Assembly: GCA_949358305.1 (NCBI GenBank)
Contig: OX442324.1
Coordinates: 8,529,601 to 8,593,600 of the forward strand
Length of the DNA stretch: 64,000 nucleotides
Reading direction: 5' to 3'
Origin: Strigamia acuminata
Taxonomy: Eukaryota > Arthropoda > Chilopoda > Geophilomorpha > Linotaeniidae
In this document: positions 1 through 64,000 of the stretch, in pieces
Layout of the letters: each line of letters opens with the position of its first letter
Position numbering within the stretch: the stretch's first letter is position 1
The notes under the pieces: generated by a model
What the model saw: only the letters and a program-made list of their open reading frames with translations
Told to the model about the DNA's origin: nothing
The model's database searches: none
Position numbers and translations under genes: made by a program

Positions 1-1480
1 ATTGTTGCGGACGGTGCTGAGTCGAGTGGGAGGCGAACGGGACAAGATGTGGAAGCACGAATGCCTGAGACCGTTTGAGACGTTACAAGAGGAGTTGACG
101 AGTTCGGAAGACGGAATTGTTTTGCGCGGAGACCGGATTGTCGTCCCGGAGTAATTAAGAGATGAAGTGATAACCCTTGCACACTGTGGACATCAAGAAA
201 TTGTGAAAACGAAAATGTTGCTGCGGCAAAAAGTATGGTTTCCGGGGTTAGATGCGTGGGTCGAACGGGCGGTCGCAGGATGTATTCTGTGCCAAGCTTG
301 TGCATCAGTGCGGACAAGAACTCCACTGATGATGACGGATCTTCTGGATATGGCAGCGGCTTGCCGTTGATTTCCTGACACCGTTCCCAGATGAGAAGAT
401 TTTGTTCGTATTAATCGATGAATACTTTCGTTTCCCATATGTAGATGAAGTCTAGTCAACTGGAGCTCGTGGCGTCATCAAATTGATGAGGAAGCGTTTT
501 TTGGAATTGGGCATTCCGGAGGCCGTAAAGTCGGACAACGAGCCGCCATTTGCATCGGACGAGTTCACCGAATTTCTGAAGGACATGGGAATACGACATT
601 AGCGCGTGACACCGTTGTGGCCGGAGGCCAATGGCAAAGTGAAACGCTTTATGAGGACTTTAAATAAAGCCATCTTGACGGCCGTGACGGAGGGCCGGAG
701 ATGGCACAAAGAAATTTTTGAATTCTTTCTAAATTACAGAGCAACGCCTCATACGACAACGGGTGTTCCGCCGGCCGAATTGTTACTCAATCGACCAAAA
801 AAGACCAGATTACCGCAGTTTTTTGCATTACAGGAGGACGAAATAATGAGAAAGAGGGATGAAGAAAAGAAGATGGGGATGAAGACATTAGCGGACGAAA
901 AGAGACAAGCCAGCGAGCATGGATTGGCAGTGGGGGATTTTGTTGCTGGTCAAGAGGAAGAAAATGAACAAATTGACCACTCCTTATGACCTGATACCAT
1001 TTAAAATAATATCGATTATGGAGGCATCCATCTTGGATGCAGAACATGAACAGAATGACACCTAGTGTCAGAATATCAAAATACAAAATAGGAAATACAC
1101 TGAAATAAGCTATGCAGATGGCCAAAGCATGATACTACATGCTATACAACTTAAATAATAACAAATAACCAGAAATGTAATAAACAATACAACTGATCGA
1201 TAAATAAAGTCTAAAATGGAAAAATACATTGGAAAACTAGATAAATTGACTACAATAGGCGAATCTATATTGCAGCGACATGAAGATTGGTTTGAAAACC
1301 AACAATTTTGTGCCAACAACAAAGACAACTGGAGGAAAGAAGAAGAAGAAATAGTGAAATATATTGTGTGTCGATTTATGAACTTATTGTGAAACTTCGT
1401 ATTTATTAATGATGATCTTTTCCTCAAATTGTATAATATTTATCTTTATTGTTTTAGCTTGTAACAGTTGTATTGGGGGG
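1..1480 (+). pseudogene. Ty3/gypsy pol 3' end: decayed integrase
   Basis: Remnant of a gypsy integrase, cut by the window start. The H2C2 zinc-binding segment is near 167-310 (H...H, then CILCQAC). The catalytic core follows across frame changes: first Asp in a VDFL motif near 365-375, second Asp in SDNEPPF near 530-550. The tail from 606 reads ANGKVKR where families have ANGEVER, so the third catalytic acidic residue is Lys. In-frame stops lie near 152, 368, 453 and 600, and another frame change is near 945. A C-terminal basic segment (KMNKLTTPYD near 965-990) matches the usual integrase tail. From about 1100 the DNA is non-coding up to a purine tract (1475-1485) that precedes the LTR. A dead copy; the gypsy assignment is firm, the clade is not. 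Confidence 0.8.
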
Positions 1481-1485
1481 AGGGA

Positions 1486-1614
1486 TGTAGTGTCGGAATA
1501 GCCCACGAGAGGGCAAGATTGTCAAGGCCAAGCTTAAGGCCATTTGGAGGAATAAAGATCATTTGTTAACGAGCAGTAGATTGGAGAGGTTCTCCTTTAT
1601 TTCACAATACTACA
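1486..1614 (+). repeat. Putative 3' LTR of the gypsy remnant
   Basis: It starts TGTAGTGTCGG directly after a GGGGGGAGGGA polypurine tract, contains AATAAA near 1550 and ends ACTACA near 1614. This TG...CA block of about 129 bp fits a short gypsy LTR. No partner LTR is in the window, so the right boundary is inferred. Confidence 0.45.
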
Positions 1615-2088
1615 ACCGTGAGGTTCATACCTGGCTTGACCATTTAGATTAAACAAGCCACAACTTCCTCTATGATACATTCGCAACCGCCGCTAAACTT
1701 TCGAACGACAAATGCCCCACCACCCCACACAACATACAGAGTGAGTCAAAAGTCTGGAAACACCTTATTTTCTTGAAAATGACTGAAGATATATCAATTC
1801 TCTTGATGTAAACATATAGGAAGTCAATGGTGGGCTATCCAGTGGTAATCTTAAATTTGACCCGGAAAGTCATCTTCAAGGTCATTTACTTTCTAACTTT
1901 TAAACCGTTTAAGATACAGCAAAATTTCCAATTACAAAGTTGTAGAGCACCATCAAATTAGTATTATCCAACTTATCTTAGTCACCTTAAGTTAAATTTT
2001 TTTTTTAAAAAAAGGAAAACAAAGCAGCAAATTGAAATTTTTTATTCCCATGAAAATAAAATAATTTAGACATTAAAAAAAGACAGTA

Positions 2089-2676
2089 GGTGCATTCATT
2101 ATCAATAAGGAGAAGTGACTTCTCCTTAAGTTGATAAAATAAGTCATTTGAAAGAAGTGACATGTTTGAACGCGCTTATTATTTTACTTAAGTGTTTGAC
2201 TTCTATCCAGTTGTGACGAGTTCTGAGCATGCTCAGAACAAGTATTGCAAATGGCTGCCAAACCAAGATGCAAATGTCAATCTTGCATTCGTCAAAAAAA
2301 ATATGTGCTCTAAAATTCTAAAAACCACATGCATCTCTTTTTCTTGTGTTAATTAGAAGTTCATGTGGTTTTTAGAATGTTAGAGCACATATTTTTTTTT
2401 GTTTTAGGCAACAATCGCGATGAGCGATAGATAGGAAAACAATAGAGCCAAAAATTTCCAAAATGAGGCGAAACCAGGCGATATGCGCATGCGCACCATT
2501 ATTTAAGTGACTTATTCATAAGAATAAGTAACTATTTTTTCACTTTTCCTTCTTTCACTTATTTGACTTCTTTCAAAACGACTTATCAGAGATATGACAC
2601 AAAAGTCGTCATATCCGGTTGTGAGAAGTCAAATAAGTGAAAGAAGTCACTTCTCCTTATCGATATTGAATGCACC
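2089..2676. mobile_element. MITE nested inside foldback element F1
   Basis: A 588-bp unit with inverted ends starting GGTGCATTCA and continuing ATAAGGAGAAGTGACTTC. TA flanks both sides (2087-2088, 2677-2678). The related element F4 has the uninterrupted target near 45683-45690 (GGCAGTGGTTTTT), so the empty site is visible in the same window. No coding capacity. Confidence 0.8.
2294..2400. repeat. Inner inverted repeat within the nested MITE
   Basis: Two arms of about 38 bp (2294-2331 and 2362-2400) are near-perfect reverse complements containing ATATGTGCTCTAAAATTCTA, separated by about 30 bp. This is a third nesting level, or the core hairpin of the MITE. Confidence 0.7.
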
Positions 2677-3085
2677 TATTGGTTTTACTTGTTTACTTGC
2701 ATAATAATGAATATTTGAACAAATTTATTAAAGAAATTTAGTACTTTTGCAGTAGAAATTTAAGTTTTGACACAATGCTAACTTTACTTCAGCTGATTTA
2801 TTTTCATTTTAAAAAGAAAACATTTAAATTAAGATGTCTAAGATAAGTTGGATAGTACTAATTCGATGGTGTTCTACAACTTTGTAATTGGAAATTTTGC
2901 TGTATCTTAAACAGTTTAAAAGTTAGAAAGTGAAAAACCTTGAAAATGATCTTCTGGGTCAAATTTAAGGTCGCCATTGGATAGCCCACCATCGGCTTCC
3001 TATATGCCTACATCAATAGAATTGATATATCTTTGGTCATTTTCAAGAAAAAAAGGTGTTTCCAGACTTTTGACTCACCCTGTAT

Positions 3086-4742
3086 ACAAGAAGCTTTTAG
3101 AAACATGATGATAAATGCTGTGGGCATTACCCATAAGCCTGCTAGACAGATTACTTTATGTATTCAATGGGGAGATTCATACACGCCTATGAATTTCATT
3201 ATATTGTCTAAACGAGTCTGTGGACTTATTATCGGCCATAATTTTATGCGACAACCTAAAGTTAACGTGCACCCTAGTAAATAGATATTTACCTGTGATA
3301 ATAAACCAGGTTGGTCAGCTCCTTATGTAACGGAAGAAGATAAAAATAATTTGGCCAACGTGCATGTCCATTTTTCAGAAAATCCTAAAGGATGTTCTGA
3401 AGAAAGAGAGGGAGAGGAGATACAAGAAACCTTGTATAGTGCTCTTACCGATGTGTTGAAAGAAGTTCCTCCCACAAAGAAGGAAATTATTGACGCACAG
3501 TTACTAGATACCGAATGCAAACGCATTAAGTAATATCTAAAAAACAATAGGATTATTGGGATACCACAATCCGAAGTCAAAGAATGACGCAATAAAGTTA
3601 AAAACTATTGCTTAGATAAGACATAAGATGACGGTGATCAAATGATCATTTTCTTTAATTCTTCATTTGAAGAGGAACTCAACGATTCAGGAAACGGCTT
3701 CAAAGCAGTTGTTCCCAGCTCACTGGTAAAACGAGTACTTTTTGCTTGTTATCGCCACCCTTTGAGCGGCCATGAAAGGATGAGCAAAATGCTTGAGAAG
3801 ACAAGGCTAATTTACTATTGGCCTGGAATGAGCCGAAGCGTTAGAAACTACGTGAAAAGCTGTCCGCCCTGCAGCCAGTATAAGTCGGACCAGCATAAGA
3901 AGCGTGCAGCTCCTTACGTACCTCTTAACATGACTAATCCATGGGAATTCATAAGTATGGATTTGATGGGACCCAAACCAGCTGGAAGGTCGTAAAATCA
4001 GTATATTTCTGTCATAATTGACAATTGCACAAAGTACACAGAGATTAAAGCTTTGACAAAAGCTACAAGTGCAAATTGTGTACAAGTACTGAGATCAGTT
4101 GCTAACAGGTCGGGTCACCCTAAGAAAATCGTGAGTGACAACGGGAAACAGTTTGTTTCCGACATTTACGAAGAGTATTGTAAAACTTACAGTATTCATC
4201 CAACTCGAACGAACACTTATCATACGCAGGCTAATCCTACGGAACGAGCCAATCACGACATCAAAATGATGTTGGCCATTTATACTAATGTACATTCACA
4301 ATGGTCACGATATTTAGATGAATTTGCATTTGCAATGCGAAATAACAAGTCGGAAGCGATGGGATCAACTCCAATGTTGCCCAACACTGGAAGAATTGTC
4401 ACTTTACCTTTAGATCCAAGAATTCTCAAGCATGCCAATCCATTTGACAAAAATAATCCTGAGAAATATATTCATGAGTTACTGGACATACTACGTCGTT
4501 CGCATCAAGAGATGCACAGAAGAATTCAACTGAATTATAAAAGACATCGAAAGATTCACGAAAAGAATTTCATAATTACGGAATTCGAAGTTGGAGATTT
4601 ACTTTGGAAACAAACTCATATTCTCTCAAGTGCAGATAAAGGTATTTCTGCAGGTTTTGCGGAAAAGCGTGATGGCCTTTGGGAAATCATCGCTATTCAC
4701 AGAGGTGGATCGTATAAAATACGCAAACTTTCTGATGGCTGA
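3086..4742 (+). pseudogene. Ty3/gypsy remnant: protease end joined to integrase, RT/RNase H missing
   Basis: One reading frame runs the whole length with stops at about 3282, 3531, 3584 and 3993. The 3090-3284 part matches the C-terminal half of a retropepsin. The next recognisable part, from about 3440, is the segment just before gypsy integrase, so RT and RNase H are absent, probably by internal deletion. The integrase is well kept: HHCC finger (H...H near 3755-3770, CPPCSQ near 3870), first Asp in SMDLMGP near 3957, second Asp in SDNGKQF near 4135, Glu in PTERAN near 4240. A single TAA at 3993 splits the integrase. Foldback element F1 abuts its 5' side. Dead, but younger than the 1-1480 relic. 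Confidence 0.85.
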
Positions 4743-4799
4743 ATCAGGCAATCAGTTAATATTAAAGCTCTGTATCCATATACACCGCTTTATCCAATT

Positions 4800-5690
4800 G
4801 AAACTTGGATACCAAAATACCGCAAAACGGTATACCGCAAATACCGCAATACCCCAAAAATACCACAATACCGCAAATACCGCAATTCAAGTGTGTTTTT
4901 CATTGTTTTCTTCAAATTTAAGCTATTTTCATTGTTTTCTTCAAATTTAAGCTATTTTCATTGTTTTCTTCAAATTTAAGCTATTTTCATTGTTTTCTTC
5001 AAATTTAAGCTATTTTCATTGTTTTCTTCAAATTTAAGCTATTTTCATTGTTTTCTTCAAATTTAAGCTATTTTCATTGTTTTCTTCCATTTCTTGTTTG
5101 ATTTTCATCGTTTTCTTCTATTTCTTGTTTGATTTTCATCGTTTTCTTCTATTTTTTGTTTGATTTTCATCAATTTGTTCATTTCCAGTTTCATTTTCAT
5201 CATTTTGAATCATTTCTTGTTTGATTTTCATCGTTTTCTTCTATTTCTTGTTTGATTTTCATCGTTTTCTTCTATTTTTTGTTTGATTTTCATCAATTTG
5301 TTCATTTCCAGTTTCATTTTCATCATTTTGAATCATTTCTGGTTTGATTTTTATCGTTTTGTGGAATTAAAAACAAAGAAAACAATTTTTAATTGCACAA
5401 AACGATGAAAATCAAACTAGTAATGGAACAAATTGATAAAAATCAAGCAAGAAAAGGAAAAAAACGATAAAAAACACTTGAATTTGAAGAAAACAATGAA
5501 AAAAACACTTAAATTTAAAGAAAACGATAAAAAACACACGGTGAATTTGCAGAAAACGATGAAAAACACACTTGAATTTGAAGAAAACGATAAAAAAACG
5601 ATAAAAAATGTGCGCCGTTGCGGTATTGTAGTATCTGCAGTATCATGCGTTATTTTGCTAATACCGTACTGCACTCGCCTCAAAAAAATA
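4800..5690. repeat. Palindromic minisatellite block
   Basis: A tandem array of about 29-31 bp units runs 4890-5390. Early units end CTTCAAATTTAAGCT; later ones carry TTTCTTGTTTGATTTTCATC in a higher-order pattern. From 5400 to 5610 the same units appear in reverse complement (AAAACGATGAAAATCAAAC, GAAAACAATGAAAAAAACAC). Both outer edges carry ACCGCAATACC-like units (4820-4890; GGTATTGTAG near 5625). The block is therefore a large inverted repeat made of minisatellite, probably a foldback-type element. ORFs here on both strands are by-products of the repeats. Confidence 0.75.
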
Positions 5691-5699
5691 CCCCACATG

Positions 5700-6122
5700 C
5701 TAGTCATTATCATGACCTAGATTTGGAACTAAGTAAATAAATTTGCTCGGTTACTTTCGATTTCAAAGAAGTAATTTTTTAGCGAGTTATTAAAAATATC
5801 TCGACGATAAAATATTGACAGTAATTTTCTGTCATAATTACTAATGTAATAGAGAGATTTGTTATTTCTTCCTTCGGAAAAATAACACGTCATTTATTAG
5901 ATGGGTTAGTCAACTCTCCCATCGTAAAAAATAGGGGAGAAGAATTAGTCAGTGTCAAGTGACTCACGATTAACAACTTGTTAATAAAATGTGAAGTTTT
6001 AAAGAATTAAAATTTGAAATCAGTTTTGTTTAAAAATAAACATGATATGAATTATTTCTACATTGTTAGAAATTAAATTGTCGGAATTATTTTATTAAAA
6101 ATAATTATGAATTTTCTAGAAA
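5700..6122. other. AT-rich spacer
   Basis: No ORF, repeat or motif recognised. Several short direct and inverted A/T-rich words only. Confidence 0.5.
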
Positions 6123-6800
6123 ATGGGCGGATACAAACACCGCTCTTTAAAGAGCAGTTGCCACTCTAAACCACGTCGAGAACAGAAGAGCTTGACCTCG
6201 TCATCATCGTCCTCTTCCAGTGATGAAAAACGACGTTCCGCTGAAACTCACACCATCAGGCAGCGTACCATTGCTCAAGCAACTGTGACGGCCCAACAGA
6301 TGGCAATTGTCAACTGGATGGCCGCTCATCCTGAAGTAGTTCCACCCAGCTTCTTCGAGGAGATTCCAGATCTCATCAGAATAACCAGGGAACATCAAAC
6401 AGCTCAATTGGAGCCGGTTGTGCAAGTGGTTTTTCTACTATCCAACGTTATCCAGCTACCGCTGCTCGATTCTGTCAAAGTTGCGCCGGTCTATCGACCT
6501 CCAACAGCTGGAGTGGCTTCGTTATCGAACCCGCCAGCAAGATCGACAGCGAATGTTGGCATTTCCGAGTCCACAGGATGGTCTCAAGGGACCAATGTGA
6601 CGGCCAATGCAGCGAATGCTTCGCCCAGCGCTGGTACTTCGCAGAATTGGGCGCAGCCGCAAGCCCAAACTTCAACTTCAGGTCGGAATGTGCCGAACAT
6701 TGCAGGAGCCAATGCCGCTCGAGCCAGGGCAATCGTTAAGGCTAAGAAGAAAGATGAGGCCGAGACATTGCAGCGGGAATCCCGCACGAAAATATTGTGA
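6123..6800 (+). CDS. Hypothetical ORF, possible gag-like relic
   Basis: 225 codons. The N-terminus is basic with an uninterrupted run of eight serines (residues 26-33). The central part is predicted helical (QATVTAQQMAIVNWMAAHP), and the C-terminal half is low-complexity Ala/Thr/Ser/Gln rich. I do not recognise the family. Base composition is higher in GC than the flanks and the lengths are gag-like, so it may be the 5' gag of a retroelement whose remainder decayed. No zinc knuckle is visible. A host exon cannot be excluded but no splice context was seen. Confidence 0.3.
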   Translation: MGGYKHRSLKSSCHSKPRREQKSLTSSSSSSSSDEKRRSAETHTIRQRTIAQATVTAQQMAIVNWMAAHPEVVPPSFFEEIPDLIRITREHQTAQLEPVVQVVFLLSNVIQLPLLDSVKVAPVYRPPTAGVASLSNPPARSTANVGISESTGWSQGTNVTANAANASPSAGTSQNWAQPQAQTSTSGRNVPNIAGANAARARAIVKAKKKDEAETLQRESRTKIL

Positions 6801-7839
6801 TGGATCAGGCCACCTAATTGTTGTGCCCCTTTTGCGTAGCTGGAGGGTGGGTCAGTGGAGCTACTGCCGGTTCCTCCATAATGCAATGTCCGAACTGTCG
6901 TGGATTCAAAGTGCGCCCCAGAGCCTGTTGAGGCCTGAGAAGTGTTGGATGAGTGCTAAAGGACTTTCAAACATGTTTGCAAACTTTGGCAAAATCAGCT
7001 CATACATGGCTGCCAACTTTTATTCAGCTTGGCCAAGTGAAGTGTGACTTCATCAAAAGGTACAGAACAAATCATAAGTACATAGGTTAATCTGTTAGGA
7101 TTCTCAAACAGAAGTTACACAAAACTATAGAATAAATCATATGCCATTACGAAACAGTATTTGGATCAGCACCGAAATATCTCAAATGCATGCTACAACA
7201 ACTAACAGCCACTGTAGACGAAACAAACACTGCAAACAATGATTCACATTGATGTAACGACACGCTATTCACATTGGGATTATCAAACACACTTTAGCAC
7301 AAACAAATGTGAAGCAGCATTGGACCGAAACTCAAAACATCGCTTTTAGCGCGTTAAACCGGAAACACGCGCCATAGTAATATAATCGATCAAAACCATT
7401 GCTATAATTCAACAGAGCCGAGCCGTGGCGAAAGGAAGTGAAACCCTTCACCGTAAAAGGAATTCTTCCGAGTTCAAAGCGAGTGTGGGCTCATTGCCCC
7501 ACGTGCCGCACATTTCATAATGAGTAGACAGAAGTCGTGTTTGTTGATCCACGATTTCTCACGGCGCAACGCACACCAAACGGGGGGCAAGTCCTGGTCC
7601 CTGAGAGAGATGGACAGTTAGTGGTTGAGGAAACCCCACCACATCAAGTCAGCGTGGCAGTCCAATCGGATGTCGTAGATGCAGAAGCCTCTGCACACGT
7701 TGTCGAAGGGGAAAATTCAGAAGGAACACTACCTGAGATTGCCTGCGGAGTCGCTGCTTGTTGAATTGTTATATTTGCCAATTGTACTATATTTATGTCG
7801 TATCATCAAGCTATAATGCTTTACTTTGTTCTGTATATT
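6801..7839. other. Region with short unrecognised ORFs
   Basis: Continuation of the higher-GC segment to about 7050, then AT-rich DNA, then a short acidic ORF (7537-7764, 75 codons) with no recognised domain. Probably retroelement debris. Confidence 0.35.
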
Positions 7840-7841
7840 TA

Positions 7842-9480
7842 CAACTACATTTCAAAAGTTTAAAAAGTGAGTGAAAAATTCATTCACTTTGTGAATAACA
7901 CCAAAAATATGACTTAAAAGTTAAGCAAAACCAATTTATACCATCAGATTTGAATAAAACAATTATTTTTCATCTAAAATAGCTTATAGTTACATATATT
8001 TAGTTATATAGTTTAGTTACAAATCGAGATTTTCAAAACCTCACTTGTGTCAAAAGTTTAGAAAGTTGAAAAAATCATTTCATAAGTTTAGAAAGTGCAA
8101 CATAATTCCTTTATTTCGACTTGAAAATAGGACATTTTCATTTTTTTGTTTAGTATTTTGTTGGATGATCTCTGCATCGTATGACCGCTTTCAATCTGCG
8201 AGGCATTGTAGACAATACAGTAGGGGGCAAAACAATTGCGACATGTTGAATATCATGGCTGTATCTCGATAAATAAAGAAGGAAAATCAATGAAATTTTA
8301 AGTGAATATTAGTCCAACATTCTGCTTTGTTCACCTAAAATTTTATGACAATCTATCCATTAGTTCTAGAGAAAAAAATTATTTTATGAAGTGACTGCTC
8401 TGAAAAAATAGTTCAGTGTTGGTTTGGGAATGCGAAAGGTTGGAAATCTCCAATCCATTGAAGAAATAATGAATACTAATGTTTACAGAGACAATTTAGA
8501 AAGAAATCTTGAGGAATAAAAAAACATTGGCGTTGGTTGTATCAACAGGATAACAACCAAAAACATACATCAAAATTTGCGTGTGAATATTTCACACCAA
8601 AAAAAATCAGACATCTTCAATGGCCTTCTCAGTTATTTGAAACTTAATCCAATTGAACAGTTATGAGATGATTTCTTGATTTAAACCAAAAACTTTCTCT
8701 AAAGTTGAGAAAAAAATGTTCCAAAGTTGAAATTAGCTTTGCTTGATGTTTGGGTGTAAAGTGTGTCTAAAACAGTGCTACTAAAATTGCTTGGAAGTCT
8801 GGCTGAATAATTGAAAGCAATAGTACAAGCTAAAAGAGGGCCAACAAAGCATTAACAGACATTGTTGTAAGGTTTCTCGATGGTTAACAGAGTTTGTTAA
8901 CTTACCTTTGCCTCTTAAATTTTGATATCACTTCATAAAATAATTTTTTTCTCTAGAACTAATGGATAGATTGTCATAAAATTTTAGGTGAACAAAGCAG
9001 AATGTTGGACAAATATTCAGTTAAAATTTCATTGGTTTTCCTCCTTTATTTATCGAGATACAGCCATGAGATTCAACATGTTGCAATTGTTTTGCCCCCT
9101 GCTGTATTGTCTACAATGCCTCGCAGATTGAAGGCGGTCATACGATGCAGAGATCATCCAACAAAATACTAAACAAAAAAATGAAAACATCCTATTTTCA
9201 AGTCGAAATAAAGGAATTATATTGCACTTTCTAAACTTATGAAATGATTTTTTCAACTTTCTAAACTTTTGACACAAGTGAGGTTTTGAAAATCTCGATT
9301 TGTAACTAAATTATATAACTAAATATATGTACCTATAAGCTATTTTAGATGAAAAATAATTGTTTTATTCAAATCTGATGGTATAAATTGGTTTTGCTTA
9401 ACTTTTAAGTCATATTTTTGGTGTTATTCACAAAGTGAGTGAATTTTTCACTCACTTTCTAAACTTTTGAAATGTAGTTG
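7842..9480 (+). mobile_element. Tc1-like transposon with 553-bp terminal inverted repeats
   Basis: Flanked by TA (7840-7841 and 9481-9482), with ends CAACTACATTTCAAAAGTTT. The inverted arms are 7842-8394 and 8928-9480, very long for Tc1. Each arm carries the same spurious 75-codon ORF (8045-8272 plus, 9050-9277 minus), which shows how similar the arms still are. The centre holds a decayed transposase. Confidence 0.88.
8412..8860 (+). pseudogene. Decayed Tc1 transposase, C-terminal catalytic part
   Basis: Scattered frames give the Tc1 signature in order: NVYRDNLE near 8482; WLYQQDNNQKHTS near 8535-8575 (the Asp of the QQDN motif is the second catalytic residue); LNPIEQL near 8645-8665 (catalytic Glu), with the Trp codon of the family's LWD now a stop; and the family's terminal motif as KAIVQAKRGPTKH near 8815-8850. 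The N-terminal DNA-binding half is absent, apparently replaced by expanded inverted arms. Not functional. Confidence 0.8.
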
Positions 9481-9484
9481 TATA

Positions 9485-10877
9485 CCGGTTGTTGCATTTA
9501 ACGTTACGAGTGTTTGCTATATTTTCACATATATATGTTGTATATTATGCCTATAGGTGGCTCTGTATACCTTGGGAGTCACATGACTTGACAATAAACT
9601 CTCACTCTATGTTTTGGTTCACACCTGAGAACACCTGACTTTTTATTGCTTAACTGGATCTTTTCCACACCATTGCGGATTTATGCAGTCTACACAAGTT
9701 AACAATCACTTTCAACACTGCTAACACTCGTGAAGCTTTACGCTCTCGAGGAATGTTAAATCCTGAGAGGTTGGTTCGCATTAAACGAATCAACGAACAG
9801 AATGCTTTGGGACAAGGACGCCGATTCCGACGTCTAGCTTGCTTCTTAGAAAGCGCGCTAGAGAAGATGAAATCGATGAATTCGTGCGACGAATCCATGT
9901 TCGAAGACGCAGAAGGCCCTGACGAGTCTTCCCAAGAGACCCACGAGCGAGTTGTCACGATATACTCTTGTGTTTGCCACCGGGGGATATGTGACGGTTA
10001 TAAAAACAGTGTAACGCGAAAGTTTACACCAGATGGCGCTAATATGAATCTAGCGGGCAATTCAAACAAGTTAGAAATACTTTAAGTTTAAAGTGTGGTT
10101 TTGCAGTTTATTTAATAGAATAAACTCAGCAAAGATTATGAAGAATATTGATTCTATTGAATCAACATTTCAATAATATTTACAAAGTTATACTTACCGG
10201 AAGTAGGCTCTTTTGGCCCTAGCCTTCAGCAGGGTCCGGACTCTCTAATTCCAACAGTGACTTGGGAATCCTTGGATTCAGGTATCCTATTGGCTACTCC
10301 TAATCCTTCTGTTCTAAAAGGACTACTTAAGCTTCGGTTGACCACCGGACCTTCGGTTCTTTTGGTTTTCTGTTTGGTCTTGTATCTTTTGTGAAAACTG
10401 AAAAGGCCCCCCCCCCCCCCTAACGATTCGTGACTTGCGATTGCAGCGCGATTGGGGACTCAAGGATGATTCGCTCCGACGAAGGTCTGTCCGTCTGAAA
10501 AAATACGGTAAATGGATCATGAATCGTCAGTAAACCCGGGACGGTATCCGTGTACAAGTATTTATACTTGTAGCTAACAATTACCTGGTGGTTGGTACCA
10601 CCGACACAATTTATCGCACATAAACAAATACCCAGTCTTGTTGGACTTCGCTGGTTCCTCGCTAGCGGCCCAACGAACTGTCTTGGCTTTTGGTAAATTC
10701 CACAATTATTTATCCGGAAAATCAAACATTACATAAAATAATAATTTTACCACGTGGCGAACTTGTTGTCGATTTGTCCACTCGTGTAACATTGTTTCGC
10801 CATCATCAATTTGATGAAACACATGATCAAAACTAACCATACAAAGTTCGAACATTTCTTGACGGTAATTTGAATAT
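9485..10877. other. LTR-like debris and unrecognised ORFs
   Basis: 9500-9640 has LTR-like features (TATATATG, AATAAACTCTCAC near 9592). A 110-codon plus ORF (9753-10085) and a 101-codon minus ORF (10420-10725) have no recognised domain. A run of about 14 C at 10408-10421 could be the polypurine tract of a minus-strand element. No boundary can be fixed. Confidence 0.35.
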
Positions 10878-11468
10878 TGTTACGTGGTTTCCTGGGCTTC
10901 TATGGATTTCCACGCAACATTGGTTATGGGGTTTTAAGATGTGATAGAGGAAATGAATGGGAGTCAGTTTTAATGGTTAAATTCAAACTTCACTATTTTA
11001 TTAACTGGACACACAAAGTCTGTTCAATTCCTTTCAAATCATACACCTTTCTACACATTAGCTTTCAATAACAATTGGTCCTTAAACATCATTGGATTCA
11101 TTGGCACTTTACATAGCAAATTCTACAAACACTTAACACTTTGCAAATGGTTCAAACAATTCAAAATCAACCCCAGCAACCTTCAGCCGTTCCCTTTAAT
11201 GGGCGACATTCGGTTACTGAGTTATAAGAGTGTGTGTGGTCATGACCTGAAACAAAAGAGAGAAGAGCTCTGTCTCGAATGGGCGGCAGTTTTATAGGAA
11301 ATCTCCTATCGCCCCCGTAATTGAATTGATCGGTTCTATCACATGGCGAGGACGTTTTCCCAACCGTCAACGCCATCTGTGGCCGAAATTTAGCAACATT
11401 AATCGAATTCTATTCCTAATTGCGCGTTACGGATCGTCAGTCATTCTGGGCGGTCCGTACGCGTGACA
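10878..11468 (-). repeat. Putative solo LTR of a gypsy-type element
   Basis: The ends are TGTTACGTGG...GCGTGACA. On the minus strand it starts TGTCACGCG and ends CACGTAACA, typical of gypsy LTRs. The 4-bp flanks (ATAT/TTAT) do not match, so this may be eroded or two fused pieces. Confidence 0.4.
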
Positions 11469-12390
11469 TTATGAATTCCAAATGTTTTCAGTTGTTTAAA
11501 TTAAAAATAACCAAGTTTATTTATATTTGAGATTCCAAGTACGAATAGAAAATCCGTTCGAAATATGGCAAAGACATTTCTCGCTGCTGCTTTGCCTAGC
11601 AACCAAAAGCGCCGTGTTCTGCCGTGAAGCCGTCGAGTCTAGTTTGATTTGTTTGTTTCGGTAATTGTTAAATAATAGTTTAATTCATCGAGGATTTGGA
11701 ATAAGAAGTCCAAATAATCTTATTGATTTGATTGCAAATATTTAATTAATCTACGTGAAATTAATATTTTTATTGAAAAGCTTTATAGAAATTTAATTCA
11801 CCATCTTCCATGAAGATTCGTGTCATTTTAAAATAGAGATTGATTATCTTTAACGTTGTTACGTCATAATTAAGGTGCTCACAAAAATATTATCACCGTG
11901 TTAAAATTTACCCAATTGTTGTGTTGGCAATGATAATGACGAGGAATTACAATGAAATCATGTTTATTATTAAATAATATTTCTATTTACACTGCTACGC
12001 AGTAATATTTTACTAAAATATTGAAATTTCTGGCATTTGTAGATATTTTACTTTTTTTACTTACACAAAATTATTATCACTCCTAGTAAAAATTGCAGAT
12101 TTATACATTTTCAATATCCTGTGATACCTCCCTTATGTTCAATTAGTCTATAAATTCAATCTTTCATTTCATCAATTAGTTTTGAAAGAACCATTTGATC
12201 AATTTCTTCCCACCAATGTTGCCTTGAATAAATGGATGGGAGCATTACCTGTTGAAAGATGGCCTTTTGTCCAGCAATTCTTATCATGCAGGGCTTTAAA
12301 TGGGAATTAAACACAGCTTAATACGTATCGGAATACATCCTACCAGAAATAAAGACAAGGGTGGTGTTTCTCTTACAGCGGAATGCACAA
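11469..12390. other. AT-rich intergenic or intronic DNA
   Basis: No gene recognised. A short conserved-looking minus reading frame near 12180-12280 was examined but not identified. Confidence 0.4.
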
Positions 12391-12960
12391 CGGTATTGTG
12401 GTACCATTGGTACGGTATTGTGGTACCATTGGCACGGTATTGTGATACCATTGGTACGGTATTGTGGTACCATTGGCACGGTATTGTGATACCATTGGTA
12501 CGGTATTGTGGTACCATTGGTACGGTATTGTGGTACCATTAGTACGGTATTGTGGTGCCTTTGGTACGGTATTGTGGTACCATTGGTACGGTATTGTGGT
12601 GCCTTTGGTACGGTATTGTGGTACCATTGGTACCATTGGTACCACAATACCGTACCAAAATACCAAAATACTGTTGTTTATTTACTTTATTTTAAGATTA
12701 TTAGGCCTTGGTACCATTGATACCAAAACATTTGGTACCAATGGTACCAAAATACCAAAATACTTTTTTTATTTACTTTATTTAAGATTATTAGGCCTTG
12801 GTACCATTGGTACCAAAACATATTAGATACCATTGATACCAAAACATATTAGATACCATTGATACCAAAACATATTAGATACCATTGATACCAAAACATA
12901 TTAGATACCATTGATACCAAAACATATTTGGTACCAATGATACCAAAATACCAAAATACT
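12391..12960. repeat. Self-complementary minisatellite based on GGTACCA
   Basis: 12395-12640 is a 22-bp tandem array built from GGTATTGTGGTACCATTGG-type units. 12640-12960 continues in inverted sense with 26-bp units (ACCATTGATACCAAAACAT). Unit sub-words are palindromic (GGTACC), so the array can fold on itself. It gives spurious repeat ORFs in several frames. Similar edge words occur in the 4800-5690 block. Confidence 0.8.
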
Positions 12961-13344
12961 GTTGTTTATTTACTTTATTTTAGGATTATTAGGCTTAATA
13001 AAACCTGATGTTTTATGAAAACCTGGTGTATTGCTCTACTTTTCCGTATCACTACACCAGTGAAAAGGCCTCAAAAAGTGGGGGATTTTTCTTTTTTCTT
13101 AAGCTCAGACAGAGTATAGTTCCTATATTCATATTCTGCGGTCACTTAAAATCTTGGGTGGGCTGCTTTCTTTCAATATTACCTTGTAAATCATTCATTT
13201 TGCTGCTTCTATCACAGTACATGTTTGTTGCTGCTCTTGCGATGATTTCTCCTGCGATGATTGCTCCTGATAAATAATCAGTGTTATATTTTATATTTTC
13301 CTGGGAAACAGTATACTAGTATTAATAACAAACTATTTTTTCAG
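12961..13344. other. Upstream intron of MON2 (inferred)
   Basis: No exon recognised. It ends in a polypyrimidine stretch and TTTTTTCAG, the acceptor of the first visible MON2 exon. Confidence 0.5.
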
Positions 13345-13507
13345 ATTTGCAGCATCAGATTTTCAGAAAATGTCAACTATTTTTCAAAATGCTATAGCTA
13401 TTCCAGTTTATGATGTGATATCAACATTTACTTTACCTGCTTTGACTGAAATTTCATTAACACCGTTACAAGAATGTATATTGCAAACAATGGACGAATT
13501 ATTTAAA
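13345..13507 (+). CDS. MON2: MON2 exon (C-terminal region), first visible
   Basis: Acceptor TTTTTTCAG precedes 13345 and donor GTAAAAG follows 13507. One base completes a split codon, then the frame reads through FQKMSTIFQNAIAIPV and ends ISLTPLQECILQTMDELFK. This matches the part of MON2 where animal proteins have an L-P-x-x-T-E-x-x-L-T-P-L-Q-E pattern. MON2 is a large HEAT-repeat scaffold at the trans-Golgi and endosomes that works with Dopey proteins and P4-ATPases in retrograde transport. The phase joins the next exon exactly. The family call rests on all five exons in order, from memory of the protein. Confidence 0.8.
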
Positions 13508-13557
13508 GTAAAAGTATTATTTCTAAATAGAAAAGAAATTAATTATATATATTATAG

Positions 13558-13701
13558 AAAATTACATCATCTGATGATAATAATTGTAACATGTTGCCAT
13601 TATGGTTTAATCAACTACTAATATTTGTAAAATATTCTTGTTGTGCTCCCACATTTGGAAAATTTGCAGAAATAGTAATAACTCCAACGAAAATTAATAC
13701 T
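13558..13701 (+). CDS. MON2: MON2 exon, second visible
   Basis: Acceptor ATTATAG, donor GTAAATAC, 48 complete codons (phase 0 to 0). It reads LPLWFNQLLIFVKYSCCAP and then a PTKIN segment, matching the MON2 FNQLL-F-V stretch that follows the first exon. The 50-bp intron before it and 66-bp intron after it are very short, in sharp contrast to the next intron of 27 kb. Confidence 0.82.
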
Positions 13702-13767
13702 GTAAATACACATTTCTAATTTATTTTGAGAAAACAGATACTAAATTATTTTAATTGAATATTTTAG

Positions 13768-13896
13768 AGAGATTTTACAACAATGAACTTTGTACCATTA
13801 GCAGAAAAATCATTGGAAATGGTTACACAAGCATACCAGCAAACAGCCAGTCACCCGTGTGTTGTATCAGCTCATGTGTTAGAAAATATAATTAAG
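13768..13896 (+). CDS. MON2: MON2 exon, third visible
   Basis: Acceptor ATTTTAG, donor GTAATG, 43 codons in phase 0. It contains MNFVPLAEKSLEMVTQAYQQ and ends HVLENIIK, close to the MON2 stretch N-Y-V-P-F-x-E...LYQ-T-A...V-L-x-x-I-I-K. The donor opens an intron of 27,062 bp filled with nested LTR elements. Confidence 0.85.
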
Positions 13897-15086
13897 GTAA
13901 TGTTTTTGGGTGTGGACATCATCTCAAAGCCGTCCATCAATAAATATGTAGCCCCAGTTTCGAAGATTTCAATTCCGCACATCTCAAATCCGTGCATCTC
14001 AAATCTTCATGTCCCTGTTTTATGTAATACTTTGTCATGGCCAGGCCACATACCCTATATTTTTATTTAGAACCGTCCATCCTTACTTTTTCTATTTTTA
14101 TTATTTTCATTCTATTTTATTTTCACTGACTTACTTTTTCAAATGTATGTGCAAATAACACTGCGCATTTCATTATTTTCTACAATTGCTTTTCATTTCT
14201 ACCTTCCACCCCTTTTACCCCTGATCATAGTTGATCTAACCCAGCGGTCGGCAACTGGGTTTTACCTTTTAGAACTAGCTAGAGAACGTTACCCACCTTT
14301 TCTTTTCGCACCCTCACAAGCGCAACTTCATGTTTAAATAGCCTAATTGTGCCTCTTATAAGCCTGCCTTTTATTGAACATGCCTGTGGACATTCTTCAA
14401 CCCCTGCGTTAAGAATTATACATGCGCAATTTACTTATTTTACTATAACACACCAACGTGCGTACGATTTCTGTCTAATATACTAGTAAATGATGTGAGT
14501 CACCGCGAGCTTGGATTTCCTTCACCGTTAGATGTCCATATTTGACGATGGCTATATACAGGGAAATTCACAAACCTCTGCCCAATTATTTGCGCTACAT
14601 TCACCATCAAGCGTAAATTTTTTTCTAATTAATTAACTACATCTAAATTAATCGTGACAACTTAAATAATTAAACTTGCTTTCTAAGTTAATAAATATTT
14701 AAATTTAATTTTGCTCACAAATTAGCATAACTTGCAGTTTGTTCAAAAGTAATCAGGACAAAATACAAAATTATGTTAAAAGTCAAGTCTACTGAGTGGA
14801 TTTCAATCAAATTCTCAAAGAAAACATTTTACTGCTAAAATAATTGATAAATAAATTAAATAATTGTTTAAGTGATAATGTTATTATTATTACAATTTTT
14901 ATTGTTGGTAGAGCAATGCAACATGGTTTCAGCTTTCCTGTTTAATCTCATTAGTGAAAATTCTCTCTCCTTATCAAATTTTTCATTATTATGCTACATG
15001 TTTAATCCAAGATCCATCCTAACCTGAAACTGGATAAAGGATCAGCTAAACGTGTGAACTAATGATGCTGATGTCATACTCATATG
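13897..15086. other. Start of the 27-kb MON2 intron
   Basis: No gene seen. 14235-14260 holds CCAGCGGTCGGCAACTGGG, reminiscent of a hAT-type terminus, but no partner end was found. Otherwise AT-rich. Confidence 0.45.
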
Positions 15087-15233
15087 TGTCCATTGTTGCA
15101 TCTGTTGGCGAGAGAAAAACACACGAAAACACGCTTTTCAATTTTGGCGTCAACTTGGCCAACACGGCCGCCAGATTTATTTTATAGAAGACAAGCCAGT
15201 AAACAAGGTAGAACAAATCATATACGATATATG
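15087..15233 (-). repeat. 3' LTR of copia J, distal part
   Basis: Starts TGTCCATTG and is cut by element A at 15233. It continues on the far side of A (29331-29703). The pieces are joined by A's 5-bp duplication ATATG, giving an LTR of about 520 bp. Confidence 0.6.
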
Positions 15234-15778
15234 TGTAGGTCGGTAGCAGAGGAAAACGACCAAAAACCACTCGAAACGTCGAGTGCAGCGTGGCGAAAAC
15301 GTCGCAAAGGCGTCGCACTACTCGTGCGAACGTGTGGGCGACGTCGGAATCGAAAAACAAATAAAACGGCCGCGATATTCGCTTATACGCCGTGACAAAT
15401 GATAAACAAGTGCTTAAAAACATAAAACATATTTAATGAAAAGGGAATACTCACAAATGAGTCCATTACAGTGTGAAATGAAAAGGGCGAGAGCCAAAAC
15501 GATGGTCGCCGCCATATTGGAAGGTGATAAGTACACTGACGACACCTGGTGTCGTGAATTGGCGTTACGGAATTGAGAAATTCCGTAAAGCTTAACAAAG
15601 CATTAAGACCTGCATGATACTTCATGCAAAAACACAACAAGTGTATATAAATACGGGAAAAGATAAACAATATCGAATATTAAATGAAATGTGGAAATAC
15701 ATCGAGATAAATGAAATAAACAGTTCAAATGTGATCCTATATCACATCGATAATATCTCACGGTCCTATAGACCAACA
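15234..15778 (-). repeat. 3' LTR of copia A
   Basis: On the coding strand it runs TGTTGGTC...CTACA. The polypurine tract (complement of CCCCCTTTCG, 15782-15791) abuts its start. It contains a perfect hairpin ACGACACCTGGTGTCGT near 15538-15554. Confidence 0.93.
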
Positions 15779-15871
15779 ATTCCCCCTTTCGATGGAAATA
15801 GGATCAGGGGGAAAAGAAATACGGTTACTGGAATTACAGTAGATAATAATCGAAAATAAACCAAAAGTCGA

Positions 15872-15940
15872 ATCGCCGAGCCGGGTACTGTTATTGAAAA
15901 CGCCACGTAGGCCCGAATATTCCCGCAGAAACTTGGCGAT
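15872..15940 (-). promoter_or_regulatory. Stem-loop downstream of pol, copia A
   Basis: ATCGCCGAG (15872-15880) pairs with CTTGGCGAT (15932-15940) around a 51-nt loop. The loop shares CCGGGTACTGTTA and GCCCGAAnATTCCC with element B, while the stem bases differ but still pair. It lies between the pol stop and the polypurine tract. Confidence 0.65.
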
Positions 15941-15982
15941 CCTCAAAGTCGGGTAAATAACGAAAGAATGTCACGATAAAGT

Positions 15983-18900
15983 CTAAAGTCGGAACACACG
16001 AGAGATCAACGACTGAAGACGCTCTGAGCTGAGCCACTTAGTGAAGATGTCTGCGACGTTGTGCTCGCTGGACACTTTTCGGAGATCAAAACAGCCTGCT
16101 GTATACCATTCCCTAAGCCAGTGATACTTGACGCGGATATGCTTCGTCTTCGAGTTTTCCACGTCGTTGGATGTGAATTGTATGCTGGCTAGGGCATCGG
16201 AATAAATAATCGGACGAGACAGGCGGTTTAGAATCGGGAATTCGGTGAAGATGTTATCGAGCCAAAAGGTTTCCTTCACGCATTCAACTAGGGCGATGAA
16301 CTCCGCTTCCATAGTTGAACACGCGACAGTCGATTGTTTGCGGCACGACCAGCCAATTGGCACATTCCCGATATATGTTATGAAGCCGCCGAAACTTAAA
16401 GATGTCGCCAGGTCGCTAGCCCACGAGGCATCCACATAAGCCCATAACTGACTCGATACACAGTTGGAAAGTTCGATGCAATAGTCCGAAGTATTGGCTA
16501 CATATTGGAGAACTTGCAGAAGGGCACGAATGTGGGTGTTATCGTAGCAGGTGTTAAATTGAGATAGCGAGATGACGGAAAATAAGATGTCGGGGCGCGT
16601 TTGTAATGCCAGAAACAGCAGTGACCCGATGAGTAAGCGGTAGGGAAAATCGATCAGGTCCTCTGTCGATGCTCGAACTAATGTGGTTCCGGGTGTTACT
16701 GGCACTTTAACGAGTCGATTGGTCGATGTCCCGTATTTCTGAACGAGTTTAGCGATGTACGCACGTTGAGAGATATAAGTGCGTCCCATCTCGCGGATAA
16801 ACTCAACACCTAACAGTTTGGTAATTGGGCCGAGATTGACTATGTCGAATTTCGAGGTGATAAGTCGAATAATTCGGTCCAAAACACTGTCGGCTGCGTA
16901 GAAAAGAACAATATCATCGACGTAGACTAACATGACTGCGCAATTGCCGTAGATGTACACGCAGTTGCAAGCAGGCATTTTTCGGAATCCGAGGGCTCGA
17001 AGTGCTTCGTCCAGTTTCAAATACCACTGTCGACCTGACTGGTGGAGTCCGTAAAGAGATTTCACGAGTAACCAAACGTTGTCGGGGTGATTACAGGTGG
17101 CACCTGCCGGGATGCGCATGTAGACCTTGTGCTCGAGATCCCCGTACAGGTATGCACATTTGATGTCGAGATGTGCATCTTTCCATCCTCGTAGCACTAC
17201 CAAAAGGCAAAAGAATAGACGAATGAGGACGAAATTCACAACCGGACTGAAAACTTCGTCGTAATCGATTCCGAAAGTTTGACGAAAGCCTTGGGCGACA
17301 AGTCGAGCACGATATCGAGTAATCTTGCCGGTCGCATCTGATTTGAGTTTAAAAATCCATTTACAACCCAGGATTGTCGTATCGGGCGGTTTCGGCATTT
17401 CGACATAAATTTCCCGCTCTTTAAAAGTTCTTAACTCTTCATCGATGGCTTCACGCCACTTTAGAGCGTCGTCAAATTTGGGGATTTCCGCATACGATGA
17501 CGGTTCGGTGCGACAGAGATGAGCGGCATGTCGAGCTGGAGGAATCAATGGTAGTGTATGCTCCATATTGCCGAAAAAGAATAACTCGGGGTCGTAAGGG
17601 AGATTGTTCATAACACAGAACTCTTCGACGTCTCTGCGAGATCGAAGTCGAAGGCCGGGTTCGGGAAAATAGTAGACGTCGATATCTATCGAACCTGGCT
17701 GTTGGTCTTTGCGTAGATGTTCTTCGCGTATCCATTTACGGAATACTGTAATTCCGCCGACATAACGCCAATAGAATGATGTCTTGCCGGCAGAAGGAGC
17801 TGCAACATGTGTTGTGCCAGGAGGCAATGGAGACATTTGCCCCTGATCAAAGATAGGCATTGTGTGCTGTAAAATGTTCGGACCGGCTTTCCTACGTAAC
17901 GTGATGAAACGATTTGGGGAAGTCGGTGGTGAAAGGCCAGGAGAACTGGCATTGGATGTTTCCGGTGACGCATGGGCAGACTGATTCGGTTGCAATTCTT
18001 CCGCGTCCGGTTGAACCGCAAATTCCTCGATCTGCTCAGCGTCGTCGTCGGTGTCCTGCCCTTCAGCTATTTGTTCATGTTCCTCATTAGTAATCGGATG
18101 TGATACAGAACCACGGGCTGGAGTTGGCAATGTCGATGCGCAAAGTTCCAACAATTGTCGTTCCGGCGTTGATGGTGGTGGAATATGAACAATCTGCATA
18201 GGTGGCGTCTTTGATTTGGAAGCCGACTTGGATACAGATTTTTCTTCCGATATCGAATTCTCGTCATCTGATGCTGGTTTGATCGACCAGTTTGCATATT
18301 CGATGGTGTCGTTGAATGACACTCTTTGTTGCTCGTTGTTGGGTTCATAAAAGGATTCATTGTTGCCATTTGGTACATTGCGTAGCGATTTGCGATACGA
18401 TTGATGCTCGTCTATACGGACGTGGGCTGATTCGGTGACTTTATTATCAATTGGATTCCAAATTCTATAGCCACGAGTTGCAACCGCGTACCCAACGAGG
18501 TATCCTTTCCATGCGCGTGGCTCAAGCTTTTTACGGCCTGGCGCCGTGTAGTGGACCCAACATTTAGATCCGATCTTTCGTAAGTGTCGTAAAGATAATG
18601 CTCGTTCACGCCAAAGTACATAGGGGACTTGATTCTTTAAACGTGAATGAGGACTTCTATTCTTGATGTAAGCGAAGGTTACAGCGAGCTCTGCCCATAA
18701 ACCGGCCGGAAGTTTGGTTTCTTCATGAATCGCGCGGATGTTGTCAGCCATCGTTCTATTAATGCGCTCGGCCGTCCCGTTCATCTGTGGGCTTGATGGG
18801 TTCGTTCGCTGCCTTTGGATCCCTTTGTCCTTCAAATAGCGCTCGAATTCGTTGGACAAGAATTCGCCGCCACGATCTGTGCGAATGGCTTTGATCGTTG

Positions 18901-20375
18901 TATTCGCAACCCGTTCGACTCTAGCGGCAAAGTCTTTAAAGCATTCGAAGACTTGGGATTTCTGCGCTAATGGGGTGATCCAAGTATATCTGGTGGCGTC
19001 ATCGATGATTGTTAGAACATAACGAGCTCCACCGAAAGATGTTGCAGGATCCGGGCCCCACACGTCCATGTGCAGGAGGTCGAGTGCTTTGGTAGTACTC
19101 GGGTGAAGGTCCGGTTTGTGGGAAATCTTAATCGATTTTGCAAGACGGCAGTCATTGCAAGCGAGTTCTTGTTTTACTTCTCCCGGTTCCATTCCGTATA
19201 CTTGGTCGTTATTCGCCAACAGGCGCATTGCATTTGTGTGCAAATGCCCTAACCTGCTATGCCATAGCCCCGTAGCGTCCTTTACGGTTGCAGGATTAGC
19301 AATTACCTTCTTTGGTGACTTAGAAGGATTGCTAGGAGGAGGAGGTATGGCAAGAGGAGTATTAGGTAATGGCGTTGTCGGAATGGATTGGAGAACGTTG
19401 GAATAGGATTGGACAGGAGGATCAGGCTGGATATTTGTGGATTTAGGGGAAATTTGAGACTGGATGGGATTAATGATCTGATTCGGAATTTGCTTCGGAA
19501 TTGGTGGCATTTCTATGCGAAAATCCGTGTTGTCTCCTTGTTTCGATTTCCCCTTTTTCGGTTTCGGAATGTTCTCAAAATCCACTTCTGTGGTGACATA
19601 AGTCAGCGCCGGCGTTTGCTGAACGGGTGTCGGAATTACCGTCGACACTGGAGTCGAAATCGCCGCAGACACAGAAGGAGTCGAACACAAACCGTCCACA
19701 TAATATAATCCTGCCTTCTCCTTTGCCCGAAGAATAGAACTTTGAATGTCCGATTGGTAGATGTTGACCTCACCATTATAGAAGTGTATGTGATGACGTG
19801 TTTTATCGATTTTGGAAACCGAAATCAAATTTGCTTCGAAGTTCGGTGCAAAAAGTACGTTCGTCAAATTCACAATACAATTGCAATCATCTATTCTTGT
19901 GAGCAGTCGGACATTTCCTTTTCCAGTCACCTTGGACTTGCCTTGTCCGAGTTCGATGTCGAAAGGCACGATGTCAACAAAATCCGTAAACCAAGCCCGA
20001 ACGTATGAAACGTGGTCCGTCGCGCCACAGTCGACAATCCATTCGTTGGATTGCATGAAATGGGCAACTGGGCGCGCTGGAGCTTGCGGGGCACTGGCGA
20101 AGAATGTCCCTTCTCGGGTTGGACGAGAACAACCTCGCGGACGCGTATCATCTGGTTTTGGCGCAGAATTTTTGCTACGCTTCTTGCTCTTGCTTCGAGA
20201 GCGTTGGAAAGAAGTCGATGCCTGATTACTCTTGTCGCGTGGAGGAAATGGGCACTTGTTGGCATAATGCACCATCTCATTGCAGTTGAAACATTTAATT
20301 TCCGATAACGGTCGACGAGGACGTGAATTCTTCCGGGATTGTTGGCCTTTTACAGACGAATGCACAGAAGACGAG
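15983..20375 (-). CDS. Copia A polyprotein, part 2: zinc knuckle to RNase H
   Basis: About 1460 codons continuing gag after the B insertion. The CCHC knuckle is CFNCNEMVHYANKCP (20247-20295). The protease active site is DCGA (about 20011-20044) rather than the usual DSGA. The pre-integrase finger is WHSRLGHLH (19219-19268) with a later CNDC pair. Integrase Asp (LLHMDVWG, 19056-19079), Asp (RTDRGGEF, 18861-18884) and Glu (NGTAERINRT, 18750-18784) are present. An MBD-like module is at 17562-17776. RT has YVDD (16913-16931). RNase H has TMEAEF (16299-16318) and ends near 15983. It encodes virion proteins and replication enzymes of a copia retrotransposon. No internal stop. The part upstream of 20375 lies at 27231-27841. 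Confidence 0.93.
17562..17776 (-). other. MBD-like module in copia A polyprotein
   Basis: Reads W-I-R-E-E-H-L-R-K..., then DVYYFPEPGLRLRS, then PELFFFGNME. Relative to the first Trp, the Arg at +7, and the Asp, Tyr and Arg of the DVY...RS block correspond to the methyl-CpG-contacting Arg, Asp, Tyr and Arg of animal MBDs. It has one extra residue before DVY compared with MeCP2. It lies between integrase and RT. Confidence 0.75.
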
Positions 20376-20380
20376 TGTAC

Positions 20381-20854
20381 TGTAGCAGAGGAGGAGGCGC
20401 TTGGCGGTCTGTACGACCGTGTGGAAGCGTGAATAACGCGAATGCGCGGCCGAAATGGCGGGCGCGCGACGTCGCCGCTAATGGCGAACAGAAAAGAGCT
20501 GCCGCACGTGGAAAACGTGCTTATCTGCAGCTAAACAACAACTAGGCAGTGTAAAAATAACATATATTTAATAAATAAAAGCAAAACTTACAATGGGAAT
20601 CCATTTGGATGAAAAGCAATGATAAAGCACTGCATACGTGCAGGCTGACATCTTGGATTTGTGAAAAGTACAAGTGACACCATCTGGTGTGGGAAAAGGT
20701 AAACTTATATAATACTAAGCTGCGGGCAGCATTATGCCCAATGCTAAATAATCAATTAAAGACTAAATAAATATAGGAAGCAGCTTGATGCTGGGAAAAA
20801 TACTAATAATATCCGTGATGAGTACGGAGGACTAGTTGGGATCGGAAAACAACA
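20381..20854 (-). repeat. 3' LTR of copia B
   Basis: On the coding strand it runs TGTTGTTTTCC...CTCTGCTACA. It is preceded by a polypurine tract complementary to TTTCCCCCTTCGATG (20856-20870). It contains the palindromic word ACACCATCTGGTGT near 20680. Confidence 0.95.
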
Positions 20855-20958
20855 ATTTCCCCCTTCGATGCCAAATAGTAAAAGCTAATCGAACATAAGT
20901 GGGGACAACTCGAAATGTAACTTTACATTATACAATAAAGGAAAATAAAAGGGCGAAC

Positions 20959-21023
20959 CATCAAGCCGGGTACTGTTAATACAATCGCTACGGAAGCCCG
21001 AAAATTCCCACTGGAACTTGATG
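20959..21023 (-). promoter_or_regulatory. Stem-loop downstream of pol, copia B
   Basis: CATCAAG (20959-20965) pairs perfectly with CTTGATG (21017-21023). The stem differs at several positions from that of element A, while loop words CCGGGTACTGTTA and GCCCGAAAATTCCC are conserved. It sits just after the pol stop. Confidence 0.68.
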
Positions 21024-21055
21024 ATCCTCGAAGTTGGGTAAATAAATAAGGAATG

Positions 21056-24000
21056 TCATGATAAGTTGAAGTTGAAGATCCGAGAGATTAGCAGACGTAG
21101 TTGTGTTGAGCTCAACCATTTGGTGAAGATGTCTGCTACATTCATTGGTCCAGAAATCTTTCTCAGTTCGAATGCACCTGCTGTGTACCATTCCCGAATC
21201 CAATGAAACTTCACTCGGATATGTTTCGTCTTACTATTCTCCACGTCATTTGAAGTGAATTGGATGGAAGAAAGTGCATCGGAAAACACTATTGGCTTTG
21301 TTGATCGATTCAACATCGGGACGGAACTATAGACATAGTCTAACCAATACAGCTCCCGGACGCACTCAACGAGGGCGACAAATTCCGCTTCCATCGTTGA
21401 GCACGCCACGCTGGTTTGTTTTCGGCAACTCCATCCGATGGGGACATTTCCAATGTATGCAATATATCCGCCGAAACTTAATGACGTGGTAATGTCCGTG
21501 GCCCAGGACGCATCAGTATATCCCCAAAGCTGTCCACTAGTGCAGTTTGAAAGTTCAATGGCATAATCAATGGTATTTCCCACATAGCGAACCACCTGCA
21601 TTAAAGCTTTGATGTGGGTGTGATCATAGCAGTTGTTGAACTGGGATAACAGGATAACTGAATATAGAATGTCAGGTCGTGTCCTCGACGCGAGGAAGAG
21701 AAGTGAGCCTATTAACGAACGGTATGGAAACTCGGACAAATTCTCTTTTGACCCTTTGACGAGCGTCGTCCCTGGAGTCACGGGCACTTTGATGAGTTTG
21801 TCGGGTGTGATCTCGAACTTCTTAAGGATCTTCTGAATGTATGACTTTTGAGAGATATAGATCCCTTTTGATGTGCGGATGAACTCAACGCCTAAGAGTT
21901 TCGAGATGGGACCCAAATTTACAATGTCAAATTTGGTACTGATGAGAGCGATTAGGTGAGTCAGGATGCCATCGGTTGCGTAAAATAAAACAATGTCATC
22001 GACATAGATGAGCATCACGGCAGAGGTCCCGTAGATGTATACGCAGTTGCACCCTGGTAATCTTCGAAAGCCTAAATCACGCAAGGTTTGGTCAAGCTTT
22101 TCAAACCATTGTCGCCCCGATTGGTGGAGTCCATAGAGCGACCTAATCAATAACCATACGTGATTTGGATTTGAACATGTTGCGCCAGCTGGAATACGCA
22201 TGTACACTTTATGTGCAAGATCGCCGTATAGGTACGCGCATTTGACGTCCAAATGCGCGTCCTTCCATCCTTTAAGGACAACTAACAGGCAGAAAAACAG
22301 GCGTATAAGAACGAAGTTGACAACAGGGCTGAAGACCTCATCATAGTCTACTCCTAACGTTTGACGAAAGCCCTGTGCCACTAATCTGGCGCGATATCTT
22401 GCAGGTTTGCCCTGAGAATCCTCCTTTAGTTTGAAGAGCCACTTGCATCCCAATATTGTCGTATTTTCCGGTTTTGGGACTTCTTCGTAGACGCCTCTTT
22501 TTGCAAAAGTGTCCAATTCTTCATTAATGGCTTCTTGCCATTTTGTCGCATCCGGAAACCTTACAGCCTCTGCGTAACTTGTGGGATCACGACGACAAAG
22601 GTGCACTCTGGGAAGTGGTGGTGGGAGATTCTCTAATTCGTATTCCATATTTCCAAAGTAAAATAATTCGGGATCATACGGAATGTTGTTCATGTGGCAG
22701 AATTCCTCAACCTCGCCTCTAGAACGTAGTCGGAGTCCTGCTTCAGGGAAATAATAAACGTCTGTTTTTAATTTGCCAGGTTCCTGCACTTTACGTAAAT
22801 GTTCCTCTCGTTTCCAGTGTCTGCACTCAGTATCTCCACCAATGTAACGCCATTTGTAAGCCGTTGCGGCACCAGTTGGAGGTGGACCATGGTGGGCTGC
22901 TTGATGGACTTGAGGTGCGTTCCCACGAGAGCCTCGACGAGCATTTACAAAACTCGGAGGTGAACCTGGTGGTGTTCCTGGCGGTGTATGGCTTGGAGTA
23001 TTGCCAGGAGTAATAACTGGACTCGGCACTGGTGTTATCACTGGAGTAATCAGTGGAGCTCGAATGGGAGATCCCGGAGGTGGAGTGACTGGCGGGGTCC
23101 GGTATTGAGCACCTTGCGGAGTTGAATCGTCAGAATCATAATCCGTATCATTTTCGTCTTCTGAATCCGAAAATTTGGGCCAATCGGTATACTGCAGACC
23201 GTCGTCAAATCTCACTTGTGGTCGAGAAGTTCGCTGCGTTTGGCGATTATGCGAGATTGATTGCGTTTGGTCCAAATCTGGTCCCATCCATGGGTCTTGT
23301 GGACCTCGGTAATGATTAGAGCGTCTATAAGATTGCCGCTCATCAATCTGGACATGGATCGACTCAATGACCTTGTTATCTGTTGGATTCCAGACGCGAT
23401 ATCCTCTTGTTGTCGTGGCGTATCCGACTAAAAAGCCCTCCCAAGCTCGAGGATCTAATTTGTCCCTGCCAGGTGCTGTATGGTGAACCCAGCACTTGGA
23501 ACCTAACTTCCGAAGGTGTCGGAGTGAAAGGGCACGTCGTCGCCATAAAATGTAGGGCACCTCATTTTTAAGACGAGAATGAGGGCATCGATTCTTTATA
23601 TACGAGAATGTCACTGCGAATTCCGCCCAAAGTTCATTTGGAAGACCAGTTTCATCTAATATGGCACGAGTGTAATCTGCCATTGTGCGGTTTATCCGCT
23701 CTGCTGTGCCATTCATAGCGGGACTATGGGGATTGGTCCGCTGGGCTTGAATTCCAGTTTCTTTCAGATATCTCTCAAATTCATTCGACATGAATTCTCC
23801 TCCTCGGTCAGTCCGGATGGCCTTAACCCGTTTGTTAGTCACTCGCTCTATTCGTGTGACATAATCCTTGAAAAGTCCAAATACTTGGGATTTCTGGGCC
23901 ATCGGAAATATCCAGGCGTAGCGCGTGGCATCATCTATTATAGTTAGTACGTAACGCGCGCCCCCGTAGGAAGTCGTTCTTGAAGCTCCCCACACGTCCA

Positions 24001-25876
24001 TGTGCAGGAGATCTAAAGCCTTTGTTGAGATAGGATGCTCATCCGGTTTGTGAGAGACACGGGTTGATTTTGCAATTCTGCAATGATTGCAAGAAAGTTC
24101 TTTATTTACTTCTGCCGGGGTTACTCCATACACTTGTTCATTTCCGGCCAGAAGTTTCATAGCATTGGTGTGTAGGTGACCCAATCTGCTGTGCCATATC
24201 CCCGTCGCATCCTTTCTGACCGTAGGCGCTGCAACCGTCTTTGCGTTGGTTAGCCTTGAATTCGGCTTCGGATTTGAGGGAATTGCCTTTAATGTGTCGG
24301 CAAAGGACGGGACTTGAGGTAATGTTTTGGTAGGGACAGGCATGGTAGGTGTCTTGGACTGGGTTGTCTTGACAGGAATAGGCGGAGGAAGTTCATTTGG
24401 CAAGGGAGGAAATTCGAGCCGAAAATCAGTAAAGAGCTCAGGATCTTTTGACTTTTTCCTTGCCTTGGGATACTGGATGAAATCCTCTTCCGCTGTGACT
24501 AATGTTCGAGTCGGAGCGGTCGACTGCGCAATAGGCGCATCCACTGTTGACATCAGTGTTAAAGGTGGGCACAAACCGTCCACGTAATAGAGGCCGCCCT
24601 TTTCTTTGGCTCGAAGCATTGGATGATCGATATCAGACTTGTAAACGTGAACTCCACCATCCCAAATGTGGATGTGATGTTTGGCTTTGTCCATTTTTGA
24701 CACGGAAATTAGGTTCGCCTCGAATTTTGGCGCGAACAGCACATCTTGAAGATTTGCAACACATTCTACGTTGTTGATCATCGTGACAATTCGGACTTTG
24801 CCCTTGCTGAGAACTTCAGAGTGTCCTTGACCTAATGCAATGTTAAAGGGCACAACTTTGACGAAATCCTGAAACCATGCTTGAACGTGGCACACGTGGT
24901 CGGTCGCCCCACAATCCACAATCCATTCATGTGACTGTGTAAAGTGAATTGTGGGCAACTGCATGGCTTGCGGGGCACTGGCGAAAAAGTTTGTTTCCCG
25001 CCTTGCGCTGGAATTCCCCCTTGGTCTGGAATCATCCCGGTTCGAGTTCTTGTTGCGTTTACGGCTTGAACTCCTCGGCTTCCTTTGAAGTGATGCCGTC
25101 GGTTGATTTTTGTCGTCTCGGCGAGGTGGTAATGGGCATTTGTTAGCATAATGTCCATATTCCTGGCAATTGAAGCATTGCACCGAAGATAACTGTCTAG
25201 GGGGTCGAGATCGGTTTCTTCCACGCTGTTTTTCACCAGCGTAAGCACGTGATGATTTCGAACTGTCCAAATCGCGCGAGTCCATCGCTTTGAGTCGCAT
25301 GTGTTCCGCGAGTAATTGCTCAGCCACTTTCTTTGGCGTAAATTCACCGTTGGGCAAATGATATGTTGTGAATGAAATCTGTGAATATTCACGAGGCAAT
25401 AAGTCCAAGTATTGGTAAGCATGGTGATCAGGCGAAGTTATCTCGCCGATGTCCTTCATTTGGCGGACATGGTAGTCTACGCAACTTAGAAAATCAGCCA
25501 TGTCTTCGCCTTGTTCCAGGCGCAAATTCAGAAATTCACGGCGCATGGCTGCCTGTCGCGCACGGGATGATGGCGCGTAAATATTGGCTAAAATGTCCCA
25601 AGCCTCTTTAGGGGTCTTGCAGTCATCTAGCGCAGACTTTTTAGCCTCGCTCACGGAACAATATATGAGGCCTAACGCTTTGGCTTTACGCCGCTTGTAT
25701 TTCTTTTTCTCTTTTTCTCCGGCAGTTTTCAAAAATTCCACTTCTTCTTCTTCCGTCACGTGGTCCCATAATTCCTCGCTTCTCAGCACCATGCGCATTG
25801 AGCGCTGCCAAAGTTCGTAGTTTCCTACGCTGAGAATTGGGAGACGTCCGGAATTGCCATCTGCGGATTTCGACAT
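21056..25876 (-). CDS. Copia B gag-pol polyprotein with MBD-like module
   Basis: 1606 residues if it starts at the Met codon 25876, chosen because the sequence after it (GRLPILSVGNYELWQ) matches the starts of A and F; an upstream in-frame Met at 25915 is possible. Domains by approximate residue: gag 1-225, CCHC knuckle CFNCQEYGHYANKCP 232, protease DCGATDH 320, pre-integrase WHSRLGHLH 560, integrase Asp in LLHMDVWG 625, Glu in NGTAERINRT 722, a Thr/Pro-rich linker about 930-990, MBD-like module 1005-1075, RT YVDD 1290, RNase H TMEAEF 1493. It has no stops and all catalytic motifs are seen. It makes the gag shell, protease, integrase and RT/RNase H of a copia retrotransposon. Confidence 0.95.
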   Translation of the reverse strand: MSKSADGNSGRLPILSVGNYELWQRSMRMVLRSEELWDHVTEEEEVEFLKTAGEKEKKKYKRRKAKALGLIYCSVSEAKKSALDDCKTPKEAWDILANIYAPSSRARQAAMRREFLNLRLEQGEDMADFLSCVDYHVRQMKDIGEITSPDHHAYQYLDLLPREYSQISFTTYHLPNGEFTPKKVAEQLLAEHMRLKAMDSRDLDSSKSSRAYAGEKQRGRNRSRPPRQLSSVQCFNCQEYGHYANKCPLPPRRDDKNQPTASLQRKPRSSSRKRNKNSNRDDSRPRGNSSARRETNFFASAPQAMQLPTIHFTQSHEWIVDCGATDHVCHVQAWFQDFVKVVPFNIALGQGHSEVLSKGKVRIVTMINNVECVANLQDVLFAPKFEANLISVSKMDKAKHHIHIWDGGVHVYKSDIDHPMLRAKEKGGLYYVDGLCPPLTLMSTVDAPIAQSTAPTRTLVTAEEDFIQYPKARKKSKDPELFTDFRLEFPPLPNELPPPIPVKTTQSKTPTMPVPTKTLPQVPSFADTLKAIPSNPKPNSRLTNAKTVAAPTVRKDATGIWHSRLGHLHTNAMKLLAGNEQVYGVTPAEVNKELSCNHCRIAKSTRVSHKPDEHPISTKALDLLHMDVWGASRTTSYGGARYVLTIIDDATRYAWIFPMAQKSQVFGLFKDYVTRIERVTNKRVKAIRTDRGGEFMSNEFERYLKETGIQAQRTNPHSPAMNGTAERINRTMADYTRAILDETGLPNELWAEFAVTFSYIKNRCPHSRLKNEVPYILWRRRALSLRHLRKLGSKCWVHHTAPGRDKLDPRAWEGFLVGYATTTRGYRVWNPTDNKVIESIHVQIDERQSYRRSNHYRGPQDPWMGPDLDQTQSISHNRQTQRTSRPQVRFDDGLQYTDWPKFSDSEDENDTDYDSDDSTPQGAQYRTPPVTPPPGSPIRAPLITPVITPVPSPVITPGNTPSHTPPGTPPGSPPSFVNARRGSRGNAPQVHQAAHHGPPPTGAATAYKWRYIGGDTECRHWKREEHLRKVQEPGKLKTDVYYFPEAGLRLRSRGEVEEFCHMNNIPYDPELFYFGNMEYELENLPPPLPRVHLCRRDPTSYAEAVRFPDATKWQEAINEELDTFAKRGVYEEVPKPENTTILGCKWLFKLKEDSQGKPARYRARLVAQGFRQTLGVDYDEVFSPVVNFVLIRLFFCLLVVLKGWKDAHLDVKCAYLYGDLAHKVYMRIPAGATCSNPNHVWLLIRSLYGLHQSGRQWFEKLDQTLRDLGFRRLPGCNCVYIYGTSAVMLIYVDDIVLFYATDGILTHLIALISTKFDIVNLGPISKLLGVEFIRTSKGIYISQKSYIQKILKKFEITPDKLIKVPVTPGTTLVKGSKENLSEFPYRSLIGSLLFLASRTRPDILYSVILLSQFNNCYDHTHIKALMQVVRYVGNTIDYAIELSNCTSGQLWGYTDASWATDITTSLSFGGYIAYIGNVPIGWSCRKQTSVACSTMEAEFVALVECVRELYWLDYVYSSVPMLNRSTKPIVFSDALSSIQFTSNDVENSKTKHIRVKFHWIREWYTAGAFELRKISGPMNVADIFTKWLSSTQLRLLISRIFNFNLS
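22650..22860 (-). other. MBD-like module in copia B polyprotein
   Basis: Reads HWKREEHLRKVQEPG, then DVYYFPEAGLRLRS and PELFYFGNME. The Arg seven after Trp, and the Asp, Tyr and Arg of DVY...RS, are all kept. It is nearly identical in layout to A. Confidence 0.75.
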
Positions 25877-26019
25877 AATGACGTGAAGACGGCGAAATAA
25901 TTCGTAATGAAGCACACTGAACTAGGAATGGTACGTTTGAAGCACACGATGATTCCAGAGCACAACACTTCACAACACTTCACAATCCCACGTGGTTCTA
26001 AGCGGATAACCAGAAGGGG

Positions 26020-26130
26020 AGTCAATTCTAAGATTGACTGACAACCTGTGATTAGTGTCCCCCTAGCGTCCTTTGCGACCACCTGGGGTCTCGGGAATGC
26101 TAGGTGGCGCAGGGCTCAGCCTAATCACAG
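26020..26130 (-). promoter_or_regulatory. Structured leader RNA domain, copia B
   Basis: Outer stem CTGTGATTAG (26046-26055) with CTAATCACAG (26121-26130) encloses 65 nt. Inner stem CCTAGC (26062-26067)/GCTAGG (26099-26104). Apical stem GACC/GGTC (26077-26080, 26087-26090) closes the loop ACCTGG. A separate hairpin AGTCAAT/ATTGACT is at 26020-26039. The same architecture with different stem bases occurs in A, F and I. It lies about 140 nt upstream of the gag start. Confidence 0.8.
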
Positions 26131-26399
26131 AATACAATGACACTTGCCCGGATTCGAGCGTAGGGTGCCAAGGATTCTAATAAACCCACTCCAAAATCCC
26201 CCTTAATGCTAACAATAATTAAATCGACAAGAAGGCGAAATAGATGAGTCAATTGCGGTTGCAATTCACGTGCAAATGAAGGCACGGCGCAGCTTTCTCG
26301 AAAAGCTGGTGAAAACGCTGATTCGAACGTTAATGCTCGAATCCTTCTCGAAAAATTCGAGGCTCTTCTTCCTCTTGAATAGATTGGCGTATAACGACC

Positions 26400-26413
26400 G
26401 TTCACCGGGGAAC
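26400..26413 (-). promoter_or_regulatory. ACCGGG-loop hairpin, copia B leader
   Basis: GTTC-ACCGGG-GAAC. The loop contains self-complementary CCGG. Equivalents in A, E, F and I have different but pairing stems. Confidence 0.6.
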
Positions 26414-26736
26414 TAAGCCGCGAATAACTTGTATTCGATTCTAGTGGTAACTGCCGCAACTCGCTAAGCAGTGACGAGAATCGCATTTGACGTGAAATCT
26501 GAAAATAAATAAATTTCGTCGCGGAATTTGCGAAACCCGCACAATTCCGGACTAAAACAGGTTAATGATGTTGCAATACACGATGTTCGTCGCTTGGAAC
26601 GTCGGTGATACGTCGGCGAACGCGAATCAAGACGGAAATCGGCGATAGCTGAAAATAGACAAATTTCGGCGCAAAAATCGCGAATTTCGCGAAAATTACG
26701 TCGAATATTAGACAAATAATGGCTGGTTTAGGTGGC

Positions 26737-26754
26737 AACCATCCTCTGCTACCA
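26737..26754 (-). promoter_or_regulatory. Primer-binding site, copia B
   Basis: On the coding strand TGGTAGCAGAGGATGGTT, an 18-nt match to the complement of the animal initiator-Met tRNA 3' end, two bases from the LTR. The LTR's own end (CTCTGCTACA) can pair with it. Confidence 0.85.
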
Positions 26755-26756
26755 CT

Positions 26757-27230
26757 TGTAGCAGAGGAGGAGGCGCTTGGCGGTCTGTACGACCGTGTGG
26801 AAGCGTGAATAACGCGAATGCGCGGCCGAAATGGCGGGCGCGCGACGTCGCCGCTAATGGCGAACAGAAAAGAGCTGCCGCACGTGGAAAACGTGCTTAT
26901 CTGCAGCTAAACAACAACTAGGCAGTGTAAAAATAACATATATTTAATAAATAAAAGCAAAACTTACAATGGGAATCCATTTGGATGAAAAGCAATGATA
27001 AAGCACTGCATACGTGCAGGCTGACATCTTGGATTTGTGAAAAGTACAAGTGACACCATCTGGTGTGGGAAAAGGTAAACTTATATAATACTAAGCTGCG
27101 GGCAGCATTATGCCCAATGCTAAATAATCAATTAAAGACTAAATAAATATAGGAAGCAGCTTGATGCTGGGAAAAATACTAATAATATCCGTGATGAGTA
27201 CGGAGGACTATTTGGGATCGGAAAACAACA
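26757..27230 (-). repeat. 5' LTR of copia B
   Basis: Same 474-bp sequence as the 3' LTR with one difference. It should carry the promoter for the minus-strand transcript. Confidence 0.95.
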
Positions 27231-27841
27231 TGTACATTATGCAATCCCATCGGTTTTAACCGTAGATATTCGGAAATCAACTGTTCAGCGACTTTATTCG
27301 GTGTAAAGTCCGGATCAGGCCAATGATATATGGCAAACGTAGCTTGGGCGTATTCGGGCGGGAGTCGGTTGAGGTACTGGTATGCATGGTGATCATCTGT
27401 CGTAACCTCTTTGATATCGGCTAATTGACGGACAAAGTGATCCACTCGATTGATGAAATCCTGCATTTCCTCATTAGGTTCGAGATGTAATGTCAAGAAT
27501 TCCGACCGTAATGCTGCCCGTCGTGCCCGCGAACTGGGCGCGTACGCCTTTGCCAGAACGTCCCATGCCTGTTTAGGAGTATCACAATTGTCCAGGGCTG
27601 AACGTTTCGGTTCACTGACATACATATAAATGTGTCCGAGAACTTTGTCCTTTTTAACCATGTAACGTTCTTTCTCTTTTTCGGATAATGTCAAGAGATG
27701 GTCCGCCTCCTTTTCCTCCGTTACATGCCTCCAAAGGCCCTCGGATTTTAAAAACATCCGCATCGCTCTCTGCCAGGGCTCGTAATTCCCGACAGAGAGT
27801 ATGGGAATTCTGCTGACCGTTGTTTCCGTTGTCTTTTGCAT
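27231..27841 (-). CDS. Copia A polyprotein, part 1: gag N-terminal region
   Basis: Starts at Met 27841 (MQKTTETT), by analogy with B and F. It contains copia gag words ILSVGNYEPWQRAMRM, LDNCDTPKQAWDVLAKAYAPS and YQYLNRLPPEYAQATF. It runs to the B insertion point, where the codons continue in frame at 20375 once one duplication copy is discounted. About 200 residues. Confidence 0.9.
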
Positions 27842-28019
27842 CGTTTCGAAGACTCGGCGCACCACGCAAAATACAAAGGCTCGAAGAAATGGTATAACGG
27901 CGATCGAAGCACTTCACAATGGCACAAATAGTGTGTACGAATGTTTGTTCACACAATGTCGTGGCACTTATCACAAAATCACCTCCCTCGTGGTTCAAAG
28001 CGGATATCACCAGAAGGGG

Positions 28020-28130
28020 AACCAATGCTACAATTGGTTGAGAACCTAAAGCAAGTGTCCCCCTAGCTTCCTTTATAGCCACCTGGGGCTGCGGGAGTGC
28101 TAGGTAGCGCAGGGCTCAGCCTTGCTTTAG
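28020..28130 (-). promoter_or_regulatory. Structured leader RNA domain, copia A
   Basis: Outer stem CTAAAGCAAG (28046-28055)/CTTGCTTTAG (28121-28130) with exactly 65 nt between. Inner stem CCTAGC/GCTAGG (28062-28067, 28099-28104). Apical AGCC/GGCT around ACCTGG. Preceding hairpin AACCAAT/ATTGGTT (28020-28039). Every stem differs from B in bases but stays paired. Confidence 0.8.
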
Positions 28131-28420
28131 AATACAAACACCGCTTGGACAGACTTGTCCGTAGGGCAGTGTCGATACTAAAGGATTTCTTCCAAAATAC
28201 CCACTTAAAACTAACAATTTAAATACGACAAGAAGGAGAAATAGATGAATCTCCCGTGGAAGGTCACACGGGCTCGCGGCAAAGCACGAGACGGGTTTTC
28301 TCGAAAAACCCGCTAGAAAAGCGCAATTCGGCTTCGAAAAACCGAATTCTTCTCGATTTAACGAGGCTCTTCGTGAAAAATACACAAATCGTCGTAATAA
28401 TTCAAAAATCGGCGATACTA

Positions 28421-28440
28421 CATGCACACCGGGGTGCATG
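28421..28440 (-). promoter_or_regulatory. ACCGGG-loop hairpin, copia A leader
   Basis: CATGCAC-ACCGGG-GTGCATG, a 7-bp stem with a loop containing CCGG. Confidence 0.65.
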
Positions 28441-28760
28441 AAGCGAGAATCGTCTCGTTTCTCGTTGTGAAACGTCTCGTCGACGTTGTCGGAAGAGAAA
28501 ATCGTCGAAATCCTGAAAAAAACAAAAATTCGCCTCGAAATTTGCGAGACCGCACAATTTCGGACGAAATTAGCTGGAGAATCACGTGAAGCGTAGCGCA
28601 GGTTGCTTGTGAACGTCGGTGGAACGTTGTCGACGTTGAAATCACGGAAATCCAGCTTGAAAATGGCGAGAAACCTGAAAATATAAATTCGCCGCAAAAT
28701 TCGCGAAATTCGCGAGATTTTCGGCGATAATTAGTAGCAAATGAAGCGTGCAGAGGATTT

Positions 28761-28778
28761 AACCATCCTCTGCTACCA
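28761..28778 (-). promoter_or_regulatory. Primer-binding site, copia A
   Basis: Coding strand TGGTAGCAGAGGATGGTT, complementary to the initiator-Met tRNA 3' end, two bases from the LTR. Confidence 0.85.
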
Positions 28779-28780
28779 AT

Positions 28781-29325
28781 TGTAGGTCGGTAGCAGAGGA
28801 AAACGACCAAAAACCACTCAAAACGTCGAGTGCAGCGTGGCGAAAACGTCGCAAAGGCGTCGCACTACTCGTGCGAACGTGTGGGCGACGTCGGAATCGA
28901 AAAACAAATAAAACGGCCGCGATATTCGCTTATACGCCGTGACAAATGATAAACAAGTGCTTAAAAACATAAAACATATTTAATGAAAAGGGAATACTCA
29001 CAAATGAGTCCATTACAGTGTGAAATGAAAAGGGCGAGAGCCAAAACGATGGTCGCCGCCATATTGGAAGGTGATAAGTACACTGACGACACCTGGTGTC
29101 GTGAATTGGCGTTACGGAATTGAGAAATTCCGTAAAGCTTAACAAAGCATTAAGACCTGCATGATACTTCATGCAAAAACACAACAAGTGTATATAAATA
29201 CGGGAAAAGATAAACAATATCGAATATTAAATGAAATGTGGAAATACATCGAGATAAATGAAATAAACAGTTCAAATGTGATCCTATATCACATCGATAA
29301 TATCTCACGGTCCTATAGACCAACA
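28781..29325 (-). repeat. 5' LTR of copia A
   Basis: 545 bp. Differs from 15234-15778 at one base near position 40 (CAAAACG against CGAAACG). Followed by the duplication ATATG. Confidence 0.93.
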
Positions 29326-29330
29326 ATATG

Positions 29331-29703
29331 ATCAGTGATCAGTTGATCATATGACATCAGCAATGCATAAATAAAGGATAAATCCCGGCACAAAATTATA
29401 CAGGAATTTGGTACAGCAATTATACACTTATAAAGGCAATTTGAAAGACAAAGCTTAAGCTTAGTATAAACAAATACACAAATCTATCAAAAAACAACAA
29501 ATGACAATTAAAATGTACGCATTGCACGCCTACGTTAGGGAACTCATTAGACGAGGATAGGCGAAACAATGACACTAGACAAACAATGTCTTGTTGTATT
29601 CAAACCGCGATAAACCACAAACTCGCGAGAAACAAATGCGCGCTAAATATAACGCTAAATTCAAACGCATAGAACATACAGTCAGTCCAATGTATTCCCA
29701 ACA
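29331..29703 (-). repeat. 3' LTR of copia J, proximal part
   Basis: On the coding strand it begins TGTTGGGAATAC directly after the purine tract GTCAGAGGGGAA (29704-29715). Element A splits it from 15087-15233. Confidence 0.6.
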
Positions 29704-29887
29704 TTCCCCTCTGACTGATTGCACCTTTACGAAAAGATGTTCTCAGTTAATGTCATCAACCGTGGCTTTGACAACCATTTTGTTAATAGGTCTGCCACGT
29801 TGGATATCCCCTGTGATATGACGGATGGTGAATTCTCCTTGCTCGAACAGATCCCGAAGGAAATAAAACCTGACCTCAATATGCTTA

Positions 29888-30057
29888 CCGTACTGCCTCA
29901 TTTAAACGCCCGGGTTTATTTAGACGCCGGGCTCGAATAAACGCCGGGAGTTGGGCGGCGTTTATTGCACCGTGCGCCGTCCCGAACCGACTTTACCGGG
30001 AGGGGGTCGGCCCAAACAAAGGATTAAACGCCCGGGCGTTTAAATGAGGCAGTACGG
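29888..30057. mobile_element. 170-bp MITE in copia J RNase H
   Basis: 27-bp inverted ends beginning CCGTACTGCCTCATTTAAAC, flanked by TA (29886-29887, 30058-30059). GC-rich centre with repeated CGCCGGG. It splits the RNase H frame. Confidence 0.8.
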
Positions 30058-30764
30058 TATTAGCACGGTTCTCCACACGATTCTTTGAGTATTGTATGGC
30101 AGCCGTGCTATCAGCAAGAACACAAGGCGTCGAAACGTTAAACATCGATGCCACTAAGTCAATATTAAATAAAATCTTTAGCCAGATTATCTCCCTAACA
30201 CCATCCACTATCGCAACAAACTCGCTCTCCATGATGAAGAGCGATGTCATGTGCTGTCGTCGACATGACCATGTTATCGGGATTCCACATTCGCGTTGGT
30301 TTGGTACCCCTTTGGAATACTCATTTACTGTGGTACGTCTAGATCTCCATACAGATAAGCTGCTTTAATATCCAAATGAGTATCCCGCCAGTTTCCGAGT
30401 ACCACCAGTGTACAAAAGAAAACAAGAACGATCACGGAGTTCATGACCGGGGAGAATACTTCTCCAAAATCAAAGCCCTGCTTTTGTTTGAACCTTTGTG
30501 CAACTAAAAGTGCTAGAAATCGTTTTATTTCTTCAGATTGATCAAGCTTTAATTTGTAGATCCATTTACTCCCTAGGAGTGTCTTCTTAGGTGGGATGTC
30601 TATTTCTTCATAAACATGTCTCTCTTTGAATACTCCCACCTCTTCATCCATAGCCTTTCCCATTCCCTCTTGTTGGGGTCACGCATTGAATCTTCATAAG
30701 AATCCGGTTCCGCCATTGATAGTCACGCTTCAGGGTGAATGGAAATTCTTTCTGGTCCCTTTGG

Positions 30765-30945
30765 AGCAAATTTAAATAGTTCAGGGTCGTAGATGTAACC
30801 TTCATCTTCGCACCACTGTGCAACCTCAGCACGACTACGAAGTCTGTCATTCATTGGACTCATGCAGTATACATCTACTCGCCCTTTTGTTCTCCCCCTC
30901 TTTTGTACTATTTCTTTTCGGACCCAATCCCGCATGTCCAAAACT
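30765..30945 (-). other. Decayed MBD-like module in copia J
   Basis: Reads W-V-R-K-E-I-V-Q-K-R-G..., then DVYCMSP, RLRS and PELFKF. Spacing from Trp to DVY equals MeCP2 (17 residues). The Arg at +7 is Gln here, while Asp, Tyr and Arg remain. Confidence 0.65.
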
Positions 30946-31074
30946 AACAATGGTTCATCTTCATCATCAGCTTGTTGTTCCCCATCTCCTTCTGTTAAGA
31001 AGAATTCTGCATCTGTAAATGGTTCGTCTATGCTGTCCTCACTCCCTTCTTGTTCCATTTGTTAGCAAAGCTAA

Positions 31075-32471
31075 CACTGGAAAAAAATATGGCTTTAAAC
31101 GTCTTTTAATTGCTGAAAAGTTAATGTAAATTTGAACTTTCGGTTTCGTAAAGTCACATTTACAAAGAGTGAAAATTTTTGTTTTAAACAATAACTTTAC
31201 AAAATTAATAAGACATTTTACAATGAAGACACACAATAACTTTACAGTTTGTAAATTTCAAATTTGTCAGATTTCACAAAAAATTTAATCTAAATTTAAT
31301 TTTAAATTTGTCAGTCTTAACAATAAATTTAATTTAATTTTAATTCTTTTTTTAATTTTATAATTTTAAACTTGTAAATTTATTCATGAAAATAAATCCT
31401 ATGAAATTTTTAAAAAATCTCACACATCCATAAGATAAGCATAGGAGTCATAGCCTCAATTAGAAAAGTGAACAAAATCAACATAAGGCAATGATACAAG
31501 TTCGCATCAATGTCCTGGTTGTTAGATTTTCTAAAACCAAATTAAAATGTAAAATTACAGAATTTGTATCACATTTTTGTTTCATTTAACTCCAACAATG
31601 ATATTCTAATTAAGTTTTGAAGTAAAATTGATAAAACCAACCCCATATTTAACAAATGTAAATTTCTTAGTTTTTTATTTTTAAAATATATCGCCAGCTG
31701 GTGATAAACTCAGACATTAACTTTACAAGTCATTTACAAGCAACTTAAATTTAATGTAAATGTCGAATTTACACATGAAATTTACAAAGTGTGTAAATTC
31801 AATGTTAAATGTCTAATTTGTCTTCGATTTTACAACAACTTTACAAAAACTGTAAAACTCACATTTCTACATTAGTGAGTTTGCGGTTGCCAATTGTTCC
31901 TTATAATTATGAGTTACAAGCTCATAATTATAAAAATGGACTTATAACATAACGTAACTCCTCAACTTTCACACTATTTTGTAAAATAAGGGAGCCAATC
32001 AGATCGCTTAACACTATTTGAAGCTTCTCCCACTATTGCAAATGGCGCTCATAGTGCTGATGGAAATTCAAAATGGCTGCCTGACCTGTTTCAACATTCA
32101 GCCTCAATCACAATTTCTTTCTGCCATCGAAGGATAGAAACAACTAAAATCATTCCAGGTAAGCAAATAAATAAACTGAAAGACAATTTTATGTCTAAAA
32201 AATGTCAAATTAATAAAACTACAGATTTTCATTTTCTTTTGCATATGGATTTGTTCTACCATTACATGCAAGGGATTTGTACTGTTCACATGGTATTTAT
32301 AAGTATAATTTATAAAATATATTTGTTGTACCGCAAGTGCCTAATCCAAGAAGGATTATAATTATAATTATGAGCTTGTAACTCATAATTATAAGGAACA
32401 ATTGGCAACCGCAAACTCACTATTAACTTTTAGAACATTTACAATTTATAAATTCATATTTTTTTCCAGTG
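31075..32471. mobile_element. CACTG-ended DNA element (CACTA/EnSpm-like), non-autonomous
   Basis: Ends CACTGGAAAAAAATATG and its reverse complement, flanked by TAA on both sides (31072-31074, 32472-32474). Three-base duplications and CACTG ends suit CACTA/EnSpm. 1397 bp, AT-rich, no transposase. It contains another MITE (31875-32420). Confidence 0.65.
31875..32420. mobile_element. MITE nested in the CACTG element
   Basis: Inverted arms of about 60 bp start GTGAGTTTGCGGTTGCCAAT, flanked by TA (31873-31874, 32421-32422). 546 bp, no ORF of note. Confidence 0.78.
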
Positions 32472-32474
32472 TAA

Positions 32475-33779
32475 TGAACAGTGGAATAAACAACACATGG
32501 TTACTCTAGGAGCAAAAACAAAGGAGTGATTTATTACAAAAGTAGAACTTAAAAAGTAAACACATTAGGTCATGTGACCTATACAATAAATAAAGAACAA
32601 ATCATATATGTATTATTAGGTTGATTATTCACAAAGTATTATTGATAGAATAAATCTTTAACACAAAAATGTAATGGGACAAATGGCACTATTTTAGTGC
32701 TTATTTCTAACACCATTAATGTGAAATCAGGATCGGGATCCCTATGTGTTGAGGCCTTCCCAATTCAACAGTTCGAACCGGATGTGCCTTCAATTGTATT
32801 GCCCATGAGAATTCGGGCTGCACAATGGCCTAATGCGTTGCAACGCACCATAAATCACACTTCAAAATCCCCTCATTAAGATAGGAAATGTGACAAAGGC
32901 AAAAATTATTCTAAGTATTTTTAGTGATTGGGTTAAACAAGTCACCTCTAATCACATGTTACATCTAGGCCAAGTCTATTCCCAGGGGGAATTGGTGAAA
33001 AACAGGTTGTCAGAGGGAGATATTCAAATTAACAAAGAACGAATGTGTCCATTTATGGGCAAGATTCTCATGAGTGTCTGGAAAGGGTGAATAAAACCAG
33101 GTTAAATTAAAGATAAATGTTGAAAATAAATAAAATAAAATAATAAATTTGAAAATTGGAAAAAATGAAATAAATCAAGAAATTAAAACAATCTCTAATC
33201 AAATTTGGCAAAAATAAAGGAAAAGGTGCAAAATGCGCACAAAATTTTCGAAAATTTCAATTGTCTAAAGTCAGGATCGTGACAAACTAATTGGTCTGTC
33301 CTGGATAGAGACTTTATCCGACACGGACATCCAATCGACCTTAGGCAGCAAATTCTCTACGAGATACTGCACGAGAAATTACTCCCATTCGACAAAGAAG
33401 ACGTCTAAATAGGGAACATTGAAATTTTGTTTTATTTTCTTTTACAATGATGTAATTGTCAAGGCGAGCACAGGTTTACTGTGGCGAACTGCGGCATTAC
33501 ATTCATTTCTCATTGTCATTATATTTATTTTTACTATCTTTGTTTTTTTTTATAGAAAAAGTTAGAAAATCTTCAAAAAGTGTTACTTGATAGTGTATTT
33601 TGTGAAAATTTGAGATATTTTTGAATTTTCATTATTTTAATTTTAAAGAGCATACTATGTAAAAGAGCATGGATAACACAGGGGAGTTAACTAATAAGCA
33701 TGAATAACATGGGGCAATAATTAGTTTGATAATTTAGATATTTTGTTTTTTGGGGTCCAAAAAAGCTAAAGGAGGGGGC
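32475..33779 (+). other. Decayed internal region of element G
   Basis: AT-rich, with short plus ORFs (32697-32879, 32890-33090) and a reading frame ending near 33408 (DIRHGHPIDL-like). I cannot assign a protein. A purine tract AAAGGAGGGGGC (33768-33779) directly precedes the LTR at 33780, so this is the 3' part of an LTR element on the plus strand. Confidence 0.45.
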
Positions 33780-34213
33780 TGTTACGCGGCTAGCGAACAT
33801 GCTGTGAACCAGCTGTCGCTACCACGCTTCCGTACTTAACCAATTCGAAATAACCCCTTAAACTCTCACTAGAGTTTGCCTTAAGCGAATGAAGTAATCG
33901 TTTTACCTATTAGCCGGCAATAGATCGGCCCAAGTCTATTTAAGTGTGAGTTCTTCCTAGAAGTGTGATGGCATCTCAAGGTTTATTTGATTTATAATGT
34001 TATTCATGCTCATAGATTTAAGTTAGTCTTAAGTTTGATTATTTATTAAAGTGCTATTTGTTTTATGATTTAATAAAGAGATACTTTTATATTTTGAACA
34101 TAAAACAATGAGTCCTTCTTATTACACCCCAAGTCACAAATATAGTTTAGTTTAATGCAGATTCGACAAGTAATATTTACGTGGTCTATTACATGTATTT
34201 GGGCCACGTAACA
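33780..34213 (+). repeat. 3' LTR of gypsy-type element G
   Basis: TGTTACGCGG...CACGTAACA, 434 bp, with a polypurine tract before it and copia integrase sequence right after. Its 5' partner is missing. Confidence 0.7.
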
Positions 34214-34694
34214 ATATGCGGAAATTCATTTTCAATTTCCATAGCTCGCACCCCCTCTAAGATGGTGCGATTGGAGCGTTCCGCGACCGAATTCATTTCG
34301 GGGCCGTAGGCGTTGGTCCGTTCGCATTTGATCCCATACGCTTTGGCGTAATTATCCCATTCATTGGACATAAACTCACCCCCCCATCTGTGCGGATCGA
34401 TTTCACTTTTCGAGAAGTCGTACGTTTGACTTCTGCCTGCCAAACTTTAAAATGGGCCAAAACATCGCTTTTATGTTTCAAAAATTTGATCCACATATAT
34501 TTAGAGTGGTCGTCCACAATGATGAGATAATAATCAGCCCCCCCTAGTGATTTGCATGATGCGGGCCCCCAAACGTCCATATGAATTAAGTCTAAAATTC
34601 CTTTGGATTTGATCTCGTTAATTGGGGAAAAAGTTGCCCTAACCCGTTTGGCTTTGCTACACGCATCACAAGAGGAAATTGTGTCGTTACTCAG
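34214..34694 (-). pseudogene. Copia integrase core remnant
   Basis: LIHMDVWGP near 34570 (first Asp), IRTDGG then a frame change, and GPEMNSVAERSNRT near 34270-34310 (Glu). It is cut on the left by LTR G and on the right by gypsy D. The frame continues beyond D at 39161. Confidence 0.85.
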
Positions 34695-34884
34695 TGTGAC
34701 TCCCGGACAGCGGACTCTGACCGCCGCCCAGTGTCCACCCCTTTACCGTAAGGGGGCGCTCCATGTCTATTGGGGGTTTGCGAATTGGCTACCGCAAATC
34801 CCATTTGTAATCGCCATCTTGTTTTATCAATAAAATTCAGTCTTACCTGTACTTTGACTTAAGTCGCATCGTAACGGACTCACA
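34695..34884 (+). repeat. 5' LTR of gypsy D
   Basis: TGTGACTCCCGG...CGGACTCACA with AATAAA near 34828. Followed immediately by the PBS. Confidence 0.93.
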
Positions 34885-34897
34885 TGGCGCAGTTGAC
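34885..34897 (+). promoter_or_regulatory. Primer-binding site, gypsy D
   Basis: TGGCGCAGTTGAC, directly after the LTR. The first nine bases match tRNA-Ser-type sites. Confidence 0.6.
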
Positions 34898-34991
34898 AGT
34901 TCTTACTTACAACAACTGACTACGAACGAAACGAACGAAACGATTGAACGATACGAACGAACGAACGAACGAATTTATTCCGCAGAATACA

Positions 34992-36353
34992 ATGGCGAAT
35001 TATTTAGACGCGGCCACGCTGGCCGATTTCCTGAAATCAACGAACACCGGACTTGTTGTGCGGTGTTCCCACGACGAATTGCACGCCGAAATTGACGCAC
35101 GCGAAATCCCGATGATCGCCACAGCATCGAAGCAATTGCTTGCCGACGCGTTGGTTGCCGACAACCTCGAAAGACGCGCGGCCGACGCGCTTTTGCTTCC
35201 CGCCGATCCAAACCTGGTCGCTAATCCAGATCCGGTCGCCGTGCCACCCGCACTCATCAACCCTGTTCCGGCCCCCAATCTCGCGCTCGATATGACGGAT
35301 TTGAAAGCAGTCGTCGCTCTCCTGGCCGCCAAAATATTGAACACCCCGGATCCAGCACCCCCTACGTCGCCGCCTGTTCCTTCGATTGTTACTATTCCCG
35401 AGATGCAGATCAAACACGGCCTGCACGCTGCGAAGTTCTTACAGCCATTCACCGGTTCCAAGACCGACGACGTTTGGCAATTCATCCGCCGAATGAATAG
35501 AGCTGCGAAAATCGGCGGCTGGACGGAGGAAACGAAGCTGATCCAGGCCAACGGTTTGCTGCGAGACCAGGCGTTACACTGGTACACTATGCAGGGAGAA
35601 GCCATTGACACCTGGACCGAGTGGGAACAATCGATTACCGAGTTCCTCGGCGCCAACGAAACCTGGACCCAATGGAAGGATCGTATGACCGCGTGCACGC
35701 ACAAGAAAGACGAGTCGCTGATCGACTATGCCGTCGCCAAATTCGCGCTGATCGACTCCACTAAACGTAATTTCCCGGTCCAGTCCGAAGACATTGTCCT
35801 CATGGTTCTCGAGGGCGTGTCGAACTATAACACAAGAAATAGTCTTTTCGTCACGAAGGACTGGCCGATTCCCGCCGTCATCAAGTACATCCGCGCACTC
35901 GATAACATGTCGTTGCGACCGGGCTCCGCTGCCCCTTTCGCCCCGAAGTCGCCATCCACCGCCAACCGCGGACAAGCATCCGGATCGCCAACCGACCAGT
36001 CGAAGCGCACCATCTCGAACCGCGCACGTGGGAACCAGGGCCGGACCAACTCGAACAATTACCAGCGAGGCGACTATATTACTAAAACCCAGTATTACCG
36101 TTGCCAGGCGTGGGGCCATACGACCCTCACCTGCCCGCTGCCCAAAACGCCCGCTCCCGTCCCTACCAAGCAAGTTTTGTGCACATTCCACTCGAAATAC
36201 CCGAGTACGGGATTTTCAATCGTAGATGTGTTCGTATCGGAAGAGCAGCGCATGGTCGAGACAATTTTCGACCAAGCCGCAAACGTGTGCCTAATCCGCA
36301 ACGACTGCATCGTGGACAAGTCGCAGATCCGCCCGAATACCGCTACGGCCTGA
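34992..36353 (+). CDS. Gypsy D gag with start of protease
   Basis: About 453 codons from Met 34992 (MANYLDAATLADFL); an in-frame Met at 34944 gives 16 more. It has an Ala/Pro-rich N-terminal half and a capsid-like helical region (HGLHAAKFLQPFTGSKTDD onward). The zinc knuckle YRCQAWGHTTLTCP has Tyr at the first Cys position. Near its end VETIFDQAANVCLI aligns with the retropepsin active site, but DTG is replaced by DQA. The frame then stops and pol continues in another frame, so protease is split. Confidence 0.85.
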   Translation: MANYLDAATLADFLKSTNTGLVVRCSHDELHAEIDAREIPMIATASKQLLADALVADNLERRAADALLLPADPNLVANPDPVAVPPALINPVPAPNLALDMTDLKAVVALLAAKILNTPDPAPPTSPPVPSIVTIPEMQIKHGLHAAKFLQPFTGSKTDDVWQFIRRMNRAAKIGGWTEETKLIQANGLLRDQALHWYTMQGEAIDTWTEWEQSITEFLGANETWTQWKDRMTACTHKKDESLIDYAVAKFALIDSTKRNFPVQSEDIVLMVLEGVSNYNTRNSLFVTKDWPIPAVIKYIRALDNMSLRPGSAAPFAPKSPSTANRGQASGSPTDQSKRTISNRARGNQGRTNSNNYQRGDYITKTQYYRCQAWGHTTLTCPLPKTPAPVPTKQVLCTFHSKYPSTGFSIVDVFVSEEQRMVETIFDQAANVCLIRNDCIVDKSQIRPNTATA

Positions 36354-39109
36354 ACGGCTCCGCGACTCCTGTCGGTTACACATTGGTGAATATTACCATC
36401 GGGAACGAACATTTTCGAGTGAACGACGTCGCTGTGCTGGACGAGACGCCGTACGAGATGCTGTTGGGCACGCCGTTTCGCGACGGCGAACACATGTCGT
36501 GGTGTACCGAATCGGGCGGTACCATCACCATAAACAAGGTTCCGCAGAATTCGCAGTCGAAGTCGGTGCATTTTATCCAATCGTGGATTCCACCGTCGTG
36601 CTCGCCCGGCCCCTGTGTGGCTTTTCCAGTCACCAAACACGAGCGCCGCTGGGACGAGCTGAGCGCAAGTAAAACAGCACGTAAAGATATGTTGTTTGCC
36701 GTCGAATCTCAAGTCGCAACAGTACGCGATGCGCAGTCAGATCTCGCATTTCTGGCAGAGTTGGAGTCGCGTATTGATTTGGTCGATTCCTCGGTGACGG
36801 ACGAGCAGAAGGAGGCGCTCCGCAAAGTTTGTATTCGTAACTACGTCGCATTTACCCACAGTGCGCCCCTCGGGTTGTGCCCAGACGTCGAATGCGATAT
36901 TTCTCTTACCGACGACGCCCCAATCCGCGATGACGTTGCTCAAGCACACGCTGTTGTTGATTCTCTTATCGCTAATTTTGATTTATTGTTGCAGAATATC
37001 ATACGTAAGGGACTCAAAATCCATCTCTCCAAATGCCAGCTTTTGTCAAAGGAAATTCGTTTTTTGGGATATTTGGTATCCGCCGCAGGTCGCCGCACCG
37101 ACCCCGCCCGTCTCGAAGCAGTTTCTCGTTTCACCAAGTTCGCCACGGTGAAGCACCTGCGAGCATCTCTCGGTTTCGCCAGTTACTATTGCCGGTTCAT
37201 CCCGAATTTCGCTGCCAAAGTAAAGACGCTTACGTTGCTGACCCGCAAGAACGTGCAGTTCGTACTCACGCCCGACCATTACGCCGCTATCGAACACATG
37301 CGAGGCGAACTCCTTTGTTGTATCCCGTTGGCTCATTTCCGAAACGATTGCGAGACGATTCTCAGCGTTGACGCCTCTTACGACGGCCTCGGCGCTTGCC
37401 TGCAGCAGATCCACGACGGAAGTGTGGTAACGATCGCGTTCGCAAGTCGGTCGATTCCCAAATCGTACGAGTCCGCTCACTCAAACGAACTCGAATGTTT
37501 GGCGGTGCACTGGGCAGTCACCGAGAAGTTCCGATTCTACCTGTCCCCACTCGTCGGATTCACTGTGATTACGGATAACTGGGCCGTGGCGCACCTTACC
37601 ACGAAGAAAGACATTAACCGGAAATACGCTCGTTGGATCCTCGATTTGCAGGAGTTCTCCTTCACAGTAAAACACAAGGAAGGTGCCAAAAACACGATCC
37701 CCGACGCGCTTTTCCGGATCTCCGAAGACTTCGACGAAGCACGCGCAACGAGGACGGTGCTCGCTGTTGTGGTTGCCCGCGATCATCGCCTCATTTCCGA
37801 ACAACGTGACGATGCGTTCTGCAGAGAAGCCCGTGCCGACTCTTCCAACTTCGCCGAACTCGACGGAGTTTTGTGCAAACGCTTCACGAACGACGGAAAA
37901 TCGCACTGGAAGGTGGTGGTTCCCGCAACGCTTACCGAGCAGTTAATCACGTCCGCGCACATCGAGGGATCTCATTCCGACGCGAAGAAGACGCTATCTC
38001 GCCTCCAACGAAGACACTGGTGGACTCGTATGTCGCGACAGGCTGAGGAGGTCGAGAAGACGTGCCGTCATTGTTTGTCGCACAACCGACTCACCTGCAA
38101 AGCTCCCGGTCTGCTCGCTCCTCGCCAGGTTCCGTCCAGACCCTTCGAAGTTATTGCGATGGACCACGCCGGCCCGTATCGCCCGCACGCACGTTTTTCC
38201 TACTTTTTGGTGTTCGTCGACCTCGCCACCCGTTTCGTCATCGCCACCCCGGTCAGAGACACGAAGGCATCGACAACTATCGCCGCTTTGAGAAGGGAGG
38301 TCGTCAAGCATTTCGGCATTCCCCGCAAAATTATTTCCGACGCATTTTCGAGTTTCGTGTCGGCAGAAATGGCCGGATTTTGCAGCGAGTTCCACATCGA
38401 ATTAGAAACTTCTCCGCCATACCACCACCAGGCCAACGGATTGGCGGAACGGACCATCCAGTCGATCGTCCAGGGACTCCGCAAATTCGACTCCAACGAG
38501 GCCAAATGGGTGCCTCATCTTGATGCCGTGGTGTGGGGTTTAAATACGAACCGACAAGCTTCGACGCAGTTTACTCCATTCGAGCTCGTACACGCATTTT
38601 CGCCTCCAAACAAGTCCGACGCCGCCGACGTATTCGAGGACTCCGCTTCGGGCCCACTCCTCCAGCTCCTCGAACGACGCGACGCAGCGCGCACAAATCT
38701 GCATGCGTCCCAGGTTTGCCAGAAGTCGCGCTTCGACGAGCATCGGAAAGAAAACGCATTCGGCGTCGGGGACAACGTAATGTATTCCAAAGGGAAACGC
38801 GGATCGAAATTCGAGGATTTGTACTCCTGTCCGTACTCCGTCAGCGAGCGCTTAGGGAACGATACGTTTACTTTGGACGACGGAAACCGAACTTGGACCG
38901 CTCACTGCTCACAATTAAAATTGTACTTCCCGCAATCAGGGGACAATTGCCCTGTGGTGGGGGGGGGGCGTGTGACTCCCGGACAGCGGACTCTGACCGC
39001 CGCCCAGTGTCCACCCCTTTACCGTAAGGGGGCGCTCCATGTCTATTGGGGGTTTGCGGATTGGCTACCGCAAATCCCATTTGTAATCGCCATCTTGTTT
39101 TATCAATAA
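36305..39109 (+). pseudogene. Gypsy D pol: protease end, truncated RT, RNase H, integrase
   Basis: Open in the -1 frame relative to gag. Protease end motif LLGTPF near 36465. RT starts near 36880 but jumps from DDAPI directly to a DD that sits, by its 36-residue spacing to the SKC motif, at the YxDD position. The fingers and palm with the first catalytic Asp are gone and the Tyr is lost. From the SKC motif on it is normal: RNase H DAS (37370), ELE, TDN (37573). Integrase finger H...H...CRHC near 37960-38080, Asp in AMDHAGP (38160), Asp in SDAFSSF (38338), Glu in NGLAERT (38440). No stops, so the gap is an in-frame deletion. Confidence 0.88.
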
Positions 39110-39160
39110 AATTCAGTCTTACCTGTACTTTGACTTAAGTCGCATCGTAACGGACTCACA
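38971..39160 (+). repeat. 3' LTR of gypsy D
   Basis: Preceded by a purine run GGTGGGGGGGGG (38956-38968). One base differs from the 5' LTR. Confidence 0.93.
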
Positions 39161-39747
39161 CTCAGTTTAACACCGAATATTTCTGTGGATTTTTGCATTT
39201 GGACTATTCCCTTCGTATTTAGGTGTCCCATCCTGTCATGCCAAAAATCCATCAATAAAGGCTTATCGTTATCTAATTTCTTTCCATTATCATTTGCCAC
39301 TAACGCTGTTTTAGTCGAATCAACTGAAGTTGATTTAGTCTGGTTCACTTCATTTTGTTTAACCCCCATTATTACATTGCTAAAAGTGCGCACATTATTC
39401 GCATTACTCATTGCGTCATTCGCTGCATTAATCGTTTTCCCATTCGATTTCACATTAGCAGTGGTTAGTTCACTCTTAACATTAGGCATGGTTAATAATT
39501 TTGTTTTACACAATTAGTTACGCCAACTGCCTCCTTCTGTGCAGGGATGACAGTTGCGTTTACAGAAGTGACTGACACATGTCCATTAACTTTATATAAA
39601 CGATTGCTGAGACGTAAAGCCGTCAATGATGGGTCATTGATCTTCTTGCAAAATAAAGTTATTTTGCCGTCTGCAACGTATGTGCTTAAGCTGGCCTCAT
39701 CAGTGCGCCCGAGTGAGATTAGATTTTTTCCTAAAATTCCGCTTTGA
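39161..39747 (-). pseudogene. Copia remnant: protease end and pre-integrase finger
   Basis: Minus strand: GKNLISLGRTDEASLSTYV near 39680-39735, then FWHDRMGHLNTKGIVQM near 39200-39255. It joins the integrase core at 34694 once gypsy D is taken out. Gag and the protease active site are absent upstream. Confidence 0.8.
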
Positions 39748-40162
39748 AATAAATGCCTGCGTGCTCCCGACGATTCCCACGATGCTATTTAGCAGCCACG
39801 TTGTGATTTCCAGTGTTGGAAAATCCCACGACGTGTAGAAACAGCCCAAACTCGGCTTATACTCGCACCGACCTGGGCGCCGCCATCTTGGAAATGTCCG
39901 GCAGCGAAGCTCGACGAATGGCCATTTTGCACTTGAAATGAGCCAAAAATAATATTAATATTCGAAATAATATTGCTTACAGTTCTCAAATGTCCTCTCC
40001 AACTCCCAAACGATCGTTGAAGCACAAAATCGACGATGTGAGCGATAAATCTACGTTCGCTCGTCGCGTCAAAGCGCGGATACGGTTCCGACCAAATTGA
40101 CGTGTCTGCTGTCGATTTCTTCACGAAATTTGCCGAAAATCTTCACCACTAATCCAGGAAGC
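39748..40162 (-). other. Remnant copia leader
   Basis: Non-coding, between the pol remnant and the PBS. No intact copy of the leader domain seen in A, B, F and I was found here. Confidence 0.5.
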
Positions 40163-40176
40163 ATCCTCTGCTACCA
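40163..40176 (-). promoter_or_regulatory. Primer-binding site of copia C
   Basis: Coding strand TGGTAGCAGAGGAT, iMet type, one base from the LTR. Confidence 0.75.
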
Positions 40177-40177
40177 T

Positions 40178-40671
40178 TGTACGTTGCTGGTGAAGCTGTC
40201 ATGGTGTTGAAAGGATGAAAAGCTACACAAAACATAAGATGTGCCGAAAGCTGCAAATCTGCGTCGGCCATTTTATTCAAACGTGAATAAGAGAGTGTAA
40301 AATACATAATGCGAGGCTATTTTCCCTCGTCACATATAAATGAGATATTGGTAGAATAAATCACTGTTGACATACACTGATTTATTCTTTACATGATAAA
40401 CAATAAAAGAACTGGCATAAATAATCAATAAGCGCAAATAATAAATGATGCACAACTAAACGATAAGTGCTCTCATGAGCAGACGACATGTCGGCATGTC
40501 ATTACTGATAACCAATTGGCCGCGATACAAACACAAGCATTGGATAAAAGCCATAATCGACCAGTTGATTTGGGCACAGAATAGTAACAACATGCACGTT
40601 GTATTTATCCAGAATAATACAACAGATTAATCTCCCCACGCGGAATGAATGGTTGCTTTAACAAACCAACA
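40178..40671 (-). repeat. 5' LTR of copia C
   Basis: 494 bp; coding strand TGTTGGTTTG...CAACGTACA. It does not match the J LTR, so the pol pieces between them may be a mosaic. Contains the stem-loop CAATTGGCCG/CGACCAGTTG (40513-40567) and the small hairpin GCTCTCATGAGC (40469-40480). Confidence 0.7.
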
Positions 40672-40958
40672 CCATCTAGTGGCGGCATTGCGCATTGACG
40701 AATGCGGCTTTACCAGACGAATCTCTGTAGCTTCGGCCGTGATACTTTTATATCACGAAGTACCGGTAATGTCAGTTAATATTTATTAATAAAACAACTT
40801 TGTTTCTGAAACATCATAAATAACTTTATTCAGGACTTTTATCAGTTTTACAGCAAATACAGCTAAAATCAGGAAAATTAGGCATTTATAGCCATATTAA
40901 TTTGACACATAGTATGATATTAAAATAATACTGAATGTGTATCTTACTTTCTTTTTAG
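40672..40958. other. MON2 intron end
   Basis: No element recognised. It ends TTTCTTTTTAG, the acceptor for the next exon. Confidence 0.5.
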
Positions 40959-41076
40959 GCATTGCAGTTACCATTGAGGTTAAAATATAAATGTCCTTCT
41001 CAAACGACCTGGAAGTTGGCCATATCAAGTTTTCTGGGTATTTTAAAAGTTGGACTAACTACTACAAAACAAAATG
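40959..41076 (+). CDS. MON2: MON2 exon, fourth visible
   Basis: Acceptor CTTTTTAG; it reads ALQLPLRLKYKCPSQTTWKL and then AISSFLGILKVGLTTTKQN, then one base of a split codon before donor GTTATT. This corresponds to the MON2 stretch V-P-L-x-x-K-Y-x-C-P-S-x-x-T-W-K-L-A-x-S-S-L. Phase 0 at the start fits exon three and phase 1 at the end fits exon five. The donor is weak (GTTATT), so the end could shift, but the phase agreement supports it. Confidence 0.87.
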
Positions 41077-41721
41077 GTTATTTTCATTATATTATTAATA
41101 TTGTTTTAAGTTTAATAATAAGTTTATTGTTTAGTGCAATACCATCTAGATTAAACTTGTTGTTCACCATTTGCCAAAAAAATCTTCACATTCACCTATG
41201 CTGGTTTAGCTCTAAATGAAAAGTTACTGTTTTGGTCACTATTTGTCATGTCATAAAATAATTAGGAGATCATGTGGTGTTTATAATTACTATAGAACAG
41301 ACTCAAATGAGGCTGACAATCCAATAAACCTTTGCAAATCTTTAGCGTTTTGCTAAAATAGCTGCCTGTTTATCACTGGTAATGTCAACAAAAGCACCAC
41401 CAATCGACAAGTTTTTAAAACTTTCTTAAACTAAAAATGGAAGGGATTTAACAAATTAAGCAAAGTTTAATCAAACCACACAAAATTCCACAAATTATTT
41501 GTAATGTTCGTAATATATGCATGCACTAATTGTCGTAATCGCCACCAGAGGGCGATAGGCGCTGGATGAGGATAAATAAAGAATTAGTTAAGACTTTACA
41601 CTAGAACCGAGTGGTTTTTTTCCTATTAAACATGTAAAAACAATAGTGTTGGCCTAATAATGACAAAAATAACTTTATTGTCAATTTTTGGTTTTCTCTT
41701 CCTATGACCTGTAATGCAACA
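41077..41721. other. MON2 intron segment
   Basis: AT-rich. 41540-41610 resembles an LTR end (CACCAGAGGGCGA, AATAAA) without a partner. Nothing else seen. Confidence 0.4.
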
Positions 41722-42487
41722 CAGGGTGGTTCAAAAAGTCTGGTTCACAGTAAATAATTTCCAAACCGTTTTAGATGTTGATTCAGCAAAATGATTGTTT
41801 AGGTAGTATGTCGGGGGAAATCCAATTATGATATCCAATTTGACCTCTGAGAACATCTTCAAGGTCATCCAAATTGTAAATCGAGAACCGTGATAGTTAG
41901 AGCAAAAAAGTGAATTAGAAAGTTGTAGAGCATCATTCAATTAGTCTAGAACTGTTCTTAAAAAAATTATTTTTTAGGGAAAAGTTTTGAGAAAAAAAGA
42001 TTTGAAATGTTAGTCTACTCAGCTTTGTAACCTAAAACTATCATGTGGAATGTATTTCCAAAAAAAATTATTTTGTTTCTTTTGTATTTCCTCTCTTCCA
42101 TTTACAAGTATGCCCCAATAAAGTGTCCTAATTGAGGATTAGCTTGGTTGCCTCAATAGTTTAAGGTTATAAAGCTGAGTTATAATGCTGAGTAGGCCAA
42201 TGTTTCAGACCTTTTTTCTCAAAACTTTTCCCTAAGAAATAATTTTTTTAAAAACAGTTCTTGACTAATTGGATGATGCTCTACAACTTTCTAATTTACC
42301 TTTTTGCTCTAACTGTCACGGTTCTCGAGTTACAATATGGATGACCTTGAAGATGACTTCAGAGGTCAAATTGGATGTCATAATTGGATTTCCCCCGACA
42401 TACTACCTTAACAATCATTTTGCTGAATCAACATCTAAAACGGTTTGGAAATTATTTACTGTGAACCAGACTTTTTGAACCACCCTG
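41722..42487. mobile_element. Foldback DNA element F2
   Basis: Ends CAGGGTGGTTCAAAAAGTCTGG and its reverse complement. Inverted arms of about 270 bp each (41722-41990, 42220-42487). The arms share GTTGTAGAGCATCATTCAATTAG-type sequence with F1 and F3. TA follows the right end. No transposase. Confidence 0.82.
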
Positions 42488-42639
42488 TATAATAATCTCG
42501 ATACTTGTGGCCACAACATGAACCCTTCATTCAAACCTTTAGACAGCATGGGAGAATGTGAAGATTTTTTGACCAGAGGTGTATATTATGTTTTATGGAC
42601 CATGAGACACCCTTTTTTACTTCTAAAAGTTGACGTTGA

Positions 42640-43281
42640 CACTAGAATGGTCAGACCGGTCATTTTGACCGGTACAGCTGTTTGGTACAGCTGTTTACAA
42701 CAGCTGCAGTAATAAAGCCAATGGGTTTACAATGCTGTGAATTTGTGACTTTAACTGATGTATGATGCTTTATATTATAAATCATCGAAAGTTGCATTTT
42801 TCTTAAGACATAATGAAAAAAAAGTGAATTGACCTAGAACAGCCGAAACCAGTAAAAATGACCGGTTGAAATCACCTGAACAATACGTGCACCAAACTGC
42901 ACTAAACGTGCACCAAACGTGCAAATTACGTGCACAACATGTGCATGCAATGTTTTGGCATCAAACTGATTCAGTAACACGCGAAAAATGCGAAGAAAAT
43001 ACCAAAACAAAAATTGATGGTTTTTATAAAATCTGATAAAATTAAAAACGGAAATTTAATTTTATCAGGTTTTATAATAACCACCAATTTTTGTTTTGGT
43101 ATTTTTTTCAGATATTTTGCGTGTTACTGAATCAATTTGATGCCAAAACGTTGTATGCACGTATTGTGCACATATTGTGTATTTTGCACATTTGGTGCAC
43201 GTATTGTTCACGTTATTGCAACCGGTCATTTTGACCGATTTTGGCCGTTTTAGGTAGGCGGAAATTCCGGCCGTTCTAGTG
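42640..43281. mobile_element. piggyBac-like foldback MITE
   Basis: Ends CACTAGAA...TTCTAGTG, with TTGA on the left and TTAA on the right (42636-42639, 43282-43285), as expected for a TTAA target with one mutation. The inner parts form a long imperfect palindrome (42855-43235), with CAATACGTGCACCAAA answered by TTTGGTGCACGTATTG. CCGGTCATTTTGACCGG is itself palindromic. Confidence 0.6.
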
Positions 43282-43985
43282 TTAAACAAACGTATACACA
43301 TATGCATAACATCCATCATACATTAAAAATGAAGTTCACAAATGTTTTCTCTATAAATTGACTGATAAAATTGGGGTTCGTCTTATGGTCTGGTGTATTT
43401 TATCGTCCATAAAATACGGTAACTGTATATGAAAAACTATTATAAAATTGCCAAGAATTAAAACTGCTAAGAATAGGTTACAAATATTTACTAAACAATT
43501 TTCTAGTTGTCTACCAAAAAGAATAGCAGTTGTGTAAGTATTTAGTCGATTAAGAGTTGCATTCAAACAGTAGTAGCACTTCATTTGTAGTAATGGCCGA
43601 TGAGTGGTAATTTCATATAATAGTTGTCATTGAATAATAACTATAATAATAACTACTGCTGGCGTTTCTAATTTTAGAGTTTTTGTAATTTTTAATTTAC
43701 TGTGTCAGCATTTTGCAATGTAGCGTTTTTAGTATTTAAAAAATAAAATACTTGTATACATTGGATTTTGTTTTGTTTTGGTTTTGTTTGCCAGCATTTC
43801 TGAATTTAGCGTTTTTGTTTGTCAGTGATTTAAACGCCAGCGTTCGCGTACATGTTTGTTGCACATTGCATGTACGTTAGGAGACGTATATCTATTCATT
43901 TTTATTTTTAAAAGGTACATTTTTGCACGGGATAAGTGTATTACTGCAGTGAAATAATTTTCCCATCTAAATTACATATTTACAT
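43282..43985. other. AT-rich flank of the 21-bp minisatellite
   Basis: Contains scattered words GCTGGCGTTTCT (43658) and GCCAGCATTTCTGAATTTAGCG (43790). The former has an inverted counterpart AGAAACGCTGGC near 44500, hinting at a larger inverted-repeat element around the minisatellite. Confidence 0.4.
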
Positions 43986-43989
43986 GGGA

Positions 43990-44335
43990 AAAGGGCATTT
44001 TTGCACTGCAATAGGACATTTTTGCACTGTAAAATGGCCATTTTGCACCATAAAATGGCCGTTTTGCACTGTAAAATGGTTGTTTTGCACCGTAAAATGG
44101 TCGTTTTGCACCGTAAAATAGAAATTTTCCACCGTAAAATGGCCATTTGGCACAGTAAAATGGCCGTTTTGCACTGTAAAATGGCCGTTTTACACAGTAA
44201 AATAGCCGTTTTGCACCGTAAAATGGAAATTTTGCACCGTAAAATGACTATTTTGCACCATAAAATGGCTATTTTGCACTGTAAAGTGGCTATTTTGCAC
44301 AGTAAAATGGCTATTTTGCATCGTAAAAAGGCAAT
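43990..44335. repeat. 21-bp minisatellite, about 16 copies
   Basis: Units of TTTTGCACnGTAAAATGGCn in direct array. 21 bp is seven codons, so open frames exist on both strands (44001-44348 plus, 43980-44174 and 44190-44435 minus). I regard them as by-products. Confidence 0.88.
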
Positions 44336-44530
44336 TAAAAATAGCTGAAATTAAAAACACTAAGAAATTTAATTTTAACATGATATTGTATTTAATGTTA
44401 AAATAAAGAAAAACGCTGAATATAAAAAATGGCAAATTAAAATGAATTTATTATTATTATTTATTGTTTAATTTTTGTTTTAATTTATTAAACGCGAGAA
44501 ACGCTGGCAACATAAAACGCTGAAAATATA

Positions 44531-45293
44531 CAGGATGGTTCAGAAAGTCTGATTCACAGTAAATAATTCCCTAACTGTTCTAGATGTTTATTCAGCAAAA
44601 TGATTGTTAAGGTAGTATGTCGGTGAAATCCTATTATGACATCCAATTTGACCTCTGAGGTCATCTTCAAGGTCATCCATATTGTAACCCGAGAACCGTG
44701 ATAGTTAGAGCAAAAAGGTGAATTAGAAAGTTGTAGAGCATCATCCAATTAGTCTAGAACTGTTCTGAAAAAATTATCTCTTACTGAAACGTTTTGAGAA
44801 AGAAAGGTTTGAAACATTGGTCTACTCAGCTTTGAACTTAAAACTATCATGTGGAATGTATTTCCATAATAAATTATTTCCTTTCTTTTTGTGTTTCCTC
44901 TCTTCCACTTACAAGTATGACCCAATAAAGTGTCCTAATTGAGAATTAGCTTGGTTGCCTCAATAGTTTTAGGTTGCAAAGCTGAGTTACAATGCTGAGT
45001 AGACTAATGTTTCAGACCTTTTTTCTCAAAACCTTTCAGTAAGAAATAATTTTTTAAGAACAGTTCTAGACTAATTGGATGATGCTCTACAACTTTCATC
45101 CTCACTTTTTTGCTCTAACTGTCACGGTTCTCGAGTTACAATATGGATGACCTTGAAGATGACTTCAGAAGCCAAATTGGATGTCATAATTGGATTTCCC
45201 CTGACATACTACCCTCACAATTAATTTTCTGAATCAACATCTAGAACAGTGTGGGAATTATTTACTGAGAACCAGACTTTCTGAACCATCCTG
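44531..45293. mobile_element. Foldback DNA element F3
   Basis: Ends CAGGATGGTTCAGAAAGTCTG and its reverse complement, TA on both sides (44529-44530, 45294-45295). Close relative of F2. Confidence 0.82.
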
Positions 45294-45320
45294 TATAATT
45301 TAAAAAATATACTGTATATT

Positions 45321-46070
45321 CAGGGTGGATAAAAAGTCTGATCCCCTCAAATATTTCCTGAGCAAGTGCATCGAGGCAAACTTTGATGAAGCGATCGTAG
45401 AGGAAGTTGGGCGAGAGCAATCCAATGATGTCATCAAATTTGACCTTGAAGGCCATTTTTAAGGTTATTTACTTGCTAACTTCTAAGCCAATCAGGTTAG
45501 AGCAAATTTTCCAATTACAAAGTTGTAGAGCACCACTAAATTAGTACTATCCAACTGTTCTGAGTCATCTTAAGTTAAATGTTTTCTTTTTAAAAAAGAG
45601 ACAAATCAGAAAAAAATCAGCAAAGTGAAATTTTTTTTTCTTGTGACATAATAATTATTGAAGCAATAAAAAAGGCAGTGGTTTTTCTTGTTTACTTGCA
45701 TAATAATGCACATTTGAATACGTTTCTTTCAGTATTTCAGTTTTTTTCTAATAGAAATTTAAGTTTTGTCACAATGTCTGACTTTATTTCAGCTGATTTG
45801 TCTTCTTTTTAAAAAGAAAACATTTAACTTAAAATGACTAAGATAAATTGGATAGTACTAATTCGATGGTGCTCTATAACTTTGTAATTGACTTTTTTGC
45901 TCTAACCTGATTGGTTTAGACGTTAGCAAGTTAATGACCTTGAAAATGGCCTTCAAGGTCAAATATGATGACATGATTGAATTGCTCTCACCCAACTTCT
46001 TATACGATCGCTTCATCAAAGTTTGCCTAGATGCAATTGCTCAGGAAATATTTGAGGAGATCAGACTTTT
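45321..46070. mobile_element. Foldback DNA element F4, right end lost
   Basis: The left end is CAGGGTGGATAAAAAGTCTGATC. The right arm matches up to GATCAGACTTTT (46059-46070) and is then replaced by a TTAGG tract. The central part is the empty-site version of F1 (45660-45720). Confidence 0.8.
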
Positions 46071-46096
46071 GGTTAGGTTAGATTAGGTTAGGTTAC
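46071..46096 (+). repeat. Short interstitial TTAGG-type tract
   Basis: GGTTAGGTTAGATTAGGTTA..., about five TTAGG units with one variant, exactly where the F4 terminus should be. TTAGG is the ancestral arthropod telomere repeat. Confidence 0.7.
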
Positions 46097-46257
46097 CATC
46101 TACTTTGTTTAAAATAAATAATAGAATCCTTTGCATGTATTGAGACACATTCAAAACGTTTACCTTTGTATTTATTATACTAGAATCAAATTCAACATAA
46201 TAAAATTAATGTCAATTAACTACAAATTGTTAATTTTATACTTTTTGATAATTCTAG

Positions 46258-46324
46258 AAAAACATTTCCAAGGTATGTGGAATGAATTGGCATCAGCATT
46301 TGACGAATTTCTATTTTCAAACAG
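46258..46324 (+). CDS. MON2: MON2 exon, fifth visible
   Basis: Acceptor AATTCTAG, donor GTAAATTG, 67 bp, phase 1 to 2. It reads KHFQGMWNELASAFDEFLFS, matching the MON2 motif F-x-x-M-W-x-E-L-A-x-x-F-E-D-F-L-F that directly follows the previous exon in the protein. The next exon is beyond the window or unrecognised. Confidence 0.88.
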
Positions 46325-46499
46325 GTAAATTGAAATCTGTTTTACTTATGCTGGTTTAAAAATCAAAATTGTGTGCAAAAATAAGATTTGATTCCTGGCA
46401 AATAGTATCACATACTTTTTTCCCAGCACTCAACTTCTCACTATGGCTAGCTATAACTCAATAAAAGAGGTGATGGCAATAAACTCCTGAGAATTTTAG

Positions 46500-46862
46500 A
46501 AACTATACTATTTACAAGTAGGACATGTAGTGGATTCTGACGGAGGAATTTGGAGTCAATTGTCAAATTTCCAAAACCAACAAATATGAAACAATTAAGA
46601 GGATTCTTGGGCTTGTGTTTGTACTACCAAAAATTCATTCCAGGATTTGCGAACATATCCAAGCCCTTGGTCAATGAAAAATTTTATTGGGGACCGCCAT
46701 ACGACACTGCATTTTTTATCCTAAGAACATCATTCGTGACAGTACCTGTCTTAGCACACCAGAACTTTGCAGAATGTTTTATACTTGTAATATCAACGAA
46801 CGCCAGTGTGTATGGACTTGGAGTAATCCTAAAACAGTGTATTAAGAACCAAGAACATCACT
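46500..46862 (+). pseudogene. Ty3/gypsy RT/RNase H fragment
   Basis: GHVVDSDGG near 46525, then KFPKPTNMKQLRGFLGL and a tail matching the thumb of RT and the start of RNase H (PVLA...STNASVYGLG). There is a frame change before 46550 and truncation after 46860. It lies in the MON2 intron. Confidence 0.82.
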
Positions 46863-46933
46863 AGAAAAAAAGTAAATTTCCAAACATTTCCAAGTTGGAA
46901 ATTAGAGGTCGGGTCGTTTAGTCGTAATTCACG

Positions 46934-47046
46934 TAGTCGACGCCGTTTAGTCTACGCCGTTTAGTCGACCAGGTCACTTAGTCGACGATTTTTGACGACT
47001 AAGTGACCTGGTCGACTAAACGGCGTAGACTAAACGGCGTCGACTA
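46934..47046. repeat. Perfect 51-bp inverted repeat with 11-nt spacer
   Basis: The arms 46934-46984 and 46996-47046 are exact reverse complements. Each arm contains two copies of CGCCGTTTAGTC plus CCAGGTCACTTAGTCG. The spacer is ACGATTTTTGA. Further GTTTAGTCG words lie to the left (46915). Confidence 0.9.
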
Positions 47047-47094
47047 AGTGAAAAATAAAATAATTTTTTCTGGATGTAAAATACTCTTAAAAAA

Positions 47095-47600
47095 CGATTG
47101 GTCCCAACGTGCTCCCCGAGCCGACTGTACAGCGCATCCGCCTCCAAATCCCACAGCGCCCACACGCGAGCCCCTCGTCCACGTAACTCTCCATGCTCTC
47201 CATCCGCCATTCAATCGCTGTGTACGCCGCGTCCAGCACTTCTATCCCGTCCGGCAGCTTGCTCAGCAACGTCTGGTACATCTCCGTCGTCCACTCATCC
47301 AGCCCGACCTGGTAGCGCGAGCCCCAACACCACTGCCCCCCACATACATATTCTGGTTCGCGATGCGCACCTCGTGCACCCGCGCCCCTATCTGCGGGTT
47401 CCCACCTGGCATGTGGCTGGGCAGCGGCGGCGCGTCCGTGTGCACGCTCGGCCCGCTTCCACAATCGCCTCCGCAATCGTCCCGGCCCTCCAAACACCGC
47501 GTCCACGCTTTGATTGCCGCTCAACACCGTTTCAGCCAACTTCTGCAGGTACGGGTCCAATTTATAAGACGTGCGTCGACTATGTTTAGTTGTGCTGGAA
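47095..47600 (-). pseudogene. Cytoplasmic dynein heavy chain tail fragment
   Basis: Minus strand, distributed over three frames. In order: KLAETVLSGNQSVDAVFGG; VHEVRIANQNMYV (near 47355-47395); SRYQVGL then LLSKLPDGIEVLDAAYTAIE; YVDE; and ALWDLEADALYSRLGEHVG (near 47105-47160). These follow the order of the dynein-1 heavy-chain stem, where the family has VHE-I/V-RI-x-NQ-x-MYL, RYQVG and LWD-x-Q/E-A. At least three frame changes and loss of the expected Trp after the last motif make it a relic. GC content is far above the flanks. It lies antisense in the MON2 intron. A real exon damaged by assembly errors is the alternative. Confidence 0.75.
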
Positions 47601-47909
47601 ACCACTTATAATTCCGTGGTTTTGCAGTGGAATTGGAAGAACTTTAGATCAGAAATAAAGAGACAACTTGGTTGCTGCTTAGAAGCTGAACACAGAGTGA
47701 AAGATTTATTCTTTTAGTCATGTGACTGGCCACACGGTATACAGTGCCACCTTATGGCTACAAATGCAAACACAATGTAAACAAAGCTGCTATTAGTCGT
47801 ACAGCTAAAAGTAAATACAAACAAAAGGTCACAACGATTAGAAAGCATTACTGCTTGACAATATGACATAAACGTATATATATAAGCGGTCACATATTAT
47901 ATTTCAACA
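47592..47909 (-). repeat. Putative 3' LTR of copia L
   Basis: The coding-strand start TGTTGAAATATAATATG follows a purine tract (complement of TCGGCCCCCTC, 47911-47921). The left end is uncertain. Confidence 0.5.
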
Positions 47910-47934
47910 ATCGGCCCCCTCATATTATCAAGCG

Positions 47935-49555
47935 CTAAAAATAGTTAAGTCTACCAGGAAACGATTACAGAATTGAACCAGGTCAGTTTTGTCGACTGAC
48001 TTCGTAAATATATCTGCAAAGTTGCATTTCGTTCCCACATGCGTGATCTGAAGATTGTCCCTTCTCACAAGTTCTCGAATAAAGTGATACCTTATATCAA
48101 TATGCTTTGTCTTTCAATTTTCCACATTGGATTTTGTGAAATCGACAGTCGAGATGCTGTCGCATAAAATATGGTGATCAAATCTATCAGCGAGTTCGGG
48201 GACAATTTCGTGCAGAACTCTTACGATCCATATGTAGTCCTTTACTGTTTCAGTAAGGGCCACATACTCGGCCTCCATGGTTGACAGCGTGACGTTTCGC
48301 TGTTTAAATGTTCTCCAGTATATAGGTGAACTTCCTAGTGTTACGAGAGTTCCTCCAATGGAGATACGGTCATCTCTGTTGTTTGCATAGTCAGAGTCAC
48401 TATAACCAATGACTTCTACTCAATCATTTGGGAACAGCATCAATCCAAAACTCTTCGTCGTTCTCAGGTAACTGAGTAAGTCGAGCAATGCGATCCAATG
48501 GTCCCACCCAGGGTTGGATTGGAACTGGCTTAGGATATTAACAGCGTAGGTCATATCAGGTCTTGTCCTTGATGTGATAAACGCCAAACATCCCAGCAAG
48601 CTTCGATAGGGAATTCCCTCCATTATCTTGAAGTCTTCAATCGTATTTGGACAACTTTGCTTTGTAAGGATAGTTGCCTTTGTCATCGGTTGGGATCGGA
48701 TTTTTACAGAGTCTAGATGGTTCTTAAACTTCAGTAGAACTTTGTTGACATATGATCTTTGATGTAAGACCATTCGTTGATCATATGGGTAGAACTCAAC
48801 TCCCAATAATTTTCTTGTTTGTCCTAGAATGACCAAATCGAATTGTGTCTTGACCATATCGAGAACTTTCATTGCGTCTTCGTATTGTTTTCCAAAAACA
48901 ACAATATCGTCGACGTAGACTATCAAATATGCGATGTTACCATATTTGTAGACGCAGTTACACCAATTTACATGTTGCAGTCCAAGCTTTAGTAAAGTGT
49001 CCTCCAATTCGATGCCCCATTCTCTTCCCGATTGGTGTAGACCATAAATGGCTCGAAGGAGTCGACAAACATAATTCTCTTTGCCTTGACAAACAAAACC
49101 TTTCGGTTGTCGCATATAAATGGTTTTATGTAGTTTTGCATAAAGAAATGCACACTTCACATCGGCCTGAATGTAGCTCCACTTCAGCATGCAGACAAGC
49201 AACGTAAACATGAATCGAACAATTGAAAAGTCCACGACAGGTGAAAATGTCTCTTCATATGATTCTCCGTATACTTGAGAGAAGCCCTGTGCAACAAGTC
49301 TCGCTTTGTAACGTGCGATTTTCCCCTCGTCGTTTTGTTTAGTGGTGTAAATCCACTTGCATCCAATTATCTTGGTGTCAGGCGGTGGTGGAACCAACTC
49401 CCACACATCTCGCTCATGCATCGTATCAATCTCGTCGCACATTGCTTGATCCCATTCTTTCTTTTCAGGAAGGTCGGCTATCTGCTCGAATCGTGCAGGT
49501 ATGTAGACGTCAAGATTGTGGATTTCTAAAGGCGAAAAGAGTTGGAGCACAGGTT
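47935..49555 (-). pseudogene. Copia L pol remnant: RT and RNase H
   Basis: RT from WELVPPPPDTKIIGCKWIY (near 49360-49410) with YVDD near 48905-48920, then RNase H with TMEAEY near 48275-48290 and a terminal ADIFTKS near 48000. Stops at about 48419 and 48114. The upstream part is cut near 49555 by an LTR. No MBD region is preserved because the truncation lies at the RT start. Confidence 0.85.
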
Positions 49556-49981
49556 TAAAAGGTGCGCGACACCGACTTGCGTGCGCCATCTTTTATTCAT
49601 CGGAATAACAGATAAGATCACCTGATTGAGGCTATTTGCTGTCAATCAGTACAAATAATAATCATAGAACGAATCATTACAATAAAGTATTGATTCATTC
49701 TTTACAATGAAATAAACTGAAATATTAAGCAATAACTCAAACATAACAAATAAACAATATTTGCTCATTTGAGCAGACGACGTTTGGATGCGCATTATCA
49801 CGTGAAATGAACTGACTACGGTACATAACAAGCAGGGGTTAAAAATCATAATCAGTCAGTTCCTCAAAAGCCCAATACATGACAACGCGCAAGTTACGCA
49901 TATCCGGAAGTACGCAACTAATAATTCACGAAACACCTGGACAAATGTTTAAACATTACAAAATGGGTTTACAACCCAACA
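49556..49981 (-). repeat. 3' LTR of copia I
   Basis: Coding start TGTTGGGTTG after the purine tract AAGCAAAGGGGGATT. Contains the stem GAACTGACT/AGTCAGTTC (49809-49862) and the small hairpin GCTCATTTGAGC. The left boundary is approximate, and about 60 bp seem missing relative to the 58616-59080 LTR. Confidence 0.65.
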
Positions 49982-49999
49982 AATCCCCCTTTGCTTAAA

Positions 50000-50836
50000 C
50001 TATTTGTCCATAACAAAAATGTGCTCGCAAAGAGTGTTTAACCGTGGGTTGCCTCTAAATTGGCCAGTTGTATTTCCTTTCGCAGGAAATTGCTGTTTCG
50101 GCGGAGTAGGACATTCGCGGGCAAAGTGGCCTGTCCCGCCGCAAGTGAAACAGATGCGTGGGCCGCCGGGTGCATTTCCGCCACGTCCGCGTTGTCTTCC
50201 GCCTTGGTTAAAGAAGGCACCAGTGTTTTCTAATGGTGTCCTCGCAGGCACGCCAAACTCGTCGGTCGTCACGTGCAAGCGGTTATATTCGCCTACCAGG
50301 CGTTCCTTGACCGCTGCCGCTGTGAACTCTGCGTCACCCCAATGGTAAACCGTCTGCTTGACCGGTTCATATTGGGGTGGCAGCAGGTCGAGGTATTGAA
50401 AGGCGTGAAACTCGTCCGTGATTGTAATTTTAACGTCGGCAAGTTGCACGACCTTTCGGTCAACTCGTGCGGTGAAAACAAACATCTCTTCGTTTTCATG
50501 CAACCGCATGTCCAAAAATTCCCTGCGAAGACGGGCTTTACGTGCCCGTGCGGTGGGCTGGTAGGCAGCTTTCAGTGCCTCCCACACCTCTTTAGCAGTG
50601 GCTTGGGCGACAGCCACGACCTGTTCGGCCTCGCCGCAAGCCAAACAAATGGTGGAGCGAGCCCTTTCCTCGCCCTTCTCAAAATCCCGAGTCTCTCGAA
50701 ACGGTTATCCGGCCGGCGGCTCTTTCGTCTTGTCGATCACATGGCCCCACACTCCGTACGATTGGAGAAGGAGCTGTACTTGGACGCTCCAAGTCGGATA
50801 GTTGGTTCCGTCCAACTTTTTCACATCCTTAAAATC
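50000..50836 (-). pseudogene. Copia I gag, main part; pol deleted
   Basis: LDGTNYPTWSVQVQLLL near 50770-50815, then a single stop at about 50703, then gag helices (EVWEALKAAYQPTARARKAR) and the knuckle CFTCGGTGHFARECP (50105-50150). It ends CEHIFVMDK, followed directly by the polypurine tract, so protease through RNase H are absent. The first codons (starting MASYDRH) are at 57466-57494, separated by element E. Confidence 0.85.
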
Positions 50837-51146
50837 TGTTGTTTTTAGAAGAGATGAGGCGGGAAAAACAAAATAAACATCGTTTATTTGCAAGTGCAGC
50901 TTTGCACACGTAAAGGAAAAATTTACAAGTGATAAAAAAAAACTTAAAAGGCGATACATAAACTTGGGTTAAACAAAACCCGATAAACGAAATCTAACAA
51001 ACAAAACAATGTCAAATACGGGATCTCATTTGATCCATACAGAAATCAATGTTCACTAATTTACAAACTGATAAATATCAAAACAGCAAAATGAACATTG
51101 AGAATAAACAGTAAACAATCAATCTCGGGGAATAAAAAGCCCAACA
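50837..51146 (-). repeat. 3' LTR of copia E
   Basis: Coding strand TGTTGGGCTTTTTATTCC...AAAAACAACA. The flanking purine tract is the complement of GAGCCCCCCATTCTCC. LTR and tract together can form a stem (ATCTCGG/CCGAGAT). Confidence 0.95.
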
Positions 51147-51222
51147 AGAGCCCCCCATTCTCCGAGATAATAAATAAATCTCAGTCGAAAAGAAACACAA
51201 AAACCCAAAAACAATATCGATA

Positions 51223-51279
51223 GTCAATTGGTTGCGGTACATAACAAGCAGTGATAAAAATCAGAATCAACCAATTGAC
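51223..51279 (-). promoter_or_regulatory. Stem-loop downstream of pol, copia E
   Basis: GTCAATTGGTTG (51223-51234) pairs perfectly with CAACCAATTGAC (51268-51279) around a 33-nt loop CGGTACATAACAAGCAGTG.... Similar loops with different stems are in the LTRs at 49809-49862, 58922-58973 and 40513-40567. Confidence 0.75.
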
Positions 51280-51319
51280 AAATGCACATAAGCGGGATCC
51301 CGAAAAACTATAATCGAAA

Positions 51320-54300
51320 TTACCGAAAGAAATGTTTGCACAAAAACTGCAAACGTGCGGGCGAGAAAAACTTCGTAAAAATGTCGGCGGGATTTAAATC
51401 GCCGGAAATCTTTCGTAAAACAAAAACGCCCTCGGTAAGCCAATCCCGCAAAAAGAAATAGCGCACATCGATATGTTTGGTCCGACGATTTTCGATATCA
51501 TTCCTCGTAAAATAAATCGTAGACAACGAATCAGAAAACATCGTCGGAGTGGGCAAACGGAAAATTCGGGTCCGATCGATCGCGCCGTGGAGCCAAACGA
51601 TCTCCTTCGCGCCATCGAGAAGTGCCAAAAACTCGGCTTCCATGATGCTTAAAGCGCAATAGCGCTGCTTACAGCAGCCCCAGGAGATGGGAACCCCGAA
51701 AATCGAAATCGTGTACCCTCCGAAGCTCTTTCTTGTATCTCGGTCCGAGATCCAAGAAGCATCGGAGTACCCTGACAGGATGTCTCCAGTGACCGCGGAA
51801 AGGGAAATCGAATAATTCCGCGTGTTCTTCAAATACTGGAGAACCTGAAGCAGAAGGGCCACGTGCTTTGAGGTGAAGCACGTGTTGTACTGGGACAACA
51901 AAATCACCGGAAAGAGGATATCGGGGCGCGTGCGAGAAGCCAAAAACAAAAGCGACCCAATGAGAGAACGGTAAGGGAACTCGTCGTCGTTCAGCACACG
52001 TTCTCTCTCTCTAGCGCAATTCACCATTGTGCCAACGGTGATCGGAACCCTGCACAGACGCTCGGAGGAAATTCCGAAATCTTCCGCGATCCGATCAATG
52101 TAATCGCGTTGATGAATGGAAATATGTCCACCATCGCGATCAAACTGGACGCCTAACAGCTTCGATACCGGACCAAGATCTGTTATCGTGAAAAATCCAC
52201 GAAGGGCTTTAACAGTTCGGTCTCGAGGACCGGGTCCTTTGGTGAATAACACCATGTCATCGACATAAACCAGGATGACGGCATCGTAAGTGTCGGAAAT
52301 GAAAACGCCATTCACACCTAGAAGCTTGTGAAAATTAATCTCCAACAAGACTTCGACGAGACGAAAATTCCATTGTCGCCCGCTCTGATGAAGGCCGTAA
52401 AGAGCCTTATGAAGCCGCCACACTTTCCCAGTGTTTTGAGGAGTTTCCCAGCCCCTGGGAATCCTCATGAAGATGGCTTCATCCAAGTTGCCATAAAGAT
52501 AGGCACCCTTGACATCAAGGTGTGTGTCTAGCCAGCCTAAAACGACCACTAGAAGCACGAAAAATAGGCGTATCAAGACGTAATTGACCACGGGACTGAA
52601 AACCTCGGAATAGTCAACTCCGTACTTCTGGCTGAAACCCTGAGCTACTAACATCGCCCTGAAACGGCGCACAATGCCTTCTGCATCACGCTTGATGTAG
52701 TAGACCCATTTATTCCCCACAATGTTTACATCAGGAGGAGGTTTTTCAACTTCCTCGTAAACACCTCGCTCACGAAAGAGATCAAGCTCTTCCTCCATGG
52801 CTTTCTGCCAATGGACACGGTCGGGGCTAGAAATAGCTTCCTTGTAGGTGCGAGGAACCTGAGCAAACAAGGAATGCGCGTACCGTGGTGGTTCGGTAGA
52901 ATAGCAATCCGCAAACGCTTCCTCTTCCGAAGTAGTGGGACTTCGAAGAAGGGAAACATTAGGATCTACCGGTGGGGGATCAACCATTTGAACTGGCACA
53001 TTTTGGGTGCGAAAATCAAAAGAGTCACGATCGTATGCCAAACGATTATCGACGCAATATCGCTCTACGTCGCCATGACTCCGCAATCTGGTATGATCTG
53101 GCGGGAAAAAATACACATCCGTGTGACCCATAGATGCACCAGACTGCCGAATCACCTCAGAACGAGTCCACTTGCCCCCCACAGCCGGAGAAGCAGGCGG
53201 AGGCTGACGCAGTGGCGAGTGAACAGGAGGTGGAGGCAAAGGATGTGCTCTCAATGGGGGTTGCATAGCAATAGGTGAACCTGGAGGTGGAATTCCAGGA
53301 GGTGGAGGTCCTGGAGGTGGAAGTCCAGGAGGAGGCGGAGGAGGAATTGTAGGCGGTGGAAGACCACCCACAGGAGGACGCGGAGGAAGTGGAGGAGGAA
53401 TTGGGTCAGAACCAAAATCCGGCTCGAGCTCCACCGATATCGCACCTTCATCGGTGATTTCGGTGCCCTCATAAAAACGAGGATGTCCCCACATACATTC
53501 CTCATCGAAACGGATATGTTTCGACTCGAAAACTTCTCTGCGCTTAGGGCACCACACGCGATAACCCCGCGTGCGAAAGGCATAGCCAACCACGACGCCA
53601 GTCCAGGCTCGGGATTCGAATTTCGAACCACGGACTTGCTTCGGGATGTGCACGAAACACCGTGACCCAATCACCTTAAGGTGTTTGAGTGGAACAGTCT
53701 TGCCATACCACAGACAATAGGGGACAAGATTGTTCAGAGACTTATGTGGGAAGCGGTTCTTCAAATAAATCATAGTAACCGCGAGCTCAGCCCACAGCAC
53801 TCGAGGCAAAGACGTCGACAAAAAGAAAGAACGCACGCCCTCAAGTAAGGTGCGGTTAAGGCGTTCCGCGACGCCATTCTGCTCTGGTGTATAGACATTC
53901 GTGCGCTGTGCTTTGATGCCGCGCTGGACTAGGAAATTTTCGAAATTTTTGGAACAAAATTCCATGCCATTATCAGTCCTGACTGCTTTAATGCAGCCAG
54001 CCCCCCATAAAACCTCCATCCGAGCATGGAATAGCTTAAAAACCTCGAAAACTTCCCCCTTCGTTTTCATGGGCACAACAAAGGAGTAACGGGAAAAGTC
54101 GTCTACGATCGTCAACAAATAACGAGCGCCACCGATGGATGTGGTATTTGAATGACCCCAAACATCCATATGAAGCAAATCTAAAGGCTTCTTGGAAGAA
54201 ATACCTTCCTTAATGCTTGGAAATGAAGCACGGGTGGATTTGGCGCGGGCACACACAGCACATGCTGGCAATGCGGAAGTAGAAATTTCTATTCCGGATG

Positions 54301-55837
54301 CATTCGGAGATTTCGCCAAGTGACGGATACCGTCGGCATTAAAATGCCCAAATCTCCGGTGCCAAAGCTCCAAATCAGACAACTTTCCCTTCGGGGGTTT
54401 GGGAGAAGAGGTTGAAACAAGTTCCTCGGCAAAAGTGACATGCCGGACAGGTGACTGCAAAGTCGACGCAGAAAGAACCTGTTTGGGAACTGGGGCGAAT
54501 GTAGCCGCAGGAGGCTTCGCAGATGTAAGATCCGCGGGCAAAATATTCTGAAGGGAATATAAATCACCCTTCAGTTTGGCCGTCAAAAGAAATTGTTTGG
54601 CTTTATCATTAGGGTGATAAATGGACATAATACCATTCGCGGCTGTCAAATGCAGTCCGGCACGGTCGATCTTCGACAAACTCACCAAATTACGCGCGAA
54701 AGCAGGGGCATGCAAAACATTATGCATAGTCACGGGAAAATTAGACCCCCCAGCGCCGCCACGGCCAACACGCAACACCACATCTCCAATACCATCCACT
54801 CGAGAACGACCTTCACCTAAAATGATGAAATAATTGGAGACCGGCTTGTAATTGGTGAAACGATCACGCACTGGACACACATGGTCGGAAGAACCCGAAT
54901 CGATGAGCCACTCATTCGATGAAGCTGAAGACACATTCGATTCCGATCGCGCGAAGAAATTGATCCCGGTCACCACATTCGAAGAAACAGTAGCCGTCTG
55001 CGAAGCACCACCACCGCGTCCACGCTTGCGGTTGCGCGAATTCGAGCGTCGACCACGATTGGCGGATGGAGCGGAAGAGGCAGCGCCTTGGACACGGGGT
55101 TTGGGGCACTTGTTCGCGTAGTGTCCCATTTCCTTGCAATTGAAACACTGAATTTGCGATAACGGCCGAAAAGGCTTATTCGGCGTACCCGAAGTCGAAC
55201 TAGTAGACTGCAAACTAGTCGATGATCCCGAATCCGCATTCTTCATCTTTAAACGATTAAATTCCGAGAGAAGATGGTCGGTGACTGCCTTTAAGGTGAA
55301 ATCTGCCTTAGACCAATGATAAATGGTCTGTACTGTCGCTTCGTACGAATCCGGTAAAAAATCCAGAAGTTGATAAGCGACATCCGAATCCGAAAATTTG
55401 ACATCCAATTCAACCAAAACCGTACGGGCTTTGGTCACGCGGCTTACGAAGACTGACATATCTTCATTTGGAAGTAATCGCATCATGAGGAAATCACGGC
55501 GAAGTTTCGCAATTCGGGCAAGAGAAGTCGGTTGAAATGTGGCTTTCAATGCCACCCAGGCGTCGCGAGCGGTGTCCGCAGCGAGAACGATGTCCTGATA
55601 CTGTGGCTCAACAAATAGGCCAAGCAATGCTTTGGCGCGTTTGGAGCGGTCATCGTGAAGTTGTTTCCTGGTCTGATCCCACGTATCATCCTTCACGGGA
55701 GGTTTTTCGTCAATAAACTGGTCCACGCCTTTCTCCAGTAATAAAAACTGGATATTCCTCGACCACGATTCGTAATTGTCCGAATTAAGTCGTGCAATGG
55801 AGAAATGATGCGTGGTTGATTTGTCAGATTCAGCCAT
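51320..55837 (-). CDS. Copia E gag-pol polyprotein with MBD-like module
   Basis: 1505 residues from Met 55837 (MAESDKST). Approximate positions: gag to 220, CCHC knuckle CFNCKEMGHYANKCP 229, protease WLIDSGSSDHVC 308, pre-integrase WHRRFGHFN 492, integrase Asp LLHMDVWG 552, Asp in RTDNGMEF, Glu in NGVAERLNRT, a long polyproline linker 803-869, MBD-like module 887-944, RT YVDD 1190, RNase H IMEAEF 1397. No stops and all catalytic residues seen. It has the standard DSG protease, unlike A, B and F (DCG). Coding capacity appears complete for retrotransposition. Confidence 0.95.
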   Translation of the reverse strand: MAESDKSTTHHFSIARLNSDNYESWSRNIQFLLLEKGVDQFIDEKPPVKDDTWDQTRKQLHDDRSKRAKALLGLFVEPQYQDIVLAADTARDAWVALKATFQPTSLARIAKLRRDFLMMRLLPNEDMSVFVSRVTKARTVLVELDVKFSDSDVAYQLLDFLPDSYEATVQTIYHWSKADFTLKAVTDHLLSEFNRLKMKNADSGSSTSLQSTSSTSGTPNKPFRPLSQIQCFNCKEMGHYANKCPKPRVQGAASSAPSANRGRRSNSRNRKRGRGGGASQTATVSSNVVTGINFFARSESNVSSASSNEWLIDSGSSDHVCPVRDRFTNYKPVSNYFIILGEGRSRVDGIGDVVLRVGRGGAGGSNFPVTMHNVLHAPAFARNLVSLSKIDRAGLHLTAANGIMSIYHPNDKAKQFLLTAKLKGDLYSLQNILPADLTSAKPPAATFAPVPKQVLSASTLQSPVRHVTFAEELVSTSSPKPPKGKLSDLELWHRRFGHFNADGIRHLAKSPNASGIEISTSALPACAVCARAKSTRASFPSIKEGISSKKPLDLLHMDVWGHSNTTSIGGARYLLTIVDDFSRYSFVVPMKTKGEVFEVFKLFHARMEVLWGAGCIKAVRTDNGMEFCSKNFENFLVQRGIKAQRTNVYTPEQNGVAERLNRTLLEGVRSFFLSTSLPRVLWAELAVTMIYLKNRFPHKSLNNLVPYCLWYGKTVPLKHLKVIGSRCFVHIPKQVRGSKFESRAWTGVVVGYAFRTRGYRVWCPKRREVFESKHIRFDEECMWGHPRFYEGTEITDEGAISVELEPDFGSDPIPPPLPPRPPVGGLPPPTIPPPPPPGLPPPGPPPPGIPPPGSPIAMQPPLRAHPLPPPPVHSPLRQPPPASPAVGGKWTRSEVIRQSGASMGHTDVYFFPPDHTRLRSHGDVERYCVDNRLAYDRDSFDFRTQNVPVQMVDPPPVDPNVSLLRSPTTSEEEAFADCYSTEPPRYAHSLFAQVPRTYKEAISSPDRVHWQKAMEEELDLFRERGVYEEVEKPPPDVNIVGNKWVYYIKRDAEGIVRRFRAMLVAQGFSQKYGVDYSEVFSPVVNYVLIRLFFVLLVVVLGWLDTHLDVKGAYLYGNLDEAIFMRIPRGWETPQNTGKVWRLHKALYGLHQSGRQWNFRLVEVLLEINFHKLLGVNGVFISDTYDAVILVYVDDMVLFTKGPGPRDRTVKALRGFFTITDLGPVSKLLGVQFDRDGGHISIHQRDYIDRIAEDFGISSERLCRVPITVGTMVNCARERERVLNDDEFPYRSLIGSLLFLASRTRPDILFPVILLSQYNTCFTSKHVALLLQVLQYLKNTRNYSISLSAVTGDILSGYSDASWISDRDTRKSFGGYTISIFGVPISWGCCKQRYCALSIMEAEFLALLDGAKEIVWLHGAIDRTRIFRLPTPTMFSDSLSTIYFTRNDIENRRTKHIDVRYFFLRDWLTEGVFVLRKISGDLNPADIFTKFFSPARLQFLCKHFFR
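53005..53178 (-). other. MBD-like module in copia E polyprotein
   Basis: Reads KWTRSEVIRQSGASMGHTDV, then YFFPPDHTRLRS, and ends DSFDFRT. The W-x-R...V-I-R-x-SG-x-S-x-G-x-x-DVY-F...RS...SFDFRT pattern is that of animal MBD2/3 and MeCP2. Trp to Asp spacing is 17 as in MeCP2. The Arg (+7), Asp, Tyr and Arg that contact methyl-CpG are all present. Best preserved of the four copies. Confidence 0.85.
53230..53430 (-). other. Polyproline linker of copia E
   Basis: Proline-rich stretch including PPPPPPGLPPPGPPPPG, just before the MBD-like module. Resembles profilin/SH3-binding tracts; it may be only a flexible spacer. Confidence 0.8.
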
Positions 55838-56263
55838 CTCGAAGAGCGGTAATGAAGAGCGGTGTCACTTTGAGAAATGTCAACCGTGGCAAAGAAAAAT
55901 GCAATTACGCGCTGGGAACCGATGACGATGTTCGAGGCGGATATCCAACGAATGGGCTATACAGGTTACTAGTTAACCCGTCTAAACAATGGCCGTTTAG
56001 GAGTTGTCGGGAATTAACGGCCCTGTGGCCCCCGGATACCCCACTGTCGGGCACGGCAAAATAAATACAATGGTCAAAGTGCAATGACCAAGGCAAGGAA
56101 TCAAATCTGCAAAAATAATTAAACTTTTGCAGAATTAATCCCAGGATCCTACACAGGGTCCCCCAAAAGTTTCACAAAGTTTCACGACTGGGAAGGCGAA
56201 AAATATGAAAATAAGAAAACAAAAGAGGCGAATTAAACAAAATTCGCAGGAGATTCTCTGTTG

Positions 56264-56279
56264 CGCACACCGGGGTGCG
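56264..56279 (-). promoter_or_regulatory. ACCGGG-loop hairpin, copia E leader
   Basis: CGCAC-ACCGGG-GTGCG. A second hairpin with an 8-bp stem CGTGTTCG/CGAACACG around TAACCGGGG is at 56461-56485, and CGCAC-ACGTC-GTGCG near 56336-56350. Confidence 0.65.
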
Positions 56280-57141
56280 AAAATCCTTCGAAATCGTTGA
56301 AAATCCTCGGCAATCGTCAGCCGCTTCGCACACGTCGTGCGGGAATAATCCAACCGAAAACAGCTAGAAAAACATATGAAAACATTAGAAATAAGTTCAC
56401 AAAAGTTCATGTGCTGGGAAATTGTCGAAAAGTTCAAAAAATCGTCGTACACGGCCGCCTCGTGTTCGTAACCGGGGCGAACACGGAAAAACGACGAAAA
56501 ATCGACGATAAATGCACAAAATAAATTCGACAGTACTCACAAATGCTTGTGAAAACAAGCATACAATCCAACAATCCCTGGCACAACACAAAAGCACTAA
56601 ACACAGTGAAGATCTCGATGAATGTCGACTCGGAAATCCTCGCAATGCGCACGGGCTTACGGCGCAAAAACGATGAAAATCGGCTCGAAAAAATCGGAAA
56701 TTACCACGAAAAGTACTCACAATTGTGTGCACAACACGTATACTGCTAAATACAAGCAGAACTCCGTCGCACTCGGACGAAAACACGGTGAGAAACGTCG
56801 AATCGGGCGGCGAAAATCATCGCGAACTCGGTTCATCTCGATCGGGCGCGTCTGCGGTGATCATCGGCGAAAATCCACGGAAATTCATCGGAAAAAGTAC
56901 CCACGATTCTTCAACAAGGTTAGGACAGCACCCACGAAAATTTTCTGCATTAAAATCCGTTGGAAATTGCGGAAAAAGCATCAAATTCGTCGGGTGAGCG
57001 GGCGTGAAGAAACGAGGTCGGCCATTGTTCCAGGAATGAGCGATCGATGAGCGCGAATGAGGTGGCCGAAAATCACTGTAACAACTCGAAAAAATGGAGT
57101 AATTCGACTCAAAAAGCACTCACAGATGATGTTTAGTCCAT

Positions 57142-57155
57142 ATCCTCTGCTACCA
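57142..57155 (-). promoter_or_regulatory. Primer-binding site, copia E
   Basis: Coding strand TGGTAGCAGAGGAT, immediately next to the LTR with no spacer. Confidence 0.85.
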
Positions 57156-57465
57156 TGTTGTTTTTAGAAGAGATGAGGCGGGAAAAACAAAATAAACATC
57201 GTTTATTTGCAAGTGCAGCTTTGCACACGTAAAGGAAAAATTTACAAGTGATAAAAAAAAACTTAAAAGGCGATACATAAACTTGGGTTAAACAAAACCC
57301 GATAAACGAAATCTAACAAACAAAACAATGTCAAATACGGGATCTCATTTGATCCATACAGAAATCAATGTTCACTAATTTACAAACTGATAAATATCAA
57401 AACAGCAAAATGAACATTGAGAATAAACAGTAAACAATCAATCTCGGGGAATAAAAAGCCCAACA
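57156..57465 (-). repeat. 5' LTR of copia E
   Basis: Identical to 50837-51146 as read. Confidence 0.95.
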
Positions 57466-57494
57466 AAATCATCATGGCGGTCGTACGACGCCAT
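57466..57494 (-). pseudogene. Copia I gag, first codons
   Basis: Start codon at 57494 (MASYDRHD), in frame with 50836 downward when one AAATC copy is discounted. Confidence 0.7.
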
Positions 57495-57622
57495 GTCGAA
57501 AAATTTGCGACGAAATTCAGTGAAGAACCGAAGCACAAATCACACAAATCACGTAAATTCGTCGCACGGATGTACAAATAGCCCCCAAAAGGCAAGGAGA
57601 GCAATACACACTTCCCGGGGGT

Positions 57623-57733
57623 CAATCCTTTTAAGAAGGAGAAAATACTTCAATTGGGTACTCTACCAGCTTCCGTCCGAGTCACCTAGTGCCCGCGGGA
57701 CGACTGGCTTGCCACGAGACAGCCCCAATTGAA
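57623..57733 (-). promoter_or_regulatory. Structured leader RNA domain, copia I
   Basis: Outer stem TTCAATTGGG (57649-57658)/CCCAATTGAA (57724-57733), again exactly 65 nt apart. Inner stem CCAG/CTGG (57666-57669, 57704-57707) at the same offset as in A, B and F. Preceding hairpin TCCTT/AAGGA (57626-57640). Primary sequence is mostly different from the other three, so the layout is what is conserved. Confidence 0.65.
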
Positions 57734-58598
57734 AATGAGACTCCACGTGGGCGACTGCCCGAAGAGTGGAGAATATGCTAAATATCCCACAACAAAAACC
57801 TTAATATATAATAAAGTTTCATGACTGATAAATAAAGAAAAAAACACTTTTTGATGTGAAGCTGGCCAATTACGGGATCCGTGCGCCGTAATCGGTTTCC
57901 ACGATGCGGTAAACGTTGCTCCAACGTTGTCGGTGCACGGAAATGGGCTGTCGTGCTTCCACTCGCACACCTCCGTGCTAAAGTGGGAATTATTGCTTCA
58001 AATCGTCGTTGCGCACGTCGCGCCTTCGTGCAAGGAACACCGGGGTTCAAAGCACGGAAATCAACGCCTGCACACACGCTTATCGTGTGCAAGTCTTCTC
58101 GTTGGTCGCAGACTTCTCTGCGCGTTGTGAAAATCGTCGTCCGCGACAAAAAATCCCAAAAGAAAATGGCCGCCGTCGCGAAAATCTTCGATGACGACGT
58201 CCAAACGTGCTTATTTCGCACGCAAATCGACAAATAAATGTCCTACCGTCCAAAATGATCCTGTTGTGTGCCTGATCGACCACAACACCGCTGAATAATT
58301 CCCACGAAGCGTCGGAATCCACACACTGCCGTAGAAATCACAAAAACACAAATTTCGACCGTCGTTTATTTCCACGACGTCGAAACGACGAAAAATACCG
58401 ATTTTCGTACCGAAAATGTATCCAAATGTTCCGCTGATGGCGAGGAATTCTCCGCACACGTTGTTGCGACGATTCCACGTAGAAATCCGCACCGAAAACT
58501 CGTTTCTACGACGAGCTGGGCGGGCGCACACTCGGCGACTTCTCGTAGTCACAAAATGGCCGTTTCTTCTCCAAAAACGTCGTTGCCAGATCGTTTTT
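57734..58598 (-). other. Remaining leader of copia I
   Basis: GC-rich non-coding leader between the leader domain and the PBS. Open frames in it are incidental. Other small hairpins (TGCACAC...GTGTGCA near 58070-58092). Confidence 0.55.
58035..58048 (-). promoter_or_regulatory. ACCGGG-loop hairpin, copia I leader
   Basis: GAAC-ACCGGG-GTTC, extended by CGTGC/GCACG (58027-58031, 58052-58056) across small internal loops. Confidence 0.62.
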
Positions 58599-58599
58599 A

Positions 58600-58612
58600 C
58601 CCTCTGCTACCA
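58600..58612 (-). promoter_or_regulatory. Primer-binding site, copia I
   Basis: Coding strand TGGTAGCAGAGGG, iMet type. Confidence 0.75.
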
Positions 58613-58615
58613 CTT

Positions 58616-59080
58616 TGAAGAGTTGCGATGGCCTGTGCGCTGTCTAAATAACTCGAAACATTGTTTTGGCTTGGCGGATAAATCGGACACGCGTCCGCCA
58701 TTTTCTTTTATTACAAAAGTAATGTATAACATAAAACCCGGTTCGAGGCTAATTGCCCTCGGTTTGAAACATAATGAAATGATAGAACAAATCAAAGCTT
58801 TGAAGCATTGATTCATTCTTTACAGAATGACAGAAGTAGTTAATAGATCAAACAGAACAGAATAAACAATAACTGCTCTTTTGAGCAGGCGACTAAGGGA
58901 GAAGCGCCATTGTAAATAAACGATCGGTCGCAACAACGTAACACGCATTGTATAAAAACAAGATTGACCGATCTCATACACGGGTCAGTAAACAACGGCG
59001 CATCAAATGCACTAAGCCAGAAAGGTGCATTTAAGAACACACGCGCATGGAAAGGCAAACAGCAAAACGCCAACCCAACA
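58616..59080 (-). repeat. 5' LTR of copia I
   Basis: Coding strand TGTTGGGTTGGCG...AACTCTTCA, 465 bp. Contains GATCGGTC/GACCGATC (58922-58973) and GCTCTTTTGAGC. It is related to but clearly not the same as the 3' LTR at 49556-49981. Confidence 0.65.
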
Positions 59081-59149
59081 TCTTCCACGGGGAGTAGGGA
59101 TAAACCTGGAACAAAAGTTGCAAAATTGTCGGTAACTTAATATTATGGC

Positions 59150-60235
59150 ACCGTAGATTGGCCAAAATTGTGTGACAAGTGTGTCGTGGCAATTATATTA
59201 CTGCAATTGGCTCCATGGAAATGCTTCATGTTGATTTATGTGGGCCATTGAAACACGAATCCATGAAAGGAAACAAGTATATTTTTACTATACTCGATGA
59301 TTTTTCTCGAGTGATTTTCACTCGTTTCTTGAAGAAGTCGGAGACAGTGGAAGAATTCAAAAAATTTTTATTACTTCATGAGAAAAGATTTGGAGTAAAA
59401 TTAAAATGTTTAGTTCTTCCGTGGTAGGCGGGATCTTTTGTCAACGCAATAGCAGGTTGGTTGTCGCAGTATATGGTGACTGGTCGTTGAGGTTCTCGGA
59501 TGTTTAAATCTTCCATGAAATTCTTTATCCACTTGGTGCACCGATAACAGACAAGCCATACAGGGAATTAATCGGTGCACTATTATATTTGGCGCAAGCC
59601 ACCCGTCCAGATATTGCATATCCTGTATCATTTTTATCCCAGTGGTTGAGTGAACCGAGGCATGGGCACTGGATAGCCGCTCAGAGAATCTTGCGTTATT
59701 TAATCGCAACAAAAGATTATCGTTTATTTTACAGGAATGACTGGGAGGATTTGATTCGATACGCGGATTCATCGTGGAACTACTCTTGTAGCCTTGACGC
59801 CAAATCATTCACCGGCTTTGTGACCATGATGGGCGGCACTGCCATCACTTGGCAAGCCAAGAAATTGAAGCTTGTGTGCATGTCGACCTGCGAAGCTGAA
59901 TTTTCAACTATGGTCAAACTTGGAAAGGAGGTGAGGTGGATAAAGAATTTCATGGAAGATTTAAACATCCGAGAACCTCAAAGACCAGTCACAATATACT
60001 GCGACAACCAGCCTGCTATTGCGTTGACAAAAGATCCCGCCTACCACGGAAAAACCAAACATTTTAATCGACGTGTGTCTTTCATCCGACAAGACATACA
60101 AGAAGGAATTTACCGGGTCGAATTTGTTCCGACCGATTCTATGTAGGCGGATCTGATGACAAAGGCTTTATCAGAAGTGAAGTTGAGACAAGATTGTACG
60201 AAGCTTGGTTTAATTGATATTTCTGAATAAGCATA
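59150..60235 (+). pseudogene. Copia H remnant: integrase start and RNase H, rearranged
   Basis: The only sizeable copia piece on the plus strand. MEMLHVDLCGP near 59215 begins the integrase core and runs to 59418. 59419-59539 is then an inverted copy of 59935-60053. From about 59545 the end of RT/RNase H follows (ATRPDIAYPVSFLSQ, YADSSW, TCEAEF near 59890) to a stop at 60144, with the terminal ADLMTKALS motif after it. Integrase core, MBD region and RT are missing. Confidence 0.85.
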
Positions 60236-60280
60236 CGATTGAATTTATTAATTATTTAGAAATATTAATATGGGCGGCTA

Positions 60281-60420
60281 TGTTGTATACTGTACAATCG
60301 CACGCTATTACAATGTTCACTATTGTATACCAAATTAATTGTTGTAATAAACAAGTCTCATTCTGAGTATGTACACTGTTGCAATGAAGATGTAATGCCG
60401 TGAGTTATTCCCTAGGTGGG
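60281..60420 (+). repeat. Possible 3' LTR of copia H
   Basis: Starts TGTTGTATACTG after ATATGGGCGGC. AATAAAC near 60344. The right end is not determined. Confidence 0.4.
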
Positions 60421-60700
60421 TTCACACTTGGAAGTAAAGTAAGGGAAAATAAAGTAAGCTCAGATAAAGTAGAAGTAAGGTAACGCAAGTGTGTTCACAC
60501 TTGTTTTGAGTTGAAGTAAAAATGAACCAATCACAATGGAATGCCAAGATCTCAATCCAGAACAACATCCAAATTGTTGGATCACCATATAAAAACATAT
60601 AAAAACGAAGTGTTTCTAAATTTTTATTTCTTGTGTGGGTGCTTGTGTTTTTTTTTCTACCTCCCTGCGCGCCTTGTTAAAGCGATGTTTGGCCGCATTC
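60421..60700. other. Spacer with AAGTAA-rich words
   Basis: Repeated AAGTAAAGTAAG and two GTTCACACTTG words (60421, 60492) about 70 bp apart. No gene. Confidence 0.4.
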
Positions 60701-60704
60701 AATT

Positions 60705-60842
60705 GCACAAATGCGGCCGATGTTCCGCCACATTTCCGCGATCGAATGCGGCCGATGTTCGGCCGCATTTGAGCGATTGAATACGGCCAATGTTCCGCCA
60801 AAATTCCGCGATCGAATGCGGCCGATGTTCAGCCGCATTTGT
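60705..60842. repeat. 35-bp GC-rich tandem repeat
   Basis: Four units beginning ATGCGGCCGATGTTC. Each contains GGCCG/CGGCC palindromic words. The array stops exactly at the LTR of copia F (60840). Confidence 0.85.
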
Positions 60843-61103
60843 AGCTCTGTGGCGCAATAAATGCACGATAAATCGTGCTGGAAGCGTGAAAATAACGCGC
60901 TCACGGCAATGCATGAGCTGGAAAAATTGCCGTGATGCGTAAACGCGAGTTCGGGTCTGTATTGGGCCAGAAAACTTATAAAGACGTGTGGCACATAAAC
61001 TAATACTGATAATTAACAAAATACACTTTAATTCGAGAAAACTTACATAATTGATCCAAAAACCATTGGAAAACATAGAGAAACACACTGGCTGTGTGCG
61101 CGG
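60840..61103 (-). repeat. Truncated 3' LTR of copia F
   Basis: Matches the right LTR from TGTAGCTCTG onward. It lacks the 13-bp GCGTGTACCACAC present at 63837-63849. Confidence 0.88.
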
Positions 61104-62978
61104 TTTCGTGGTCGAAGGCGCGGAAATCGGCTTATGCGAAGCACGCGTAGACTTGGCGACACGGCACGTGTTGCATGAAAGTTCCTGTCGAACAGCAGCT
61201 GGATCAAGTCCGTAAACCTGGGAGTTAGCAGCCAAAGTCCGCATGGCTTTGGTGTGCAGGTGACCCAGTCTGCTGTGCCACAATCCCGTGGCATCCGCGA
61301 CGTTGACCGACGTAGTAACCGGTTTAGGAGGTGATGTTGCATTTGACTTAGCAACAGGAGGAGGTGATGTTGCGTTTGACTTGGCAACGGGAAGAGGAGA
61401 GGTGAGGGCATTGGAATACATCCGGATCTGTTGAGGTTGGGATCCGGGAATAGGAGCAGGACTGGTAGGAAAAAGTGAAGGGACCAGTAAGGTGTTGGAG
61501 GAGACGGGCAAGCGGAAATCGGTCATATTGTCAGCCGACTTCGTCTTAGCCTTGTTGGAAGGCTTGGGCAATGCGGGAAAGTCTTCTTCCTTTGTCACTA
61601 GAGTGGTCGGTGTCGGAGTCGGAGGCAACGATGAAACGGGTGGAGAACTCGAAACATTAGTCGGAGCGGCGAATGGCGAGATAAGCCCATCCACGAAATA
61701 AAGTCCAGACTTCTGTTTCGCCCGAAGAACACTTAGTTTGATGTCCGTTTCATACGTATGCAATTCCGAGTTGTGAATGTGGATGTGATGTCCGCATTTA
61801 TCAATCCGAGAAACCGAGATTAAGTTGGCGCCGAAGTCAGGTGCGAATAAGACGTCGCGTAGCATTACGGTGCATTCGCAGCCATCGATGAGCGACTTGA
61901 CCGGAACGTCACCTTTGCCTGTGACCTTCGAACTGCCTTGTCCTAACTCGATGTTGAACGGGACAACGGAAACAAAGTTTGTGAACCATGCTTGAACGTG
62001 CGAGACGTGGTCTGTTGCGCCACAATCAACGATCCACTCGTGGGATTGGAGGAAATGCACAGTCGGTGCTGTAACAACTGGTGGCGCAGACAAGAGGTAC
62101 GCAGCATCACGTCGCGGGCGGGAAATTTCACGGTTTTGACCACCGGGTTGCTGAGAATTGGTTCCCTTCCGTCGTCGGCTTTTGCTGCGAGATCGACCTT
62201 GTAGTGCAGCTGCCGGTTGCTGTTCCTTCGATTGTCGGCGCGGAAAAGGGCATTTGTTCGCGTAGTGGCCCATCTGATCGCAATTGAAACAACGAATTTG
62301 CGATAGTGGACGAGGGTTGCGAGATTGACTGCGGTTGCGATTGTCCGCGGCGAATGCCGACGTCTTCTTCGCATCGTGGTCGGATTTCGACTTCAAACGA
62401 AGGTATTCCGACAAGAGCTGTTCGGAGACTTTGGCCGGGGTAAAATTCGCCAACGGCCAATGATAAATGGAGAACGTTGCCTGGTCGTAATCCGCTGGAA
62501 GAAAATCGAGGTACTGGTAGGCCTGATGTCGAGGGAGAATGTCCTCTCCGATGTCCTTCAATTGACGAACCATCAGGTCTACACGCCCCAGGAAATCGGG
62601 CATCTCCTCGTTCGGCTCTAGTTTCAATTGCAAGAACTGTCGGCGCATAGCTGCCTGACGGGCGAGTGAACTGGGGGCGTAGATCTTGGCGAGCATGTCC
62701 CATTGTTCCTTCGGTGTCTCGCAGCCATCGAGTGCCGACTGTTTGGCTTCGGATACCAAACAATAAATGGTTCCTAGGGCTCGTTCCTTCCGACGTTGAT
62801 ATTTGCGTTTCTCCTTGTCATCCGCCGTCTTCAGAAAATCCTCCTCGCCGTCTTCTGTGACGTGATGCCACAGGCCTTCACTTTTGAGCAACATCTTAAC
62901 TGTTCGTTGCCATTGTTCGTAGTTGCCGGTCGTCAGGACCGGTACACGTCCCGACGTCGCTTCGGAAGCCTTTTGCAT
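61104..62978 (-). CDS. Copia F gag-protease with start of integrase, truncated
   Basis: Starts at Met 62978 (MQKASEATSG). Gag words VLTTGNYEQWQRTVKMLLKS and YQYLDFLPADYDQATF, knuckle CFNCDQMGHYANKCP (62240-62290), protease DCGATDH (62005-62040), pre-integrase WHSRLGHLHTKAM (61240-61285) and CNTC. The frame then runs into LTR sequence at the deletion joint and stays open, adding about 130 foreign residues. Gag and protease look intact, so it could supply gag but not replicate itself. Confidence 0.9.
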
Positions 62979-63118
62979 GATTGCGGAGGAAAAATCGTCA
63001 AAAAATTTCCGAAAATCGAAGCACAATTAACGAAATCGAAGCACTTTTCACTCGAAGCACTCGAAGCACTACCGACGCACACACAAACGTTGTTCGAAGC
63101 GGAAAGACCTCGACGGGG

Positions 63119-63230
63119 AGCCAATGCTAAAATTGGCTTGAAAACCTTAGACAAGTGTCCCCCTAACGTCCTTTATGACCACCTGGGGCCGCGGGAATGT
63201 TAGGTGGCGCAGGGCTCAGCCTTGTCTAAG
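63119..63230 (-). promoter_or_regulatory. Structured leader RNA domain, copia F
   Basis: Outer stem CTTAGACAAG (63146-63155)/CTTGTCTAAG (63221-63230) with 65 nt inside. Inner CCTAAC/GTTAGG (63162-63167, 63199-63204). Apical GACC/GGCC around ACCTGG, which pairs via G-U only on the minus strand. Hairpin AGCCAAT/ATTGGCT (63119-63138). About 140 nt upstream of the gag start. Confidence 0.8.
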
Positions 63231-63499
63231 AATACAGTGACGCTTGCCCAGATTTGGACGAAGGGCGCCAAGGATTCTAATTGACCCACACCAAAAAACT
63301 TAAAACTAACAAATAAATTCGAAATCTGAAATAAAAAGAAGGAGAAGTTGATGAATCTGTATGCACAGACGTCCCTGTGCACACCGCGCATAAAAAAAAG
63401 CGGAATTCTTCAAAAGATCGCCGACCGATTTCGAAAATCGGAAAAAAAAATCGCCGTCAGATTGTGAAAATCGGGAAAAACTTCTGAAAAAAATTCGCC

Positions 63500-63563
63500 G
63501 TACACCGGGGTACTAAGCGAGATGAAGTTCTATGTGGCCACACTGTACTCCGGGGTACAAAGT
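63500..63563 (-). promoter_or_regulatory. Two CCGGG-loop hairpins, copia F leader
   Basis: GTAC-ACCGGG-GTAC (63500-63513) and TGTAC-TCCGGG-GTACA (63544-63559, extended by CACT/AGTG). Confidence 0.65.
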
Positions 63564-63687
63564 GTGTCGAGACATCGGAAATTCGGCGAAAAACTGGAAA
63601 TAAACAAAAATTTCTGCACAAATCGCGAAAAAATCGCGAAATTTACGGAAAATTAGTGAAAAAAACGAGGCACTGGTGTCTTTCCAG

Positions 63688-63699
63688 GCCTCTGCTACC
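63688..63699 (-). promoter_or_regulatory. Primer-binding site, copia F
   Basis: Coding strand TGGTAGCAGAGG, two bases from the LTR. Confidence 0.8.
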
Positions 63700-63701
63700 A
63701 C

Positions 63702-64000
63702 TTGTAGCTCTGTGGCGCAATAAATGCACGATAAATCGTGCTGGAAGCGTGAAAATAACGCGCTCACGGCAATGCATGAGCTGGAAAAATTGCCGTGATG
63801 CGTTAACGCGAGTTCGGGTCTGTATTGGGCCAGAAAACGCGTGTACCACACTTATAAAGACGTGTGGCACATAAACTAATACTGATAATTAACAAAATAC
63901 ACTTTAATTCGAGAAAACTTACATAATTGATCCAAAAACCATTGGAAAACATAGAGAAACACACTGGCTGTGTGCGCGGCCATTTGCAATGTCCCAGAGA
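63702..64000 (-). repeat. 5' LTR of copia F, cut by window end
   Basis: Starts TGTAGCTCTGTGGCGC. At least 299 bp in the window. Confidence 0.88.

Follow-up and report, generated by a model that had tools for sequence, protein, structure and literature searches.

What is the segment that separates integrase from reverse transcriptase (RT) in several copia polyproteins of the centipede Strigamia acuminata, and what might it do for the elements that carry it? The window, by which we mean the whole stretch of 64,000 nucleotides that was analysed (X chromosome, 8.53-8.59 Mb), holds four elements in which this segment is retained, and a preliminary description had read it there as a methyl-CpG-binding domain (MBD) that may direct integration to methylated DNA. 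The features on which the analysis is based are the following.

50837..57465, minus strand: element E, full-length copia-type LTR retrotransposon with an MBD (LTR pair and target site duplication)
51320..55864, minus strand: open frame of E, 1514 codons from stop to stop (ORF list, Pfam scan)
52988..53188, minus strand: MBD module of E, 67 residues (PF01429, 37.5 bits, E-value 1.8e-9)
15234..29325, minus strand: element A, MBD copia with both LTRs, interrupted by B (LTR pair and target site duplication)
17549..17752, minus strand: MBD module of A, 68 residues (PF01429, 20.7 bits, E-value 3.1e-4)
20381..27230, minus strand: element B, full-length MBD copia nested in the gag of A (LTR pair and target site duplication)
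21056..25921, minus strand: open frame of B, gag to RT with the MBD, 1621 codons from stop to stop (ORF list, Pfam)
22631..22834, minus strand: MBD module of B, 68 residues (PF01429, 28.1 bits, E-value 1.6e-6)
30744..30944, minus strand: MBD module of relic J, a decayed copia whose stops and frame breaks surround the module (translation); the module has 67 residues and is free of stops (PF01429, 29.5 bits, E-value 5.8e-7)

Elements E, A and B are young insertions that have kept both LTRs, and the two LTRs of each element are 99.8-100% identical. The 310 bp LTRs of E (50837-51146 and 57156-57465) showed 0 mismatches in 311 aligned columns, those of A (545 bp; 15234-15778 and 28781-29325) 1 mismatch in 547 aligned columns, and those of B (474 bp; 20381-20854 and 26757-27230) 1 mismatch in 474. 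Each insertion is flanked by a 5 bp target duplication, which is AAATC for E (read from the sequence), ATATG for A and TGTAC for B, and the primer-binding site beside the 5' LTR of all three presumably corresponds to the end of the initiator-Met tRNA. Two of these three insertions are nested inside other copia DNA: B lies within A, the gag of which was found by Pfam on B's far side, and E sits at the start of an older copia's gag (the copia at 48423-50704, described below), as judged by eye from separate translations of the flanks with the gag assigned by Pfam. Scanning the pieces of E, A and B with Pfam gave Retrotran_gag_2 (E and B), Pol_BBD, rve, SH3 and RVT_2; for the frame of E the resulting order is gag, zinc knuckle, barrel domain, integrase, SH3, MBD and RT. 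All three elements thus display the Ty1/copia order gag-PR-IN-RT, with A's gag placed beyond B, and in E, A, B and J alike the module is situated between the SH3 domain of integrase and RVT_2.

Other repeats are present in the same window. In the older copia that received E (48423-50704, minus strand), no more than some 400 bp separates the gag frame from the RT frame, the integrase-MBD stretch being missing, and its frame 48423-49592 contains RT only according to Pfam. The ends of a short copia derivative (60702-63838, minus strand) are repeated, near 60.8 and near 63.7 kb; the only domains that Pfam found in it, with the frame 60702-63026, are those of gag, the zinc knuckle, the barrel and the pre-integrase region, and near this derivative 158 bp match DNA within B at 84%. 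The plus strand carries a gypsy-type element (34694-39160) with terminal repeats that are 99% identical (191 bp matched) and with two frames, 34920-36353, for which Pfam gave no match, and 36086-39109, which contains RNase H, H2C2 and the integrase core together with a weak RVT_1 match. A large inverted repeat at 7840-9482 (arms of 555 nt, 97% complementary, spacer of 533 nt) is perhaps a foldback element, and tandem repeats with units of 21, 22 and 30-31 bp are found at 43937-44357, 12346-12677 and 5039-5346.

The module of E, A, B and J is a genuine MBD. When the four pieces were compared with Pfam-A by hmmscan (E-values up to 1), MBD was the only domain listed, and the scores of E, B and J exceed the curated PF01429 cut-off of 21 bits, with A just under it. 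The top match of the E module among PDB sequences, obtained with phmmer, was MBD2 (5.4e-10). An AlphaFold2 model of the E module, based on an alignment of 15 modules, had a mean pLDDT of 87.2 and a pTM of 0.72, and in a Foldseek comparison of this model with the PDB the first 43 rows were all MBD or TAM domains, the best match being MBD2 in complex with methylated DNA (6c1a_B, E 8e-5). Chance resemblance to an MBD is ruled out by these Pfam, phmmer and Foldseek matches. These results bear out much of the preliminary description, which had placed MBD-like motifs in E (they are present, on the minus strand), had reported the same module in A and B and the same order as in MBD2, and had proposed the profile and structure comparisons given here. 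Its statement that all four elements retaining this region carry the module holds for the window remnants scanned with Pfam, and what it called a decayed module in J is correct as to the surrounding copia but not as to the module itself. Finally, no phage relative came to light when 50,697 phage records were searched by tblastn with the B module (threshold 1e-5).

The residues that contact methyl-CpG were taken to be the equivalents of MBD2's Arg, Asp, Tyr and Arg, with both Arg as arginine fingers. All four are present in E, as had been claimed, and also in A and B; J has Gln in place of the first Arg. Invariant in the 15 aligned modules are Trp7, Arg9, Asp24, Arg36, Ser37, Phe57 and Phe59. 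Arg14, the first arginine finger, is found in 14/15, with J as the exception, and both fingers together are likewise found in 14/15. The contact Tyr is replaced by Val or Ile in 5/15 modules (L005, L008, L085, L090 and L091). Two modules outside the alignment, L077 (C1:64158200-64160000) and L083 (C1:32530590-32532390), lack the contact Asp as judged by eye; they represent an MBD copia family without this conserved residue, which constitutes a natural test of the need for methyl-CpG reading. On the reading preferred below, these copies would bind methyl-CpG.

The genome also contains an MBD2/3 gene of its own (L070; C5:5733200-5739200, minus strand), which has an MBD_C match in addition. This gene adjoins WD40-like exons that by eye resemble SEC13. 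The host protein and the elements share the same domain (GWKREEIIRKSGLSAGKIDVFYY and SPSGKKFRSK...FDFRTGK); however, the host MBD is split by an intron, whereas the element MBD is intronless. The E module differs from MBD2 further in having three extra residues before FDF in the phmmer alignment.

The view in the preliminary description that no copia family with an MBD had been described is wrong. De Mendoza, Pflueger and Lister (2019, Genome Res 29:1277-1286, doi 10.1101/gr.243774.118) published a family of arthropod retrotransposons that had captured an MBD, and the available text of two further papers (PMC7343188, PMC9476566) ties captured-MBD retrotransposons to the centipede S. maritima, the second of them citing the 2019 study in connection with methylated repeats of that species. 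This known host belongs to the same genus as S. acuminata, and the published elements resemble those in the window in having an arthropod host, the Ty1/copia order and an MBD within the polyprotein. We take CopiaMBD to be the name given to them in 2019. They are said to be Copia elements, present in S. maritima and in a spider; methyl-specific binding was reportedly demonstrated by the same authors, who also reportedly observed accumulation in CpG-dense regions and proposed targeting. Hence both the phenomenon and its leading mechanism were already known, and from the same genus: the S. acuminata finding is genuine, but it is not new. What differs here is that a second species with chromosome-scale scaffolds displays several divergent families side by side, and that MBD-less copia of the same genome serve as a control for distribution. 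The modest addition made here consists of the S. acuminata elements and of the way in which, on the scale of chromosomes, they are segregated from MBD-less copia.

Two other kinds of retrotransposon invite comparison. Chromoviruses are Ty3/gypsy elements that carry a chromodomain at the end of integrase. They likewise combine an LTR retrotransposon with a chromatin-reading domain, which may direct insertion into heterochromatin (Gao et al. 2008). The present elements differ from them in being Ty1/copia with RVT_2, a copia gag and an MBD, and no chromodomain was among the Pfam listings for the pieces of E, A, B and J. In the second kind, cytosine methyltransferases have been captured (de Mendoza et al. 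2018); these retrotransposons have also taken up methylation machinery, but there it is a writer enzyme and here a reader domain.

Further copies of the module were sought in the whole genome (237,517,015 bases in 157 contigs; the assembly is given as 237.5 Mb in 158 scaffolds in the available text of PMC10556566). The best 150 of 1092 candidates from a PF01429 profile search were scored, and 150/150 were over the cut-off; 124/150 lie in open frames of at least 1300 codons. Eight of these loci were fetched, and by eye all of them have copia-type surroundings, while one weak match (C3:20309085) is probably, also by eye, an exon of a host MBD/TAM gene. When this list was combined with those of the E-module search (best 150 of 1552 candidates) and the B-module search (best 150 of 1274), the number of distinct places with the module came to at least 440-445, fragments included. 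The presence of the segment in related copies, on which the preliminary description had made its reading depend, is thus widespread in this genome. Judged by eye and without formal clustering, the module occurs in some ten or more families that are clearly distinct. In scaffold C6, 15.34-15.66 Mb contains many equal-scoring MBD copia at a repeated spacing, which are probably segmental duplications.

Not all copia elements have an MBD. From an RVT_2 search (best 150 of 2633 candidates), in which the longest frames listed reach 1465 codons, representatives were fetched that belong to other families. None of the ten representatives scanned contains an MBD, although integrase, SH3 and RT are present, and by eye an eleventh, L067, has none either; the MBD-less set used below is defined by this check on representatives. 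An MBD in every copia of the genome is therefore ruled out. A tree based on RT only (244 columns; copia of this genome, with the gappy row L001 left out) split 13 MBD rows from 11 MBD-less rows with a support of 100/100, and the same split was given by an earlier RT tree that included the linker following the MBD (14 MBD and 11 MBD-less rows). From these sequences, the MBD copia fit a single capture followed by vertical descent. Moreover, the module is under purifying selection. Its dN/dS was 0.08-0.18 in 3/8 pairs, dS being saturated in the other 5/8, and the comparison of E with L076 gave 0.14 for the module, 0.07 for RT and 0.29 for the linker.

Next to be considered is where these copies reside. 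The sets compared are the best-scoring 150 of each search, from which copies on small contigs were excluded for binning (16, 19 and 14 for the MBD sets, 3 for the MBD-less set and 8 for RVT_1). For scaffold C10 we used the length given in the table in PMC10556566. Bins of 1 Mb with two or more RVT_1 copies, which make up 10.6% of the chromosomes with the Y excluded, hold 84/241 MBD copies versus 8/130 MBD-less copia, all sets being thinned to one copy per 50 kb. A similar picture was obtained when the 1 Mb bins were instead chosen for holding at least two B-like copies (bins covering 13.2% of the chromosomes; copies unthinned, the lengths of several scaffolds being approximate): these contain 54/132 Pfam-found and 77/131 E-found MBD copies as well as 77/142 RVT_1 elements, and 10/146 MBD-less copia. 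Scaffold C13, which amounts to 4.6% of the chromosomes and is the putative Y, assigned as such by its lack of BUSCO genes according to the available text of PMC10556566, has 24/116 B-like, 12/116 Pfam-found and 10/105 E-found MBD copies, 21/127 RVT_1 copies and 4/134 MBD-less copia, thinned in the same way. MBD copia thus crowd into RVT_1-rich blocks that MBD-less copia rarely enter, in counts in which copies are not independent and families are unequal in age and in the selection acting on them. Such a bias is compatible with targeting to heterochromatin but cannot by itself separate targeting from retention.

CpG density around the insertions does not differ significantly between the two clades. 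In 600-bp flanks taken 9 kb away from 20 MBD and 20 MBD-less copies, median CpG per 100 bp was 4.4 versus 3.9 (p = 0.30, not significant at n = 20 each), and CpG observed/expected was 1.25 versus 1.24 (p = 0.78, n = 20 each). As for the methylation of the host, a profile search detected several PF00145 methyltransferase (DNMT-type) loci in the genome. In the available text of PMC7343188, S. maritima has 0.758 of 719 TEs in the highly methylated group and is one of two tabulated species in which most annotated TEs are methylated. The genome paper of that species (PMC4244043), in the part available, lists one Dnmt3 and four Dnmt1 genes, and only low germ-line methylation of genes was deduced there. 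By analogy with S. maritima, the blocks in which MBD copia accumulate in S. acuminata would be methylated.

We consider it probable that the elements of the window are members of what we take to be the known arthropod CopiaMBD group, with an MBD2/3-like capture that was kept between integrase and RT and that likely tethers the preintegration complex to methylated CpG. A copia lineage would have acquired an animal MBD2/3-like domain and would have retained it at this position while splitting into many families. Located on the integrase end of the polyprotein, and presumably still attached to integrase after polyprotein processing, the MBD would most likely hold the preintegration complex on methylated CpG DNA, which in Strigamia may be transposon-rich heterochromatin. 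We propose that new copies would therefore land away from genes. The bias would, on this account, arise at integration rather than by later retention. Several observations speak against tethering: RVT_1 elements share the blocks, flank CpG does not differ significantly between the two clades, some families are without a contact residue, and only low germ-line methylation of genes was deduced for S. maritima. The preliminary interpretation is partly supported: the assignment of an MBD in copia pol stands, and steering to methylated DNA is made plausible by the chromosome-scale distribution.

The most serious competitor, to which we give roughly one chance in three, is that MBD copia insert everywhere and that selection clears them from the gene-rich arms, so that they survive in low-recombination blocks and on the Y, with the MBD serving some other purpose. 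The occupation of the same blocks by RVT_1 elements is in line with this, as is the enrichment on the putative Y of MBD copies and RVT_1 elements alike. By eye, no chromodomain was visible at the two RVT_1-element integrase ends that were read (L073 and L074); because such elements crowd there, clustering in blocks needs neither an MBD nor, seemingly, a chromodomain. MBD-less copia, however, many of them full-length and equal-scoring within a family, are rare in the blocks, and retention alone must therefore act differently on two clades of copia. Tethering to methylated CpG could also be extended into a larger and doubtful reading, somewhat less credible than survival in the blocks, in which one MBD capture re-addressed the whole copia clade: MBD copia would fill the sex chromosomes along with the methylated blocks rich in RVT_1, MBD-less copia would occupy the arms, and the former would have helped to build X/Y heterochromatin.

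Two further explanations concern the module itself. It might work on copies that are silenced, or on silencing by the host, for example by competing with host MBD2/3 for methylated element DNA and so easing repression. Its closest likeness among solved structures is indeed MBD2, and the genome has an MBD2/3 gene, but the position between integrase and RT in the families that were read suits a partner of integrase or of the preintegration complex and not a free competitor; we regard this role as improbable. Even less credence is due to the idea that the module is a passive remnant which formerly bound methyl-CpG and no longer does. The losses of the Tyr in several families, of the first Arg in J and of the Asp in L077 and L083 would agree with it; against it stand the low dN/dS of the module wherever dS could be computed and the invariance of the second Arg, the Asp and the Ser in the 15 aligned modules. 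Tethering of the preintegration complex to methylated CpG remains our preferred reading.

As a discovery, these elements are more members of a published kind. They make S. acuminata a second centipede species whose retrotransposons carry a reader domain for the DNA-methylation mark of their host, and its copia clades with and without an MBD, side by side in one genome, provide a natural control that makes the targeting hypothesis testable. If the doubtful re-addressing of the clade were true, the compartment targeted by a lineage would have shifted through the capture of a domain.
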